Of a DNA stretch of 64,000 bases, positions 1 through 64,000 are shown in pieces. Position numbers and translations under genes: made by a program. Position 1 is the stretch's first letter. The number at the start of each line of letters is the position of its first letter. A model generated the notes under the pieces. It was not told where the DNA came from, did not search any database, and worked only from the letters and a program-made list of their open reading frames with translations. The DNA comes from Hymenobacter sp. BT559 (GTDB taxonomy: Bacteria > Bacteroidota > Bacteroidia > Cytophagales > Hymenobacteraceae): positions 1 through 64,000 of the forward strand of contig NZ_JAGETY010000005.1 of NCBI RefSeq assembly GCF_017571525.1, given 5' to 3'.

Positions 1-74
1 AGCCTGCCCATAAGCACTAAGCCCCGCTAGACTACACGTGTAGTCTAGCGGGGCTTAGTGCTTATGGGCAGGCT
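1..74. repeat. Perfect 74-bp palindrome at the window edge
   Basis: Bases 1-37 are the exact reverse complement of bases 38-74, with no mismatch and no spacer; the centre is CACGTG. The left end is cut by the window, so the palindrome could be longer. It could form a very strong hairpin or cruciform, act as a two-way terminator, or be an assembly artefact at a contig end. It is followed by about 190 bp of very A+T-rich sequence without a gene. Confidence 0.9.
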
Positions 75-262
75 AGCTATATACCTTAGTGAGATTACGT
101 ATCTGATAAATAGTTATATAAGACTTTAATAAAGAAAATTAGTAAAATTAATATATATTAAAATTTAATATTCTTAAAATTTTTATTCTTATTTGTGCTG
201 TCGACCTGCAGCAGCCGAAAAGGAGTGATATAGTAGGCAATATTTCAATCTTCTTCCTCATA
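75..262. other. A+T-rich intergenic stretch
   Basis: This stretch is dominated by A/T runs and contrasts with the G+C-rich sequence that fills the rest of the window. No gene and no clear TAnnTTTG promoter was seen. The composition suggests acquired DNA or a promoter-rich margin. Confidence 0.5.
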
Positions 263-477
263 ATGAAAAAGAAATTTATTTTTATTGGCGGGCTATGCCT
301 GTCCCTCACTATTGCCTCAATTCAATCAGCTTCCGCACTGCTTTTGGGTTGTGGTACCGTAGGGTACTAGGGTACGATACACCTTGCGTGGAGGGATTTA
401 CTACTCATTTTGAGCAGCTTTATATCTTCGGGTTTGAGATAGGCGAGCCTCAAATGGGTGATACTACCGGTTGCTAA
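263..477 (+). pseudogene. Small secreted Cys-containing protein, frameshifted by an 8-bp tandem duplication
   Basis: The ATG at 263 opens a typical signal peptide (MKKKFIFIGG..., ending near SASA) but the frame stops at 368-370. The octamer TAGGGTAC occurs twice in tandem at 360-375. Removing one copy joins the frame to the downstream one (which ends at TAA 475-477) and gives one 68-residue protein: signal peptide, then a 40-odd residue mature part with three Cys (LGCG, TPCV, TTGC). The family was not recognised. In the present sequence only a 35-residue product can be made. The duplication could be a recent mutation, a reversible phase switch or a sequencing error. The gene lies in low-G+C DNA next to another secreted protein. 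Confidence 0.7.
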
Positions 478-518
478 ACCACCCTAAGCAAAGCTTTGAC
501 GGCTTTGCTGCTTACTAG

Positions 519-557
519 GCAGGAAGACGGGTAATGAACGCCCATCTTCCTGCTTTT
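519..557 (+). terminator. Terminator-like hairpin after the broken secreted gene
   Basis: A 13-bp stem (519-531 with 541-553) has one C/A mismatch and a 9-nt loop, followed by TTTT. It lies between the broken small gene and the next secreted protein. The T tract is short, so it may be weak. Confidence 0.5.
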
Positions 558-587
558 AGGACGTTTATGATATATATTATTAAGATA

Positions 588-1391
588 ATGAAAATAAGTA
601 CTTGTTGCTTTTTACTTCTTTGCGTATGTAGCATAGCATATGGGCTGAATAGAAAGGGAGCAACTAAAAAGCGTAATGCTATTGTCCATAAAAGGGAGGC
701 AAACTGGGCAGAAGTGTTGGCTATTCTTACGAGTAAGGCAACAGACCAAGACACTGCTCGAAGGAAGAATATTCCGCTGCCCGAGGTAGCCGTGCTAGGC
801 GTGAAAGGAGTACAGGAAATAGGCCTGACCAATTTGCCGCAGCAAGCAGGGTACCGGGGTAATACATTAGATAAAATGGCGGTGTATATCCCACATCCGG
901 CGACGACGGCAGTCTATACTGTTGAGGCTGTCACGCTACAACTGCACCGGTTGCGCTCATTTGAAGAAAAGTTTGAGCAAGGTGAGCTACGGATTCGCCT
1001 TTGTGAGGCGAAAGATGTAGACCACCCGCCAGGGGCTAGCTTGTTACCACAAGACCTTATTATTAGCCCTAAGCAGAGCCATAAGTTTCGAGAGGGGAAG
1101 CAGGAAGTAAAGTTGGCTAGCCCTTTGACATTGCCAATGAGCGGGCTCTACGTAGTAGCCGAGTGGCAATATGTGCGTGCTACTGAAGACGTAGCAGAAA
1201 GGAAAACCCGTAGTGCGCCATTGGCAGCTAATCTCTCAATGGCCGAGTCTTATACTTGGACAAGCATTGGTGACAATAAACAAACCTGGCAGAAAGAAGG
1301 TGAAGCTCACTCATTGTCTAGACTATCGCCTTACTACCGAGGGAAAATATACAATGCCCTGATGGGTGTAAAAGTAAAGGAGCAGGAGTAG
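588..1391 (+). CDS. Secreted protein of unknown function
   Basis: This encodes 267 residues. I chose the ATG at 588 because it begins a clean signal peptide (MKISTCCFLLLCVCSIAYG); the upstream in-frame ATG at 534 falls inside the preceding hairpin. The mature part is basic at first, then becomes beta-rich. Around residues 155-195 it has a pattern (an RIRLCE segment, then PGASLLPQDLI, then a segment ending SGLYVVAEW) that resembles a jelly-roll-like domain I associate with Bacteroidota cell-surface carboxypeptidase-regulatory-like proteins; this is memory of a pattern, not a match. It has a lower G+C content than its downstream neighbours and ends 26 nt before a strong terminator. No function can be assigned. 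Confidence 0.7.
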   Translation: MKISTCCFLLLCVCSIAYGLNRKGATKKRNAIVHKREANWAEVLAILTSKATDQDTARRKNIPLPEVAVLGVKGVQEIGLTNLPQQAGYRGNTLDKMAVYIPHPATTAVYTVEAVTLQLHRLRSFEEKFEQGELRIRLCEAKDVDHPPGASLLPQDLIISPKQSHKFREGKQEVKLASPLTLPMSGLYVVAEWQYVRATEDVAERKTRSAPLAANLSMAESYTWTSIGDNKQTWQKEGEAHSLSRLSPYYRGKIYNALMGVKVKEQE

Positions 1392-1416
1392 GGTAATGCA
1401 TACCTCATACCTTAGC

Positions 1417-1444
1417 AGCCCAACCTTATAGGTTGGGCTTTTTT
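1417..1444 (+). terminator. Rho-independent terminator
   Basis: A perfect 9-bp stem (1417-1425 with 1431-1439), a TTATA loop and a run of six T. It ends the secreted-protein gene and lies just before the recombinase start codon. Confidence 0.9.
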
Positions 1445-1453
1445 AGCGTCTGT

Positions 1454-2338
1454 ATGGAAGAGTTTTTAGATTTTCTGCGCTACGAAAAGCGCTTTAGCCC
1501 ACACACTGTTATTTCGTACCAGACTGACCTGGCCCAATATTCAGCGTATCTGCTGGCCGAATACGAGCTGGCTGACCCCATTCAGGCTACGCACCCGCTC
1601 ATTCGGGGCTGGGTGGTGAACCTGATGGGCCAGGACCTCGACCCGCGCACTGTGAACCGCAAGGTGGCCTGCCTGCGCTCGTTTTATAAGTTCTTGCTAC
1701 GCGTTCACCGCATCGAGGCTAACCCGATGCTGCGCATTAAGGCACCGAAAATGGCCAAAAAGCTGCCCGAATTTGTGCCTGAAGAATCGCTCAATCGGCT
1801 GCTCAACTCGTTTGAGTTTGAAGCCAGCTTTGCCGGCGCGCGCGACCAACTGGTGCTGGAGATGCTGTATGGCACGGGTATTCGCCTGTCTGAGTTGCTG
1901 GGGATTGCGGAAGACGATATCGACAGCGGCGCGCGCACCGTGCGCGTTACGGGCAAAGGCAATAAACAGCGCTTGGTACCTCTGAACCCCTCACTGCTGC
2001 TGGTGCTGGAAAAATACCGGGCTAGCCGGCTGGCCGAGTTCGGGCCAGCTACCTCGGCTAGCCCCCTGCTGCGCACCGACAAAGGCGAGCCGCTTTATGA
2101 GAAGCTGGTGTACCGCACAGTTAAAAAGTATTTGAGCCAGGTATCAACTTCGGCGGCGCATCAGCACCCGCACGCGCTACGCCATGCCTTTGCCACGCAC
2201 CTACTAGGCAAAGGGGCCGACCTGAACGCCATTAAGGAGCTTCTCGGCCACGCCAGCCTGGCAGCTACTCAAGTGTACACGCACTTGTCCGTGGACCGCC
2301 TAAAATCCGTATTTGAACAAGCCCATCCGCGGGCTTAA
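1454..2338 (+). CDS. xerC: Tyrosine recombinase XerC/XerD
   Basis: This 294-residue protein has an N-terminal SAM-like core-binding domain (about 1-95) and a C-terminal catalytic domain. All six catalytic residues are visible: R144 (GTGIR), K168 (TGKGN), H240 and R243 (HALR), H266 (LGHAS) and Y275 (QVYTHLS). The length is normal for chromosomal XerC/D, which resolve chromosome dimers at dif. The ATG at 1454 is preferred because in-frame codons further upstream fall in the terminator. It is followed by hpf, the usual partner in Bacteroidota, so it is probably the housekeeping recombinase rather than a mobile-element integrase. XerC and XerD cannot be told apart from sequence alone here. Confidence 0.93.
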   Translation: MEEFLDFLRYEKRFSPHTVISYQTDLAQYSAYLLAEYELADPIQATHPLIRGWVVNLMGQDLDPRTVNRKVACLRSFYKFLLRVHRIEANPMLRIKAPKMAKKLPEFVPEESLNRLLNSFEFEASFAGARDQLVLEMLYGTGIRLSELLGIAEDDIDSGARTVRVTGKGNKQRLVPLNPSLLLVLEKYRASRLAEFGPATSASPLLRTDKGEPLYEKLVYRTVKKYLSQVSTSAAHQHPHALRHAFATHLLGKGADLNAIKELLGHASLAATQVYTHLSVDRLKSVFEQAHPRA

Positions 2339-2348
2339 CTGAGTAAGA

Positions 2349-2425
2349 AAGCAAAACTGGTAGTTAGCAATTGGCCGCTAGCCCGTTAGGGTAGCCAGCC
2401 GGTTTTTGGCTGCTAAGTTTTGCTT
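2349..2425. other. Stem-loop in the xerC-hpf gap
   Basis: Bases 2349-2358 pair perfectly with 2416-2425 (10 bp). The enclosed loop holds a second small hairpin (AGCC with GGCT around a T run). It may end xerC transcription or structure the hpf leader. There is no long T tail, so intrinsic termination is uncertain. Confidence 0.5.
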
Positions 2426-2469
2426 CCTGATTCGTTCGATTAATTTCCCACCTAACTCCTCTTTCGCCC

Positions 2470-2769
2470 ATGAAAGTGCAAATGCAGTCGGTTCATTTCG
2501 ATGCCGACAAATCTCTGCTCGACTTCATTCAGCAACGCCTCAATAAGCTCGAGCATTTCTACGACCGTGTAACGGACGGTGAAGTGATTCTGCGCCTCAA
2601 CAACAAAGATGGCGCTGCTAATAAAACGGTTGAAATTAAGTTGATGGTGCCCGGCAGCACGCTCTTCAGCCAGGAAGATGCTACTTCGTTCGAAGCTGCC
2701 ACCGATGCTGCCGTGGAGGCGCTAAAGCGCCAGATTACCAAGTATAAAGAAAAAAACCTGAGCCACTAG
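2470..2769 (+). CDS. hpf: Short-form ribosome hibernation promoting factor (HPF/RaiA family)
   Basis: This 99-residue protein shows the S30AE/HPF fold pattern: an N-terminal MQSVHFDAD strand, a helix with LLDFIQQRLNKLEHFYD, a beta sheet with GEVILRLN, and a C-terminal helix with AVEALKRQITKYKEK. It lacks the dimerisation domain of long HPF, so by family knowledge it would bind the 30S mRNA/tRNA channel, with 100S formation needing a partner. In Bacteroidota this gene usually sits between xerC and a tRNA-tuf block; here that block is 16 kb away. It ends at a strong two-way terminator. Confidence 0.92.
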   Translation: MKVQMQSVHFDADKSLLDFIQQRLNKLEHFYDRVTDGEVILRLNNKDGAANKTVEIKLMVPGSTLFSQEDATSFEAATDAAVEALKRQITKYKEKNLSH

Positions 2770-2787
2770 GCCTGATTTGCTACCAGC

Positions 2788-2825
2788 AAAAAGCCTCGGC
2801 TGCCATGCGGCAGCCGGGGCTTTTT
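2788..2825. terminator. Bidirectional terminator between hpf and metK
   Basis: A stem of about 17 bp (AAAAAGCC then CGGCTGCC, paired with GGCAGCCG then GGCTTTTT; one T-G wobble) has a 4-nt loop ATGC. It has A and T tracts on opposite sides, so it can end both convergent genes. Confidence 0.93.
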
Positions 2826-2845
2826 ACATCATAAGTGAAGGTAAG

Positions 2846-4108
2846 CTAGAGCTTAAAAGCCGCCTTAATGCGGTCTACATAGTCAAGCTTTTCCCAGGTA
2901 AAGGTCTCAAAAGTCTTTTCCTCGCCGTCCTTCATCTTTACCGTAACGGTGCCGGGCTGGCGGCCCATGTGGCCATAGGCGGCCGTAGCGCTGAAAATCG
3001 GATTGCGCAGGCCTAGCCGCTCCACGATGGCATAAGGACGCAGGTCGAACAGCTCGTTTACTTTATCGGCAATCTCACCGTCGGTAAGGGGCTGGCCATT
3101 GGGGCCTAGCGCCTTGGTGGTACCATAGGTGGTGACGTAGAGGCCTACTGGCTTAGCCACGCCAATAGCATAGGCTACCTGCACCAGTGCCTGCTCGGCC
3201 ACGCCGGCCGCCACCAGGTTTTTGGCAATGTGGCGGGTAGCATAAGCCGCCGAGCGGTCTACTTTGCTTGAGTCTTTGCCCGAAAAGGCGCCTCCCCCGT
3301 GCGCACCCTTGCCACCGTAGGTGTCCACAATGATTTTGCGGCCCGTGAGGCCCGAGTCACCATGTGGGCCGCCGATAACAAACTTGCCCGTGGGGTTGAT
3401 ATGGTGCTGAATGTCATTGGTAAAGAGGGCCTGTACCTCGACGCTCAGCTTGGCTTTTACCCGCGGGATAAGGATGGTGAGAATGTCCTGCTTGATGCGG
3501 GTCAACATTACCTCTTCCGACGCGTCAAAGTCATCGTGCTGGGTGCTGATGACGATGGTTTCGATGGCCTCGGGGCGATGGTCGTCAGAGTAGCGAATGG
3601 TTACCTGGCTCTTGGCATCGGGGCGCAGGTAAGTCATTTCCTGCCCTCCCCGGCGAATGATAGCCAGCTCTTCGAGCAATCGGTGCGACAAATCGAGGGC
3701 TAGCGGCATGTAGCTAGCGCTTTCATTGGTGGCGTAGCCGAACATCATACCCTGGTCGCCGGCCCCTTGCTCCTCTGGGGCTTTGCGCACTACGCCTTGG
3801 TTGATATCCGGCGACTGCTCGTGCAGCCGGTTCATCACCTCGCAGGTATCGGCGTTGAACAGGTACTCAGACTTATTGTAGCCAATGTGCCGGATGGTGT
3901 TGCGTACAATGGGTTCGGCATCGACGTGAGCCGTTGACTTAATCTCGCCGGCTACGAGCGCGAAGTCCGTTGTTACGAGGGTTTCGCAGGCTACTTTGGC
4001 CGTGGGGTCCTGGCGCAAATATTCGTCTAGGATAGCGTCGGAAATCTGGTCGGCAACTTTATCGGGGTGGCCTTCCGAAACCGATTCGGAAGTGAACAGA
4101 TAGGGCAT
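2846..4108 (-). CDS. metK: S-adenosylmethionine synthase
   Basis: This enzyme makes SAM from methionine and ATP. The 420-residue protein has the family signatures: GHPDK near residue 15 (ATP site), GAGDQGMMFGYAT near 115-130, and the glycine-rich loop GGKGAHGGGAFSGKD near 270. The length is slightly above the common 380-400. It starts at ATG 4108. Upstream in the same direction is a SAM-dependent methyltransferase, and ahcY lies about 2 kb further on the other strand, so the steps of making, using and recycling SAM are close together. A terminator-like hairpin ends only 15 nt before the start codon, which suggests attenuation. Confidence 0.97.
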   Translation of the reverse strand: MPYLFTSESVSEGHPDKVADQISDAILDEYLRQDPTAKVACETLVTTDFALVAGEIKSTAHVDAEPIVRNTIRHIGYNKSEYLFNADTCEVMNRLHEQSPDINQGVVRKAPEEQGAGDQGMMFGYATNESASYMPLALDLSHRLLEELAIIRRGGQEMTYLRPDAKSQVTIRYSDDHRPEAIETIVISTQHDDFDASEEVMLTRIKQDILTILIPRVKAKLSVEVQALFTNDIQHHINPTGKFVIGGPHGDSGLTGRKIIVDTYGGKGAHGGGAFSGKDSSKVDRSAAYATRHIAKNLVAAGVAEQALVQVAYAIGVAKPVGLYVTTYGTTKALGPNGQPLTDGEIADKVNELFDLRPYAIVERLGLRNPIFSATAAYGHMGRQPGTVTVKMKDGEEKTFETFTWEKLDYVDRIKAAFKL

Positions 4109-4122
4109 GGCAGGGAATTAAC

Positions 4123-4168
4123 AAACAAAAATCCGCCCGCCGGGCCAGTCGGAGGCGCGGGCGGGCGG
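4123..4168 (-). terminator. Terminator-like hairpin immediately upstream of metK
   Basis: On the minus strand a 9-bp G+C stem (plus-strand 4160-4168 with 4133-4141, 18-nt loop) is followed by ATTTTTGTTT (4132-4123). The metK ATG begins 15 nt later. It may end the upstream methyltransferase transcript or act as an attenuator in the metK leader. No SAM-II riboswitch pattern was recognised. Confidence 0.65.
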
Positions 4169-4195
4169 GGGGCAAAACTACTCATTAAATGCTGA

Positions 4196-4214
4196 CCGGC
4201 CACGTGTTGGCCGG
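4196..4214 (-). other. Small perfect hairpin after the methyltransferase gene
   Basis: CCGGCCA (4196-4202) pairs with TGGCCGG (4208-4214) around a 5-nt loop. It lies just downstream of the methyltransferase stop. It has no T tract, so it is a stability or operator candidate rather than a clear terminator. Confidence 0.45.
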
Positions 4215-4221
4215 GCAAAGG

Positions 4222-5430
4222 CTAGGCGGGTATAGGCGCAGCTACCTTTTCACACACCAGTACGACAAGCCGGCCCCGCAGGTCGGTAGTGGCAAACAAA
4301 TAAATGTCGCCGCCCTCCCGAATACCCGTGCGCCGCCGAAAATCGGCCACCGACTCCGGAAAGTTGCGGGTCGTAACGTGCGCCCGGCCTTCGGGCCCAA
4401 GGTGGGCTTTCAGGCTGGGCCCATCGGCCTTCTCTGTGGCTAGGATGCGGAAAATGCGCCCCGGAAAATCGGCTCGCAGCTCTTGGCTGGTATACAAGTG
4501 GCTGTGTTGGTGCAGCTTGAGCAGCTCAAAAGCGGTACCAATGCTTTTAAAGGCCCCAGCCTTCAGAATGGCGGCATTCGGCTCATAGAGGTACTGCTGC
4601 GCCTCGGCGTAGCGAGCCACAGCCCGGGCTTCGCGGGCCCGGTTGAGGCGAAAATCCTGCTGGCTGCCATCACGGCGCAGATTGACGGCCAGGCGCTCGG
4701 GGTCAATCGCCGGCTCTTCGCCTAGCTCATACAGCACCTCTTTTACCTCATTATCAACAGCAATAACCCATAGCCGCCGCACGTGCTTTAGCTCTTGAAT
4801 AGCTAGCTCAATATCAAGCATAGGCGAGGTCTTGAGCAGAATGCGCGGGGCGTGGCGCAACAATAGCGGCAGCAGGCGCGGCACATCGGGCTCACAGTCG
4901 GCCAGCCGGAAAGTCTTGCCGCCGCGCTGGTCGCGCCGGGCCGGGTCCAGAAAGAGCCAGTCGTAGTGCTGGCCGCTAGCCTTTAAAAAAGCCGCCGCAT
5001 CAGTGGCATGGGTCGTCACGTTCGCAATGCCGAGCTGCTGCAGGTTATAGGCTACTACCGCTGCCAGCTTGGCGTCGCGCTCCACATAATCTACCTGGCT
5101 CACCACGGCCGCAAAATGCGCCGCGTCGGCCCCAAAGCCCCCCGTGAGGTCGGCTAGCTGGCTAGCCCCCGCTACCAGGCCAGCCTTGTAGGTAGCCGTG
5201 CGCTCGGAAGAAGCCTGCTCTACGGAGAGTGCAGGCGGAAAAATCAACTCCTGGTTGTCGGCCCAGGTGGGTAGCTTAATGCGGGCTTTCTGGCGGGCCT
5301 GAATCTGGCGCACCAGTTCGGGCACGGGTAGGTGCGGGTGGCGGCGAGCCTGCAAGGCCAAGTGGGCCGGGTCGTCGTGCAGGTGGGCAGCCACGTAGCG
5401 CCGGGCCGCCTCGGGTAAGGGAAACTCCAT
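4222..5430 (-). CDS. Class I SAM-dependent methyltransferase, THUMP-like/PG_1098 type
   Basis: This 402-residue protein has an N-terminal helical region (1-95), a Rossmann methyltransferase core with motif I ADLTGGFGAD (about 90-100), an acidic loop after VDYVERD, and the motif IV-like LFLDPARRD (about 160-168). Asp-Pro-Ala-Arg-Arg there is typical of a Bacteroidota family with a ferredoxin-like insert and a C-terminal THUMP-like domain (PG_1098 group). The substrate is unknown; RNA is likely by family resemblance. It lies in the same direction as metK with a 113-bp gap, so coupling to SAM supply is plausible. It starts at ATG 5430. Confidence 0.85.
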   Translation of the reverse strand: MEFPLPEAARRYVAAHLHDDPAHLALQARRHPHLPVPELVRQIQARQKARIKLPTWADNQELIFPPALSVEQASSERTATYKAGLVAGASQLADLTGGFGADAAHFAAVVSQVDYVERDAKLAAVVAYNLQQLGIANVTTHATDAAAFLKASGQHYDWLFLDPARRDQRGGKTFRLADCEPDVPRLLPLLLRHAPRILLKTSPMLDIELAIQELKHVRRLWVIAVDNEVKEVLYELGEEPAIDPERLAVNLRRDGSQQDFRLNRAREARAVARYAEAQQYLYEPNAAILKAGAFKSIGTAFELLKLHQHSHLYTSQELRADFPGRIFRILATEKADGPSLKAHLGPEGRAHVTTRNFPESVADFRRRTGIREGGDIYLFATTDLRGRLVVLVCEKVAAPIPA

Positions 5431-5521
5431 TATGTAGCTACTAACGAAAAAACTGGCCGACTGGTGCGTTGCCAGTCATGCCAGTTTATACTCTGTGCTT
5501 ATAATTAACGTGTTGAGAAGG

Positions 5522-6136
5522 CTACAGCTGCCAGCGGAGCGCCAGCACCGGCCGCCCAGCCGTGGTAGCTACCCCCAGGCCTGCTGGCCGCAGCCGCGGC
5601 CACAGCGTGCCATGAACACCGGGCGTACCAGTGTTGTAGTTGTCTACGGCCTGCTTTAAATACTCGTTGGTATGGCGATTAATGAAGATGGTAGCGAGCA
5701 AACTTGCGACGGCCACCCCGGCCGCTACCTGCTGCGTACTGTTGAAATACTGCGCATCGCCGCTGTGCCCAAACACCTGCGAGCCATAGAGCCCTAGCGA
5801 GCCTACGAGCACTATTTTATCTATCAGATAGGCAGTTTTATTGGCCTTATAATGGTCGAGCTCAGTCAGGGCCGAGGCATTATTTTTAATATAGGGCCGC
5901 AGCTTGCCTCCAAAAAAACCGGCGTTCTGATAGTCCTCGCCAGTTTTGCCGGGAGGCAAAAAGTAAAAATTGTGCTGATGACCATACTGGCCTCGCTCCG
6001 CATCTTCGGGCAGTAGGCGAATGGTAGTGGGGGTGCTTTGGGCGGCGGCGGGCTGCGCAGCTAGGCCCAGCCCGGCTACTAGGGCAGCAGTAACCAACCG
6101 TACTACCTGGCCAGAAGAAATGAAGGGACAAGTCAT
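5522..6136 (-). CDS. Secreted or membrane-anchored protein of unknown function
   Basis: This encodes 204 residues. An ATG at 6136 is preferred over an in-frame TTG at 6145 because the -7 promoter element (6150-6143) overlaps that TTG. A signal peptide is visible (hydrophobic VTAALVAGLGLAAQPAAAQS). In the mature part there is a possible membrane segment (KIVLVGSLGLYGSQVF) and a second (VAAGVAVASLLATIFI), so it may be an inner-membrane or periplasmic protein. The family was not recognised. It is divergent from ahcY, and the two promoters share the 95-bp gap. Confidence 0.65.
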   Translation of the reverse strand: MTCPFISSGQVVRLVTAALVAGLGLAAQPAAAQSTPTTIRLLPEDAERGQYGHQHNFYFLPPGKTGEDYQNAGFFGGKLRPYIKNNASALTELDHYKANKTAYLIDKIVLVGSLGLYGSQVFGHSGDAQYFNSTQQVAAGVAVASLLATIFINRHTNEYLKQAVDNYNTGTPGVHGTLWPRLRPAGLGVATTAGRPVLALRWQL

Positions 6137-6142
6137 AGCTGG

Positions 6143-6150
6143 CAAAGGTA
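6143..6150 (-). promoter_or_regulatory. -7 element TACCTTTG for the secreted protein gene
   Basis: The minus strand reads TACCTTTG, a full match to the Bacteroidota TAnnTTTG element. Only 6 nt separate it from the ATG at 6136, so the transcript would be essentially leaderless. Confidence 0.65.
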
Positions 6151-6187
6151 GTGCGGCTTAAGATGCTTCCAACCTTTAACAAAGGAG

Positions 6188-6195
6188 TATCTTTG
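6188..6195 (+). promoter_or_regulatory. -7 element TATCTTTG for ahcY
   Basis: A full match to TAnnTTTG, 36 nt before the ahcY ATG at 6232. It supports the internal start codon over the in-frame ATG at 6151. Confidence 0.7.
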
Positions 6196-6231
6196 CGGTT
6201 CAAGTATCCGACCTCTCAACTGCTGACTATC

Positions 6232-7551
6232 ATGGTAGAAACTAAGCCCACGACCTACGTTCCGTATAAAGTAAAAGACTTGAGCCTGGCCGAGTGGGGC
6301 CGCAAGGAGATTCGCCTGGCCGAAGCCGAAATGCCGGGCCTGATGAGCCTGCGCGCCGAATTTGGCCCTAGCAAGCCGCTAAAAGGAGCCCGCATTGCTG
6401 GCTGCCTGCACATGACCATCCAAACGGCTGTGCTCATCGAAACGCTCATCGAGCTAGGTGCCGATGTAACCTGGTCGTCGTGCAATATCTTCTCGACCCA
6501 GGACCACGCGGCTGCGGCCATCGCCGCCGCGGGCATTCCGGTGTATGCCTGGAAGGGTATGAACGAGGAGGAGTTTAACTGGTGCATCGAGCAGACGCTG
6601 TGGTTTGGCGAGGAGCGCCAGCCGCTCAACATGATTCTTGACGACGGCGGTGACCTCACCAACATGGTCCTCGACCAGTTTCCCGAACTGGCCGCTGGCA
6701 TTAAAGGCTGCTCGGAAGAAACCACGACCGGCGTGCTGCGCCTCATCGAGCGTGTGAAACAAGGCACCTTGCCTTTCCCCGCTATCAACGTAAACGACTC
6801 GGTGACCAAGTCGAAATTCGATAACAAATACGGTTGCAAAGAGTCGGCTGTGGACGCTATTCGCCGCGCTACTGATATCATGATGGCAGGCAAAGTGGCC
6901 GTAGTAGCTGGCTACGGCGACGTAGGAAAAGGTACCGCCGCGAGCCTGCGCGGCGCCGGCGCCCGTGTTATTGTCACCGAAATCGACCCCATCTGCGCGC
7001 TGCAAGCGGCTATGGATAGCTACGAGGTGAAGAAGATGGAGAACGCCATCCCGCGCGCCGACATCGTCATTACCACCACTGGCAACTGCGACATTATCCG
7101 GGAGGAGCACTTCCGCGCCCTCAAGGACAAGGCTATTGTGTGCAACATCGGCCACTTCGATGATGAAATCGACATGGCGTGGCTGAACAATAACTACGGC
7201 CACACTAAAGACACCGTAAAGCCGCAGGTCGATATCTATAACATCGACGGCAAAGAGGTTATCATTCTGGCCGAAGGCCGCTTGGTAAACCTGGGCTGCG
7301 CTACCGGCCACCCGTCGTTCGTGATGTCGAACTCGTTCACCAACCAGACCCTAGCCCAGCTAGAGCTGTGGCAGCACACCAATCAGTACGAAAACCAGGT
7401 ATATACCCTGCCCAAGCACCTCGATGAAAAGGTAGCCCGCCTGCACCTCGCCAAAATTGGCGTAGAGCTGGATGAGCTGACGCCCAAGCAGGCCGATTAT
7501 ATCAAGGTGCCAGTAGAAGGCCCGTTCAAGTCAGACCTGTACCGCTACTAA
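6232..7551 (+). CDS. ahcY: Adenosylhomocysteinase
   Basis: This cytosolic NAD-dependent enzyme splits S-adenosylhomocysteine into adenosine and homocysteine, relieving product inhibition of methyltransferases. The 439-residue length is usual. Visible signatures are [17 protein letters not shown] near 55-70, [16 protein letters not shown] near 80-95, the NAD-binding GYGDVGKG near 225, and the C-terminal KSDLYRY end that closes the active site of the neighbouring subunit. I chose the ATG at 6232 (MVETKPT) because the promoter element lies at 6188-6195. A short gap after the stop leads into an inverted repeat enclosing a terminator. Confidence 0.97.
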
Positions 7552-7557
7552 GAGTTT

Positions 7558-7723
7558 TCTGAACCACGGATTCGGACGGATTTGTCGGATTACGCGGATG
7601 TTGTGTACGCTAAAAAGGCCGCCTATCAGGCGGCCTTTTTAATTACTTTACACAGGCTAGCGGAAGAGAATCGGCTACAAAATCCGCGTAATCCAACAAA
7701 TCCGTCCGAATCCGTGGTTCAGA
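7558..7723. repeat. REP-like inverted repeat pair around a terminator
   Basis: The left arm 7558-7599 and the right arm 7682-7723 are reverse complements at 41 of 42 positions. They contain the phrase ACCACGGATTCGGACGGATT, which resembles intergenic repeats seen in several Bacteroidota genomes (memory, not a search). Between the arms lie a strong terminator and about 40 bp of filler. The right arm reaches into the convergent oxidoreductase gene and supplies its TGA stop. It may be a small non-autonomous mobile element. Confidence 0.8.
7612..7640. terminator. Bidirectional terminator inside the inverted repeat
   Basis: A perfect 13-bp stem AAAAAGGCCGCCT/AGGCGGCCTTTTT with a 3-nt loop. It has A and T tracts on either side, so it serves both convergent genes (ahcY and the flavin oxidoreductase). 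Confidence 0.95.
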
Positions 7724-8756
7724 CAAGTTGTAGCTCCTTCTTCACGGCTGGCGACACCTGCTGCCCAAACAACTCGGTCGAGCGCAGCACGGCCTCGTGC
7801 GGCATGCCTTCCAGCATCAGTTGGCCAAGGAAGCGGGTGTTACCGAATATGTTGCTGAGGTAAACCAGCTTGTCGGTAATCTGCTGCGGCGTGCCTACAA
7901 ACAGGGGGCCCTCCGGCCCACAGAGATAGTCAAACTGCTGGCGCGTAAACGGCCGCCAGCCGCGCTCGCGGCCGATGCGGTTCATGGTCAGCGAGTAGGC
8001 GGGGAAAAACTCATCGGCGGCCTGCTTGGCAGTTTCGGCCAGGTGAAAATGGCAGTTGATGCACAGTGGCAGTGCGGCAGCATCGTGGCCAGCCTGCTGA
8101 GCCGCCCGACGGAAAATATCAGCAAACGTCACGTACTGCGCTGGGGCACCGCCCAGAATAGCAATAGTGAGCCCTAGCCCCAGCGAACCAGCCCGCGCTG
8201 CCGAAGCGGGCGTACCACCCACGCCAATCCAGATGGGCAGCTTGGGCTGTACCGGGCGCGGGTACACGCCCCGGCCCGCAATAGCCGGCCGGTGCTTGCC
8301 CTGCCAGGTCACTACTTCGTTGTCGTTGAGCGTCAGTAATAGCCCTAGCTTTTCGGCGTACAACTCGTCGTAGTCATTCAGGCTTTGCCCAAATAGCGGG
8401 AACGACTCCGTGAACGACCCGCGCCCGGCAATAATCTCGGCCCGGCCATTAGAGAGCAAGTCGAGGGTGGCGAAGTTCTGGAAGGTGCGCACCGGGTCGG
8501 TCGAGCTGAGCACCGTGACGGCACTGGTGAGGCGCACTCGTTTGGTGACCGATGCTACAGCGGCCAATACCATTTCGGGCGACGACACCACGTAGTCGGC
8601 CCGGTGGTGCTCGCCAATAGCCAGCACATCGAGGCCGGCCTCGTCGGCGCAGCGGCCTAGCGCTACAAGTTCCTGCATACGTTGGGCCGCCGCCCGGTCG
8701 CCGCCTGGCTGGTGCGCGGGGGCTAACTCACCGAAAGAACTGATTCCTAATTCCAT
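7719..8756 (-). CDS. LLM-class (luciferase-like) flavin-dependent oxidoreductase
   Basis: This 345-residue protein has the bacterial luciferase-like TIM-barrel pattern: LGISSF at the start, AIGEHHRADYVVSSPEMVLAA (about 45-65), VRLTSAVTVLSSTDPVRTFQNFATLDLLSNGR (about 75-105), and PIWIGVGG (about 175-182). These enzymes use reduced FMN/F420 to oxidise small organic substrates; the substrate here is unknown. The last five nucleotides, including the TGA stop, fall inside the right arm of a 42-bp repeat, so the original C-terminus may have been altered. Two palindromes lie in its promoter region. Confidence 0.88.
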   Translation of the reverse strand: MELGISSFGELAPAHQPGGDRAAAQRMQELVALGRCADEAGLDVLAIGEHHRADYVVSSPEMVLAAVASVTKRVRLTSAVTVLSSTDPVRTFQNFATLDLLSNGRAEIIAGRGSFTESFPLFGQSLNDYDELYAEKLGLLLTLNDNEVVTWQGKHRPAIAGRGVYPRPVQPKLPIWIGVGGTPASAARAGSLGLGLTIAILGGAPAQYVTFADIFRRAAQQAGHDAAALPLCINCHFHLAETAKQAADEFFPAYSLTMNRIGRERGWRPFTRQQFDYLCGPEGPLFVGTPQQITDKLVYLSNIFGNTRFLGQLMLEGMPHEAVLRSTELFGQQVSPAVKKELQLV

Positions 8757-8788
8757 AAAATTCAGGTTGGGACAAATGCTACTTAAGA

Positions 8789-8810
8789 CTGCAAAGAAAG
8801 CACTTTGCAG
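8789..8810. promoter_or_regulatory. Palindrome CTGCAAAG-N6-CTTTGCAG before the flavin oxidoreductase
   Basis: A perfect 8-bp inverted repeat with a 6-nt spacer, 33-54 nt upstream of the ATG at 8756. On the minus strand it includes TTTCTTTG, one mismatch from the TAnnTTTG element, so a bound repressor could mask the promoter. Confidence 0.5.
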
Positions 8811-8815
8811 CTCAA

Positions 8816-8833
8816 TTAATGTACCAACATTAA
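8816..8833. promoter_or_regulatory. 18-bp palindrome TTAATGT-N4-ACATTAA
   Basis: A perfect 7-bp inverted repeat with a 4-nt spacer, lying one base past the short-chain dehydrogenase stop and about 60 nt upstream of the flavin oxidoreductase start. Size and shape suit a MarR/HxlR/TetR-type operator. It has no T tract typical of a terminator, although T residues follow on one side. Confidence 0.5.
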
Positions 8834-8834
8834 T

Positions 8835-9704
8835 TTAATCAAGGAAGTTTGTTTTGGTTAATGCTTCGCTCAGCTCCCACAGTTTTTGGTTGTTGGCGGG
8901 CGTATTGAAGCTGCTTTTTACCGGCTCGGGCTTTTTCTTGCTGAAAAAACCGCCGCTGGTAGCAGCCACACTAGGGTCGGTAGCTAGGAAAAGGCTGGTT
9001 TCGGCGCCCTTCTCGGGCGAAAGCATAAAGGGCCGGCCTAGCGCCAGCACCGCCGAAATGATGCCGCCCGTCTGCTGGCCGTAGCCGGTAGCCACTGCGC
9101 CGGGGTGCAGGGCATTGGTTGTCACGTTTGAGATACCGTGCTCGCGCAGGCGCTTGGCGAGCTCCTGCGTAAACATAATGTTCCAAAGCTTGGTGTTGCC
9201 GTACTCCCACACGGGGCTGTACGACTGCTCCGACTGCAAATCATCCAGTGTGGGCTTAGAAAAGCGGTAGGCCATTGAGGCCACGTTGACGATGCGCGCG
9301 GCAGGGCTCTTCTGCAGCAAATCGAGTAGCAGGCTGGTAAGCAGAAAGGGCCCGAGGTGGTTAGTGGCTAGGGTCATCTCATAGCCATCGGCCGAAAGCT
9401 CGCGCTTGGCTCCAAACATGAGGCCGGCGTTGTTCACCAGCACGTCGAGGCGCGGGTACTTATCATGAAGTTGAGCGGCCGCGTCGCGCACCTGCTGCTG
9501 CACCGAAAGGTCGGCTAGCACGATGTCTACTTGCTGATTGCCGGTAGCAGCGATGATTTCCTGCCGGGTGCGCTCGGCCTTTTGCCGGTTGCGGGCCAAT
9601 ATGATGACGTGGGCGCCCTGCCGCGCCAGCTCGCGGGCCGTGACTTCGCCAATGCCCGACGTGGCGCCGGTGACGAGGATAATTTTAGCTTGAAGGTCAG
9701 CCAT
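8835..9704 (-). CDS. Short-chain dehydrogenase/reductase (retinol dehydrogenase-like)
   Basis: This 289-residue protein has the classical SDR pattern: TGATSGIG for NAD(P) binding at residues 12-19, NNAG (in VLVNNAGLMFG) near 90, Ser in NVASMAY near 142, and the catalytic YxxxK in EYGNTK near 175. The sequence KPTLDDLQSEQSY and the NALHPGAVATGYG segment resemble the retinol dehydrogenase/WW-domain oxidoreductase-like subfamily. The start is ATG 9704 (MADLQAK); a longer in-frame reading overlaps the divergent glycosyltransferase. The substrate is unknown. It sits tandem with the flavin oxidoreductase on the minus strand, perhaps in one detoxification unit. Confidence 0.9.
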   Translation of the reverse strand: MADLQAKIILVTGATSGIGEVTARELARQGAHVIILARNRQKAERTRQEIIAATGNQQVDIVLADLSVQQQVRDAAAQLHDKYPRLDVLVNNAGLMFGAKRELSADGYEMTLATNHLGPFLLTSLLLDLLQKSPAARIVNVASMAYRFSKPTLDDLQSEQSYSPVWEYGNTKLWNIMFTQELAKRLREHGISNVTTNALHPGAVATGYGQQTGGIISAVLALGRPFMLSPEKGAETSLFLATDPSVAATSGGFFSKKKPEPVKSSFNTPANNQKLWELSEALTKTNFLD

Positions 9705-9760
9705 GAGGAAAAGGAATGAAAAGGTAGCCCTAGCATACGCAGCCAGACGGCTAGGGTAGG

Positions 9761-9778
9761 AGCCCCTACTCGGGGGCT
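9761..9778. other. Small hairpin next to the glycosyltransferase promoter
   Basis: AGCCCC (9761-9766) pairs with GGGGCT (9773-9778). It lies 8 nt upstream of the TAGCTTTG element in the divergent gap and may be a regulatory site. Confidence 0.3.
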
Positions 9779-9785
9779 GCGCCGC

Positions 9786-9793
9786 TAGCTTTG
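9786..9793 (+). promoter_or_regulatory. -7 element TAGCTTTG for the glycosyltransferase pair
   Basis: A full match to TAnnTTTG; only 8 nt separate it from the ATG at 9802. The mRNA would start at or within a few bases of the start codon. No clear TTG at -33 was found. Confidence 0.6.
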
Positions 9794-9801
9794 TACTAGC
9801 T

Positions 9802-10575
9802 ATGCCCACCATTCCGCTCTCCGTTGTTATCATCACCCTCAATGAGGAGGCCAACATTGCGCGCTGCCTGCAAGCGCTAGGCACCGTGGCCGACGAGGTG
9901 CTGGTGGTCGATTCTTTCTCTACCGACCGCACCGTCGAAATCTGCCGCGTGCACGGCGCGCGCCTCGTTCAGAATGCCTTTGCTGGCTATGTCGAGCAGA
10001 AAAATTTTGCCACCGACCAGGCCCGCTATAATTATGTCTTGCAGCTCGACGCCGACGAGGTGCTCACCGAAGAGCTGCGCCAAAGCATCATGGCGGTGAA
10101 AAAAAACTGGCAGCACGCGGCTTACGGGCTAGCCCGCCTCACCAACTATTGCGGCACCTGGGTGCGCCACGGCGGCTGGTATCCCGACCGCAAGCTGCGC
10201 CTTTACGACCGCCGCCTGGGCCGCTGGCAGGGCTTGCTGCTGCATGAGCACTATGTAGTGCAGCCGGGCCAAACCACCGGCCAGCTTGCCGGCGATGCGC
10301 TGCACTACTCCTATCATTCCATTGCCCAGCACGTTAATCAGCTCAATAAATTCACCAGCATCACGGCTCGTGAGCGGGCGCTGAGGGGCCAAACCAACGT
10401 CACGTTGTTTCACCTGCTGCTCAAGCCACTCTGGAAATTTATGTACGGCTATGTGTTTAGGCTAGGGTTCCTCGATGGCTTTGCCGGCCTGAGCATTGCC
10501 AGCATCTCGGCCTGGGGCGTGTTTTTGAAATTCGCCAAGCTCAAAACCGGCACCCAGAACGCGCCTACTCCATGA
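9802..10575 (+). CDS. Glycosyltransferase family 2, WaaE/KdtX-like
   Basis: This 257-residue protein has a GT-A fold start (SVVIITLNEEANIARCL), VVDSFSTDRT, and the metal-binding LQLDADEVL (DXD-like, about 92-98). The later HGGWYPDRKLRLYDR segment and the C-terminal hydrophobic region are typical of WaaE/KdtX enzymes that add a sugar to the inner core of lipopolysaccharide. The donor sugar cannot be told from sequence. It overlaps the next gene by ATGA, so the two are co-translated, and the partner is a heptosyltransferase-like GT9. It probably acts at the cytoplasmic face of the inner membrane. Confidence 0.88.
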   Translation: MPTIPLSVVIITLNEEANIARCLQALGTVADEVLVVDSFSTDRTVEICRVHGARLVQNAFAGYVEQKNFATDQARYNYVLQLDADEVLTEELRQSIMAVKKNWQHAAYGLARLTNYCGTWVRHGGWYPDRKLRLYDRRLGRWQGLLLHEHYVVQPGQTTGQLAGDALHYSYHSIAQHVNQLNKFTSITARERALRGQTNVTLFHLLLKPLWKFMYGYVFRLGFLDGFAGLSIASISAWGVFLKFAKLKTGTQNAPTP

Positions 10576-11612
10576 GTAAGCCTACCTTCCTCATATCGCG
10601 CACCGATGCCATCGGCGACGTAGTGCTCACCCTGCCGGTAGCGGGCTGGCTAAAGCAGCACTATCCCGATTGCCGGGTAGTGCTCATCGGGCGGGCCTAC
10701 ACGGCTGCCGTGGCCGCCGCGTGCCCCTGGGTCGATGACTTTTTGAACGCAGACGAGCTGTGGCAACTGCCTGAAAGTGAACAGGTAGCTCAGCTGCAAA
10801 GCCAGACTGCTACGGCCATCATCCACGTTTTCCCGAATAAGCGGCTGGCCCGGCTAGCTAAGCTGGCGCGCATTCCCATGCGTATCGGCACGCGCAACCG
10901 GGTGTTTCACTGGCTTACGTGCAACCAACTAGTAGCGCTGAGCCGCCGCCATTCGCCTCTGCACGAGACCCAGCTCAATCTGCAGCTGCTGGCCCTGCTA
11001 GGCTACCGCGAGCCGCTAGCGCTAAAGAAAGTGGCGCAGCTGGTACGCCTCGCGCCTGCTGCGCCGCTCCGCTCCGAGTATCAGCAACTGTTAGCTGCCC
11101 GGCAGCCCGGCCAGCTCAATGTCATCCTGCACCCGCGTAGCCGGGGCAGCGCCCGCGAGTGGGGGCTAGCGCATTTTAGCCAGCTAGCCCGGCTGCTGTA
11201 CGCCGCAGGTCACCGGGTTTTTATTAGTGGCACGGCGGCCGAAGGAGAAGAGCTGGCCGAGTGGCTGCGCGAAAATGCTGCCTTCTTCACGGCTGACCTC
11301 ACCGGCCAGTTAGCGCTACCCGAGTTTATCGCATTCATTGCTGCTGCCGATGGGCTGGTGGCTGGCAGCACCGGCCCGCTGCACCTGGCAGCCGCGCTGG
11401 GTCGCCATGCGCTAGGGCTGTATCCGCCTATCAAGCCCATGCACCCCGGGCGTTGGGGACCACTAGGGCCGCACGCCGAGTACCTGGTTTTTGACCGGCC
11501 CAACTGCCAGGACTGCCGTGCCCGGCCAACTGCCTGCACCTGTATTAAGGCCATAGAAGCTGCTACTGTAGCGGGCCAAATTGCGCATTGGCAACCATTG
11601 CCGACAACCTAA
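10572..11612 (+). CDS. Glycosyltransferase family 9 (heptosyltransferase-like)
   Basis: This 346-residue protein has two Rossmann halves. The N-terminal one opens with LISRTDAIGDVVLTLPVAGWLK, the hallmark of ADP-heptose:LPS heptosyltransferases, and the C-terminal one has VAGSTGPLHLAAALG (about 258-272) and YPPIKPMHPGRWGPLG. It should transfer a heptose or other sugar to LPS core. Its ATG overlaps the stop of the GT2 gene by 4 bp. A Cys-rich tail (CQDCRARPTACTC) is present near the C-terminus and is also seen in other Bacteroidota members of the family, as far as I recall. Confidence 0.9.
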   Translation: MSKPTFLISRTDAIGDVVLTLPVAGWLKQHYPDCRVVLIGRAYTAAVAAACPWVDDFLNADELWQLPESEQVAQLQSQTATAIIHVFPNKRLARLAKLARIPMRIGTRNRVFHWLTCNQLVALSRRHSPLHETQLNLQLLALLGYREPLALKKVAQLVRLAPAAPLRSEYQQLLAARQPGQLNVILHPRSRGSAREWGLAHFSQLARLLYAAGHRVFISGTAAEGEELAEWLRENAAFFTADLTGQLALPEFIAFIAAADGLVAGSTGPLHLAAALGRHALGLYPPIKPMHPGRWGPLGPHAEYLVFDRPNCQDCRARPTACTCIKAIEAATVAGQIAHWQPLPTT

Positions 11613-11735
11613 CGAGTAGTAGCTACCGTAGGTACGTGCTGTGGTGCGTATACCACGGTCCGCAACCAGCCTGACAGGGGGCTATTTCATGTGCTTTTAA
11701 TGCATCTGGCCAACTAAATCGCTGGCTTCCGGTCT

Positions 11736-11743
11736 TACTTTTG
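11736..11743 (+). promoter_or_regulatory. -7 element TACTTTTG for the sigma factor operon
   Basis: A full match to TAnnTTTG, 38 nt upstream of the sigma factor ATG at 11782. Confidence 0.6.
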
Positions 11744-11781
11744 CTCGCTACTGCCTTTATTACCTGCCCTATCTACCTATT

Positions 11782-12426
11782 ATGAGTGACTCTCCCGAAC
11801 GGGTGAAGCTGAGCAAAGAGGAAAAAGACCGGCGTTTTCAAGCCGAGCTGATGCCTGTGCTCGACCCGCTCTACAACTTCGCCTATCGCCTCACGCTCGA
11901 CGAAGACGACGCCAACGACCTGGTGCAGGAAACCTATCTCAAGGCGTACCGTTTTTTCGAGTACTTCGAGCCTGGCACCAACGCCAAGGCCTGGCTTTTC
12001 CGCATCCTGAAAAACTCGTTTATCAACGATTTTCGGAAGAAAAGCAAGCAGCCTGCTAAGGTTGACTACAGCGAAGTTGAAGGATATTATAATCCGGATG
12101 AGGTAGAGGGCGACGCCGACACCGGCGCCTCGTCGTCCGACCTGCGGCAACAGTCCTCGCGCGACCTTATCGGGGATGAGGTGGCAAGTGCCTTAAATTC
12201 GCTACCTGTTGATTTTCGGACAGTTATCATTCTGTGCGACCTAGAGGGCTTCACCTATGAAGAGATGGCCAAAGTGCTCGATATCCCTATCGGTACCGTG
12301 CGCTCGCGCTTGCACAGAGCTCGCAATTTCCTCAAGGACAAGCTCGAAAAATACGCTTCCTCGATGGGCTACGGGAACGATGAGGCGAATGACGCCGTTA
12401 ATGCCGCCGAACCCGAAGACGAATAA
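11782..12426 (+). CDS. RNA polymerase sigma-70 family factor, ECF type
   Basis: This 214-residue protein has region 2 (LYNFAYRLTLDEDDANDLVQETYLKAYRFFEYFEPGTNAKAWLFRILKN, about 28-80; shown only as segments LVQETYLKAY and AWLFRILKN) and region 4 (LPVDFRTVIILCDLEG then YEEMAKVLDIPIGTVRSRLHRAR, about 140-178). A linker of about 45 residues between them is acidic and longer than in many ECF factors. It is followed 55 bp later by a zinc-finger anti-sigma gene, the usual arrangement for a stress-responsive ECF pair. The acidic C-terminal tail (EPEDE) is typical of Bacteroidota members. The regulon cannot be told. Confidence 0.92.
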   Translation: MSDSPERVKLSKEEKDRRFQAELMPVLDPLYNFAYRLTLDEDDANDLVQETYLKAYRFFEYFEPGTNAKAWLFRILKNSFINDFRKKSKQPAKVDYSEVEGYYNPDEVEGDADTGASSSDLRQQSSRDLIGDEVASALNSLPVDFRTVIILCDLEGFTYEEMAKVLDIPIGTVRSRLHRARNFLKDKLEKYASSMGYGNDEANDAVNAAEPEDE

Positions 12427-12481
12427 GTTAATTTTTCTTTCACTATTTAACCCAGGCTAAGAACCTGTTCCCGTTTCGCTC

Positions 12482-12784
12482 ATGGAAGCTACCGCTACTA
12501 CAACCAATACGTCGGCCCCCCTTGCCTCGGCTTCGCCGCTGGCTAGTGCCCCCGACTGCGACCGCGTGAACATTGTACTTGACCAGCTTCTCGAAGGACG
12601 GGTCCTGACGGAAGAAGATGAGGATTACCTCATCCATCATGGCGATGACTGCTCGCCTTGCTTTGATGATATCAACAAGCAACGGTTCTTCATTGGCTTT
12701 TTGAATCAGAAAGTAGGCCGCCGCCCGGCCCCTTCGGCCCTGCCAAACGCTATCATGGCGCGCTTACACGCCGAAATAGCCTAG
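12482..12784 (+). CDS. Zinc-finger anti-sigma factor (ZAS-like)
   Basis: A 100-residue soluble protein without a membrane segment. After a Ser/Ala-rich N-terminus it has CDRVNIVLDQLLEGR, then the zinc motif HHGDDCSPC (H-x3-C-x2-C, about 58-66), then a helix ending FLNQKV. This is the pattern of ZAS-domain anti-sigma factors that hold ECF sigma factors inactive. It directly follows the sigma factor, so the two probably form a regulatory pair. The TAG stop codon (12782-12784) forms the TAG of the next gene's -7 promoter element. Confidence 0.85.
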   Translation: MEATATTTNTSAPLASASPLASAPDCDRVNIVLDQLLEGRVLTEEDEDYLIHHGDDCSPCFDDINKQRFFIGFLNQKVGRRPAPSALPNAIMARLHAEIA

Positions 12785-12789
12785 CTTTG
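12782..12789 (+). promoter_or_regulatory. -7 element TAGCTTTG for gmk
   Basis: A full match to TAnnTTTG that begins with the stop codon of the anti-sigma gene and lies 7 nt upstream of the gmk ATG at 12797. It implies a leaderless gmk mRNA separate from the sigma operon. Confidence 0.55.
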
Positions 12790-12796
12790 CAGCCCT

Positions 12797-13396
12797 ATGC
12801 AGGGCAAAATCATTGTATTCTCAGCTCCTTCGGGCGCGGGTAAGACGACTATCGTGCACCGGCTCATGGACTTAATCCCTGAGTTGAGCTTTTCCATCTC
12901 CGCCTGTACCCGCGACCGCCGGGGCCGCGCCGAGGTCAATGGCAAGGACTACCACTTCATCTCGGTGGCCGATTTTCAAGATAAAATCCGCCACGACGAG
13001 TTTGTAGAGTGGGAAGAGGTGTATGAAGGTGCCTTCTACGGCACTCTCAAATCCGAAATCGAGCGTATCTGGGCCAATGGCCAGCACGCCATTCTTGATG
13101 TCGACGTGAAGGGTGGCCTCAGCATCAAGGAATTTTACAAGGACCGGGCGCTGGCCATTTTCGTGCGTCCGCCGTCTATCGAGGCCCTAGCGCAGCGCCT
13201 CACCGCCCGCGCTACCGACTCTACCTCCAGCATTTCATCGCGAGTGTACAAAGCCACGTTCGAGCTGGCTTTCGAGGATAAGTTCGACGTAACCGTCGTC
13301 AACGATAAACTCGACGAAGCCGTGGCTCATGCCGAGAAGCTGGTGCGTGATTTCATCAAGGCCGCGCCTGAGCCCGAGCAGGATGATGCTGGCTAG
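12797..13396 (+). CDS. gmk: Guanylate kinase
   Basis: This enzyme phosphorylates GMP to GDP. The 199-residue length is normal. The P-loop SAPSGAGKTT lies at residues 9-18, the GMP-binding segment SISACTRDRRGRAEVNGKDYHF near 32-53 (seen as SACTRDRR and NGKDYHF), and the catalytic-loop Arg pattern of RPPSIEALAQRL is near 115-125. It overlaps nadD by 14 bp. The promoter element at 12782-12789 may drive it independently of the upstream sigma/anti-sigma pair. Confidence 0.96.
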   Translation: MQGKIIVFSAPSGAGKTTIVHRLMDLIPELSFSISACTRDRRGRAEVNGKDYHFISVADFQDKIRHDEFVEWEEVYEGAFYGTLKSEIERIWANGQHAILDVDVKGGLSIKEFYKDRALAIFVRPPSIEALAQRLTARATDSTSSISSRVYKATFELAFEDKFDVTVVNDKLDEAVAHAEKLVRDFIKAAPEPEQDDAG

Positions 13397-14003
13397 TCCC
13401 GCACCCGCCTCTAGGCGGGTAGGCTTGCTCTTTGGCTCGTTCAATCCCGTGCACGTTGGCCATCTTATTCTAGCCGAGCATTTTGCCACTCGCTCCGACC
13501 TAGCCGAAGTATGGCTGGTCGTGTCGCCGCAAAACCCGTTCAAAGCAGCAGCCGACCTACTACCCGAGGCGCAACGCCTGCACTGGGTAGAGTTGGCCGT
13601 AGCTGAAAACCCGCGCCTGCGCGCCGAGCCGATAGAGCTCAGCTTGCCACGGCCCAGCTACACCATTGCCACGCTTGACGCACTCCGCGAGCGCCACCCG
13701 GCGGTCGAGTTTGTGCTCTTGATAGGCGGCGATAACCTGCCTGGTCTGCCGCGCTGGCAGCACGCCGACCGCCTGCTAGCCGAGTTCGACATCTACGTGT
13801 ATCCTCGTCCTGGCACGCCGCTGCCCGACTTGGCGCCTTTTCCGCGCGTGCAGGTAGTTCAAGCGCCGCTACTCGATATCTCGGCCACCTACATCCGCGA
13901 AAGCCTTCGGCGCGGGTTGTCAGTCCGGTACTTGGTACCGCCCGCGGTCGAACGGGAATTACTAACTGTGTCGCTCAGTGCTAGCGACTCGGCAAGAAAA
14001 TAA
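13383..14003 (+). CDS. nadD: Nicotinate-nucleotide adenylyltransferase
   Basis: This enzyme joins nicotinate mononucleotide and ATP in NAD synthesis. It is 206 residues from the ATG at 13383 (a second ATG follows at 13386); both overlap the end of gmk, as is usual for coupled genes. Signatures are the nucleotidyltransferase GSFNPVHVGHL near 18-28, VSPQNPFK near 47, and ISATYIRESLRRG near 175-187 (ISSTxxR-like). It ends on a two-way terminator shared with frr. Confidence 0.95.
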   Translation: MMLASPAPASRRVGLLFGSFNPVHVGHLILAEHFATRSDLAEVWLVVSPQNPFKAAADLLPEAQRLHWVELAVAENPRLRAEPIELSLPRPSYTIATLDALRERHPAVEFVLLIGGDNLPGLPRWQHADRLLAEFDIYVYPRPGTPLPDLAPFPRVQVVQAPLLDISATYIRESLRRGLSVRYLVPPAVERELLTVSLSASDSARK

Positions 14004-14035
14004 AAAGGCCCGGCGAGTTATCGCTGGGCCTTTTT
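14002..14035. terminator. Bidirectional terminator between nadD and frr
   Basis: A stem of about 15 bp, AAAAAGGCCC-G-GCGA with TCGC-T-GGGCCTTTTT (one G-T wobble) and a 4-nt loop. A and T tracts flank it, and it overlaps the nadD stop. Confidence 0.93.
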
Positions 14036-14054
14036 GGTGTCTAAAATATTGACC

Positions 14055-14618
14055 TCAGATGGTCATAATCTCCGACTCTTTCTTGGTGAAGAGCTTGTCT
14101 ACTTCGATGATGTGGGCGTCGGTGTATTTCTGCACCTTGGCTTCCGCATCCTTAATGGCATCTTCGGCAGCGCCGTCTTTTTGCAGCTTGCGCAACGCCT
14201 CGTTGGTGTCTTTGCGAATAGCGCGTACACGCACTTTGCCGCTTTCTACCTCATTCTTGGCCTGCTTCACGAGGTCGCGGCGGCGCTCCTCCGTCATAGC
14301 CGGAATATTGAGGCGCACACCATCGGCATCCGATACCGGGTTGAGGCCCAGGTCACTATTCTTAATAGCTTTCACTATTTCGCTCACCATATTTTTCTCC
14401 CAGGGCTTGATGTGCAGCGAGCGGGGGTCGGGCGCCGAGATATTGGCAATCTGCGATACTGGGGTGGGCGTGCCGTAGTAGTCTACACGCAGGCCATCGA
14501 GCATGGCCGGCGAAGCTTTGCCTGCCCGAATACGGCTCATCTCTACGCCAACGTGGGCAACGGCTTTGCCCATCGATTCCTCAGCATCGCTGAGGTAAAA
14601 TTGAATTTCCTCGTCCAC
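14055..14618 (-). CDS. frr: Ribosome recycling factor
   Basis: This protein splits post-termination ribosomes together with EF-G. It is 187 residues long, the normal length. Signatures are RIRAGKASPAMLDGLRVDYYG near 30-50 (seen as GKASPAML and VDYYG), SLHIKPWEKN near 70-79, and EERRRDLVKQAKNEVE near 108-123. The start codon is GTG at 14618 (MDEEIQF); no in-frame ATG lies close upstream. pyrH lies 99 bp upstream on the same strand, the conserved bacterial order pyrH-frr. Confidence 0.97.
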   Translation of the reverse strand: MDEEIQFYLSDAEESMGKAVAHVGVEMSRIRAGKASPAMLDGLRVDYYGTPTPVSQIANISAPDPRSLHIKPWEKNMVSEIVKAIKNSDLGLNPVSDADGVRLNIPAMTEERRRDLVKQAKNEVESGKVRVRAIRKDTNEALRKLQKDGAAEDAIKDAEAKVQKYTDAHIIEVDKLFTKKESEIMTI

Positions 14619-14717
14619 TTTCTGAAAGGTTGAGTTTTAAATATTGAATGTCGGAGTAGTACTGAATGCACGCTGATGCGCAGCCGTATGCCGCAACATT
14701 CAGCACCGATAGTACGC

Positions 14718-15524
14718 TTAAGCTTGCTCGGACTGGGTGCCTAGCTGGGGCTGCAGGCTGCTGTGCTGCGAGGCAGGTAGGGTAGGGCTAGCGGCCGATT
14801 GGGCCTTAGCCCCGGGCTCCATCGTCACGAGCGTGCCCAGGTTTTCGCCGGCTATGAGGCGCTCTAGGTTGCCCTCGGTATTCATGTCGAATACAATGAT
14901 GGGCAGGTTATTTTCCTTGCATAGCGTAAAAGCTGTCATATCCATCACATTTAGGCCCTTGCTGATAACCTCGTCGAAAGTGATTTCGGTGTAGCGGGTG
15001 GCGCTAGGGTCCTTCTCGGGGTCGGCAGTGTAAATGCCGTTGACGCGGGTGCCTTTCAGCACTACGTCGGCCTCAATCTCAATGGCGCGCAGCGAAGCAG
15101 CCGAGTCGGTAGTAAAATACGGCGAGCCGATACCAGCCCCGAAAATTACCACCCGGCCTTTTTCCAAGTGCCGTACCGCGCGGCGGCGGATGTAAGGCTC
15201 GCACACCCGCTGAATGGTAAGCCCCGAAAGCAGACGCGTGCTCACGTCAAGCTTTTCGAGGGCGCTTTGCAAAGCCATTGAGTTGATAACGGTGGCTAGC
15301 ATACCCATGTAGTCGCCCTGCACGCGGTCTAAGCCAAAATGCTCGGCCTGCACACCCCGGAAGATATTGCCGCCGCCAATCACCACCGCTACTTGCACCC
15401 CTGTGGCAGCAACCGCCTTGATTTCGGTGGCATACTGCATTAGGCGGTCGGCATCAATGCCATACTGCTGCTGGCCCATCAGCGCCTCGCCGCTGAGCTT
15501 TAGAAGAATTCGTTTGTAAGTCAC
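14718..15524 (-). CDS. pyrH: UMP kinase
   Basis: This hexameric enzyme phosphorylates UMP to UDP. The 268-residue protein begins with a GTG codon at 15524 and has KLSGEALMG near 8-16, [11 protein letters not shown] near 46-56 and the [12 protein letters not shown] segment near 128-139. The core ends near residue 235; about 30 further residues, rich in Ala, Ser, Gln and Pro (ending QSEQA), form a disordered tail not found in most UMP kinases. Neighbours are the biotin carrier gene upstream and frr downstream. Confidence 0.96.
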
Positions 15525-15563
15525 AAGCAGAAAAAATAGTAAATCGGGTGGGAGGGAAGCGAG

Positions 15564-16067
15564 CTAGGCGAATTGCACCAGCACTTGCCCCTTGGTTACG
15601 TTGGCGCGTAGCTCGACTTTGATGCTAGCCACGGTGCCGTCGGCAGGTGCCTTCAAAATATTTTCCATCTTCATGGCCTCCAGCACCAGCAGTGGGTCAC
15701 CCTTTTGCACTGCCTGGCCGGGCTGCACCCGCACGTCGATAATCAGGCCCGGCATGGGCGCTTTGAGCTCGTTCACTTTTTGAGCGGTGGCATCGCTCAG
15801 CCCTAGCCGGTCGAGCAGCTGGTCGAAGCGGTCTTTAGCCTGCAACTCGATGCGCTGGCCGTTGATTTTTAAAACGAAAACCTTGGTTGCATAGTCGGCG
15901 CTCACGAGCTCGGCGTTGTACGACTTGTCTTGGTACAACACGTGATAGCGGCCGCCGCCGAGCGGCGCAATATCCCACAAAAAGGGCTGGCCATTGACCG
16001 TAACAGAATCGGCAGTGCGAAAGTCTACCTCCCAGCTATGCGCCGGGCCAGTGCTAATGTGGAGCAT
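15564..16067 (-). CDS. Biotin carboxyl carrier protein-like (biotin/lipoyl attachment) protein
   Basis: This 167-residue protein has a C-terminal biotinyl domain with LVLEAMKMENILKAP; the Lys in AMKM (about residue 131) would carry biotin. The region PMPGLIIDVRVQPGQAVQKGD precedes it, as in the biotin subunits of acyl-CoA (acetyl/propionyl) carboxylases and decarboxylase pumps. The N-terminal half is a separate beta-rich domain. No carboxylase subunits are nearby; they should be elsewhere. It is followed 39 bp later by pyrH in the same direction. Confidence 0.88.
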   Translation of the reverse strand: MLHISTGPAHSWEVDFRTADSVTVNGQPFLWDIAPLGGGRYHVLYQDKSYNAELVSADYATKVFVLKINGQRIELQAKDRFDQLLDRLGLSDATAQKVNELKAPMPGLIIDVRVQPGQAVQKGDPLLVLEAMKMENILKAPADGTVASIKVELRANVTKGQVLVQFA

Positions 16068-16165
16068 AGGAAAGCGAGCCCTACTGGGCGAAATGGGGTT
16101 AAAGGTAAGCCAAATCTTAATTTCATGCGGAACTTGCTGGCCTTATCCCGGGTCTGCCTCTCGCA

Positions 16166-18727
16166 ATGAACTATTCGCTTTCTGTTACTTCTATTTTGGT
16201 TTTTCTGGCTGGCTTTTCAGCTTTTGGGCAGTCAAACGGCATCCACAATAAGGACACGCGCAAAAAAGCGCCTGAGGCGACGGCTTCCGCGCCAGTTGTT
16301 TCAAGCGGTATCACGGTGCCCTCCTGGCTGCCGGCGGCAGCTCCTTACCAGCCTAGCGCCACGCAGCTCACCGACGTTACCGACACCAAGCTCGATGTGC
16401 GATTCGACTATGCGCACCAATACGTACTTGGCACGGCAGTGCTCACGCTGCATTCGCACTTCTACCCGCAGTCGGTGGCCGTGCTTGACGCCAAGGGATT
16501 CACTATTAAGTCGGTGCAGCTGCTAGGGGGCAAGACGCTTACCTACAAGTATGATGGCCGCCAGCTTGCCGTTAATCTCGACCATGCCTATGCCCGCGAG
16601 CAGCCCTACCAGCTGCGCATCAGCTACGTAGCCAAGCCCAACGAACTGCCTGCTGGTGGCAGCGAAGCCATTACCTCGGCTAAGGGGCTTTATTTTATCA
16701 ACCCCCTTGGCAAGGAGCCTAACAAGCCCCGCCAAATCTGGACCCAGGGCGAGACGCAAAGCAGCTCGTGTTGGTTTCCGACTATCGACCATCCCAATCA
16801 GCGCATGACGCAGGAAATCACGCTGACGGTAGAAGACCAGTTCAAAACGCTTTCTAATGGCTTGCTTGTAAACTCAAAGAAGAATGCTGACGGCAGCCGC
16901 ACCGATACGTGGCGGCAGAGCCTAGCTGCCGCGCCTTACCTCACCATGCTCGCTGTAGGCGACTTTGCAGTTGTACCAGATACTTGGCACGGCAAAGCCG
17001 TCGATTATTACGTCGAGCCTAAGTATAAAGGCACTGCTAAAGCTGTATTTGGCCGCACGCCCGAGATGATGGAGTTTTTCTCCAAGAAGCTCGGGATTGA
17101 GTTTCCCTGGGAGAAGTACGCCCAGATAGCGGTGCGCGACTACGTAAGCGGCGCGATGGAAAACACTACCGCTACGGTGCATGGCGCTGCCATTCAGGTC
17201 ACTAGCCGCGAACTGCTCGATAACACGTACGAAACTTCGGAGTCAGTTATTGCCCACGAGCTGTTTCACCACTGGTTTGGCGACTATGTAACCTGCGAAA
17301 GCTGGAGCAACCTGCCGCTCAATGAAAGCTTCGCCAACTACTCGCAGTACCTCTGGGCCGAGCACAAGTACGGCGCCGATGCAGCTGCCCTAGTGCAGCA
17401 GCAAGACCTGGCGCACTATATAGAAGAGGCAGAATCAAAGCGCGAGCCGCTTATTCGCTACCATTATGTCAATCGCGAGGACATGTTCGACCGGCACTCC
17501 TATGAGAAAGGTGGGCGGGTGCTTCATATGCTGCGCAAATACATCGGCGACGATGCATTCTTCACCGCCCTGAATCGCTACCTCGCCCGCAATAAGTTCA
17601 GTTCGGTTGAAATCAGTAAGCTGCGCACGGCCTTCGAGGAAACAACCGGAGAGGATTTGCAGTGGTTCTTCGACCAATGGTTTATGCAGCGGGGCCATCC
17701 AGAGCTGAAGATATCCCATGCGTATGCCAACGGTCAAGTGCGGCTACACGTGCAGCAAACCCAGGATACGGTGTTTCAGCCAGTGTTCCGCTTGCCCGTC
17801 ACGGTTACTGTTTGGCAAAAGGAAAAGCCTACCGAGCACCGCATTACCATTACGAAAGCCGACCAGACCTTTTCGTTCTCTGCCAACGACAAACCAACGA
17901 TGGTGAAGTTCGATAGCGAAAGCCAGCTGCTAGCCCAACTCGACGAAGAGCGCAGTATGGAAGAGCTAGTTTTCCAATTCTATCACGCCCAGAACTACCT
18001 GCAGAAGTACGAGGCAATGGAGTTGCTGCAAAATAAAACCTCCGACTTCGCCGTGAGTGGCTTGATGCGTAATGCCCTGTCGGATAATTTCTTCGCTGTG
18101 CGCCGTGCCGCGCTCGACCATCTGCGTGGCTACCGGGGGCCTAGCGCCAACGCCGTGCGCAATGAAATCCAGCGTTTAGCTACTACCGACCCTAGCAGTG
18201 CCGTGCGGGCTCAGGCCCTGATAACGCTAGCTTCATTCCCCAACGAAAACTACGCGGCTACCTATCAGGCTGCATTGCGCGACAGCTCGTATCTGGTAGA
18301 AAGTGCAGCCATTGATGCCTTGGCCAAAATACCTACCGTCAACGCCCGCACCCAGCTGGCCGCGCTGGAAAACACCCCTAACTCGGGGTTGCTTGTAGCC
18401 ATCGCTAACTACTATGCCCAGCGTGGCGGCATGGAGCAATATGGCTGGTTCCTGCGGCGCCTACCCGACCTCACCGACGTTGACCTCTATACCTACCTCC
18501 AGGCACTTGGCACGTTCATGGTACAAATGCCCGTCATCGAGCGCGAAAAAGGCGTGCATACGCTTGAAGTCTTGGCGCGCACTCACCCGCAGTACGTCGT
18601 GCGGCTAGGGGCCTATCGGGGCCTAATGGCTCTGGTACCTAGCCAGCCCGACCTAAAAAGTGTACTGATGGATATAAAAACCAAAGAAACGGATGAGCGC
18701 CTCAAAGCCTATTATAACCTTATGTAA
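16166..18727 (+). CDS. M1 family zinc aminopeptidase, exported
   Basis: An 853-residue protein with a signal peptide (about 1-22, cut near FGQS). The M1 exopeptidase motif GAMEN (about 330) and the zinc site HELFHH at 364-369 with the third ligand E387 (NESFAN) are intact, so an active leucyl/alanyl aminopeptidase is expected. The C-terminal third (about 600-850) has repeated helical pairs such as AVRRAALDHL and AVRAQALITL, typical of HEAT-like repeats, rather than the ERAP domain. It is probably periplasmic and releases amino acids from peptides. It is transcribed divergently from the biotin carrier gene. Confidence 0.94.
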   Translation: MNYSLSVTSILVFLAGFSAFGQSNGIHNKDTRKKAPEATASAPVVSSGITVPSWLPAAAPYQPSATQLTDVTDTKLDVRFDYAHQYVLGTAVLTLHSHFYPQSVAVLDAKGFTIKSVQLLGGKTLTYKYDGRQLAVNLDHAYAREQPYQLRISYVAKPNELPAGGSEAITSAKGLYFINPLGKEPNKPRQIWTQGETQSSSCWFPTIDHPNQRMTQEITLTVEDQFKTLSNGLLVNSKKNADGSRTDTWRQSLAAAPYLTMLAVGDFAVVPDTWHGKAVDYYVEPKYKGTAKAVFGRTPEMMEFFSKKLGIEFPWEKYAQIAVRDYVSGAMENTTATVHGAAIQVTSRELLDNTYETSESVIAHELFHHWFGDYVTCESWSNLPLNESFANYSQYLWAEHKYGADAAALVQQQDLAHYIEEAESKREPLIRYHYVNREDMFDRHSYEKGGRVLHMLRKYIGDDAFFTALNRYLARNKFSSVEISKLRTAFEETTGEDLQWFFDQWFMQRGHPELKISHAYANGQVRLHVQQTQDTVFQPVFRLPVTVTVWQKEKPTEHRITITKADQTFSFSANDKPTMVKFDSESQLLAQLDEERSMEELVFQFYHAQNYLQKYEAMELLQNKTSDFAVSGLMRNALSDNFFAVRRAALDHLRGYRGPSANAVRNEIQRLATTDPSSAVRAQALITLASFPNENYAATYQAALRDSSYLVESAAIDALAKIPTVNARTQLAALENTPNSGLLVAIANYYAQRGGMEQYGWFLRRLPDLTDVDLYTYLQALGTFMVQMPVIEREKGVHTLEVLARTHPQYVVRLGAYRGLMALVPSQPDLKSVLMDIKTKETDERLKAYYNLM

Positions 18728-18828
18728 ATCAATTAAAAGGCTTTTTATAGAAGCAGGCGTACGTGGCGTAATGCTCTAGGTCAACAAAAAAGAAGAGCTG
18801 ACGGCACCACTTTTTTCTTTGCTACCTC

Positions 18829-18858
18829 TTGCATCTTCCCAAAAAACCTGTACTTTTG
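18829..18858 (+). promoter_or_regulatory. Promoter for the tRNA-Tyr/Gly/Thr cluster
   Basis: TTG at 18829-18831 (-33 element), a 19-bp spacer, then TACTTTTG at 18851-18858 (-7 element). Both elements match the Bacteroidota promoter, and the first tRNA starts 40 bp downstream. Confidence 0.8.
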
Positions 18859-18897
18859 CGTCTCAATTCCAGCAAACGGCCGGAAGTGACCATAAAT

Positions 18898-18977
18898 GGG
18901 GGTATCGCATAGCGGCAATTGCGGGTGACTGTAACTCACCTCCTTCGGGTTCATAGGTTCGAGTCCTGTTACCCCCA
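18898..18977 (+). tRNA. tRNA-Tyr (GTA)
   Basis: A class II cloverleaf: acceptor GGGGGTA pairs with TACCCCC (18970-18976), anticodon stem GGTGA/TCACC with loop CTGTAAC (anticodon GTA), a long variable arm containing CTCCTTCGGGT, and T-loop TTCGAGT. The discriminator base is A at 18977, and CCA is not encoded. Confidence 0.96.
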
Positions 18978-18998
18978 CATTTATTTTTGAGGCCATCT

Positions 18999-19071
18999 GC
19001 GGGAGTAGCTCAGTTGGTAGAGCGGCAGCCTTCCAAGCTGCAGGTCGCGGGTTCGAACCTCGTCTCCCGCT
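18999..19071 (+). tRNA. tRNA-Gly (TCC)
   Basis: Acceptor GCGGGAG pairs with CTCCCGC. Anticodon stem GCAGC/GCTGC carries loop CTTCCAA (anticodon TCC). T-loop TTCGAAC. The discriminator is T and CCA is not encoded. Confidence 0.97.
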
Positions 19072-19088
19072 CAGAGATTTTAGAATAA

Positions 19089-19160
<72 letters not shown>

Positions 19161-19179
19161 CAGCAAATACGGAACTACC

Positions 19180-19187
19180 TATCTTTG
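19180..19187 (+). promoter_or_regulatory. -7 element TATCTTTG for tuf
   Basis: A full match to TAnnTTTG between tRNA-Thr and tuf, 148 nt upstream of the tuf ATG. A clear TTG at -33 was not found. It would leave a leader of about 140 nt. Confidence 0.5.
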
Positions 19188-19335
19188 CGATGGGTTAGAG
19201 CCGGGTCAGCAAAGCAAAAGCGATACGCAGCACTCAAGCCTGAATTGGCCCAAGCTGGGTTTCGCTTTTCTTGTAATAGGCCTATTCTAGTTGCTTTCAA
19301 GTTTTTAATTCCCTCTTTTTTCTCAACTCTTTACA

Positions 19336-20523
19336 ATGGCTAAAGAAAATTTCGACCGGTCGAAGCCGCACGTAAACATCGGCACCATCGGTCACGTTGA
19401 CCACGGCAAGACGACCCTGACCGCAGCTATCACCACGGTGCTGGCTAACCAGGGTCTGGCTGAAAAGCGCGACTTCTCCTCGATTGACAATGCGCCCGAG
19501 GAAAAAGAGCGTGGTATCACCATCAACACCGCCCACGTAGAATACGCTACCGCCAACCGTCACTATGCTCACGTTGACTGCCCCGGTCACGCTGACTATG
19601 TGAAGAACATGGTAACGGGTGCTGCTCAGATGGACGGCGCTATCCTCGTAGTAGCTGCTACCGACGGCCCGATGCCCCAGACCCGTGAGCACATCCTGCT
19701 CGCTCGTCAGGTAGGTGTTCCCCAGCTGGTTGTGTTCATGAACAAAGTGGACATGGTGGATGACCCCGAGCTGCTCGAGCTCGTGGAAATGGAAATCCGC
19801 GAACTCCTCTCGTTCTACAACTTCGATGGCGACAACATTCCGGTTATCCAGGGCTCGGCTCTGGGCGGCCTGAACGGCGATGCCAACTGGGTTCCCAAAA
19901 TCAACGAGCTGATGGACGCGGTTGACTCGTTCATTCCGATTCCCGCTCGTCTGACCGACCTGCCCTTCCTGATGCCGGTAGAAGACGTGTTCTCGATTAC
20001 TGGCCGTGGCACTGTTGCTACCGGTCGTATCGAGCGCGGTATCATCAACTCGGGTGAGCAAGTTGACATCCTCGGCATGGGTGCCGAAGGCCTGAAGTCG
20101 ACGGTAACGGGTGTGGAAATGTTCCGCAAAATCTTGGACCGTGGCGAGGCTGGTGACAACGTAGGTCTGCTGCTCCGTGGTATTGAAAAAGAAGCCATCC
20201 GTCGTGGCATGGTTATCTGCAAGCCCGGTTCGGTTAAGCCCCACCAGAAGTTCAAAGCTGAGGTGTACGTGCTCTCGAAAGAGGAAGGCGGCCGCCACAC
20301 TCCGTTCTTCAACAACTACCGTCCGCAGTTCTACCTGCGTACCACCGACGTTACTGGCATCATCACCCTCCCCGAGGGCGTTGAAATGGTAATGCCCGGC
20401 GACAACATCACCATCACGGTTGAGCTCATCAACAAGGTGGCAATGGAGAAAGGCCTCCGTTTCGCTATCCGTGAGGGTGGCCGTACGGTAGGTGCCGGTC
20501 AGGTAACCGAAATCCTCGACTAA
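19336..20523 (+). CDS. tuf: Elongation factor Tu
   Basis: This GTPase delivers aminoacyl-tRNA to the ribosome. The 395-residue protein has the P-loop [10 protein letters not shown] at 19-28, the switch [11 protein letters not shown] near 81-89, and NKVDMVDD for guanine recognition near 136-143. Codon use is strongly biased, as expected for a highly expressed gene, and CTAG is nearly absent in it compared with neighbours. A hairpin and a separate T-rich terminator follow before the tRNA-Trp promoter. Confidence 0.99.
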
Positions 20524-20551
20524 TTTTAGCCTACGGGCTAAAAATTAAGAC

Positions 20552-20588
20552 AATCCGCCTCCGATTTTTCGGGGGCGGATTTGTTTTG
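20552..20588 (+). terminator. Terminator after tuf
   Basis: AATCCGCC (20552-20559) pairs with GGCGGATT (20574-20581), with a further CCGA/TCGG inside, then T-rich TTTGTTTTGTTT. A smaller hairpin, TTTAGCC/GGCTAAA, lies just upstream near 20525-20541. Confidence 0.85.
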
Positions 20589-20610
20589 TTTAAAATGTTT
20601 TGTACCTTTG
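20581..20610 (+). promoter_or_regulatory. Promoter for tRNA-Trp and the secE-nusG-ribosomal protein operon
   Basis: TTG at 20581-20583, a 19-bp spacer and TACCTTTG at 20603-20610. It matches both Bacteroidota elements and sits 40 bp upstream of tRNA-Trp; it overlaps the tail of the tuf terminator. Confidence 0.78.
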
Positions 20611-20649
20611 CACTCCCATTGGCAAATAGTGCTAGCGGGTTTGTTATCT

Positions 20650-20720
20650 ACGAGTGTAGTTCAAGGGTAGAATAGAGGTCTCCAAAACCTTTGATGGGAG
20701 TTCGAATCTCTCCACTCGTG
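20650..20720 (+). tRNA. tRNA-Trp (CCA)
   Basis: Acceptor ACGAGTG pairs with CACTCGT. Anticodon stem GAGGT/ACCTT carries loop CTCCAAA (anticodon CCA). T-loop TTCGAAT. The discriminator is G at 20720, and CCA follows at 20721-20723, so here the 3' end may be encoded. It is the standard tRNA between tuf and secE in Bacteroidota. Confidence 0.97.
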
Positions 20721-20776
20721 CCACCCGGGGCCGCCACTGGCGGCTCTTTTTACGCCCTCACCGGCTTGATTGCGAC

Positions 20777-20974
20777 ATGGCTAAGCTGAACAACTATTTC
20801 CGCGATACCATCGAGGAAATGCGTTACAACGTAACGTGGCCCTCGACCACCGAGCTGCAAAAAAGCGCTGGGCTGGTGCTACTCGGTTCTCTTATATTCG
20901 CCGCCGTAGTAGGCCTGATGGATGTGAGCTTCAACTCCGTCCTTAATGCTTTCTACCAATCTTTCGCCCGCTAG
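20777..20974 (+). CDS. secE: Preprotein translocase subunit SecE
   Basis: This 65-residue protein has a cytosolic amphipathic helix (YFRDTIEEMRYNVTWPSTTEL) followed by one membrane segment (GLVLLGSLIFAAVVGLMDV). The WP in VTWPS is the conserved SecE feature. It is the small form typical of most bacteria and a core part of SecYEG. It begins 57 bp after tRNA-Trp and is followed 13 bp later by nusG. Confidence 0.95.
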   Translation: MAKLNNYFRDTIEEMRYNVTWPSTTELQKSAGLVLLGSLIFAAVVGLMDVSFNSVLNAFYQSFAR

Positions 20975-20986
20975 GTCTTATACACA

Positions 20987-21544
20987 ATGGGTGAATTGAA
21001 ATGGTACGTGGTACGCTCCGTAAGCGGCCAGGAGAAGAAAGCCAAGACGTATATGGAAACCGAGATTGGTCGGCACAATCTGCAGGAGCTTCTTCCGCAG
21101 GTGTTGATTCCGATTGAGAAGGTTTTCGAGATGCGCAACGGCAAGAAGCGCGTTCGTGAGCGTAACCTATATCCGGGCTACATCATCATCCACTCGGATT
21201 TGACTCACGGCGAGGTGCAGAATATCATCACTTCGACGCCAGGTGTCATTGGTTTCTTGGGCGATAAAGAAACCAAAACTGCTAATGCCAAGCCAGTACC
21301 CCTTTCACTAAATGAGGTGAATCGCTTGCTAGGGGTAGTTGATGAGGCTGAAGAGAAATCGGCCGAAATTGAAACTCCTTTCACAGTGGGCGAATTGGTA
21401 AAGGTTATCGATGGGCCATTCAATGGCTTTAGCGGCAATGTCAACGAAGTATTCGAAGAGCGCAAGAAGCTTAACGTTATCGTAAAGATTTTCGGCCGTG
21501 CTCAACCAGTAGAGTTGAGTTACACGCAGGTAGAAAAAGAATAG
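20987..21544 (+). CDS. nusG: Transcription termination/antitermination protein NusG
   Basis: A 185-residue protein with the NGN domain (KWYVVRSVSGQEKKAKTYME, about 4-23, seen as WYVVRSVSGQEKK) and a C-terminal KOW domain (GELVKVIDGPFNGFSGNVNEV, about 128-148, seen as VIDGPFNGFSG). It binds RNA polymerase and couples it to the ribosome or Rho. Its position between secE and rplK is the conserved bacterial order. Confidence 0.98.
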   Translation: MGELKWYVVRSVSGQEKKAKTYMETEIGRHNLQELLPQVLIPIEKVFEMRNGKKRVRERNLYPGYIIIHSDLTHGEVQNIITSTPGVIGFLGDKETKTANAKPVPLSLNEVNRLLGVVDEAEEKSAEIETPFTVGELVKVIDGPFNGFSGNVNEVFEERKKLNVIVKIFGRAQPVELSYTQVEKE

Positions 21545-21559
21545 GTACTTACTATACGT

Positions 21560-21585
21560 CGCCTGATATCCACTCCGGTCAGGCG
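21560..21585 (+). other. Hairpin in the nusG-rplK gap (possible L1 autoregulation site)
   Basis: CGCCTGA (21560-21566) pairs with TCAGGCG (21579-21585) around a 12-nt loop. It lies in the 117-nt leader of rplK-rplA, where L1 feeds back on translation in other bacteria. No close L1 box match was shown. Confidence 0.4.
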
Positions 21586-21661
21586 GGGCTTCCACCAGGA
21601 GTTTACTTTAAACTGAGGCTAGCGCGAGTTACGTCACGACAGCCACAGCTTTACAAACCAA

Positions 21662-22105
21662 ATGGCCAAAGAAATTAGAGGTTACCTGAAACTTCAGGTA
21701 AAGGGAGGTGCCGCAAACCCCGCGCCGCCGATTGGACCTGCGCTTGGTAGTAAAGGCTTGAATATCATGGAGTTTTGCAAGCAGTTCAATGCTCGCACCC
21801 AGGATAAAGCCGGCCAAATCTGCCCCGTCCTAATTACGATGTACACCGATAAGTCTTTTGACTTTGTCATTAAGACTCCTCCGGTACCGGTTCTCCTTAT
21901 GGATGCCGCCAAGTTGCAGAACGGTTCGAAAGAGCCTAACCGTAACAAAGTTGGCTCGGTAACTTGGGACCAGGTTCGTACTATCGCCGAAACCAAAATG
22001 CCCGACCTGAACGCTTTCAAAGTGGAGTCGGCCATGAAGCAAGTAGCCGGTACGGCTCGCAGCATGGGTATCACCGTGAAGGGCGACTCGCCTTTTGCTG
22101 AATAA
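21662..22105 (+). CDS. rplK: 50S ribosomal protein L11
   Basis: This 147-residue protein binds the GTPase-associated centre of 23S rRNA. Signatures are the [30 protein letters not shown] region (seen as [11 protein letters not shown]) and the C-terminal [18 protein letters not shown] helix. The ribosomal protein block rplK-rplA-rplJ-rplL starts here with short gaps. Confidence 0.98.
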
Positions 22106-22125
22106 CTAACCGGAGGACATACACA

Positions 22126-22824
22126 ATGGCAGCAATCAGCAAAAAGCGCAAGGAAGCCCTTGCCAAGCATGACCTGACGCAGGTACGCAGCCTGCTCGAA
22201 GCCGCGCAAGTGGTGAAGGACATCACGTTTACCAAGTTCGACGCCTCGGTTGATATCGACGTTCGCTTAGGCGTGGACCCCCGCAAAGCCGACCAGATGG
22301 TACGCGGCGTAGCCACCCTGCCCCACGGCACTGGCAAAACCGTTCGCGTGCTAGCCCTCGTGCCCGCCGACAAAGAAGCCGAAGCTACCGCAGCTGGTGC
22401 TGACTTCGTTGGTTTGGACGACTATATCGCCAAAATCGAGAAAGGCTGGACCGATATCGACGTGATTATCACCATGCCTTCGGTAATGGCGAAAGTTGGT
22501 CGCCTCGGTCGCGTACTTGGTCCCCGTGGCCTGATGCCGAACCCGAAGTCGGGCACAGTAACGACCGATGTAGCTAAGGCAGTACAGGAAGTGAAAGCTG
22601 GTAAAATCGACTTCAAAGTTGACAAAACCGGCATCATTCACTGTTCGGTAGGTAAAGTTTCTTTTGACCCGACCAAGCTGGCTGAGAACGCGCTGGAAGT
22701 AATCCAGACGCTCGGTCGCCTGAAGCCGTCTTCGTCGAAAGGGACATACATCCGCAGCATCACGCTCAGCAGCACCATGTCGCCCGGCGTTCCGGTTGAC
22801 AGCACGGTTTCTTCCGCACAATAA
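22126..22824 (+). CDS. rplA: 50S ribosomal protein L1
   Basis: A 232-residue protein of the L1 stalk, the usual length. Recognised by [25 protein letters not shown] near 37-60 (seen as [15 protein letters not shown]) and [18 protein letters not shown] near 127-144. A strong Shine-Dalgarno-like GGAGG lies 10 nt before the ATG. In many bacteria L1 represses its own operon. Confidence 0.98.
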
Positions 22825-22839
22825 TTAAACCAACCAGCC

Positions 22840-23394
22840 ATGAATCGGGAAGAAAAACAAGCCCTCGTGGATGAGTTGAGCGAGAAGTTTCAGTCGCACA
22901 ACGCATTCTATATCGCCGATGCCTCAGGCATGTCGGTAGCGAAAATCAATGACTTCCGTCGCCTCTGCTTCAACCGCGGGATGGAATTCAAGGTGTATAA
23001 AAACTCGTTCATCCGCAAAGCCCTCGATACCCTCGGCGGCGACACCAGCGAGATGGACGCGGCGCTGAAAGGCCAGTCGGGTGTACTGTTCTCGAAAGAG
23101 AGTGGCAACGCGCCGGCCAAGCTGCTGAAGGACTTCTATAAGGCCCAGGCTTACCCCCGCGGCGTAGAGCCTAAGCCCGCGCTGAAGGGTGCCTTCATCG
23201 ACGCTAGCATCTTCATCGGTGCTAACCAGCTCGAAGGCCTCACCACCATCAAAGGCAAGCAGGAACTGCTCGGTGAACTCATCGGCCTGCTGCAATCGCC
23301 CGCCAAAAACGTTATCTCTGCTCTGTCGAGCGGCGGCAACAAGCTGGCTGGTATCCTCAAAACGCTTTCCGAAAAAGAAGAAGCTGCTGGCTAA
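22840..23394 (+). CDS. rplJ: 50S ribosomal protein L10
   Basis: A 184-residue protein that anchors L7/L12 dimers to the ribosome. It has the L10 start MNREEKQALVDELSEKFQ (seen as EEKQALVDEL) and FKVYKNSFIRKAL near 48-60. It lies 15 bp after rplA and 60 bp before rplL. Confidence 0.97.
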   Translation: MNREEKQALVDELSEKFQSHNAFYIADASGMSVAKINDFRRLCFNRGMEFKVYKNSFIRKALDTLGGDTSEMDAALKGQSGVLFSKESGNAPAKLLKDFYKAQAYPRGVEPKPALKGAFIDASIFIGANQLEGLTTIKGKQELLGELIGLLQSPAKNVISALSSGGNKLAGILKTLSEKEEAAG

Positions 23395-23410
23395 CCGCTG
23401 CTCACCTTTT

Positions 23411-23431
23411 TCAACTTTCAACTTTCAATTT
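23411..23431. repeat. Three tandem heptamers before rplL
   Basis: TCAACTT, TCAACTT and TCAATTT follow each other at 23411-23431 in the short leader between rplJ and rplL. It is a low-complexity A/T-rich spacer, perhaps for translation initiation of the highly expressed rplL. Confidence 0.6.
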
Positions 23432-23454
23432 ACAACCCCCTAATACCTACCGAA

Positions 23455-23835
23455 ATGGCCGATTTGAAAGCCTTCGCTGAGCAGCTTGTTAGCCTCACCG
23501 TTAAAGAAGTAAACGAACTCGCAGGCATCCTGAAGGATGAGTATGGCATTGAGCCGGCTGCTGCTGCTCCCGTAATGGTAGCTGGTGGCGGTGGCGCTGC
23601 TGCTGCTGAGGCTCCTGAAGAGAAGACCTCGTTCGACGTAATCCTGAAAGCTGCTGGTGGCCAGAAGCTGGCAGTAGTTAAGCTGGTGAAAGACCTGACT
23701 GGCCTGGGCCTGAAAGAGGCTAAGGAACTGGTTGACGGTGCTCCCAAGCCCCTGAAAGAAGGCGTAACCAAAGATGAGGCCGAAGGCCTGAAGAAGCAGC
23801 TCGAAGAAGCTGGCGCCGAAGTAGAAGTTAAGTAG
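23455..23835 (+). CDS. rplL: 50S ribosomal protein L7/L12
   Basis: A 126-residue stalk protein with an N-terminal dimerisation helix ([18 protein letters not shown], seen as [12 protein letters not shown]), an Ala/Gly-rich hinge around 35-55, and the C-terminal domain with [21 protein letters not shown] (seen as [14 protein letters not shown]) near 82-100, which binds elongation factors. Ala/Gly hinge codons are typical. A 381-bp structured gap separates it from rpoB. Confidence 0.98.
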
Positions 23836-24216
23836 GTTCGCCTACGGGCTTGCTCCCGCAACGGATTAGGCCTGGCACTTAGCCAGGTCTTTTCCTGTTT
23901 CTAGGAGAATAAGTTACCTTTTGCAACTCAAAGCTTTTGCTTTCGGTTGTCTTACGCTAGCAGTTTTCTTCTTCTATCATTCCGCATGGAGTGAAGCAAA
24001 ATACGAGGACCTTATCACGTTAACAGTCGCAAGAGTTTCGGACTCATTTGACAATCAACGTGGTAAGGTCCTTTGCTGCGCTCAATGCGCCTAGGTTTGT
24101 CTGAAGGCTCTCGCTGTAGGTGCAGATGTGAGAGCAAACTTCCGAATCAAGGTTGATACTAGAGTTAACTCGCGTAACTACAATAGCTTACGTGTACATT
24201 TTTAAAATCTTTCCAA
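23836..24216 (+). other. 381-bp structured gap between rplL and rpoB
   Basis: It holds a 6-bp hairpin CCTGGC/GCCAGG (23871-23876 with 23882-23887) followed by TCTTTT, and a 16-bp arm pair 24006-24021 with 24057-24072 (one G-T wobble) enclosing a small GAGT/ACTC hairpin. No gene and no clear TAnnTTTG promoter was seen. In other bacteria this interval carries an attenuator and an RNase III site, and a similar role is inferred. Confidence 0.55.
24006..24072 (+). other. Long stem-loop upstream of rpoB
   Basis: AGGACCTTATCACGTT pairs with AACGTGGTAAGGTCCT (15 of 16 Watson-Crick, one G-T). The 35-nt loop contains GAGTTTCGGACTC, itself a small hairpin. No long T tract follows, so processing or attenuation control is more likely than simple termination. 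Confidence 0.6.
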
Positions 24217-27200
24217 TTGGCTACACCGCAAGCAACTGAGGCCGCCGAAGTCAAACACCTGACTGGGGCCAGTGAGCGAATCAATTTCGCCAAGATTAAG
24301 AAAGTTATCGAGTACCCGGACTTCCTGGACGTGCAAGTGCAGTCGTTCCAGGAGTTCTTCCAGCTCGAAACGGCCGCCGCTAGCCGTACTAATGAGGGTT
24401 TGTTCAAGGTGTTTGCCGAGAACTTCCCGATTTCGGACTCGCGCGAAAACTTCGTGCTGAACTTTATCGATTACCACGTCGACCCACCCAAGTATACGGT
24501 GGATGAGTGCATCGACCGTGGCTTGACGTACGCAGTGCCGCTGAAAGCGAAGCTTCAGCTCATTTGCAACGACAAGGATAACGAGGACTTCCAAACTATT
24601 GAGCAGGAAGTTTTCTTGGGCAACATTCCGTACATGACGGAAAAGGGCTCTTTCGTTATCAACGGTGCCGAGCGCGTTATCGTATCGCAGCTGCACCGCT
24701 CACCGGGCGTATTCTTTGCCCAGAGCAAGCACACCAACGGTACGAAGCTGTATTCGGCCCGTATTATCCCGTTCAAAGGCTCGTGGATTGAATTCGCCAC
24801 GGACGTGAACAACGTGATGTATGCGTACATCGACCGCAAGAAGAAATTCCCGGTTACGACGCTGTTGCGTGCTATCGGCTACGGTACGGACAAAGACATT
24901 CTGGACTTGTTTGGCCTGAGCGAAGAAGTAAAAGCTGATAAGAAGAGCCTTAAAAAGGCCGTTGGCCGCAAACTAGCCGCCCGTGTGCTTCGCACCTGGA
25001 CGGAAGACTTCGTGGATGAGGATACCGGCGAGGTAGTTTCTATCGACCGGAACGAAGTGCTCTTGGAGCGCGACTCGACTATCAACGAGGAAGACATCGA
25101 CACTATCGTGGAGGCCGGCGCCAAGTCGGTAATTCTGCACAAGGAGAACGTAAACATTGCAGACTTTGCAATCATTTACAACACCTTGCAGAAAGACAAC
25201 TCCAACTCGGAGAAAGAAGCTGTTGAGCAGATTTATCGTCAGCTCCGCAACACGGAAGCTCCCGACGAAGAAACTGCCCGCGACATCATCCAGAAGCTGT
25301 TCTTCTCGGATAAGCGCTACGACCTCGGTGAGGTTGGGCGCTACCGGATTAACAAGAAGCTTCAGATTGGCATGGACCAGCAGTCACGCGTACTGACCAA
25401 TGAGGACATCGTTCTCATCGTGAAGTACCTGATTGGCTTGATTAACTCGAAGGCCATTGTCGATGACATTGACCACTTGAGCAACCGTCGTGTGCGCACG
25501 GTAGGGGAGCAACTCTACGCCCAGTTCGGTGTGGGCCTAGCCCGTATGGCGCGAACCATCAAGGAGCGCATGAACGTGCGCGACAACGAGGACTTCAAGC
25601 CGGTTGACCTGATTAACGCCCGCACGCTTTCGAGCGTGATTAACTCGTTCTTTGGTACCAACCAGCTGTCGCAGTTCATGGACCAAACTAACCCCCTAGC
25701 CGAGGTGACGCACAAGCGCCGCGTATCGGCGCTAGGGCCGGGAGGTCTGTCGCGTGAGCGCGCTGGCTTTGAGGTACGTGACGTACACTACACGCACTAC
25801 GGTCGTCTTTGCACTATCGAAACGCCGGAAGGCCCGAACATCGGTCTGATTTCGTCGCTTTGCGTGCACGCTCGTGTGAACTCAATGGGCTTCATCGAGA
25901 CGCCCTACCGCACGGTAGAAAGCGGCACGGTAGACATGACCGAGAATGTGAAGTTCCTGACTGCTGAAGAAGAAGACACGCACCACATTGCCCAGGCCAA
26001 CTCGTTGCTCAACAACGAAGGCAAGCTGACGCAGGAATTGGTGAAAGGCCGCTTTGAAGGTGACTTCCCGGTTGTTGGTCCGGAAGAGTATTCCTATATG
26101 GACGTTGCTCCGAACCAGATTGTATCGGTAGCTGCTTCGCTGATTCCATTTTTGGAGCATGATGACGCCAACCGTGCGCTCATGGGCTCGAACATGCAGC
26201 GCCAGGCAGTACCCTTGCTGCGCCCACAGGCTCCGATTGTGGGCACGGGTCTGGAAGGCCGTACGGCTATCGACTCGCGTGCACTCATCATTGCGGAAGG
26301 CGAAGGGGTAGTTGACTCGGTAGACGCTAACCGCATCATCATCAAGTACGACTTGTCGGAAGATGACCTATCGGTAAGCTTCGATGCTGAGCGCAAGTCA
26401 TACAGCCTTATCAAGTTCCGTCGTACCAACCAAGATACCTGCCTCAACCTCACGCCGCTGGTGAAAAACGGTGAGCGTGTTACTAAAGGCCAGGTGCTTT
26501 GCGAAGGCTATGGCACTAACCGTGGTGAGCTGGCCTTGGGTCGTAACATGCAGGTGGCGTTCATGCCGTGGCAGGGTTACAACTTCGAGGATGCTATCGT
26601 TATCTCGGAGCGTGTAGTGCGCGACGATATCTTCACCTCAATTCACATTGAGGAGTTTGAGCTGGAAGTACGCGAGACTAAGCGTGGCGAAGAAGAGCTG
26701 ACGTCGGAAATTCCGAACGTGAGCGAAGAAGCTGTGCGTAACCTCGACGACAACGGCATCATCCGCCTTGGCGCTGAGGTTCGCGAAGGCGACATTCTCA
26801 TCGGTAAGATTACGCCTAAGGGCGAAACTGACCCGACTCCGGAAGAGAAACTGCTCCGCGCCATCTTCGGCGACAAAGCTGGCGACGTGAAGGATGCCTC
26901 GCTTAAGGCACCGCCCTCACTCAACGGTGTGGTTATTGGCACCAAGCTGTTCTCGCGTCCTAAAAAGGACAAGAACCTGCGTGCCAAGTCGAAGAAAGAA
27001 GTTGAAGACCTAAAGGAAGGCTACGCCCGCGAACTCCGTGGCGTGAAGGCTATCATGATTGATAAGCTAGTAGCTCTGCTGGAAGGCAAGACTTCGCAAG
27101 GCATCAAGCACCGCTTTGGTGACGAGGTGCTTGCTAAGGGCGTGAAGTTCAACCGGAAGAACATCAGCGAAGCGCTGTTCCCCGATAAGAACGCCTACCG

Positions 27201-28125
27201 TGACGAAAGCAACTACGCTGTTCCGGAAGAAGTAAACCTCTTCAAGGACTTGCAGCTGGACCACTGGACGGCCGACAACCGCGTGAACGAGATGCTACAA
27301 CAGCTCATCAAAAACTACGCGAAGCGTCGCAATACCATCACCGCTCGCTTCAAGCGCGACCGCTTCACGCTGGAGGTTGGTGACGAGCTGCCCGCCGGCA
27401 TTGTGCAGCTAGCCAAGGTATACATCGCCAAGAAGCGCAAGCTGAAGGTGGGTGATAAAATGGCTGGTCGTCACGGTAACAAAGGGGTAGTAGCCCGCAT
27501 CGTACGCGATGAGGATATGCCCTTCCTGCCCGATGGCACGCCGATGGATATCGTGCTTAACCCGCTCGGTGTACCTAGCCGTATGAACATCGGCCAGATT
27601 TACGAAACCGTACTCGGTTGGGCTGGTCTGAAACTGGGTCGTACGTACGCTACGCCGATTTTTGACGGTGCTACCGAAGCTGAGGTTGCCAAGGAACTGA
27701 CGGAAGCAGGCCTGCCCGACTGGGGCCGGGCGTATTTGCACGACGGCCTGACAGGCGATCGCTTCGACCAGCCGGTGACCGTGGGCGTGATTTACATGCT
27801 CAAGCTGGGTCACTTGGTTGACGACAAAATGCACGCTCGCTCTATCGGGCCATACTCGCTCATTACGCAGCAGCCGCTGGGTGGTAAAGCGCAGTTTGGT
27901 GGCCAGCGCTTTGGCGAGATGGAAGTGTGGGCATTGGAGGCCTTCGGTGCTTCCAACGTGCTGCAGGAAATCTTGACGGTGAAGTCGGACGACGTGGTAG
28001 GCCGTGCCAAAGCATACGAAGCCATTGTAAAAGGCGACGTACTGCCCAAGCCGAATATCCCCGAGTCGTTCAACGTGCTTATCCACGAACTGCGTGGCCT
28101 AGCCCTGGAGATTTCGCTCGACTAA
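24217..28125 (+). CDS. rpoB: RNA polymerase beta subunit
   Basis: A 1302-residue subunit. The start is a TTG codon at 24217: an in-frame stop lies 33 nt upstream and no ATG lies between it and the conserved [17 protein letters not shown] start region. Signatures include the rifampicin-region core ([18 protein letters not shown], seen as [15 protein letters not shown] near 488), [11 protein letters not shown] near 535, and the C-terminal [18 protein letters not shown] near 1228. The second largest gene of the core block; 291 bp separate it from rpoC. Confidence 0.97.
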
Positions 28126-28133
28126 GCAACATG

Positions 28134-28165
28134 CCGGGGTTGGCTGCACCTGTAGCTGACCCCGG
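28134..28165 (+). other. Hairpin after rpoB
   Basis: CCGGGGT (28134-28140) pairs with ACCCCGG (28159-28165). It starts 8 nt after the rpoB stop and may protect the upstream RNA or mark a processing site. No T tract follows directly. Confidence 0.5.
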
Positions 28166-28356
28166 TAAAGGCTTGCTAGGGCACCTTTTTAATAGTAAAA
28201 GTTAAAAAGCAACTGATACGAAACAGCTATCCCGAGACAGGTCAGGGTAGTAAAAGGAATCGGACGCTTAGAATATAGAGTGAGTACTAAGGCCTGACGG
28301 AAATCTACTGCGCGGCGTACCTGTCCGACCCGCAGAGCACTTTTCGTAGCGTCGAA

Positions 28357-28408
28357 CTGTTAGAACAGACTCTAACAGCTAAAAGCCAAACAGCTAACAG
28401 CTAATAAA
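28357..28408 (+). other. Hairpin and AACAGCTA repeats before rpoC
   Basis: CTGTTAGA (28357-28364) pairs with TCTAACAG (28371-28378). It is followed by three near-direct copies of AACAGCTA up to the rpoC start at 28417. It lies in the 291-bp gap that otherwise shows no gene. Confidence 0.5.
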
Positions 28409-28416
28409 TCAACCTA

Positions 28417-31400
28417 ATGGCTTTCGCAAAAAACAAGAAGTTAGTACAGGACTTCTCGAAAGTTACCATCTCGCTAGCCTCGCCCGAAGCAATTCTGGAG
28501 CGTAGCACCGGCGAAGTGGTAAAACCCGAAACGATTAACTACCGCACGTACAAGCCCGAGATGGGTGGCTTGTTCTGCGAGCGGATTTTCGGGCCGGTGA
28601 AGGACTGGGAGTGCCATTGCGGCAAATACAAGCGCATCCGCTACAAGGGCATCATCTGCGACCGTTGCGGCGTGGAGGTGACTGAGAAGAAGGTGCGTCG
28701 TGAGCGCATGGGCCACATCGAGCTGGTGGTGCCCGTAGCCCACATCTGGTACTTCAAGAGCCTGCCGAACAAAATCGGCTACCTGTTAGGCCTGCCTACC
28801 AAGAAGCTCGACCAGATTATCTACTACGAGCGCTATGTAGTAGTGCAGCCCGGCGTGCAAGCCGAAGAAGGTGTGCAGCAGCTCGACTTCCTCACGGAGG
28901 ATGAGTACCTGGACATCATCGATAAGCTACCCCGCGAGAACCAGATGCTGCCCAACGAGGACCCGCAGAAGTTCATCGCCAAGATGGGTGCCGACGCGCT
29001 GCAAATGCTGCTCGAACGCATCAACCTCGACGAGCTGAGCTACTCGCTTCGCGATTCGGCTGCGCACGAGACTTCGCAGCAGCGTAAGGCTGAGGCCCTG
29101 AAGCGTCTGCGTGTAGTAGAAGCTTTCCGTGACGCCGCTACCCGCGTGGAAAACAAGCCCGAGTGGATGGTAATCCGCATGGTGCCGGTTATTCCGCCGG
29201 AGCTGCGCCCACTCGTTCCGCTGGATGGTGGCCGTTTTGCTACCTCCGACTTGAACGACCTGTACCGTCGCGTTATTATCCGCAACAACCGCCTCAAGCG
29301 CCTGATTGAAATTAAGGCTCCCGAGGTGATTCTGCGTAACGAGAAGCGCATGCTGCAAGAGGCTGTCGACTCGCTCTTCGATAACTCGCGTAAGGTGAAC
29401 GCCGTGCGCGCCGAAGGCAACCGCGCGCTGAAGTCGCTGTCCGATATGCTGAAAGGCAAGCAGGGCCGCTTCCGTCAGAACCTGCTCGGTAAGCGTGTTG
29501 ACTACTCGGGTCGTTCGGTAATCGTCGTTGGTCCTGAGCTGAAACTGCACGAGTGTGGTCTGCCCAAGAACATGGCGGCCGAGCTGTTCAAGCCGTTCAT
29601 CATCCGTAAGCTCATCGAGCGCGGTATCGTGAAGACGGTGAAGTCGGCTAAGAAAATCGTGGACCGCAAGGACGCCGTAGTATGGGACATCCTGGAGAAT
29701 GTACTGAAGGGCCACCCCGTGCTCCTCAACCGTGCTCCTACGCTGCACCGTCTGGGTATCCAGGCATTCCAGCCGCGCCTCATCGAGGGCAAGGCTATCC
29801 AGCTGCACCCACTCGTTTGTACGGCCTTCAACGCTGACTTTGACGGTGACCAGATGGCTGTGCACGTGCCGCTAGGCCCTGCTGCTATCCTGGAAGCCTC
29901 GATGCTCATGCTGGCGTCGCACAATATCCTGAACCCTGCCAACGGCGCGCCCATCGCGGTACCGTCGCAGGACATGGTTCTGGGTCTGTACTACGTAACG
30001 AAGGGCAAGCGCTCGACGGAAGATGAGAAGATTCAGGGCGAAGGCCGTATCTTCTACTCAGACGAAGAAGTAGTTATCGCCCTGAACGAAGGCCAGCTGT
30101 CGAAGCATGCATACATCAAGGTGAAAACTATGGTGCGTGATGCCAACGATGACCTGGTGCCGAAAATCATTGAAACTGTAGCCGGCCGCGTGCTCTTCAA
30201 CCAGCTCGTGCCCAAGGAAGTAGGTTTCGTAGATGAACTGCTGACTAAGAAAAAGCTGCAGCAAATCATCTCGATGGTGTTCAAGCGCACGGGCATGGCC
30301 CGTACCGCTCAGTTCCTGGACGACATCAAGACGCTAGGTTTCCAGTCGGCTTATAAAGGCGGCTTGAGCATGGGTCTGGGTGATATCCAGATTCCGAAGG
30401 AGAAAGACATTCTCATCAAGCAGGCGCAAGCCGATGTAGCTGCCGTAACGCAGAACTACCAGATGGGTCTGATTACGAACAACGAACGTTACAACCAGGT
30501 AATCGACGTTTGGACGCGCATCAACTCGCAGATTACGGAGACGCTGATGGGTCGCCTCGAGAAGGAGAACCAAGGCTTCAACTCTATCTACATGATGATG
30601 CACTCGGGCGCCCGTGGTTCGCGCGAGCAGATTCGTCAGCTCGGCGGTATGCGTGGTCTGATGGCCAAGCCCCAGAAGTCGCTCCAAGGTTCGGTAGGTG
30701 AGATTATCGAGAACCCGATTCTGTCGAACTTCAAAGAAGGCCTCGACGTGATCGAGTACTTTATCTCGACGCACGGTGCTCGTAAGGGCCTAGCCGACAC
30801 GGCTATGAAGACGGCTGACGCCGGCTACCTGACCCGTCGTCTGGTTGACGTATCGCAGGACGTTATCGTAAACGAGCCGGATTGCGGCACGCTGCGCGGT
30901 ACCGAAACCTTCGCGTTGAAAGACAACGAGGACATCGTGGAGCCGCTGTCTGAGCGTATCCTCGGCCGTACGGCTGTGCACGATATCATCGACCCGCTGA
31001 CCGACGAGCTGATTCTGGCCGCTGGTGAGCAAATCACGGAGGAAACCACCCGCCGCATCGACGCTACGGCTATCGAGTCGGTTGAAATCCGCTCGGTACT
31101 GACTTGCGAAAGCAAGCGCGGTATCTGTGCTAAGTGCTACGGCCGTAACCTGGCCACTGGCCGCATGGTGCAGAAGGGCGAAGCAGTAGGTGTTATCGCC
31201 GCACAGTCGATTGGTGAGCCTGGCACGCAGCTGACGCTCCGTACCTTCCACGTAGGTGGTACGGCTTCGAACATTGCTGTAGAAGCTAACATCCGCGCCA
31301 AGTTCAGCGGTGTGATTGAGTTTGAAGATATCCGTACCGTAGCTGGGGTCAACGCCGAAGGCGGGGCTACCAACGTGGTAATGGGTCGCTCGGGCGAAAT

Positions 31401-32772
31401 CCGCATCGTGGAAAAAGGCACTGGTAAAGTGTTCATTTCGAATCACGTTCCCTACGGTTCGTTTATCCTCGTGAAGGAAGGCGATACGGTAGAGAAAGGC
31501 CAGGAGCTCGTTAACTGGGACCCCTACAACGCCGTTATTTTGGCCGAGTTTGATGGTACCGTACAGTACGATGCCCTGACCGAAGGCATTACGTATCGTG
31601 AAGAGACCGACGAACAGACGGGCTTCCGCGAGAAAGTAATCGTTGAATCGAAGGACAAAGCGCAAAACCCGTCGGTAATCCTACTTCCGGCAAAAGGCGC
31701 TGACGCCGATGCTAATAAGTCGTACAGCATGCCGGTAGGAGCTCACTTGAATGTCGAGAACGGCACGAAGGTGAAAGCCGGCCACATCCTGGCGAAGATT
31801 CCGCGTGCCGTGGGCAAGACCCGCGACATTACGGGTGGTCTGCCCCGCGTAGTTGAACTGTTTGAAGCTCGTAACCCGTCGAACCCGGCCGTTGTATCGG
31901 AAATCGATGGTGTTGTGACCTACGGTTCGGTGAAGCGTGGTAACCGCGAAATCTTCGTAGAGTCGAAAGACGGCGTGAAGCGGAAGTACATGGTGCCGCT
32001 GTCGAAGTTTATCCTCGTGCAGGACAACGACTTCGTACGGGCCGGTGCGCCGCTCTCCGATGGTGCTATCACTCCGAACGACATCCTGAACATTCAGGGT
32101 CCGGGCGCAGTGCAGGAATACCTCGTGAACGAGATTCAGGAAGTATACCGCTTGCAGGGTGTGAAAATCAACGACAAGCACATTGAAGTTATCGTCCGCC
32201 AGATGATGCAGAAAGTGCTCGTAATGGACGCCGGCGACACCAGCTTCCTCGAGAACCAACTCGTTGATAAGGTATCGCTGATGGAAGAGAACGACATCGT
32301 AATCGACATGAAAGTCGTGACCGATTCCGGCGACTCGACCGAGCTGCGTCCGGGTCAGATTATCTCTTCCCGCAAGCTGCGCGACGAAAACTCGTCGCTC
32401 CGCCGCCGCGACCTTAAGCTCGCCGAAGTGCGCGACGCCCAGCCGGCCGTATCGCGGCCCACGCTGCAAGGCATCACGCAGGCTTCGCTCGGCACGGCTT
32501 CGTTTATCTCGGCTGCTTCCTTCCAGGAAACGACCAAGGTGCTCAGCGAGGCTGCTATCCGTGGCAAAGCCGACGAACTGCTTGGCCTGAAGGAGAACGT
32601 GATTGTCGGCCACCTCATCCCGGCTGGTACTGGCTTGCGCGAGTACCAGGGCATCGAGGTATCTTCGAAAGAAGAGCAGGCTACCAAGCTCGCTACCCAG
32701 GCTGCCGAGCAAACAGCGACGCCCACCAAGCGTCCTTCGCGCGCCAAGCGTGAGACGACGGTGCAGGAATAA
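28417..32772 (+). CDS. rpoC: RNA polymerase beta' subunit
   Basis: A 1451-residue subunit carrying the catalytic NADFDGD loop at 472-478, whose three Asp hold Mg2+. The N-terminal zinc site CHCGKYKRI...CDRCGVE is near 68-90, and the second zinc site [14 protein letters not shown] is near 895-910. The C-terminus is basic and Thr/Ala-rich (ending RETTVQE). The length is in the Bacteroidota range. It ends on a strong terminator. Confidence 0.99.
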
Positions 32773-32795
32773 CGATTGACGTAGGTTTGTAAAAG

Positions 32796-32831
32796 AAACC
32801 CCCGGTTGGCGCAGGCTAGCCGGGGGTTTTT
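32796..32831 (+). terminator. Terminator after rpoC
   Basis: AAACCCCCGG (32796-32805) pairs with CCGGGGGTTT (32820-32829), then T residues. A 14-nt loop separates the arms. It closes the transcription/translation core block. Confidence 0.95.
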
Positions 32832-32857
32832 GCGTTGAATGTGCCTGGGTAGGCGTG

Positions 32858-32876
32858 CCCAATACCAATTATTGGG
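32858..32876. promoter_or_regulatory. Palindrome CCCAATA-N5-TATTGGG before the LacI gene
   Basis: A perfect 7-bp inverted repeat, about 90 nt upstream of the lacI-type gene and after the rpoC terminator. It is an operator candidate for autoregulation, though no CG centre of the classical LacI operator type is present. Confidence 0.4.
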
Positions 32877-32966
32877 GCTGGCAGGGCTAATATTGACTGT
32901 TGGTGGATGCGGCCCTTGTAGCACACAGCTTGTCAGGCAGCACTGCATTCCATCAGCGTAATTAAG

Positions 32967-33992
32967 TTGAAAAAGCGAACTCTTATCCACGACATTGCCA
33001 AGCACTTAGAGGTATCTATTGCGACTGTTTCCCTGGTGCTGAATGGCAAGGCCAAGGAACACCGCATCAGCGACGCCCTGGCCACGCGCGTGCTGAAGTA
33101 CGTGGAAGAAGTAGGTTACAAGCCCAACCAGCTAGCGAAAAGCCTGCGCACGGGTAAAACGCACGTTATCGGCTTATTGGTTGAGGATATAGCTAACCCG
33201 TTTTTTGCTACGGTGGCCGGGCTCATTGAGCGGCACGCGCTGGCGCGGGGCTACCACATTCTGTATTGCAGCACCGAAAACGACACCGCCAAGGCTAAGG
33301 ACCTGATTGCCATGCTGCAAGACCGGCATATTGATGGCTATATCATTGCGCCGCCGGCCGGAGTGGAAAAGGAAATAGAGGCATTACTGAGAAATGGTAT
33401 TCCGACCGTGCTTTTTGACCGCTACCTGCCTAGCGTACCCACCGATTATATTGTGGTAGACGGCGAAGCCGGTGCCTACGAGGCCGCCTGCCATTTGCTC
33501 GACCAGGGCCTGAAGCACGTGGCATTTCTCACCACCGAGTCGGACCAGACGCAGATGGCCGCCCGCCTCGGGGGCTACGCGCGCGCCATGCAGGCGCATG
33601 GGCAGCCACTCACGGTGCAGCGCATTCCGCTAGCCTTCGAGGGCGACAAAGAGCATAGCGTGGTGGCCATCGGCCAGTTTTTAGAAGACAATCCGACGTG
33701 CGAGGCCATTATTTTTGCGAATAACTCCTTGACTGTCTATGGCCTGGAGGCAATAGCGCGGTTGAAGCGGCGCATTCCGCAGGATGTGGCTGTCATTTCC
33801 TTCGATGACAATGACTTGTTTCGGCTGCACTCGCCGCCCATTACGGCGGTAGCACAGCCCGTGGAAGCGCTGGCCGAAACTCTGATAAACGTGCTACTAG
33901 ACGGGCTGGATACTACCCGCCTCACCCCGCCCGACCGGCAGCAGATAGTACTACCGCTCTCACTGGTGGTGCGCGGCTCTTCGGTGCGCTAG
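32967..33992 (+). CDS. LacI family transcriptional regulator
   Basis: A 341-residue protein with an N-terminal LacI HTH (TLIHDIAKHLEVSIATVSLVLNGK, seen as IAKHLEVSIATVSLVLNG), a hinge helix (GYKPNQLAKSLRTGKT, about 50-65) and a periplasmic-binding-protein-like sensor domain (VIGLLVEDIANPFFATV onward). The start codon is TTG at 32967. It opens the glycan locus and probably senses a released sugar; the ligand cannot be told. Plausible targets are the GH29 gene promoter 100 bp downstream and the operon behind it. Confidence 0.93.
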   Translation: MKKRTLIHDIAKHLEVSIATVSLVLNGKAKEHRISDALATRVLKYVEEVGYKPNQLAKSLRTGKTHVIGLLVEDIANPFFATVAGLIERHALARGYHILYCSTENDTAKAKDLIAMLQDRHIDGYIIAPPAGVEKEIEALLRNGIPTVLFDRYLPSVPTDYIVVDGEAGAYEAACHLLDQGLKHVAFLTTESDQTQMAARLGGYARAMQAHGQPLTVQRIPLAFEGDKEHSVVAIGQFLEDNPTCEAIIFANNSLTVYGLEAIARLKRRIPQDVAVISFDDNDLFRLHSPPITAVAQPVEALAETLINVLLDGLDTTRLTPPDRQQIVLPLSLVVRGSSVR

Positions 33993-34310
33993 GTCGCTAG
34001 TTTGCATTAGCAGCTGAAAGATAGGTGCCAGGGCACAGCAGTGATTTTCCGGTAAATGCCGGGAATTCAGATTGGCTTTTCGACCAGCTCAGTACCTTTG
34101 GCGGATGCTATTTCCGTATCAGAGCTAAAAATTAGCCCTAGCAGGCGGCGGCTAGTCAGCTACTTGGCTATCCCTCATACCTGGGCTTGCCTGCGGCGGA
34201 ACCCTTGCTGACAGCTGCTGGCCGGCGTACGCGCCCAATAGCTGAGCACGCCTGATAAGCTACCGGGGAGGCTAAATGCACGATGTATTCACCCAACCTT
34301 TCAATATCTA
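33993..34310 (+). other. 318-bp regulatory gap before the fucosidase genes
   Basis: It holds a full promoter (34072-34100) and small inverted repeats, for example GCTAA-AAA-TTAGC at 34124-34136. A leader of about 200 nt would precede the fucosidase ATG. No gene was seen. Confidence 0.5.
34072..34100 (+). promoter_or_regulatory. Promoter for the GH29-GH29-GH3-BNR genes
   Basis: TTG at 34072-34074, an 18-bp spacer and TACCTTTG at 34093-34100. Both elements match the Bacteroidota promoter. It would give a long leader before the ATG at 34311. Confidence 0.78.
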
Positions 34311-35879
34311 ATGGCAAAGTATCTGACAACTGGTTGGGGTAGGGCCATGCGACGGGGGCTAGCCGGGCTGCTAGCCAGTGCGGCGGGGCTGCTGCCGCTG
34401 GCTAGCCTTGCACAGCTCTACACTGCTAAGAACTACGTGGCCATCGCGCCGGGTAGCTCGTCGGCTACGGTTGTGCGGGCGGCGGCTAAGGTGGTGCCCT
34501 CGCCACGGCAGCTGCGTTGGCAGCAGCTAGAGCGCACTGGCTTTATTCACTTCGGGATGAACACCTTCACCAACAAAGAGTGGGGCGATGGCACCGAAAG
34601 CCCGGCGTTGTTTAATCCTACTGCGCTCGACGCCCGGCAGTGGGTACGGGCCTGCAAAGAAGGGGGCATCAAGCAAGTCATTATTACGGCCAAGCACCAC
34701 GACGGCTTCTGCCTGTGGCCCTCGAAGTTTACCAAGCACTCGGTGCAAAGCAGCCCCTGGAAAGGCGGCAAGGGTGACGTAGTGAAGGAAGTAGCCGAGG
34801 CCTGCCGCGAATACGGCCTGGGCTTTGGCGTGTACCTGTCGCCCTGGGATAGAAACTCGCCTTATTTTGGCGATTCGGCTAAGTATAATAACTACTTTGT
34901 CAATCAGTTGACCGAGCTGCTTTCTAACTACGGGCGGGTGGATGAGGTCTGGTTTGACGGGGCTAACGGTGAGGGGCCTAGCGGCAAGAAGCAGGTGTAT
35001 GATTTCAACCGCTGGTACGCGCTCATTCGCCGGTTGCAGCCGGCGGCAACCATCGCCGTGATGGGGCCTGATGTGCGCTGGGTCGGCACCGAGTCGGGCT
35101 ACGGCCGCGAAACCGAGTGGAGCGTGGTGCCCACCGGGGCACAGCAGCAGGCTAGCATCGCCGCCAATTCGCAAAAAGAGGCCGCCTTTGCCCCTAAGAA
35201 TATGATGGAGGACGACTTGGGTAGCCGCGCCAAAATCGCGCACGCGCCGGCCCTGGTCTGGTATCCGGCTGAGATTGACGTATCTATCCGGCCGGGCTGG
35301 TTTTATCATCCGGCTGAAGACGACAAGGTGAAGACGCCCGCGCAATTGCTTGATATCTACAACAGTTCGGTTGGGCGTAATGGCGTATTGCTGCTAAATA
35401 TTCCGCCCGATAAGCGGGGTTTGCTGGCTGAGCCTGATATTAGTAGCCTAAAAGGTTTTAGCAACTTATTGGCAGCTACCTACGCTAACAATCTGCTGCG
35501 TGGCAGTACGGCAACTGGATTGAGTACCAACCAGACTGCCGCGTTGCTCGACATGAAGTATGACACCTATTGGACGACCCCTGGCCACGATACCACGGCT
35601 ACACTCAGCTTTGCGCTGCCTGTTCCACAAACGATTGACTTGCTACAGCTTCAGGAAAATATTGCTGTGGGGCAGCGCATCGAAAGCTTCGTGCTGGAAT
35701 ACAAAAGCGGCGCTAAGTGGCTGCCATTGACGGCCGGCACCACGGTGGGCTACAAACGAATTCTGCCGTTTGCGCCCGTGCGGGCGCAATATGTGCGGCT
35801 GCGCATCACCTCCTCGCGGCTTAATCCTACGCTTTCGGCCATTGGACTATACAAGCAGGCCATGCCAACAGGTAAGTAA
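34311..35879 (+). CDS. Exported alpha-L-fucosidase, GH29, with C-terminal discoidin-like domain
   Basis: A 522-residue protein that should remove alpha-linked fucose. The signal peptide covers about 1-35 (second possible start at MRRGLAG). The GH29 barrel shows HFGMNTFTNKEWGDG near 73-87, AKHHDGFCLW near 125 and the likely catalytic nucleophile D216 in VWFDGANGEG. From about 390 to the end, a beta-rich region (YWTTPGHDTTATL... YVRLRITSSRLNPT) resembles an F5/8 type C (CBM32) domain. The GH29 form resembles the 1,3/1,4-type fucosidases. It is followed 33 bp later by a second GH29 gene. Confidence 0.9.
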   Translation: MAKYLTTGWGRAMRRGLAGLLASAAGLLPLASLAQLYTAKNYVAIAPGSSSATVVRAAAKVVPSPRQLRWQQLERTGFIHFGMNTFTNKEWGDGTESPALFNPTALDARQWVRACKEGGIKQVIITAKHHDGFCLWPSKFTKHSVQSSPWKGGKGDVVKEVAEACREYGLGFGVYLSPWDRNSPYFGDSAKYNNYFVNQLTELLSNYGRVDEVWFDGANGEGPSGKKQVYDFNRWYALIRRLQPAATIAVMGPDVRWVGTESGYGRETEWSVVPTGAQQQASIAANSQKEAAFAPKNMMEDDLGSRAKIAHAPALVWYPAEIDVSIRPGWFYHPAEDDKVKTPAQLLDIYNSSVGRNGVLLLNIPPDKRGLLAEPDISSLKGFSNLLAATYANNLLRGSTATGLSTNQTAALLDMKYDTYWTTPGHDTTATLSFALPVPQTIDLLQLQENIAVGQRIESFVLEYKSGAKWLPLTAGTTVGYKRILPFAPVRAQYVRLRITSSRLNPTLSAIGLYKQAMPTGK

Positions 35880-35912
35880 AATTCTTTGACTGTCAATAAG
35901 TAAGCTGCTCGC

Positions 35913-37352
35913 ATGAAAAAAACTGTTCTTACCCTAGCCCTTCTGAGCGCGGCTATTGCCCGGCCGGCCCTAGCCCAGCAGCAGGGCATTCACCAGCAAT
36001 CGACGGAGTACGAAGCGCCCACCGACCCGCTGGTGAAGCAGAAGCTGGACAAATGGCGCGACCAAAAGTTCGGCCTCATTCTGCACTGGGGGCTGTATGC
36101 CGTGCCGGGCATCATCGAGTCGTGGTCGATATGCTCGGAAGACTGGATTGAGCGCGACAGCACTATTGCCTATGAAGACTATAAAAAGCACTACTGGGAC
36201 TACAGCAAGCAGTTTAACCCAGTGAATTTCAACCCAGAGCAGTGGGCTGGCGTGGCTAAAAAGGCCGGGATGCGCTACCTCGTGTTTACGACCAAGCACC
36301 ACGACGGCTTCAACATGTTCGACACGAAGCAGTCGGACTTTAAGATTAGCAACGGGCCGTTTAAGGATAACCCGCGCGCCGATGTGGCCAAGTACGTCTT
36401 CGATGCTTTTCGCAAGGAGGGCTTTATGATTGGGGCCTATTTCTCGAAGCCCGACTGGCACTCGCAGGATTTTTGGTGGTCGAAGTACGCCACGCCCAAC
36501 CGCAACGTGAACTACGACATCAAGAAGTACCCGTGGCGCTGGAAAAAGTATCAGGATTTCACCTACAACCAGATAAGTGAGCTGATGCACAACTACGGGA
36601 GCATGGACATTCTGTGGCTCGACGGCGGCTGGGTGCGCCCCAAGGAAACCGTAAACGCGGAAGTACGGGCCTGGGGTGCGCCAATTCCGGACTTCAGCCA
36701 GGATGTGAATATGCCGCGCATAGCCACGATGGCCCGCCAGGCCCAGCCCGGCCTGCTGATGGTAGACCGCACCGTGCACGGCCCCTACGAAAACTACCAG
36801 ACGCCCGAGCAGAAAGTGCCCGACCACCAGCTGCCTAACCCTTGGGAAAGCTGCCTGACCCTGGCCAACAACTGGGGCTACGTGCCCAACGACGTGTATA
36901 AGTCGCCCACCACCATCATCCACTCGCTGGTCGAAGTGGTGGCGAAAGGGGGCAGCCTGCTGCTAGGGGTCGGCCCCAAGCCCGACGGCACCCTCGACCA
37001 GGAGGCCGTGACGCGCCTCGAAGCCATCGGCAAGTGGCTGAATGTGAATGGTGCAGCCATCTATAGCACCCGCTCGACGCCGCGTTACCAGGATGGCAGC
37101 ACGTACTTCACGCAGGGCAAGAAGGGTACTCGCTATGCTATTGCCTGCCTGCCCGAGAAGGAGGCCGCACCCACAACGCTTACTTGGACCGGCAACGTGC
37201 CCAAAAAGGGTTCCAAGCTAACCCTGCTGCAAACCGGTAAGCCCGTGAAGTGGACCGCTACCGGCGACAAAGTGACCCTGACGTTGCCCGCCACCCTAGC
37301 CAGGCAAGCCGGGGCCTATCCGGCGCTGGCGTTCGCATTTGTAGCCGAATAA
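35913..37352 (+). CDS. Exported alpha-L-fucosidase, GH29
   Basis: A 479-residue protein with a signal peptide (1-21, ending ALAQ). The GH29 barrel has ILHWGLYAVPGIIESW near 54-70, TTKHHDGFNMFDTKQS near 128-143, and the probable nucleophile D237 in ILWLDGGWV. It has only a short C-terminal beta domain and no discoidin domain. It differs strongly from the first fucosidase, so the two probably act on different fucose linkages. It sits in tandem between the first fucosidase and GH3. Confidence 0.92.
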   Translation: MKKTVLTLALLSAAIARPALAQQQGIHQQSTEYEAPTDPLVKQKLDKWRDQKFGLILHWGLYAVPGIIESWSICSEDWIERDSTIAYEDYKKHYWDYSKQFNPVNFNPEQWAGVAKKAGMRYLVFTTKHHDGFNMFDTKQSDFKISNGPFKDNPRADVAKYVFDAFRKEGFMIGAYFSKPDWHSQDFWWSKYATPNRNVNYDIKKYPWRWKKYQDFTYNQISELMHNYGSMDILWLDGGWVRPKETVNAEVRAWGAPIPDFSQDVNMPRIATMARQAQPGLLMVDRTVHGPYENYQTPEQKVPDHQLPNPWESCLTLANNWGYVPNDVYKSPTTIIHSLVEVVAKGGSLLLGVGPKPDGTLDQEAVTRLEAIGKWLNVNGAAIYSTRSTPRYQDGSTYFTQGKKGTRYAIACLPEKEAAPTTLTWTGNVPKKGSKLTLLQTGKPVKWTATGDKVTLTLPATLARQAGAYPALAFAFVAE

Positions 37353-37406
37353 AGCTGCGGCGCCGGCCATATTCTATATGTTCTCATCCCGCTCGGTCAT
37401 CCTTTC

Positions 37407-39788
37407 ATGATAAAGTACTTCGCGCTCGGGCTAGCCGTGCTCAGTGCTACGGCCGCCGGCGCCCAGCAGGCCCGGCCGCTTTACCAGAACAGCCAGGCGC
37501 CCACCGAGGCGCGGGTGCAGGACCTATTGGGCCGCATGACCACCGCCGAAAAGGTGGGCCAGCTCTCGACGCTGCTAGGGTGGGAGATGTACGAGAAGGC
37601 GGGCAAGCGCGTGACGACCAGCGCGGCCTACCGCAAAGCGGTAGATGAGCGCCACATCGGGGCGCTGTGGGCCACGCTGCGCGCCGACCCCTGGACTAAA
37701 AAAACGTTGCTGACGGGCCTCAACCCCACCCAAGCCGCCGAGGCCACCAACGCCTTGCAGAAATACGCCGTGGAGCACACGCGGCTGCACATTCCGCTGC
37801 TGCTGGCCGAGGAGTGTCCGCACGGCCACATGGCCATCGGCACCACGGTATTTCCGACGTCCATCGGCCAGAGCAGCACCTGGGACCCGGCCCTGATTCG
37901 GCGCATGGCGGCTGCCATCGCCACCGAGGCGCGGGTGCAGGGCGCGCACATCGGCTACGGACCGGTGCTGGACCTGGCTCGCGAGCCGCGCTGGTCGAGG
38001 GTAGAGGAAACCTACGGCGAAGACCCGGTGCTCAACAGCCGAATGGGTGTGGCGATGGTGCAAGGCTTTCAGGGGGCTAGCCTTAAGAGCAGCGCCAACA
38101 TCGTCTCGACCCTCAAGCACTTCACAGCCTACGGCGTGCCCGAGGGCGGGCACAACGGCGGCAGCATCAGCACGGGCCAGCGCGAGCTGTTTCAGAGCTA
38201 TTTGCCGCCGTTTCGGGCGTCGGTAAAAGCCGGGGCGCAGTCCATTATGACCGCCTATAACTCCATCGACGGCGTGCCGTGCTCGGCTAACCCCTACCTG
38301 CTCACGGAGGTGCTGCGGCAGCAATGGGGCTTCCAGGGCTTTACGGTGTCGGACCTCGGCAGCATTTCGGGCCTGGTGAATAACCACCACGTGGCTGCCA
38401 CAGCGCCCGAGGCCGCCGCGCTAGCCCTCAACGCCGGCCTCGACGACGACCTGAGCGGCTACGGCTACGACAAAGAATTGCTGGCGGCCGTGGAGCAAAA
38501 GCTGGTGACGGCCGAGGCGCTCGACCGCGCCGTGGGCCGCGTGCTGCGCGTGAAGTTTGAGATGGGCCTGTTTGAAAACCCCTACGTAGACCCCGCTAGG
38601 GTTGCCAAGCAGGTGCACACCCCGGCCAACATACAGCTAGCCCGGCAGGTAGCCCGCGAGTCGGTGGTGCTCCTCAAGAATGAGAAGGACCTGCTGCCGC
38701 TAGCCAAAACGCTGCAGCGCATTGCCGTTATCGGCCCCAACGCCGATAATATTTACAACCAGCTCGGCGACTACACCGCTCCCCAGCCCGAAAGCAACGT
38801 GGTGACGGTGCTTGAAGGCATTCGGGCCAAGTTGCCGGCCGCGCAGGTAACCTACGTAAAGGGCTGTGCCATTCGCGACACGGCCAGCGCTGACATTGCC
38901 GCGGCCGTGGCCGCTGCCAAGCAGGCGCAGGTAGCCGTGGTAGTGCTAGGGGGCTCCAGCGCCCGCGATTTTAAAACCGAGTACCAAAGCACCGGCGCCG
39001 CCACCGTGACCGCCGGTGGGCAGCAGGTGAGTGACATGGAGGCGGGTGAGGGCTACGACCGCGCCTCGCTAGACCTCCTGGGCAAGCAGCAGCAACTCCT
39101 ACAAGCCGTGGTGGCTACCGGCACGCCGGTAGTGGTAGTGCTCATCGAGGGCCGGCCGCTGAACCTGAACTGGATGGCCGCCCACGTGCCGGCCCTGCTC
39201 GATGCCTGGTACCCCGGCCAGGAGGGCGGCCATGCCGTGGCCGACGTGCTGTTTGGCGATTATAACCCGGCCGGCCGCCTGCCCATCTCGGTGCCCAAAA
39301 GTGTGGGCCAATTGCCGGTGTATTATAATGCTAAGCGCCCCACCACGCACGACTACGTCGAGGTCGATGCAAAGCCGCTCTACAGCTTCGGCCACGGGTT
39401 GAGCTACAGCAAGTTCGAGTATACTGACTTGCTGATTAGCCCCGTCGAAACGGCCGGCGCGGTGCGCATCGCGGTGCGCTTCAAGGTTAAAAATACCAGC
39501 GCTCGCCTTGGCGACGAAGTGCCTCAGCTGTATCTGAGCGACGATGTCAGCTCGGTAGTGACGCCCGTGAAGCAGCTCAAAAAATTTCAGCGCCTGACGC
39601 TGCGGGCAGGCGAGCAGCAGGAGGTAGCCTTTGAGTTGGGAGCGGAGGACCTGATGCTGCTCAACAGCCGCATGAAATGGGCAGTTGAGCCCGGCTCATT
39701 TACTGTGCAGGTGGGTGCTTCATCGGAAGATGTGCGGCTGCGCGGGCAGTTTACCGTGGGCCACGCAATAGAGGACATTGCGTGGTAG
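37407..39788 (+). CDS. Exported glycoside hydrolase family 3 (beta-glucosidase-like)
   Basis: A 793-residue protein with a signal peptide (about 1-20, ending AGAQ). The GH3 N-terminal barrel has APLYQNS then EETYGEDPVL near 200 and KHFTAYGVPEGG near 237; the nucleophile D316 is in TVSDLGSISGL. The C-terminal sandwich has WYPGQEGGHAVADVLFGDYNPAGRLP (seen as PGQEGGHAVADVLFGD) and a fibronectin-III-like end. The true sugar (beta-glucose, xylose or GlcNAc) cannot be assigned. It follows the fucosidases with short gaps, in the same direction. Confidence 0.93.
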   Translation: MIKYFALGLAVLSATAAGAQQARPLYQNSQAPTEARVQDLLGRMTTAEKVGQLSTLLGWEMYEKAGKRVTTSAAYRKAVDERHIGALWATLRADPWTKKTLLTGLNPTQAAEATNALQKYAVEHTRLHIPLLLAEECPHGHMAIGTTVFPTSIGQSSTWDPALIRRMAAAIATEARVQGAHIGYGPVLDLAREPRWSRVEETYGEDPVLNSRMGVAMVQGFQGASLKSSANIVSTLKHFTAYGVPEGGHNGGSISTGQRELFQSYLPPFRASVKAGAQSIMTAYNSIDGVPCSANPYLLTEVLRQQWGFQGFTVSDLGSISGLVNNHHVAATAPEAAALALNAGLDDDLSGYGYDKELLAAVEQKLVTAEALDRAVGRVLRVKFEMGLFENPYVDPARVAKQVHTPANIQLARQVARESVVLLKNEKDLLPLAKTLQRIAVIGPNADNIYNQLGDYTAPQPESNVVTVLEGIRAKLPAAQVTYVKGCAIRDTASADIAAAVAAAKQAQVAVVVLGGSSARDFKTEYQSTGAATVTAGGQQVSDMEAGEGYDRASLDLLGKQQQLLQAVVATGTPVVVVLIEGRPLNLNWMAAHVPALLDAWYPGQEGGHAVADVLFGDYNPAGRLPISVPKSVGQLPVYYNAKRPTTHDYVEVDAKPLYSFGHGLSYSKFEYTDLLISPVETAGAVRIAVRFKVKNTSARLGDEVPQLYLSDDVSSVVTPVKQLKKFQRLTLRAGEQQEVAFELGAEDLMLLNSRMKWAVEPGSFTVQVGASSEDVRLRGQFTVGHAIEDIAW

Positions 39789-39818
39789 TGGAGCCCCCAT
39801 CCATAAAAAACGCAGCCC

Positions 39819-40847
39819 ATGAACAAGCTTTTTTTCCTCATCGCGCTAGCCCTGCCTACGCCTCTGCTAGCCCAGCAAACCTGGACTATTGCCAAGCAAG
39901 AGCTGCTGTTCACGGCCCCGCCGTTTCGCCAATGCCACGCTTCTACGCTGGTCGAGGTGGCCAAAAATAAATTTTTGGTGGCCTGCTTTGGCGGGTCGCA
40001 GGAAAGCAAGCCCGACGTAGCTATCTGGCTCACAGCCTTTGATAAAAATGGAATTTCGCCGCCGCGGCAGATGGCCGATGGTGTGGTGCGCGACACGCTG
40101 CGCTACCCAGCCTGGAACCCGGTACTGTTTCGGCCGCGCGGGGGCGACCTGCTGCTCTTCTACAAAGTGGGCCCGAACCCCCGCGAGTGGTGGGGCATAG
40201 TCAAATCATCTCCCGATAACGGCCGCACTTGGTCGGCGGCGCGGCGGCTGCCGCCGGGCGTGCTGGGGCCCATCAAAAACAAGCCGGTGCAACTGGCTGA
40301 TGGCACCATCCTAGCCCCGTCGAGCGTGGAGGAGGCTAGCGGGCACTGGACCGTGCACCTCGAAAAATCGACCGATGGCGGCCAGACGTGGCAGCTCATT
40401 CCGGTCGATAACACGTCGGTGCTCGACGTCATTCAGCCCAGCATTCTCACATATCCGCATGGCCGCCTGCAGCTGCTGTGCCGCAGCAAGCAGGGAAAGT
40501 TGGTGCAAGCCTGGTCTGCCGACAATGGCGCCACCTGGGGGCCATTAACCCAGACGGCGCTGCTAAACCCTAACTCCGGTACCGACGCCGTAACCCTGAA
40601 AAATGGTACTCAACTGCTGGTCTACAATCCGGATGTGCCGGGTAAGGACTGGTTCAACGGCCGCAGCCAACTGCGCGTGGCCCAGTCGGCCGATGGCAAA
40701 AGCTGGCACGATGTGGCTGTGCTGGAAAATGGTACTACTGAGGAGTATAGCTACCCGGCTATCATTCAGGCACAGGACGGCTTGGTGCATATTACCTATA
40801 CCTATAATCGTCAGAATATCAAGCATGTGGTGCTAAAGTCAGAGTAA
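39819..40847 (+). CDS. Exported sialidase-like BNR-repeat protein
   Basis: A 342-residue protein with a signal peptide (1-18). It has three Asp-box repeats, SPDNGRTW, STDGGQTW and SADNGATW, and the BNR_2-type start CHASTLVEV then ACFGGSQESKPDVAIWL. A classical FRIP arginine motif was not seen, so sialidase activity is not proven and another exo-hydrolase or rhamnose/galacturonan-type activity is possible. It closes the first gene group; a strong terminator follows. Confidence 0.8.
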   Translation: MNKLFFLIALALPTPLLAQQTWTIAKQELLFTAPPFRQCHASTLVEVAKNKFLVACFGGSQESKPDVAIWLTAFDKNGISPPRQMADGVVRDTLRYPAWNPVLFRPRGGDLLLFYKVGPNPREWWGIVKSSPDNGRTWSAARRLPPGVLGPIKNKPVQLADGTILAPSSVEEASGHWTVHLEKSTDGGQTWQLIPVDNTSVLDVIQPSILTYPHGRLQLLCRSKQGKLVQAWSADNGATWGPLTQTALLNPNSGTDAVTLKNGTQLLVYNPDVPGKDWFNGRSQLRVAQSADGKSWHDVAVLENGTTEEYSYPAIIQAQDGLVHITYTYNRQNIKHVVLKSE

Positions 40848-40880
40848 GCATAGCCAGTTCGGGCATATCTATAGCGAGTA

Positions 40881-40922
40881 AATGACAAAACCAGTACTAT
40901 CTGAGTTTTGTCATTTTTTTTT
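40881..40922 (+). terminator. Terminator after the BNR-repeat gene
   Basis: A perfect 11-bp stem AATGACAAAAC/GTTTTGTCATT with a 13-nt loop, followed by eight or more T. It separates the first gene group from the ROK group. Confidence 0.95.
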
Positions 40923-40952
40923 ATTAGGCGGCGCACTTTTATAAAAAAATAA

Positions 40953-40972
40953 CATAAGTCGCTTGACTTATG
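40953..40972. promoter_or_regulatory. Operator candidate CATAAGTC-N4-GACTTATG
   Basis: A perfect 8-bp inverted repeat with a 4-nt spacer, centred about 54 nt upstream of the ROK repressor ATG in A/T-rich sequence. Its position suits autoregulation by the ROK protein, as for NagC/Mlc-like repressors. Confidence 0.6.
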
Positions 40973-41016
40973 AAAAACTTTAACTTCATTTACAAAAAAC
41001 TTGGTCCTTGCTCACG

Positions 41017-42267
41017 ATGAGTTCATTGCTAGCTCTTGAAGAAACTTACCTCGCCCGCCTTAACAACGTGGAGCGGCGGAAGCATATTCAGAAGCTTAAA
41101 ATAATCAAGCATCTGTATGTGAAGGGGGCCAAGACGAACGCAGACATTTGCAGCCGGTTTGCCATCAGCTCGCCCACCTCGATTGCCATTCTCAACGAGC
41201 TGGTAGCGGAGGGGCTAGTCGAGAAGCAGGGCCGTGGCAAATCGCTAGGGGGGCGCAAGCCGGAGCTGTACGGCCTGCGCGATGGGTCGCTGTTTGTGCT
41301 GAGCATTCACATCGAGCAGTTTAAGACCCGGATAGCTATTTTTGACAATAACAATCACATTGTCAATGGTATTCATTCATTTGCTATTGAACTGGCTACC
41401 GATTTGAGTGCGATTGCGCAAGTGCACAAACACGCGCAGGAGCTACTGCTAGCCTCCGGAATTGAGCTGAAAAAGCTGGTAGGGGTGGGCATTAGCATGC
41501 CGGGGCTGGTGGCGTCGAAGGAAGGCAACAACCACACGCACCTGCTCACGACCGGAATGGATAAGTCGCTGCAGCAGCTACTGGAAGAGCAGTTTGGCAA
41601 GCCCGTTTTCATTCAGAACGATGCCAACAGCGCGGCGCTGGCCGAGTACCGCTTCGGGCTGGCGCACGGGCTGCGCGATGCGCTGGTACTGTCAATGGAC
41701 TGGGGCATCGGGCTAGGCATTATTCTCGATGGCAAGCTGCGCGGTGGGGCGCTAGGGTTCGCCGGCGAGTTTGGCCATATTCCGCTGGTCGATGATGGCG
41801 CACTGTGCCACTGCGGCAAGCGCGGCTGCCTCGAAACCGTGGCCTCGGGCAGCGCCATTGTGCGGCTGGCCAAGGCCGGCCTGAAGGCCGGGCAGCGCAC
41901 GCTGCTCAGCCAGCTGCCGGCCTCCGAGCTGGAGCAGCTAGGGCCTGAGCAGGTGTACGAGGCTGCCCAGCAGGGCGACCAGTTTGCCATCAATACCCTA
42001 GCCGAAGTGGGCACCAACCTCGGCAAAGGCATTGCCATTCTGATTCAGCTTTTCAACCCCGAGCTCATCATCTTGGGCGGTAAGATTGCCCAGGCCAAGC
42101 AGTTCATTTTTCCGGCTATTCAGCAGGCTATCAATACGTACTGCATGGCGCAGCTGCGTGAGAAGACCACCGTGATGGTATCGGAGCTGGGCGATAACGC
42201 CGTGATTCTGGGCTCGGTGGCCACGGTCATGGAAAACATTTTTGAAAGCTACCTGGAGCTGGCTTAG
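41017..42267 (+). CDS. ROK family transcriptional repressor (NagC/XylR-like)
   Basis: A 416-residue protein with an N-terminal winged helix-turn-helix (NADICSRFAISSPTSIAILNELVAEGLVEKQG, seen as FAISSPTSIAILNELV) and a ROK sugar-binding domain. The zinc motif CHCGKRGCLE near 265-274 is intact, as are VFIQNDANSAALAEY and GVGISMPGLV. I chose ATG 41017 over an upstream TTG. With NagB, a ROK kinase and GH20 next to it, GlcNAc or GlcNAc-6-P is the likely inducer. The palindrome upstream suggests autorepression. Confidence 0.92.
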   Translation: MSSLLALEETYLARLNNVERRKHIQKLKIIKHLYVKGAKTNADICSRFAISSPTSIAILNELVAEGLVEKQGRGKSLGGRKPELYGLRDGSLFVLSIHIEQFKTRIAIFDNNNHIVNGIHSFAIELATDLSAIAQVHKHAQELLLASGIELKKLVGVGISMPGLVASKEGNNHTHLLTTGMDKSLQQLLEEQFGKPVFIQNDANSAALAEYRFGLAHGLRDALVLSMDWGIGLGIILDGKLRGGALGFAGEFGHIPLVDDGALCHCGKRGCLETVASGSAIVRLAKAGLKAGQRTLLSQLPASELEQLGPEQVYEAAQQGDQFAINTLAEVGTNLGKGIAILIQLFNPELIILGGKIAQAKQFIFPAIQQAINTYCMAQLREKTTVMVSELGDNAVILGSVATVMENIFESYLELA

Positions 42268-42350
42268 GCTACCCCGCATTTTGCCTAAGCAGCTGATTGC
42301 TATTGATTCACTCGTTCTGACTTTCTTCTAAAACTCCTGGCTTTGCCCCT

Positions 42351-44294
42351 ATGCAAAACGTCACGCTACCCATCATGACTCGCCTGAACCTCCTAGAGGA
42401 AACGCGTTTTGAAAAGCTGCCGGTGGCCGTGTACCGCGACAAGGAAACGGCTGCCGTAAAAGTGGCCGCGCGCATTGCGGCCATCATCAAGCGCAAGCAG
42501 CAGGCCGGCGAACAGGCCGTGCTAGGGCTAGCCACCGGCGCCACGCCGGTAGGGGTGTACGAAGAGCTGGTGCGCCTGCACCGCGAGGAGGGCTTGAGCT
42601 TTCGCAACGTGGTGACGTTCAACCTGGATGAGTACTACCCCATGCAGCCCACGTCGGCGCAGAGCTACGTGACGTTCATGCACGAAAATCTGTTCGACCA
42701 CATCGACATTGCGCCGGAAAACGTGCACATCCCCGACGGCACGCTAGCCCCGGAAGACGTGGCCGCCTTCTGCCTCAACTATGAGCGCCAGATTGAGGAG
42801 GCCGGCGGGCTCGACCTGCAGCTGCTGGGCATTGGGCGCACGGGCCACGTGGGCTTCAACGAGCCGGGCTCGGCCCCTAACTCGGGCACGCGCCTGGTCA
42901 CGCTCGACGACCTGACGCGCCGCGATGCTTCGCGCGACTTCGGGGGCAAAGAGTACGTGCCGCGCAAGGCCATCACGATGGGCATCGGCACCATCTTCCA
43001 GGCCCGCGAGATTTTGCTGCTGGCCTGGAGCGGCAAGAAGGCGCCCATTATCAAGAAAGCCGTGGAGGGCGAGGTATCGAGCGAGGTGCCGGCTACGTAT
43101 CTGCAACTGGCTGAAAACGTAGAGTTTATTGTGGATGCCGAGGCGGCCGCCGAGCTCACGCGCTTCGACAAGCCCTGGCTGGTGAAGGACTGCGTGTGGG
43201 ATGAGCAGCTTATTAAAAAGGCGGTTATCTGGCTCTCCAATACGCTGGGCAAGCCTATTTTGAAGCTCACCGACGAGGACTACAATGCTCACGGGATGGC
43301 GCAGCTGGTGACCGAGCAAGGGCCAGCCTATGCCATTAACATCCACATTTTCAATAAGCTCCAGCACACCATTACGGGCTGGCCGGGCGGCAAGCCCGAT
43401 GCCGACGACTCGCAGCGCCCCGAGCGCGCCGTGCCGGCCAAGAAGCGGGTGGTCATTTTCTCACCCCACCCCGACGACGACGTGATTTCGATGGGCGGCA
43501 CCTTCATCCGGCTCATCGACCAGGGGCACGACGTGCACGTGGCCTACCAGACCTCGGGCAACACGGCCGTGTGGGACGACGACGTGCTGCGCTACGTGGA
43601 GTTTGCCATCGACTTTGAAACCAGCCTGGGCAAAGATGCCGGCCCACTCCGCAGCGTGTACGAAAACATGCGCGAGTTTATTCAGCAGAAGCAAACCAAC
43701 CAGGTTGATACGCAAGAGATTCGCAACGTCAAAGGCTTTATCCGCAAGAGCGAGGCTATTGCGGGGGCGCGTTACGCGGGCCTAGCCGACGACCACATTC
43801 ACTTTCAGGCGCTGCCCTTCTACGAGTCGGGCAAGACGCTAAAGAACTCGGTGACGGATAAGGATATTGAGCTGACAATGGCGCTGTTGCAGCAGGTACA
43901 GCCGCAGCAGGTGTTCGTGGCCGGCGACTTTGCCGACCCCAACGGCACGCACGTGGTGTGCTTCAATATTGTGGTGGAGGCGCTGCGCCGCCTGCGTAAA
44001 ACCGAGACCTGGGTGGCAGACTGCTGGATGTGGATGTACCGCGGGGCCTGGCACGAGTTTGAGCCCTACGAGATTGAGATGGCCGTGCCGCTGTCGCCGC
44101 AGGAGGTGATTCGCAAGCGCAACGCCATTTTCAAACACCAAAGCCAGAAGGATACGCCAGTGTTTCCGGGCGACGACGCGCGCGAGTTCTGGGTGCGGGC
44201 TGAGCACCGCAACCACGAAACCGCGCAGCAATACGACCGCCTGGGCATGGCCAACTACGAGGCCATGGAAGCATTCGTGCGCTGGCATTTTTAA
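42351..44294 (+). CDS. nagB: Glucosamine-6-phosphate deaminase-like domain fused to a PIG-L deacetylase domain
   Basis: A 647-residue two-domain protein. Residues about 1-300 are NagB-like: GATPVGVYEEL near 65, the FNLDEYY loop with D93, and IGRTGHVGFNEPGS at 161-174. In E. coli NagB the triad is D141-H143-E148; here H166 and E171 align but the Asp is T164. Residues about 365-600 are PIG-L/LmbE-like, with SPHPDDD at 371-377 (zinc ligands H373, D376) and a later DPNGTHVV. PIG-L proteins deacetylate GlcNAc groups, so the fusion could do both NagA and NagB steps on GlcNAc-6-P; this is an inference. Such fusions are known in Bacteroidota. An alternative start is the ATG at 42375. Confidence 0.88.
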   Translation: MQNVTLPIMTRLNLLEETRFEKLPVAVYRDKETAAVKVAARIAAIIKRKQQAGEQAVLGLATGATPVGVYEELVRLHREEGLSFRNVVTFNLDEYYPMQPTSAQSYVTFMHENLFDHIDIAPENVHIPDGTLAPEDVAAFCLNYERQIEEAGGLDLQLLGIGRTGHVGFNEPGSAPNSGTRLVTLDDLTRRDASRDFGGKEYVPRKAITMGIGTIFQAREILLLAWSGKKAPIIKKAVEGEVSSEVPATYLQLAENVEFIVDAEAAAELTRFDKPWLVKDCVWDEQLIKKAVIWLSNTLGKPILKLTDEDYNAHGMAQLVTEQGPAYAINIHIFNKLQHTITGWPGGKPDADDSQRPERAVPAKKRVVIFSPHPDDDVISMGGTFIRLIDQGHDVHVAYQTSGNTAVWDDDVLRYVEFAIDFETSLGKDAGPLRSVYENMREFIQQKQTNQVDTQEIRNVKGFIRKSEAIAGARYAGLADDHIHFQALPFYESGKTLKNSVTDKDIELTMALLQQVQPQQVFVAGDFADPNGTHVVCFNIVVEALRRLRKTETWVADCWMWMYRGAWHEFEPYEIEMAVPLSPQEVIRKRNAIFKHQSQKDTPVFPGDDAREFWVRAEHRNHETAQQYDRLGMANYEAMEAFVRWHF

Positions 44295-44304
44295 GCTGAA
44301 CCCG

Positions 44305-45183
44305 ATGAGCAGCGACAAATACCTGGGCGTAGACATTGGCGGCACGAAGGTGCACCTGGGCGTAGTGCAGCACGGCCAGGTGGTGCAGGAAACGCGGTTT
44401 GAAACGCCGATGGATGCACCTCGGGAAGTGATTCTGGCCGAGCTGACGCGCCAGCTAGCCCCCCTGTTGACCGACGACGTGGCGGGCATCGGTATCGGGG
44501 TGCCGGGGCTGGTAGATGAGGTGAATGGTATCGTGCACAACGTGCAGAATATTCCGTCGTGGCGGGAGGTGCATCTGCGGCAGCACCTGGCCGGCCACTT
44601 CGAGCAGCCGGTGTATATGACCAACGATGCCAATGCCTTTGCCGTTGGCGAAAAGATGTATGGCCAAGGCCAGCCCTACGCCAATTTGGTGGGCCTGGTG
44701 CTGGGCACCGGGCTAGGGGGCGGCATCATCATCAACCACCAGGTGTATGGCGGCACGCTGGCCAGTGCCGGTGAGTTTGGCAGCGTGCCCTACCTCGACA
44801 AAACGCTGGAGGACTATTGCAGCGGCAAGTTTTTCGCGCAGCGCACCGGCCGGCCGGGCACCGAGTGGTACGCCCGCGCCCGGCGGGGCGACGCCGAGGC
44901 ACTGGCCATGTACGCCGAGTTTGGCTGGCACCTGGGGCAGGCGCTGCACATCATCCTATATGCCCTGGCGCCCGAGGCTGTTATCCTGGGTGGCTCGGTG
45001 AGCAAGGGCTTTGAGTACTTCCGCAGCAGCCTGCACGAAAGCTTGGCCGCGTTTCCTTTCAAACAAGTAACGGAGCGGCTGGTCGTGGCGCCCTCGGCCC
45101 TCGGCAACGCCGCCGTGCTGGGCGCGGCGGCCCTCTGCCACATGAAACAGCTTACTTCTCACCACCCCGCGCTCGCGTCATGA
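44305..45183 (+). CDS. ROK family sugar kinase (GlcNAc/glucose kinase-like)
   Basis: A 292-residue cytosolic kinase with the ATP motif GVDIGGTKVHLG at residues 8-19, a second GLVLGTGLGGGIIIN near 131-145 and the sugar-binding NDANAFAVGE near 111-120. The zinc-binding Cys cluster seen in the neighbouring ROK repressor is absent, as in some ROK kinases. There is no DNA-binding domain. It probably phosphorylates GlcNAc or glucose from the hydrolases around it. It overlaps the GH20 gene by ATGA. Confidence 0.88.
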   Translation: MSSDKYLGVDIGGTKVHLGVVQHGQVVQETRFETPMDAPREVILAELTRQLAPLLTDDVAGIGIGVPGLVDEVNGIVHNVQNIPSWREVHLRQHLAGHFEQPVYMTNDANAFAVGEKMYGQGQPYANLVGLVLGTGLGGGIIINHQVYGGTLASAGEFGSVPYLDKTLEDYCSGKFFAQRTGRPGTEWYARARRGDAEALAMYAEFGWHLGQALHIILYALAPEAVILGGSVSKGFEYFRSSLHESLAAFPFKQVTERLVVAPSALGNAAVLGAAALCHMKQLTSHHPALAS

Positions 45184-47516
45184 AGAAGACTTTACTAGCC
45201 GCCGTAGCTGCCACGCTGAGCCTGGCCGGGCTAGCCCCGGTCCACAGCCAGCAGGCCCCTGTCAGCGCGGCCGGCATCGCGGTTATTCCGCAGCCGGTGC
45301 GGCTGGTGCCCGGCACGGGTCGCTTCGCGATTACGCCCGAGACCAAGATTTACGTGGGGCCCAAGAATGAGGAGCTGCGCCGCATCGGCCAGAGCCTGAG
45401 CGCCGAGATAGGCCGCGCTACCGGCGTAACGCCGCCCGTAGTGGCTGCCGCCCCGGGCAAGCAGGCTGCGGGGGCCATCCACTTAAAGCTTTTAGCGGCG
45501 CCCGATACTCTAGGGGCCGAAGGCTACACCTTGAGCGTGCAGCCGGGCCAGGTAGTGCTGGCCGCGCGCCAGCCGCAGGGCTTGTACCTGGGCACCCAGA
45601 CTATCCGGCAGCTGCTGCCGCCGCAGCGTACGGCAGGGGCTAGCCTGCCCGCCGTGGAAGTGACCGACAAGCCCCGCTACCAGTGGCGCGGCATGCACCT
45701 CGACGTGAGCCGCCATTTCTTCCCGGTGGAGTTTGTGAAGCAGTACATCGACTACCTGGCTTTGCACAAGATGAACACCTTCCATTGGCACCTCACGGAT
45801 GACCAGGGCTGGCGCATCGAGATAAAGAAATACCCCAAGCTGACCTCGGTGGGCGGGTTCCGCGAGGGCACGCTCATCGGCCACTACGGCGCCAAAGTGC
45901 CTGAATACGACCACGTGCGCTACGGCGGCTTCTACACCCAGGAGCAGATAAAAGAGGTGGTAAAGTATGCGCAGGACCGCTACATCACGGTGGTGCCCGA
46001 AATTGAAATGCCCGGCCACGCGCTGGCGGCGCTCACGGCCTATCCGGAGCTGTCGTGCACTGGCGGGCCGTTTCAGGTAGGGCAGACCTGGGGCGTGTAT
46101 GACGACATTTTTTGCGCCGGCAACGACCAAACCTTCGCCTTTTTGCAGGATGTGCTGACGGAGGTGATGCCGCTGTTTCCGAGCAAAATCGTGCACATCG
46201 GCGGCGACGAAGCCCCTAAAACCCGCTGGAAAACTTGCCCCAAGTGCCAGGCCCGCATCAAGGCCGAGCACCTGAAAGACGAGCATGAATTGCAGAGCTA
46301 CTTCGTGCAGCGCATGGAAAAATTCGTGAACAGCAAGGGCAAAACCATCATGGGCTGGGATGAAATCCTGGAGGGTGGGCTAGCCCCCAATGCGGCCGTG
46401 ATGAGCTGGCGCGGCATGGAAGGCGGCACGGCCGCCGCCCGGCAAAAGCACCAGGTGGTGATGACGCCCGGCGAGTTTGTGTACTTCGACCACGCCCAGG
46501 GCGACCCTAGCCTGGAACCACTGAGCATCGGCGGCTACCTGCCGCTGGAGAAAGTCTATGCCTTCGAGCCCACGCCTAAGGAGCTGACGGCCGAGGAGCG
46601 CAAGTACATTTTGGGCGCCCAGGCCAACCTCTGGACCGAGTATATCCCGACCACGCAGCAGGCCGAGTACATGGTGCTACCTCGCATGTCGGCCCTGGCC
46701 GAAGTGCTTTGGACGCCGGCCAGCCTCAAAAACTGGGAGAGCTTCAAGGTGCGGATGCAGCCGCAGTACCAGCGCTTTGCCGCGCTAGGGGCCAATTATG
46801 CCAAGAGCGCCTTCAACGTGCGCCAGCAGTTTGTGCCCGACACCACCAAGGGCGGCGACGTGGTAAGGCTGCTGCTCGATGCCACCGGCCCACAAATAGT
46901 CTATACCCTCGACGGCTCGGCCCCAAGCCCGTCTTCCGCCATTTACAAGGGCCCCTTCACGCTCAGCAGCTCGGCCGTGGTGAAGGCGACTTCCTTTGAG
47001 AACGGCCAGCCCGCCGGCAAGACCACGACTACCAAGCTGCTCGCCCACAAAGCCCTGGCTGCCCCAACCCGGCTAGCCAGCGCGCCCAATAAAAACTACC
47101 TGGCCCAGGGCCCGCTCACGCTGGTCGATGGCCTGCACGGCTCGCTGAGCCACACCGATGGGCGCTGGCTAGGCTTTCTGGGTACTGACCTGATGGCCAC
47201 TATTGACCTCAAAAAGACCGCCGAAGTCAGCAGCTTGCGCAGCACGTTCTTGCAAAAGCTCGAAGACAAAATACTGCTGCCCAGAGTGCTGGAAGTAGCC
47301 GTGTCGAATGATGGCCGCACTTACAAAACGGTGTACACCGGGCCGGTTGAGGCGGCCCAGTCTGGCACCAGCATCGGCGAAGTGAAAGCCGACTGGAAGA
47401 AAACCAAAGCCCGCTTCGTGCGCGTCACGGCCAAGAATGCCCAGCCGCTAGCCCCCGGTACCACACCCCAAGACACCGATACCTGGCTATTTGCCGACGA
47501 GCTGGTGGTTGAGTAA
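45180..47516 (+). CDS. Exported beta-N-acetylhexosaminidase, GH20
   Basis: A 778-residue protein with a signal peptide (about 1-24). The GH20 N-terminal domain (about 35-165) precedes the barrel; the catalytic pair D343-E344 is in HIGGDEAPKTRW. Near the C-terminus there are a CHB_HEX_C-like segment (YTLDGSAPSPSSAIYKGPF, about 575-595, seen as TLDGSAPSPSS) and an F5/8-like beta domain (LVDGLHGSLSHTDGRWLGF). It should release terminal GlcNAc or GalNAc from glycans. Its ATG overlaps the kinase stop, linking GlcNAc release and phosphorylation. Confidence 0.95.
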   Translation: MKKTLLAAVAATLSLAGLAPVHSQQAPVSAAGIAVIPQPVRLVPGTGRFAITPETKIYVGPKNEELRRIGQSLSAEIGRATGVTPPVVAAAPGKQAAGAIHLKLLAAPDTLGAEGYTLSVQPGQVVLAARQPQGLYLGTQTIRQLLPPQRTAGASLPAVEVTDKPRYQWRGMHLDVSRHFFPVEFVKQYIDYLALHKMNTFHWHLTDDQGWRIEIKKYPKLTSVGGFREGTLIGHYGAKVPEYDHVRYGGFYTQEQIKEVVKYAQDRYITVVPEIEMPGHALAALTAYPELSCTGGPFQVGQTWGVYDDIFCAGNDQTFAFLQDVLTEVMPLFPSKIVHIGGDEAPKTRWKTCPKCQARIKAEHLKDEHELQSYFVQRMEKFVNSKGKTIMGWDEILEGGLAPNAAVMSWRGMEGGTAAARQKHQVVMTPGEFVYFDHAQGDPSLEPLSIGGYLPLEKVYAFEPTPKELTAEERKYILGAQANLWTEYIPTTQQAEYMVLPRMSALAEVLWTPASLKNWESFKVRMQPQYQRFAALGANYAKSAFNVRQQFVPDTTKGGDVVRLLLDATGPQIVYTLDGSAPSPSSAIYKGPFTLSSSAVVKATSFENGQPAGKTTTTKLLAHKALAAPTRLASAPNKNYLAQGPLTLVDGLHGSLSHTDGRWLGFLGTDLMATIDLKKTAEVSSLRSTFLQKLEDKILLPRVLEVAVSNDGRTYKTVYTGPVEAAQSGTSIGEVKADWKKTKARFVRVTAKNAQPLAPGTTPQDTDTWLFADELVVE

Positions 47517-47588
47517 CCCATTGCTTGCCACCTGCTAACTGGCCTGCTTGCCCGTTTGCCCTCCCCTAAAAATCAACCTGATAGCATC

Positions 47589-48878
47589 ATGCCTACTGTA
47601 GCTACCACGGCCCCGGCGCCCACCCGCCCGGCCACCGGCCAGCCCACCAAGTCGATTGTCATTATCGGGGCGTTGTTTTTCATCTTCGGCTTCGTCACCT
47701 GGCTCAACTCGGTGCTGATTCCGTACCTGCGCATTGCCTGCGAGCTGACCAACTTCGAGGCCTACCTGGTCACGTTTGCCTTCTACATCTCGTACCTGGT
47801 GATGGCTATTCCCTCGGCCTGGGTGCTGAAGGCCACCGGGTTTAAGAAGGGCATGTCGCTCGGGCTGCTGGTGATGGGGGTGGGGGCATTGCTTTTCGTG
47901 CCCGCGGCGCTCACGCGCACCTACGGGCTATTCCTGCTAGGGCTGTTTGTGCAAGGCACGGGGCTAGCGGTGCTCCAAACGGCGGCTAACCCCTACATCA
48001 CCATCCTAGGCCCGCGCGAAAGCGCCGCCAAGCGCATCAGCATCATGGGCATCTGCAACAAGGTGGCTGGGGCGCTGGCGCCCATCGCGCTCGGCACCGT
48101 AGCACTCAAGGATGCCGATGCCCTGGTAAAGCGCCTGGGTAGCCTCAGCACGGCGGCCAAGGCCGCTGAACTCGACGCCTTGGCCGCCCGCGTAATCACG
48201 CCCTACCTGCTGATGCTGGCTGTGCTGCTGGTGCTGGCCGGGCTCATCTACTTCTCGTCGCTGCCCGAAATAGACACCGACCACGAAGACGAGAGCGTGG
48301 CGGCCGCTAACACCTATAAGTCGAGCATTTTTCACTTTCCGCACCTGCTGCTAGGGGCGCTAGCCATGTTTTTTTATGTGGGGGTCGAGGTAATTTCCGG
48401 CGACACCATCATCAGCTACGGTGCCTCGCAGGGTATTGTCCTGGCTACGGCTAAGTTTTTCACCACGTGCACGTTGGTAGCCATGATAGTGGGCTATGGC
48501 GTGGGCATTGTGGCCATTCCGCGGTTTATCTCGCAAGAAAAGGCCCTGCAGGTTTCAGCCATCCTGGGGGTGATGTTTGCGCTGGGCGCATTGTTCACCC
48601 ACAGCTACCTATCAGTACTCTTTATCTCGCTGCTGGGGCTAGCCAACTCGTTGATTTTCCCGGCTATTTGGCCGCTGGCTATTGAGGGGCTTGGGCGCTT
48701 CACCAAGCTGGGCTCGTCGTTGCTCATCATGGCCATTGCCGGCGGCGCGGTGCTACCGCCGCTCTACGGGCTGCTCGCCGACCATTCTTCGCCACAACAT
48801 GCTTATTGGCTGGTGATTCCGTGCTACTTGTTTTTGCTGTTTTACGGCACGGTCGGGCATAAAGCCCGGCGTGCCTAG
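47589..48878 (+). CDS. Sugar MFS transporter, FucP/NagP/GluP type
   Basis: A 429-residue membrane protein with about 12 hydrophobic helices. The start ATG at 47589 is used rather than an in-frame TTG upstream. FucP-family hallmarks are FFIFGFVTWLNSVLIPYLRIACELTNFEAYLV (seen as FGFVTWLNSVLIPYL) and TGLAVLQTAANPYITILGP. Family members carry fucose, glucose/galactose or GlcNAc by proton symport. The gene lies directly after GH20 and near GlcNAc genes, so GlcNAc (NagP-like) is the best guess; fucose is also possible with the two fucosidases. Confidence 0.9.
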   Translation: MPTVATTAPAPTRPATGQPTKSIVIIGALFFIFGFVTWLNSVLIPYLRIACELTNFEAYLVTFAFYISYLVMAIPSAWVLKATGFKKGMSLGLLVMGVGALLFVPAALTRTYGLFLLGLFVQGTGLAVLQTAANPYITILGPRESAAKRISIMGICNKVAGALAPIALGTVALKDADALVKRLGSLSTAAKAAELDALAARVITPYLLMLAVLLVLAGLIYFSSLPEIDTDHEDESVAAANTYKSSIFHFPHLLLGALAMFFYVGVEVISGDTIISYGASQGIVLATAKFFTTCTLVAMIVGYGVGIVAIPRFISQEKALQVSAILGVMFALGALFTHSYLSVLFISLLGLANSLIFPAIWPLAIEGLGRFTKLGSSLLIMAIAGGAVLPPLYGLLADHSSPQHAYWLVIPCYLFLLFYGTVGHKARRA

Positions 48879-48907
48879 GGGTTGTTTTAGTGGGGCATCC
48901 CGCCCAC

Positions 48908-51583
48908 ATGTTTTTTCGAATGACAATATTTCGTTACCTGCTTTTACTGCTCACGCTAGCCAGCATTTCTCCGCTGGCCGCGCAGCAGCGCTATGAGCTG
49001 AACAGCGGCTGGCAGGCCATGCCCATTGCCAAAGTGCCAGCTGCTGGAGCGCAGCTCTCGCGGCCGGGCTACGCGCTCACGGGCTGGCTACCGGCCGTGG
49101 TGCCCGGCACGGTGCTCACCACGCAGCTGGCCAACAAGCAAGTGCCCGACCCCTTCTTCGGGATGAACAACGAGCGCATCCCGGACATTTACCGCACCGG
49201 GCGCGACTACTACACCTACTGGTTTGTCAAAGATTTTCAGGAGGCACCCGCCGCTGGCGATGGGCAGGTGTGGCTGCACTTGCGCGGCGTGAACTACAGC
49301 TGCGAGGTGTTTTTGAATGGTCAGAAGCTCAACAAGCAGACGCACCACGGCATGTTTCTGCGCCAGGCCTACAACATCACGCCCTACTTGGCCAAGGACG
49401 GCCGCAACCGCCTGGCCGTAGTGGTGTACCCGCCCGACCCCGTGGGTAACCCCAACGGCGGCCAGGGTGGCGACGGCACCATTGCCCGCAATGTGAGCAC
49501 GCAATACACGGCCGGCTGGGACTGGATTCGGCCCATCCGCGACCGCAATACCGGCATCTGGGACAAGGTGACGATTGAGAAAACGCGGGCTATCAACCTC
49601 AAAAACCCGCACGTCATCACCCGCGTGCCGGGTGTGCGCCTGCCCGATGGCCCCCAGGCCCCCGCTAGCCTCGACGTGACGGCCGAGCTGGAAAACCCGA
49701 CCGCCAAAGCCGTGGCCGGCACCCTGCAATACACTATTGCGGGCCAGCTGGTGAAGCAAGCCGTGACGGTGCCTGCGCATGCCACTAAGCTGGTGCGCAT
49801 GCCCGCTCACACGCTGGCTAGCCCCCGGCTGTGGTGGCCTAATGGCTACGGGCCGCAAAACTTGTACGCGCTGAAGATGCAGTTCCTGACGGGCGGCAAA
49901 ACCGTTTCGGATGAAGAGAACCTGCAAGTGGGCGTGCGCCAATTAGGGCACGTCTGGAATGAGCACACTCAGAGTATGCAGGTGCTGCTCAATGGTCAGA
50001 AAATCTTCGTGAAGGGCGGCAACTGGATTATTTCTGACGCCATGCTGCGCTTCACGAAGGCGCGCTACGATGCCGAAATCCGGTTTCACCGCGACATGAA
50101 CCTCAACCTCATCCGGATATGGGGCGGGGCGCTGGTAGAGCGGCCCGAGTTTTACGAAGCCTGCGATAAATACGGCCTGCTCGTGATGCAGGACTTCTGG
50201 GTGTCGGGCGACGCCAATGGCCGCTGGGTAGACCCCCAGAAGCTGGAAGACCAGTGGACCCGCCGCCAGTACCCGAACGACCACCGGCTGTTTATCAACT
50301 CGGCCGCCGACCAGATAAAAATGGTGCGCAACTACGCCTCGCTGGGCATCTGGTGCGGCGGCAACGAAATCACTCCGCCCCACGATATTCTCACGGCGCT
50401 GCAAGACTCGCTCTTGCCCCGGCTCGATGGCACGCGGTGGTTTATCCCGTTCTCCAACGCCGACAGCATGTCGTTCAACAACCAGGGCGGCAACGGCGAC
50501 GGGCCGTATGGCATTCAGCCCATCAGCCAGTTTTGGGCGCACCGCACCTACCCCTTCAACTCGGAGGTAGGCTCGGTGGGCGTGGGCGATGTCGAGTCGC
50601 TTGAGCGCTTCCTGCCCGCGGCCAACCTCGTGGCTCCGCGCTACCTGGGGGCTAGCAGCAAGCCCACCGAGCAGGTCGACTCCATGTGGACTTACCACAC
50701 CTACATCAACTACGAGCAGTACCTGCTGCCCTACGGCGCGCCTAGGAACATTAAGGACTTCGGCCTGAAGGCCCAGCTCGTGAACTACGACCAGTACCGC
50801 GCCCTCATGGAAGGCTTCAGCTCGCACATGTGGGACTGGTACACCGGCAGCATCATCTGGAAAACGCAGAACCCCTGGACCGCCATGCGCGGGCAGATGT
50901 ACGACTACTACCTCGACCCCAACGCCTGCCTCTACGGCCTGCGCTCCGGCAGCGAACCGCTCCACGTGATGTATAACCCGGTAGATAGCATGGTGATGAT
51001 TACCAATAACTTGTTTCGGGCGAAGCGCGACCTGATGTTGGTAGTCGATGCTTATGACATGGCCGGCAAAAAGACCAACATCACGCAGGTAATAGTAGAG
51101 GCCGGGCCGTCGATGTCGAAGAAATTCCTGCCCATCAACAGCGTCGTGAAGCAGCTAGGCCAGCAGAAAGGCCTGTTCCTATCACTACAGCTGCAAGACC
51201 TGCGCAAGCAGGTAGTCAGCAATAATTTCTACTGGCTACCCGACGGCCGGGGCGAGTACTCGGGCCTGCAAAACATGCCGAAAACTGCCGTGCGCGCCAC
51301 CGCCCACCAAACGGCGCTCGGCAAAATTGCCGTGACGCTCACCAACCCGAGTGGCGCGCCGGTGGCCTTCTTCAACCGCCTCGCCCTGGTGAACCCTAGC
51401 ACGCAAAAACGCATCCTCCCGGTTTTCTATACCGACAACTACGTGTCGGTGCTGCCCGGCGAAAGCAAAACCGTTGGGCTCGACTACACCCCGGCGGCCG
51501 GCCAGCCCGCGCCCGTGGTATCGGTTGAGGGCTGGAATGTAGACAAACTCCTATTGCCCGTTGCGGGCGCCGCCACCAAGTAA
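48908..51583 (+). CDS. Exported GH2 glycosidase (beta-mannosidase / endo-beta-mannosidase-like)
   Basis: An 891-residue protein with a signal peptide (start ATG 48908; ATG 48920 is also possible; signal cut near LAAQQ). The GH2 jelly-roll has YWFVKDFQ near 98 and the barrel has NLIRIWGGALVERPEFYEACDKYGLLVMQDFWV (seen as IRIWGGALVERPEFYEACD). Acid/base E487 is in CGGNEITPP and the probable nucleophile is E553 in NSEVGSVGV. It resembles mannosylglycoprotein endo-beta-mannosidase and exo-beta-glucosaminidase-type GH2s; a role on the Man-beta-1,4-GlcNAc core of N-glycans is likely in this context. Confidence 0.87.
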   Translation: MFFRMTIFRYLLLLLTLASISPLAAQQRYELNSGWQAMPIAKVPAAGAQLSRPGYALTGWLPAVVPGTVLTTQLANKQVPDPFFGMNNERIPDIYRTGRDYYTYWFVKDFQEAPAAGDGQVWLHLRGVNYSCEVFLNGQKLNKQTHHGMFLRQAYNITPYLAKDGRNRLAVVVYPPDPVGNPNGGQGGDGTIARNVSTQYTAGWDWIRPIRDRNTGIWDKVTIEKTRAINLKNPHVITRVPGVRLPDGPQAPASLDVTAELENPTAKAVAGTLQYTIAGQLVKQAVTVPAHATKLVRMPAHTLASPRLWWPNGYGPQNLYALKMQFLTGGKTVSDEENLQVGVRQLGHVWNEHTQSMQVLLNGQKIFVKGGNWIISDAMLRFTKARYDAEIRFHRDMNLNLIRIWGGALVERPEFYEACDKYGLLVMQDFWVSGDANGRWVDPQKLEDQWTRRQYPNDHRLFINSAADQIKMVRNYASLGIWCGGNEITPPHDILTALQDSLLPRLDGTRWFIPFSNADSMSFNNQGGNGDGPYGIQPISQFWAHRTYPFNSEVGSVGVGDVESLERFLPAANLVAPRYLGASSKPTEQVDSMWTYHTYINYEQYLLPYGAPRNIKDFGLKAQLVNYDQYRALMEGFSSHMWDWYTGSIIWKTQNPWTAMRGQMYDYYLDPNACLYGLRSGSEPLHVMYNPVDSMVMITNNLFRAKRDLMLVVDAYDMAGKKTNITQVIVEAGPSMSKKFLPINSVVKQLGQQKGLFLSLQLQDLRKQVVSNNFYWLPDGRGEYSGLQNMPKTAVRATAHQTALGKIAVTLTNPSGAPVAFFNRLALVNPSTQKRILPVFYTDNYVSVLPGESKTVGLDYTPAAGQPAPVVSVEGWNVDKLLLPVAGAATK

Positions 51584-51618
51584 TATCCTGGCTTTTCCCA
51601 CCCTAGCACTACATATTT

Positions 51619-53967
51619 ATGACGCGAAAAGGTCCATCCTTGGCTTGGCCGGCTGCCGTGATAGGGGCTGGCCTGCTTGCCCTGGCGGTGGCGGCCCGCC
51701 CGCCGCTACCCCTGCTGTCGCTGGCTTTCCCCAGCTCGCCCACCCCCAATTCGGCTGCGTCTAGCTCGCCCGGGCCTAGCGCTGGGCTCACGCAGTACGT
51801 AGACCCTTACATCGGCACTGGGTTTCACGGCCACGTATTCCTGGGCGCCAACGTGCCGTTTGGCGCAGTGCAGCTAGGGCCGGTAAACCTGTCGGAGGGC
51901 TGGGACTGGTGCTCGGGCTACCACTATTCCGACTCTACCATCGTGGGTTTCTCGCACACCCACCTCAGCGGCACCGGCATCGGCGACCTGGGCGATGTAG
52001 CCGTAATGCCCACTACCGGCGCGGTGCGCGTGCGCAAGGGCACCCTCAAAAACCCAGAGCAGGGCTTCGTATCGCTGTTTTCGCACAAAGAGGAGCGCGT
52101 GCGGCCCGGCTATTATTCGGTGCGGCTAAAGCGCTACGACATCAGGGCCGAGCTAACGGCTAGCCCCCGGGTCGGCTTTCATCAGTACACCTTCCCCAAG
52201 TCTGACGCGGCGCACCTCGTCATCGACTTGCAGCAGGGCATCGGCTGGGACCTGGCCACCGATACCCACATCGAAAAGCTCAACGACAGCACCCTGGTAG
52301 GCTACCGCTTTTCCAAGGGCTGGGCCGTGAAGCAGCGCCTCTACTTCGCGGCGGTTTTCTCGAAGCCCATCAAGCAGTTTACTAGCGTGCAGGTAACTGA
52401 CTCGTTGGGTAATACCGCCCCGGCTGCTACCGGCAACCGCATCAAGGGCGTGGTCACTTTTGCGACCCTAGCTGGTGAAAAAGTAAAGCTGAAAGTGGGC
52501 ATCTCGCCCGTAAGCACCGCCAATGCGCAGGCCAACATTCGGGCTGAAATACCGGGCTGGAACTTCGAGAAAGTAGTAGCTGCCGCCGATGCCGCCTGGA
52601 ACCTGGAGCTGCAAAAGGTCCGTATTCAGGCCAGCGACGAGCGCAAAAAGACGTTCTACACCGCGCTCTACCATACCATGGTGGCGCCCTCCGTCTTCAA
52701 TGACCGCAACGGCGACTACTGGGGCACCGACGAAAAAGTGCACAAAGGGGCCAAGTTTACCAACCTCACCACGTTTTCGCTCTGGGATACCTACCGGGCG
52801 GCGCACCCGCTGTTCACACTCTTGCAGCCGCAGCGCGTGAATGACATGGTAAGCACGATGCTGGCCATCTACCAGCAGCAGGGCAAGCTGCCCGTGTGGC
52901 ACCTCATGGCCAATGAAACCAACTGCATGGTGGGCTACAGCGCCGTGCCGGTAGTGGCCGACGCCTACCTCAAAGGCTACAAGGGCTTCGACGCCAACCT
53001 AGCCTTTGAAGCCATGAAAGCAACCGCCATGCGCGATGAGTCGGGCCTGAAAGACGTGAAAGCGCTAGGGTTCATTCCGGCCAATAGTGAGGTGGAAAGC
53101 GTGTCGAAAGGCCTCGAATATGCCGTGGATGACTGGTGCATTGCGCAGATGGCCAAGAAGATGGGCAAGCAGGTTGACTACGCTTACTTCAGCAAGCGGG
53201 CCAAAAACTACCAGAACTACTTCGACAAGCACGTCGGCTTCATGCGCGGGCGGGTGTCGCAAACCGAGTGGCGCACGCCGTTCAACCCGTTTGCGTCGGT
53301 GCACATGAAAAGCGACTTCACCGAGGGCAACGCCTGGCAGTACACCTGGCTGGTGCCGCAAGACGTGGAAGGGCTGATGGCGCTGCTAGGGGGTGAAAAG
53401 CGCTTCACCCAGAAGCTCGACTCGCTATTTGTGGTGCAGGGCAACATGGGCTCCGAGGCTTCGCCCGACATTTCGGGGCTCATCGGTATGTATGCGCACG
53501 GCAACGAGCCGGGCCACCACATCACCTATCTCTACAGCTACGCCGGCCAGCCCTGGAAAACGGCTGAGAAAGTCCGCTTCATCACCGAAAACTTTTACAC
53601 CACCAAGCCCGACGGCATCATCGGCAACGAAGACGTGGGGCAGATGTCGTCGTGGCACGTGTTTTCGACGCTGGGTTTCTACCCCCTCAACCCCGCCAAT
53701 GGCGCCTACGTGTTTGGCAGCCCATCAGTAGACCAGGCCGTTATCACCCTGGCCGGCGGCAAAACACTCACGATAGAGGCGAAGAATAACAGCCTGACCA
53801 ACAAATATATCCAGCGCGTAATGCGCAACGGCCGGCCCTACACCAAGTCCTACATCACCCACCAAGACTTGCTACAAGGCGGCCAGCTCGTGTTCGAGAT
53901 GGGCCCCCGGCCCAGCCCCACCTGGGGCGTGGCCCTGGCCGACCGGCCCCGGTCGGTAATGCCTTGA
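51619..53967 (+). CDS. Exported alpha-mannosidase, GH92
   Basis: A 782-residue protein. The N-terminal hydrophobic stretch (about 8-40) is a signal peptide or anchor. The GH92 start YVDPYIGTGFHGHVFLGANVPFGAVQLGP (seen as DPYIGTGFHGHVF and GANVPFGAVQLGP) is followed by FSHTHLSGTGIGDLGDV. Near the C-terminus are GNEPGHHITYLY (E630) and GNEDVGQMSSWHVFS (E671, D672), which in GH92 hold catalytic residues and support the calcium-dependent inverting mechanism. Many Bacteroidota GH92s trim high-mannose N-glycans. It is the last enzyme before SusC/SusD. Confidence 0.92.
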   Translation: MTRKGPSLAWPAAVIGAGLLALAVAARPPLPLLSLAFPSSPTPNSAASSSPGPSAGLTQYVDPYIGTGFHGHVFLGANVPFGAVQLGPVNLSEGWDWCSGYHYSDSTIVGFSHTHLSGTGIGDLGDVAVMPTTGAVRVRKGTLKNPEQGFVSLFSHKEERVRPGYYSVRLKRYDIRAELTASPRVGFHQYTFPKSDAAHLVIDLQQGIGWDLATDTHIEKLNDSTLVGYRFSKGWAVKQRLYFAAVFSKPIKQFTSVQVTDSLGNTAPAATGNRIKGVVTFATLAGEKVKLKVGISPVSTANAQANIRAEIPGWNFEKVVAAADAAWNLELQKVRIQASDERKKTFYTALYHTMVAPSVFNDRNGDYWGTDEKVHKGAKFTNLTTFSLWDTYRAAHPLFTLLQPQRVNDMVSTMLAIYQQQGKLPVWHLMANETNCMVGYSAVPVVADAYLKGYKGFDANLAFEAMKATAMRDESGLKDVKALGFIPANSEVESVSKGLEYAVDDWCIAQMAKKMGKQVDYAYFSKRAKNYQNYFDKHVGFMRGRVSQTEWRTPFNPFASVHMKSDFTEGNAWQYTWLVPQDVEGLMALLGGEKRFTQKLDSLFVVQGNMGSEASPDISGLIGMYAHGNEPGHHITYLYSYAGQPWKTAEKVRFITENFYTTKPDGIIGNEDVGQMSSWHVFSTLGFYPLNPANGAYVFGSPSVDQAVITLAGGKTLTIEAKNNSLTNKYIQRVMRNGRPYTKSYITHQDLLQGGQLVFEMGPRPSPTWGVALADRPRSVMP

Positions 53968-54065
53968 AAACAGGGGCTAGCAAGTAATCAATATTTTCTA
54001 CCAGCAATGAGCAATTCGCTTGCTTTATACTGAGCAGGCAACTATTTTTAGGCCAGATAATTACC

Positions 54066-54091
54066 GGTTGGCTTTCAGGTTAAAGCCAACC
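54066..54091 (+). other. Strong hairpin downstream of the GH92 gene
   Basis: GGTTGGCTTT pairs perfectly with AAAGCCAACC around the loop CAGGTT. No T tract follows, so it may stabilise RNA ends or be a weak terminator. Confidence 0.5.
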
Positions 54092-54233
54092 CTTGGTCAA
54101 GGACCAGGAAGCGAGGTATTTTGCAAGCCTAGTAAAAGGTTTTAGCGCCAGGTGGTCAATGGGTTAGCTTGCTGTTGCTAAATAAGCCCGGTCTTTGTCT
54201 CCATAGACGGCAACCTGAACAATTAGGAATTCA

Positions 54234-54241
54234 TAATTTTG
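54234..54241 (+). promoter_or_regulatory. -7 element TAATTTTG for susC-susD
   Basis: A full match to TAnnTTTG, 111 nt before the SusC ATG. The -33 region has no clear TTG. Confidence 0.5.
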
Positions 54242-54352
54242 CTGCGAATAGGTACATACTCAGTCTGCTAAGTATTCTTTTGTAATCAGCAACCACCTTT
54301 CTCTCACTTCTTAACCCACCCAAATTTCTTCAGTCACTTCACCCCATGCACC

Positions 54353-57300
54353 ATGAGACAAACCCTACAATTGCTTGTGCTCCTCCTGCTGCTTAGCCAC
54401 GGCTACAGCTATGCCCAGGCGAGCAAAATTTCGGGCCGGATTACCAATGCCACCAACGAGCCCCTCATTGGGGTGAGCATCGTGGTAAGCGGTACCACCC
54501 AAGGTACTACGTCGGACGTAGACGGCAACTACACCCTCACGGCGGCCGATGATGCCTCGCTGGTGTTTTCGTACGTGGGCTACGTGAGCCAGACGGTGGC
54601 CGTGAAGGGCCGCTCGTCTATCAACATCATCATGGCCGTTGATAATAAGCAGCTTGGCGAAGTAGTAGTGACGGCGCTAGGTATCAAAAAAGACGAACGG
54701 AAAATCGGTTACTCGGTGACCAAGGTAGACGGTGGCGCCCTGTCGGTAGCCCGCGAAACCAACGTGGCAACCTCCTTGCAGGGCCGCGTAGCCGGCCTGA
54801 ACGTGGGCAGCACCAGCGGCGGCCCGGGCTCGGCGGCCCGCCTCAACATCCGGGGCGTTACGTCGTTTTCGGGCACCTCGCAGCCGCTCATCGTTATCAA
54901 CGGCGTGCCGATGGATAACACCGTGCGCGGCAGCTCGGGCGAGTGGGGCGGGGCCGACCTCGGCGACGGTATCAGCAACATCAACCCCGACGACATCGAG
55001 ACGATGACGGTGCTGAAAGGCTCGACGGCTTCGGCCCTCTACGGGGCGCGTGCCGCCAACGGCGTTATTCAGATTACGACCAAATCGGGCCTGCGCAACA
55101 AAACCACCATCGAGTACAACACCAACTACCAGCTCGACCACGCGGTAGATAACCGCAATTTCCAGACTGTGTACGGCCAGGGCAGCCAGGGCCTGCGGCC
55201 CACCGACCAGGCTTCGGCCATTATCTCGGGCAATACGGCCTGGGGTCAGAAGCTGGATGGCGCGCCCACCGTGGGCATCGACGGGCAGACGCACCCATAC
55301 TCGCTGGCGGGCGACAACTTCCACCAGTTTTACCGCACCGGTACGTCCTGGACCAATACCGTAGCCGTTTCGGGCGGTGGTGAGAAAGGCAATTATCGTC
55401 TCTCGCTCTCCAACCTCGACAACAATTCGATACTGCGCAACAGCGGGCTGTCGCGCCGCACGGCCACCTTCACCACGGCCTACGACCTGACCAAGAAGCT
55501 GAGCTTCAACCTGTCGCTTAACTATATCGACCAGGAGGACAAGAACCGCCCGCAGCTGAGCGACTCCCCGCTGAACGCCAACAACATCCTGTTCTTGTCG
55601 CCCAACATCGACCAGTCGATATTGCAGCCTGGCTATGATGTGAATAAAAATGGGTTGGAAACTGCCTGGAACTCGGATAGCTATGCCACCAACCCGTGGT
55701 TTGTGGTAAATCAGTACGTCAACAACCTGTCGCGCAAGCGTTTGATTGGCGTGGTATCAGCCAAGTACGCGTTCACCGATTTCCTCTCGCTGATGGCGCG
55801 CACGGGCTACGACTATTCCAGCGACCGGCGCTTCAACGTGACGCCCTACGGCACGCTCTATTCATCGGCTGGTGAAGGAGGACTCGACAACCTGACCCTG
55901 GGCACTCGCCTGGAAATGAACAGCGACGCTTTGCTGTCGTTCAACAAGCAATTCACGCAGGACATCACCGTGAGCGCCAGCGTGGGGGGCAACTACCGCT
56001 ACAACCGCTTCGAAAGCAGCCGGTTGTATGGTGGGCAGTTTATCGTTCCTTACCTGTACACGCCCACCAACCTGCGCAACCGCAACCTAGAATACCAGTT
56101 CACGGAACTTGTAACGCCTTCGGCTTATTATACTGCCGACTTCACTTACAAGTTCTTGACGCTGAGCACCACCGGCCGCTACGACCGCTTCTCGACGCTG
56201 CCCAATGGCAACCGCAGCATTTTCACGCCTTCGGTGTCGGGTAGCTTCGTTTTCTCCGACCTGCTGCAATCGTCGGTGCTGAGCTACGGCAAGCTGCGCG
56301 CCTCGTATGCCAAAACCAGCGGTGAGCCGGCTAACCCCTACCAGACCAACTTCTACTACAACATCGGCAACCCCATCAACGGTACGCCGCGCGCCAGCTT
56401 CGATTCGCGCCTGCCCAATGCCAACCTGCGGCCGTTTAGCCTGCGCGAATTTGAGGTGGGTACCGAGTTGCGGTTCTTCAACGGGCGTATTGGCGTAGAT
56501 GTAGCCTACTTCGACCGCCAGACCAACGGTGAGATTGTGGGGGCCTCCACGTCGGTGGCTTCCGGCTTTGAGAGCCGCTCGGTAAACCTGGGTGCTACCC
56601 GCAACCGCGGTGTGGAAGCCTTGCTGACCGTAGTGCCGATAAAGCGCGGCTCCTTCACCTGGACGTCTTCGCTGAACTTTACCAAGCTGAAGAACGAGGT
56701 GCTGGACATCGACCAGTCGGCTACGCCCACGCCGCTGCAAACCGGCACGTACCGCCCGATGAACGCCAACATCTCTATCGTGAAGGGCCTGCCCATCGCG
56801 CAGATTATGGCCTACGACTACAAGCGCGACGCTAGCGGCAACATTATAGTAGGCGCCAACGGCGTGCCGCTGCGCGGCAACCTCACTCCTATGGGCTCGG
56901 GCATTGCCAACCTCTACGGCGGCTGGAACAACGATTTCAACTACCACGGGGTGAACCTGTCGTTCCTGGTTGATTTCCGCTTCAACAATAAAATCCTGTC
57001 GGCTACCGAATACTACTCCTACGTTCGTGGCCAGAACCAAGCTACCCTGAACGGCCGCGAAACCGGCGTAGTAGCCACTGGCGTGACGGAAACCGGCGCG
57101 CAAAACAACGTTTCGGTGCCAGCTTACATTTACTACCCACAGCTGGCGGCCAACGTGTCGACCCTGTCGGTGCTCGACGGCAGCTTCATCAAGTTCCGCC
57201 AGGTGGTGCTAGGCTACACCTTCAACCAGAGCGTGTTGTCGCACACGCCCTTCCAGGATATCACGCTGTCGCTGGTGGGCCGCAACCTGTTCACCATTCT

Positions 57301-57427
57301 TAAGCACACCGACAACATCGACCCCGAGAATACCATCTCGCCGCTGGTGGCCTACGCTGGCGTAGAAGGTGGCTCGCTGCCCTTCGCCCGCACCTACGGC
57401 GTGACCCTCAACGTGAAATTCAAATAA
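54353..57427 (+). CDS. SusC/RagA family TonB-dependent outer-membrane transporter
   Basis: A 1024-residue protein with signal peptide (about 1-22). The N-terminal carboxypeptidase-regulatory-like domain (GRITNATNEPLIGVSIVV, about 28-45) leads to a TonB-box-like VVVTALGIKKDERKIGYSV (seen as GEVVVTALGI), then the plug (TSLQGRVAGLNVGS...LNIRGVTS...LIVINGVP) and a 22-strand barrel ending in FK. No FecI/FecR signalling extension is present. It imports oligosaccharides together with the SusD next to it. The size is in the normal SusC range. Confidence 0.97.
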   Translation: MRQTLQLLVLLLLLSHGYSYAQASKISGRITNATNEPLIGVSIVVSGTTQGTTSDVDGNYTLTAADDASLVFSYVGYVSQTVAVKGRSSINIIMAVDNKQLGEVVVTALGIKKDERKIGYSVTKVDGGALSVARETNVATSLQGRVAGLNVGSTSGGPGSAARLNIRGVTSFSGTSQPLIVINGVPMDNTVRGSSGEWGGADLGDGISNINPDDIETMTVLKGSTASALYGARAANGVIQITTKSGLRNKTTIEYNTNYQLDHAVDNRNFQTVYGQGSQGLRPTDQASAIISGNTAWGQKLDGAPTVGIDGQTHPYSLAGDNFHQFYRTGTSWTNTVAVSGGGEKGNYRLSLSNLDNNSILRNSGLSRRTATFTTAYDLTKKLSFNLSLNYIDQEDKNRPQLSDSPLNANNILFLSPNIDQSILQPGYDVNKNGLETAWNSDSYATNPWFVVNQYVNNLSRKRLIGVVSAKYAFTDFLSLMARTGYDYSSDRRFNVTPYGTLYSSAGEGGLDNLTLGTRLEMNSDALLSFNKQFTQDITVSASVGGNYRYNRFESSRLYGGQFIVPYLYTPTNLRNRNLEYQFTELVTPSAYYTADFTYKFLTLSTTGRYDRFSTLPNGNRSIFTPSVSGSFVFSDLLQSSVLSYGKLRASYAKTSGEPANPYQTNFYYNIGNPINGTPRASFDSRLPNANLRPFSLREFEVGTELRFFNGRIGVDVAYFDRQTNGEIVGASTSVASGFESRSVNLGATRNRGVEALLTVVPIKRGSFTWTSSLNFTKLKNEVLDIDQSATPTPLQTGTYRPMNANISIVKGLPIAQIMAYDYKRDASGNIIVGANGVPLRGNLTPMGSGIANLYGGWNNDFNYHGVNLSFLVDFRFNNKILSATEYYSYVRGQNQATLNGRETGVVATGVTETGAQNNVSVPAYIYYPQLAANVSTLSVLDGSFIKFRQVVLGYTFNQSVLSHTPFQDITLSLVGRNLFTILKHTDNIDPENTISPLVAYAGVEGGSLPFARTYGVTLNVKFK

Positions 57428-57435
57428 GCAACGCT

Positions 57436-59028
57436 ATGAAAAAGCTCATTCCATTTATTGCGCTGGCGGCCGTGCTAGGGGGTTCTTCCTGCTCGGAGAA
57501 GTACCTCGACCAGATAAATACCAACCCCAACGCAGCCTCGGCCAATAACCTCGACCCCAACTACCTGCTCACCGACGGCGAACTCACCTTTGCCAATACT
57601 GGCTATGGGCAGCTGCTGTATCCGTCAACGTCAATTCAGGGCCTAGCCAGCACGTTCAACTACTACGGCAACGGCGACAAGTACGTGAACGCCGGCGGCT
57701 TTACGGGCTATCAGGCGCTCGTTTTCAACCAGGGCTACACCGCCCTAAGCCGCTTGCAGCAGGCCATCAGCGTGGCGAATACGCAAAGCGCCACGCGCTA
57801 CGCCAACGTTATCGCCATCAGCAACATTATGAAGGTGATGATATTCCAGCGCATCACCGACACGTATGGCGACGTGCCCTTCACGCAGGCCGTGCAGGCA
57901 GCTGCGGGTATCGTAACGCCGCAGTACGACAAGCAGCAGGACATTTACCCGGCTCTGCTGACCCAGCTCGATGCCGCCATTGCCAGCCTGAACACCACGG
58001 GCGTCAAGGCTAGCGGCGACTTGCTCTACGGCGGCGATATCACCCAGTGGAAAAAGCTCGGCTACTCGCTGATGGTGCGGGTGGCTATGCGCATGACCAA
58101 GGTGAACCCCGCGCTGGCTAAAACCTATACCGAGAAAGCCGCTGCCGGGGGTACCATGACGGGCACCGCCGACAATGCCATCGTGAAAACCGACATTGCC
58201 TTCGGCGACACGCAGAACGCCACCACCAACGCCCTGCTGACGACCGACGACTTCCGGGAAGTGAAGTGGAGCAAAACCCTTATCGACTACCTGCGCACCA
58301 GCAATGACCCCCGGCTAGGGGCTATTGCCGAGATACCGCAGCCCGGCGCCGGCAACAACGCCAACCAGGCACTGCCCGGCGACAACACGCCCAGCCTGCA
58401 GCGCGGCCTGCCCAATGGCTATGACCAGACGGGCGGGGCTAACGATATCCACAAGCGTGCCGACTATCCCGGCCCCACGGGCAGTGGCAACGACGTGGCC
58501 CCGCTCGGCAACTACTCGCGCCCCCGGGTGCAAGTATATATCCAGCGCAATGCCCCCATCTACCTGCTGACCTACGCCGAAACCGAATTCTTGCTGGCCG
58601 AGGCAGCTACCCGCGGCTGGAGCGTGGGCGCCACTGCCGCCACGCACTACGCCAACGGCCTGCGCAGCGCCCTGGAGTCGCTGGGGCAGTTTAATACGAA
58701 CGCTACGGTGGCCCCGGCCGACATCGCCACCTTCGTGGCGGCCAACCCGCTGAGCACCGCCAACGCATTGCAGCAGATAAACGAGCAGTACTGGGTGGAA
58801 ACCTGCACCACGTTTAACTTCCTGGAGGCGTGGTTCAACTGGCGCCGCTCGGGCTACCCCGTGCTGACACCCGTGAACTACCCCGGCAACGTGACCAACG
58901 GGACGATTCCGCGCCGCATGATTTACCCGGCCACTGAAATCGGCAACAACCCTGCAGGCTACGCAGCGGGGGTGGCGGGCCTGGCCGGTGGCGACCTGCT
59001 CACCTCGCGCGTGTGGTGGGATAAATAA
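57436..59028 (+). CDS. SusD/RagB family outer-membrane lipoprotein
   Basis: A 530-residue surface glycan-binding lipoprotein. The lipobox is visible in VLGGSSCSEKY, with Cys near residue 20. It has the SusD-like pattern YLDQINTNPNAAS, QRITDTYGDVPFTQA (near 138-152) and a C-terminal LEAWFNWRRSGYPVL (near 463-477). It pairs with the SusC gene 8 bp upstream, and is of the SusD-like_2 type by its short TNPN start. A terminator with a long stem follows. Confidence 0.94.
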   Translation: MKKLIPFIALAAVLGGSSCSEKYLDQINTNPNAASANNLDPNYLLTDGELTFANTGYGQLLYPSTSIQGLASTFNYYGNGDKYVNAGGFTGYQALVFNQGYTALSRLQQAISVANTQSATRYANVIAISNIMKVMIFQRITDTYGDVPFTQAVQAAAGIVTPQYDKQQDIYPALLTQLDAAIASLNTTGVKASGDLLYGGDITQWKKLGYSLMVRVAMRMTKVNPALAKTYTEKAAAGGTMTGTADNAIVKTDIAFGDTQNATTNALLTTDDFREVKWSKTLIDYLRTSNDPRLGAIAEIPQPGAGNNANQALPGDNTPSLQRGLPNGYDQTGGANDIHKRADYPGPTGSGNDVAPLGNYSRPRVQVYIQRNAPIYLLTYAETEFLLAEAATRGWSVGATAATHYANGLRSALESLGQFNTNATVAPADIATFVAANPLSTANALQQINEQYWVETCTTFNFLEAWFNWRRSGYPVLTPVNYPGNVTNGTIPRRMIYPATEIGNNPAGYAAGVAGLAGGDLLTSRVWWDK

Positions 59029-59048
59029 GCCTGCCGTGCTCAACAGCT

Positions 59049-59096
59049 AAGTGGGGCTTTATTCCGGGCAAGCCTGGGGTAAAGCCCCACTTTTTT
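59049..59096 (+). terminator. Terminator after susD
   Basis: A perfect 13-bp stem (59049-59061 with 59080-59092), an 18-nt loop, and a T run. It ends the susC-susD transcript; the next gene begins 29 nt later, so some read-through may occur. Confidence 0.93.
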
Positions 59097-59124
59097 ATAA
59101 ACGTCGGCCAGTTCCTTGCTATTC

Positions 59125-60222
59125 ATGAAACCACTGTTACCAATTTGCGCTGGCCTGGGGCTAGCGGCGCTGGGCAGCTTGCCCGGGCACGCCCAAACGC
59201 CCTTTCAGGGCTTGGAAAACTTATTTACGCCCCCGCTGGGCTACGTGGTGCAGCACACCAGCCAGCCCCTGGCGATGGATGGCAGCCTGCAGGAAAGCGA
59301 CTGGCAAAAAGCTCCTTGGACCACCGATTTCGTCGATATTGAGGGCGCGACTAAGCCCCGGCCCACTTTCCAAACGCGGGTGAAAATGCTCTGGAATGAC
59401 TCGACGCTGTTCATTGCCGCCACCTTGCAGGAGCCGCAGCTTTGGGCCTACCAAACGCACCACGACGATATTATTTATAAGGATAATGACTTTGAGGTCT
59501 TTATCGACCCCGACAATAATGCGCACCAATATTTTGAGGTGGAAGTAAATGCGCTAAACAAGATATTCGACCTATACTTGCCCAAGCCCTATCGCGACAA
59601 GGGCGACGCCCTCATCAGTTGGGATGTGGCCGGTCTGCGCTCGGGGGTGGCCCTAGCGGGTACCCTCAACCAGCCGCACGACCAGGACCAGGGCTGGACC
59701 GTCGAAATGGCCATTCCGCTGAAGGCCGTGCGTATGGGCTTTCCGTGGCAGCCGCCCACCGAGGGCACGCTGTGGCGCATCAACTTCTCGCGGGTGGAGT
59801 GGGACACCAAGGTGGCCGGCACCCAGAATGTGAAGCTGCAAGACGCCGCTGGCAAAGACCTATCCGAGCACAACTGGGTGTGGTCGCCGCAGGGTGTCAT
59901 CAACATGCACTGCCCCGAGCGCTGGGGCTACCTGCAGTTTACGCGCCGGGCCGGCACCACCTGGCAACTGCCGGTGGCCGAGCTGCGCAAGCAGTATTTG
60001 TGGCTGGTGTACTACCGCCAGCAGCAGTACAAGCAGCGCACCGGCCACTACGCCGCTAGCCTGGCCGAGCTTCGGGTAGCACCCCAAATGCAGGTGGCGA
60101 AGCAAGCCAACCAGCTGGCACTGGCCGCCACGCCCTACCAGTTTACGGCTATCCTCACGGCGGCCGGGCAGCCCACCATCCGCCTCAACGACGAGGGCCT
60201 GGTTGAAACCCTGAAGCCATAG
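59125..60222 (+). CDS. Exported carbohydrate-binding (CBM9-like) protein
   Basis: A 365-residue protein with signal peptide (about 1-24; start ATG 59125, an upstream TTG is less likely). A CBM9-like beta-sandwich is suggested by QPLAMDGSLQESDWQKAPWTTDFVDIEG (seen as DGSLQESDWQKAPWT), then MLWNDSTLFIAATLQEPQLWA and DNDFEVFIDPDNNAHQYFEVEVNAL (seen as FEVFIDPDNNAHQYFE). This domain binds sugars or sugar-containing ligands. It lies between SusCD and the giant FG-GAP protein, so a role in glycan capture is likely, but no enzyme domain is seen. Confidence 0.82.
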   Translation: MKPLLPICAGLGLAALGSLPGHAQTPFQGLENLFTPPLGYVVQHTSQPLAMDGSLQESDWQKAPWTTDFVDIEGATKPRPTFQTRVKMLWNDSTLFIAATLQEPQLWAYQTHHDDIIYKDNDFEVFIDPDNNAHQYFEVEVNALNKIFDLYLPKPYRDKGDALISWDVAGLRSGVALAGTLNQPHDQDQGWTVEMAIPLKAVRMGFPWQPPTEGTLWRINFSRVEWDTKVAGTQNVKLQDAAGKDLSEHNWVWSPQGVINMHCPERWGYLQFTRRAGTTWQLPVAELRKQYLWLVYYRQQQYKQRTGHYAASLAELRVAPQMQVAKQANQLALAATPYQFTAILTAAGQPTIRLNDEGLVETLKP

Positions 60223-60367
60223 CGTAGCATTTGCCTAGCGCAACGGGGCTGGTCCGCAGCCGGCTGCTGCGCAAGAAGATAAATGCGCAGGTAGTATCTT
60301 TTAACCAGCAAAGCTCAAGGCGTTGCGCCCGTTTTTCTGCATAAGTTCTTTTACGCTGGGTTTACGT

Positions 60368-63300
60368 ATGATTAACCGCTATTTCAGAGCTAGTTGCCTG
60401 GCTGTATTGGCCTTGCTGGGGGCTAGCCCCGCTGGGCTGGCCCAGACCCAGCAGCCACTGTTCAGCCTGCTCACTCCCCAGGAAACGGGCATCGCGTTCA
60501 CCAACACCATCAGCGAGAACGAGGCGTTAAATATTCTGTCCTACGAGTACTTCTACAACGGCGGCGGCGTAGCGGTGGGCGACGTGAACGGCGATGGCCT
60601 GCCCGACCTGTTCTTTACCGGCAACATGCGGCCCAACAAGCTGTACCTCAACCAGGGCGGCTGCAAGTTCAAGGACGTGACCGACCAGGCTAGCCCCTTG
60701 CTGGCGGGCCGCAAGGATGGCTGGAAAACCGGCGCCACGATGGCCGACGTGAACGGCGACGGCCGCCTCGATATCTACGTGTGCTACTCGGGCAAAAAGG
60801 CCGACGACGTGCGCCGCAACCAGCTGTTTATCAACCAGGGCGACGGCAAGTTCACGGAGCAGGCCAGCCAGTACGGCCTCGATGACCCCGGCTACAGCAC
60901 CCAGGCTGCCTTTTTCGACTACGATAATGATGGCGACCTCGACATGTTTTTGCTCAACCATAACGTCAAAAAGATTGACAATATGGAATTTGCGCGCCAC
61001 AAGGATGAGGTGGACGTGCTGGCCGGCAACAAGCTGTTTCGGAACGACAACGGGCACTTCGTGGACGTGTCGCGGGCGGCGGGCATCGTGCAGAATCCAC
61101 TCACGTTTGGGCTGGGCATTGCCGTGGCCGACATCAATAAGGACGGCTGGCAGGACGTGTACGTCACCAACGACTACAACGAGCCCGACTACCTGTACCT
61201 GAACAACAAGAACGGCACCTTCACCGACCACTCGCAGCAGATGCTGCGCCACCACTCGCAGTTTTCGATGGGCGTGGATATCGCTGATTTCAACAACGAT
61301 ACGCAGCCCGACATCTTCACCCTCGACATGCTGCCGGCCGACAACCACCGCCAGAAGTCGCTGCAATTGCAGGAAAACTACGAGCTGTTTGAGTTGCAGC
61401 AGCAGCAGGGCCTGTACCCACAGTACATGCGCAACATGCTGCACCTCAACAACGGCGACGGCACGTTCAGCGAAATCGGGCAGCTGGCCGGCGTGGCCAA
61501 AACCGACTGGAGCTGGTGCCCGCTCATCGCCGATTTCGACAACGACGGCTACAAGGATATTTTCATCAGCAACGGCTACCTGCGCGACTACACCAACAAG
61601 GATTTTCTGCGCTACTGGGGCGATTACAAGATTAAAAAGGCGATGGCGAGGGAGCCATTTTTGCTGATGGACCTCGTGACGGCCATGCCCGCCACGGCTA
61701 TGCCCGACTATATCTTCCGCAACGAGCACAACCTGACTTTCGCCAACAAGCAGCAGGAGTGGGGCCTGAACCAGACCAATATGTCGAACGGCGCCGTGTA
61801 CGCCGACCTCGACAACGACGGCGACTTGGACTTGGTGGTGAATACTATCAACCAGCCGGCCAGCCTTTACCGCAACCACGCCAGCGAAGCGAACCACACC
61901 AGCTATTTGGCTTTCAAGCTGAAAGGCCCTGGTCTGAACACCCAGGCCGTGGGCGCCAAGGTGTACGTGTACACGCCCGGCCAGGCACAGTATCAGGAGC
62001 TGAACCCTAGCCGCGGCTACCTCTCGTGCGTGTCCACGACACTGAATTTTGGGCTCGGCACCAGCCAGCGGGCCGACTCGGTGCGCATCATTTGGCCCAA
62101 CCAGACCACCCAACTGCTCACCAACGTGAAGGCTAACCAGCTGCTCCAGCTAAGCGGCCAGCCCAAGGACCGGCCCTACGCCCTAGCCCCGGCGGTGCCC
62201 AAAAAGGTGTTCCGGCCCGCCGCGCCGCTGTTCGATTTCAAGCCTGAGGAAGTGGCCCTTAACGACTTCAAGCGCCAGGTGCTCATGCTGTTCATGTACT
62301 CGAAAACGGCGCCGGTAATGACGAAGGCCGACGTGAACAAGGACGGCCGTGACGACCTGTTCGTGAGCGGCGGCAAGGACGAGGTAGGCAAGCTCTACCT
62401 CCAGCAGCCGGGCGGCAAGTTCACCGAGGCGCCGCTAGCGCGCAGCACCAGCCGGCCGGCCGGCACGGTAGCGGCCGCCACGTTTTTCGACGCCAACGGC
62501 GATGGCTACCCTGACCTCTACCTGGCCAAGGGCGGCTACGCGCTCTACGAAGCCGGGCAGGAAGACTTGCAGGACGAGTTGTACCTCAACGACGGCCACG
62601 GCCGCCTGTCGCTAGCCCCCGCCGGGCTGCCGGTGCTCACGGCAGGCAGCAAAAGCTGCGTGCGCGCCGCCGACGTGGACCAGGACGGCGACCTCGACCT
62701 GTTCGTGGGCGGGCGCGTTATCCCCGGCCGCTACCCGCTAGCCCCGCCCAGCTACCTGCTGCTTAATGACGGCCACGGCGCCTTCACGGCCGCGGCAGTG
62801 CCCTTCGCCCAGGCCGGCATGGTGACCGACGCGCAGTGGGTAGACCTCAACAAAGACAAGCGCCCCGACCTCGTGCTGTGCGGCGAGATGATGCCGCTAA
62901 CGGTGTGGGTCAATACGCCGCAGGGCTTCAAAAACCAGACTACCGACTACTTCGCCAGTCCCCAGCCGGGCCTGTGGTTCAGCCTGCACGTGGCCGACGT
63001 GAACGCCGACGGCCAGCCCGACATCGTGGCCGGTAACCTCGGCCTGAATAGCCCGCTGCGGGCCAGCGCCCAGGAGCCGGCCTCGCTGTACTACGCTGAT
63101 TTTGATGGTAATGGCTCAATCGACCCGTTCTTCAACTTCTACATGGACGGCAAGAGCTACCCCTACGTGAGTCGCGATGAGCTCAACGACCTTATCTACC
63201 CCATGCGCCGCCGCTTCACCTCGTACAAAGCCTACGCCGACGCCACGATGGCCGATATCTTCCCCGCCGATGAGCTGGCTAAGGCCAGCAAGCTGGAAGC

Positions 63301-63691
63301 TACCGAGCTGCGCACCATGTTGTATCTCAACACTAAGGGTAAATTCGCGCCCGCCGAACTGCCAGTAGAGGCGCAGTTCTCGGTGGTGACCCAGGTGCTG
63401 AGCGGCGACTACAACCACGACGGCCACCCCGACCTGCTGCTGCTGGGCAACCACACCGACAACCGCCTGAAAATGGGCAGCATCGACGCCAGCTACGGCT
63501 GCCTGCTGGCCGGCGACGGCCGGGGCCGATTCCGCTACGTGGCGCAGCCGGCGGCGGGTATTTGCGTGGTCGGCGACGTGAAATCGGCCAGCGAGATTAC
63601 CGTGGGCCGCCAGCCCTACCTGGTGGTGGGCGTCAGCAGCGGCCCCGTGCAGTTTTACCAGGAAGAAGTTTTTCAGCCGCTTTCGCGATGA
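60368..63691 (+). CDS. Large exported FG-GAP/VCBS repeat protein with ASPIC/UnbV domain (CRTAC1-like)
   Basis: A 1107-residue protein with signal peptide (start ATG 60368, hydrophobic about 10-28, cut near GLAQT). It carries about 14 calcium-binding-like FG-GAP motifs, such as DVNGDGLPD, DVNGDGRLD, DYDNDGDLD, DINKDGWQD, DFDNDGYKD, DLDNDGDLD, DVDQDGDLD and DYNHDGHPD, spread in two propeller blocks. Between them, about 510-590, is an ASPIC/UnbV-type segment (SRGYLSCVSTTLNFGLG then VRIIWPNQTTQLL). Such proteins are common near SusC/SusD in Bacteroidota; function is unknown, perhaps binding or processing of a polymer. Its stop overlaps the next gene by ATGA. Confidence 0.88.
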   Translation: MINRYFRASCLAVLALLGASPAGLAQTQQPLFSLLTPQETGIAFTNTISENEALNILSYEYFYNGGGVAVGDVNGDGLPDLFFTGNMRPNKLYLNQGGCKFKDVTDQASPLLAGRKDGWKTGATMADVNGDGRLDIYVCYSGKKADDVRRNQLFINQGDGKFTEQASQYGLDDPGYSTQAAFFDYDNDGDLDMFLLNHNVKKIDNMEFARHKDEVDVLAGNKLFRNDNGHFVDVSRAAGIVQNPLTFGLGIAVADINKDGWQDVYVTNDYNEPDYLYLNNKNGTFTDHSQQMLRHHSQFSMGVDIADFNNDTQPDIFTLDMLPADNHRQKSLQLQENYELFELQQQQGLYPQYMRNMLHLNNGDGTFSEIGQLAGVAKTDWSWCPLIADFDNDGYKDIFISNGYLRDYTNKDFLRYWGDYKIKKAMAREPFLLMDLVTAMPATAMPDYIFRNEHNLTFANKQQEWGLNQTNMSNGAVYADLDNDGDLDLVVNTINQPASLYRNHASEANHTSYLAFKLKGPGLNTQAVGAKVYVYTPGQAQYQELNPSRGYLSCVSTTLNFGLGTSQRADSVRIIWPNQTTQLLTNVKANQLLQLSGQPKDRPYALAPAVPKKVFRPAAPLFDFKPEEVALNDFKRQVLMLFMYSKTAPVMTKADVNKDGRDDLFVSGGKDEVGKLYLQQPGGKFTEAPLARSTSRPAGTVAAATFFDANGDGYPDLYLAKGGYALYEAGQEDLQDELYLNDGHGRLSLAPAGLPVLTAGSKSCVRAADVDQDGDLDLFVGGRVIPGRYPLAPPSYLLLNDGHGAFTAAAVPFAQAGMVTDAQWVDLNKDKRPDLVLCGEMMPLTVWVNTPQGFKNQTTDYFASPQPGLWFSLHVADVNADGQPDIVAGNLGLNSPLRASAQEPASLYYADFDGNGSIDPFFNFYMDGKSYPYVSRDELNDLIYPMRRRFTSYKAYADATMADIFPADELAKASKLEATELRTMLYLNTKGKFAPAELPVEAQFSVVTQVLSGDYNHDGHPDLLLLGNHTDNRLKMGSIDASYGCLLAGDGRGRFRYVAQPAAGICVVGDVKSASEITVGRQPYLVVGVSSGPVQFYQEEVFQPLSR

Positions 63692-64000
63692 CGTTTCGTA
63701 CTGTTTGGCTAGCCCTGGTGCTGCCCCTGCTAGCTCACCGCGGCGCCGCCCAGGCCCCGCGCCATGCCGCGCTGCCCGACCCTAGCAAGGCGCTCGATGC
63801 CATCAATATGACGATGGTGCACGACGTCATCAGCCCGCCCTCGGCGGCGCGCTACTACGCCTACTGCATGCTGGGGGCGCACAGTATCGTGGCCGCGCAC
63901 AACAAGACCCTGCCGGCCCCGAAGCAGCTGGTCCGGAATTTCACTGCCGACCTGCGGCTCGATACCGTGCGGTCGCCCTACGACTACCAACTAGCCGCTT
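63688..64000 (+). CDS. Exported vanadium haloperoxidase/PAP2-like protein (5' part only)
   Basis: The ATG at 63688 overlaps the FG-GAP gene stop by 4 bp. A signal peptide is visible (VWLALVLPLLAHRGAAQ). The visible mature part has ALDAINMTMVHDVISPPSAARYYAYCMLGAHSIVA (seen as MVHDVISPPSAARYYAY), a pattern I associate with Bacteroidota vanadium-dependent haloperoxidase/PAP2 proteins. The catalytic part is beyond the window edge, so the family is not confirmed. The tight overlap suggests it works with the FG-GAP protein. Confidence 0.65.
   Translation, partial: MTFRTVWLALVLPLLAHRGAAQAPRHAALPDPSKALDAINMTMVHDVISPPSAARYYAYCMLGAHSIVAAHNKTLPAPKQLVRNFTADLRLDTVRSPYDYQLAA

Follow-up and report, generated by a model that had tools for sequence, protein, structure and literature searches.

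A NagB–PIG-L fusion protein of Bacteroidota as a candidate bifunctional GlcNAc-6-P deacetylase and GlcN-6-P deaminase

The NagB of Escherichia coli is described as a hexamer (PMC3648570) that is activated by GlcNAc-6-P (PMC4008608), and Asp141 and Lys160 are named among the residues that bind this activator (PMC4281351). The NagB of Bacillus subtilis is described as monomeric and non-allosteric, and as one of the two deaminase isozymes of that organism (PMC3648570). The deacetylation of GlcNAc-6-P is the reaction of NagA (TIGR00221), which is placed in the amidohydrolase superfamily (PMC6016474). Among the PIG-L enzymes, diacetylchitobiose deacetylase is reported as an archaeal enzyme of chitin breakdown with GlcNAc2 as its substrate (PMC4101496).

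Proteins in which a NagB domain is fused to a PIG-L domain are collected in NF002557/PRK02122 as "glucosamine-6-phosphate deaminase-like protein", a name that carries no tested function. The family name is used in PMC3764172, and a literature search, judged largely by titles, found no paper about the NagB–PIG-L fusion. Here we describe one such fusion from Hymenobacter sp. BT559, in a window of 64 kb (the whole stretch of DNA that was analysed), together with its relatives in sampled genomes. The fusion is widespread in Bacteroidota and probably unites two predicted activities in one protein.

The fusion protein and its operon

The fusion gene lies at 42351–44294 on the plus strand of the window and encodes a protein of 647 residues, as defined by the ORF, Pfam, and NCBIfam. 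The frame starts with ATG and has no internal stops, the matching frame of the antisense strand is interrupted by stops, and the mechanically called minus-strand ORFs that overlap it are shorter. The protein is a member of the PRK02122/NF002557 family, the model of which it fits over its full length without difference (residues 10–646 of 647, 1041.8 bits, cut-off 384).

The NagB domain at residues 30–252 (42438–43106, plus strand) was identified by Pfam Glucosamine_iso (76.3 bits for the protein, cut-off 27), by phmmer alignments, and by the match of the structure model to 2bkv; the nagB model TIGR00502 scored 247.6 bits over residues 36–270, just over its cut-off of 236.9. The PIG-L/LmbE-type deacetylase domain (43455–44291, plus strand) was identified by Pfam PIG-L (PF02585) at residues 369–544 (54.6 bits, over the gathering score of 28.2) and by a fold match covering residues of about 364–647. 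The nagA model TIGR00221 gave no match to the protein at E 0.001.

The query segment GIGRTGHVGFNEPG aligns in phmmer with GIGRNGHIGFNEPG of B. subtilis NagB (2bkv) and with GVGNDGHIAFNEP of Vibrio cholerae NagB (5hj5), so that T164, the codon of which was located by translation and these alignments at 42840–42842 on the plus strand, sits on the Asp of the D-G-H motif. We take D93, T164, H166, E171, and K230 to be equivalent to D72, D141, H143, E148, and K208 of E. coli NagB. The PIG-L site residues are also present, as an H373-P-D-D-D motif (H373, D375, and D376) and H534, which by analogy form a putative metal site and base. The initial annotation had reported Thr at the place of Asp141 with H166 and E171 aligned, and zinc residues in the C-terminal domain; the alignments confirmed the former, and the latter proved invariant in all 144 distinct fusions described below.

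A structure model was built from 45 sequences (pLDDT 88.5, pTM 0.82), an alignment of 36 fusions and 9 unfused NagBs picked for diversity, and superseded a poor model from 9 sequences (pLDDT 67.8). Its residues 23–270 match 2bkv best (Z 38.1, 1.1 Å over 242 residues, 43% identity), which is also the nearest solved relative by phmmer (E 1.3e-57). B. subtilis NagB (2bkv/2bkx) shares with the fusion the fold, the equivalents of D72, H143, E148, and K208, and the lack of Asp at the 141 site, but has Asn where the fusion has Thr and is without a PIG-L domain. E. coli NagB (1dea and others, Z 37.9) shares the fold and most active-site residues, but retains Asp141.

Residues of about 364–647 of the model match BshB (Z 21.9) and the Pyrococcus diacetylchitobiose deacetylases (Z about 21). 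The archaeal enzymes (8bgn, 3wl4) and BshB/MshB, the substrates of which are GlcNAc-malate and GlcNAc-inositol, share with the fusion the fold (Z 18–22) and the HPDD...H metal motif; unlike the fusion they are stand-alone enzymes, at 17–20% identity. In a sequence search of solved structures, the top match of the PIG-L half was diacetylchitobiose deacetylase, at E 1.7e-5 over only 50 residues.

The fusion gene is the second in a run of six genes on the plus strand, with gaps of 83, 10, −4, 39, and 11 bases. The run comprises a ROK-family repressor with a winged helix, NagC-like below the cut-off (41008–42267, 83 bases upstream of the fusion); the fusion; a ROK-family sugar kinase that reached no equivalog cut-off (44305–45183, 10 bases downstream); a GH20 beta-hexosaminidase (45180–47516), which overlaps the kinase gene by 4 bases; an MFS sugar transporter (47556–48878), over the cut-off of the gluP model and NagP-like at 390 bits, below the NagP cut-off of 625; and a GH2 protein with an exo-beta-D-glucosaminidase-type Ig domain, recognised by Pfam (48890–51583). 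These genes lie in a glycan-utilisation locus (34311–59028) with two alpha-L-fucosidases, GH3, a BNR (sialidase-like) protein, GH20, GH2, GH92, and a SusC/SusD pair, which could supply GlcNAc to the fusion pathway. At 60323–63691, the window also encodes a protein of 1122 residues with FG-GAP repeats and an ASPIC/UnbV domain.

A TIGR00221 search of the genome found no nagA in the 64-kb window. The sole match over the cut-off in the genome lies on another contig (G000:C2:47710–48813, 327 bits, cut-off 225.65) and adjoins a Mur-ligase-type gene, the latter below the cut-offs of its models. The suggestion that this genome has no nagA was therefore wrong and was discarded, and the fusion in this strain would be either redundant with NagA or specialised to its locus. 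The second PF01182 protein of the genome is a 6-phosphogluconolactonase beside gnd- and zwf-like genes (identified by eye), so that the fusion would be the only NagB of PF01182 type in the genome.

The residue at the Asp141 site

Among 144 distinct fusions, a set that includes the protein of the window and draws many members from related species, the residue at the 141 site is Thr in 119, Ser in 21, Asn in 3, and Ala in 1, and is never Asp; among 30 unfused Bacteroidota NagB ORFs, it is Asp in 23 and Asn in 7. One of 14 further loci, some of which repeat earlier ones, has Val (L208). (A residue count with 112 rows includes L002, a repeat of the window's own copy.) These counts indicate that Thr164 is not a sequencing accident, and they rule out that Thr is strictly fixed. 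The other NagB residues are conserved, D93 in 141, H166 in 143, E171 in 143, and K230 in 144 of the 144 fusions, with R181 also kept in nearly all, and the H373-P-D-D-D motif and H534 of the PIG-L half show no exception.

In a FastTree tree of the NagB domains rooted on the Asp type, constructed without the two truncated proteins of genome G099, the fused domains (144 of 144) group together in a single clade (support 0.85). This clade joins the 7 Asn-type unfused NagBs with a support of 1.0, at an edge where the three Asn-type fusions are also listed. The motif of B. subtilis NagB (2bkv) likewise reads R-N-G-H. With Asn in the adjoining unfused branch and in B. subtilis NagB, and Asp in none of the fusions, the loss of Asp probably preceded the fusion event, as far as the sequences tell. 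The simplest history is a change of Asp to Asn before the fusion, followed by changes to Ser or Thr.

The Lys160 place, located by counting from the motif, is V183 in the fusion studied here, and Val (98/144) or Ile (46/144) in the fusions overall. Because the Asp141 and Lys160 places are both changed in the fusions, we infer that activation by GlcNAc-6-P is expected to be lost, as in B. subtilis.

The initial annotation had treated Asp as a requirement of the NagB triad, which is contradicted by the active B. subtilis enzyme with Asn; Asp at 141 does not define the family. It had further suggested that the changed residue may imply an altered mechanism or another sugar, a proposal left unsupported by the Asn of the adjoining unfused branch and of B. 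subtilis NagB. Its view that Thr may mark a distinct subfamily holds in that a non-Asp residue is a subfamily trait, but not for Thr itself, which is replaced by Ser, Asn, Ala, or Val. The Thr is a family trait, and by itself no sign of a new mechanism or a broken enzyme.

Distribution of the fusion, NagA, and MurQ

Of the 395 Bacteroidota genomes sampled, 157 hold the fusion over the NF002557 cut-off. NagA was over its cut-off in 37 of these 157 (36/80 and 1/77), leaving 120 without NagA over the cut-off, and 114 lacked any match at 1e-40. Of the 28 families, many of them represented by few genomes, 19 have no sampled fusion genome with NagA over the cut-off. The genomes termed fusion-less are those below the NF002557 cut-off, including two with a divergent relative (G078 and G120); 51 controls were chosen by eye from NF002557 matches of intermediate strength, and 29 further genomes comprise 20 without an NF002557 match and 9 with weak matches. 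In fusion-less genomes with an over-cut-off unfused NagB, NagA was present in 21 of 31, and none was over the cut-off in 10. The difference between 37/157 and 21/31 gives a Fisher p of 7e-6, uncorrected for descent.

Fusions without any nagA match were found in two of three sampled genus-mates (G072 and G166), and Bacteroides ihuae, one of the named control genomes, has a fusion over the cut-off and MurQ, with no nagA at 1e-25. Among the 39 named genomes of fusion loci, which account for 40 of 80 loci, these being the best 80 of 583 confirmed matches, nagA was present in 28; the 11 without it are all 7 Pontibacter, one Hymenobacter MAG, and 3 Gramella/Christiangramia. Within their 8-kb flanks, 6 of the 7 Pontibacter fusions are followed by GH20 and 5 by a NagP homologue. 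The literature on GlcNAc assimilation in Pontibacter, as judged by title, yielded nothing bearing on the fusion question.

The product of MurQ is GlcNAc-6-P. MurQ was searched in 80 of the 114 fusion genomes without a NagA match at 1e-40, and was over the cut-off in 77 of these 80, compared with 38 of 57 genomes in which the fusion and NagA are both below the cut-off (Fisher p 5e-6, uncorrected for descent) and with 23 of 23 fusion-less genomes with NagA. The argument that MurQ proves the need for a deacetylase was weakened, because MurQ is also over the cut-off in those 38 of 57 genomes.

At least 6 of the 80 NagA-less genomes (G049, G186, G304, G134, G130, and G234) have MurQ within 1 kb of a fusion, and gene order was read in five of these; the counts of fusions adjacent to NagA or MurQ are all lower bounds. 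In G130 (L206, 254–9434), AnmK, a NagZ-like GH3, an AmpG-like MFS protein, and GHL10 precede the fusion, followed by divergent DeoR and MurQ genes; AnmK passes its cut-off, the GH3 and AmpG assignments fall below those of their models, and MurQ scores above the cut-off of NF003915 and narrowly under that of TIGR00274. G134 (L205) and G304 (L204) resemble this locus by BLAST and resemblance, with a SusC-like ORF intervening in L204; protein scans of the MurQ-linked loci covered L202 and L206. In G049 and G186 (L202 and L203), one strand carries a kinase-like gene, weakly NagK-like and far below the cut-off, then MurQ, a gene of 193–201 residues, and the fusion. The intervening gene lies at 7710–8291 in L202 and at 7555–8160 (minus) in L203, and Pfam gave no match to the L202 copy. 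AnmK also precedes the fusion in G372, and in G072 an ORF homologous to the AnmKs of these loci follows it. NagA and NagB would normally be expected at these MurQ and AnmK positions.

Several loci separate or break the two halves. G219 gave no NagA match and carries a gene pair (L224, 4675–6350, minus) made up of an Asn-type NagB gene and, 23 bases further on, a PIG-L gene that matches the C-terminal half of the fusion. Two other genomes without NagA, G078 and G120, encode a protein of 784–791 residues (L218, 8926–11280; L220, 6416–8791, minus) that is one gene from, or adjoins, a canonical Asp-type NagB; the catalytic Glu is missing from its NagB domain (FNVRGSS), and the fusion PIG-L profile matches its C-terminal part weakly, with Pfam finding no PIG-L in the G120 protein. 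A PIG-L relative near NagB was found in 3 of 10 loci without NagA over the cut-off and in none of 10 NagA-positive control loci, numbers that are small; overlapping ORFs were dropped in this survey, after which L229 showed no NagB ORF. Two 371-residue frames of G099, considered as natural versions without PIG-L, were rejected as they stop at contig ends.

Two fusions have a broken NagB site with both Asp93 and His166 changed, L197 (G347, 4694–6679, minus) and L208 (G230, 4874–6895, plus), and in those of L186 and L187, D93 alone is changed; the PIG-L motif is intact in all four. The PIG-L half seems to be under its own selection, since it is intact where the NagB site is broken.

Candidate roles of the PIG-L half

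We consider the fusion to be, with reasonable probability, a bifunctional GlcNAc-6-P deacetylase and GlcN-6-P deaminase able to stand in for NagA. The distribution and the gene neighbourhood suggest that the PIG-L domain is likely the GlcNAc-6-P deacetylase of many NagA-less Bacteroidota. It would then perform the reaction of NagA from within a different superfamily, a relation that would be a non-orthologous replacement. The metal-dependent LmbE-type PIG-L domain would strip acetate from GlcNAc-6-P, and the NagB domain would convert the resulting GlcN-6-P to fructose-6-P, with release of ammonia, along the usual route of NagB enzymes, possibly with channelling between the two halves. The H166/E171 pair would open the ring and D93 would transfer the proton, roles which we assign from E. 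coli NagB. Thr164 would replace the already non-acidic Asn of the likely ancestor, and its probable effect would be on GlcNAc-6-P allostery and on the positioning of His, rather than on whether the reaction runs. In the locus studied here, GH20 would free GlcNAc, the NagP-like MFS protein would import it, and the ROK kinase would phosphorylate it, and the fusion would end the pathway without a local nagA.

The strongest case against a simple replacement of NagA is provided by G339 and G068, in which NagA directly adjoins the fusion in a run of N-acylglucosamine 2-epimerase-like gene (below the cut-off), NagA, and fusion (L195, 4685–9032; L196, 4003–8347, minus). With NagA beside the fusion, a second deacetylase would be superfluous there. 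G371 and G245 also have NagA at a short distance from a fusion, about 3 kb and 5 kb respectively, and G347 has two nagA copies near its NagB-broken fusion. Also against the replacement are the 10 of 31 unfused-NagB genomes without NagA over the cut-off, the MurQ of genomes in which neither enzyme reaches it, and the intact PIG-L of fusions with a broken NagB site. In Flavobacterium johnsoniae, deletion of the chitin-locus nagB (Fjoh_4557) is reported to leave growth on chitin unaffected; the organism is described as having three other nagB-like genes, a NagA is predicted for it, and the protein could not be expressed (PMC5127042). We infer that Fjoh_4557 belongs to the fusion family. The proposal of the initial annotation that the PIG-L domain deacetylates GlcNAc-6-P in place of NagA is favoured by the 120 of 157 fusion genomes without NagA and by fusions standing at the NagA step of gene clusters, but is opposed by the NagA of this very genome.

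The position of NagA in G339 and G068, adjoining the fusion, would be accommodated if the NagB half were a standard GlcN-6-P deaminase with a PIG-L half that acted on another substrate of the pathway, such as free GlcNAc, a disaccharide, a muropeptide sugar, or a sialic-acid-derived N-acetyl sugar, with NagA carrying out the classical step where present. The retention of PIG-L even where the attached NagB is broken is consistent with such a role, as is the top sequence match among solved structures, an enzyme described as acting on GlcNAc2 (PMC4101496). However, the GlcNAc-6-P deacetylase would then be missing from the 120 of 157 fusion genomes that have no NagA over the cut-off, the MurQ encoded next to the fusion would yield GlcNAc-6-P, and a ROK kinase adjoins the fusion in the local operon, so that we regard another substrate as unlikely, though a serious contender.

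A Thr form that is catalytically altered, with a NagB half inactive as a deaminase or acting on another sugar phosphate, appears much less probable still. B. subtilis NagB, one of two deaminase isozymes (PMC3648570), has Asn at this site, nearly all 144 fusions preserve D93, H166, E171, K230, and R181, and the fusion would be the only PF01182-type NagB of its genome. These points outweigh the Asp of 23 of 30 unfused Bacteroidota NagBs and the few fusions with clearly broken NagB sites, which indicate that loss of NagB activity is tolerated in some lineages.

The bifunctional reading can be extended to a broader proposal, which is more tentative and for which we would put the chances at slightly below even. 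A PIG-L GlcNAc-6-P deacetylase, fused to a NagB without the acid and the lysine of the activator site, would have replaced NagA across much of Bacteroidota, and a single polypeptide would remove both the intermediate and the allosteric signal. It may serve the use of chitin and N-glycans as well as peptidoglycan recycling, and the nagB–pigL gene pairs and the broken-NagB PIG-L proteins beside canonical NagB might represent the same partnership.

If the bifunctional assignment is true, it would close a gap, the deacetylation of GlcNAc-6-P, in the pathways by which many Bacteroidota, a large phylum noted for glycan breakdown, use amino sugars and recycle cell walls, and would correct pathway predictions that call genomes incomplete for want of nagA. 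Thr and Ser would join the residues that may occupy the Asp position of the NagB triad, and a function would be given to a large family named only "deaminase-like" in NCBIfam.
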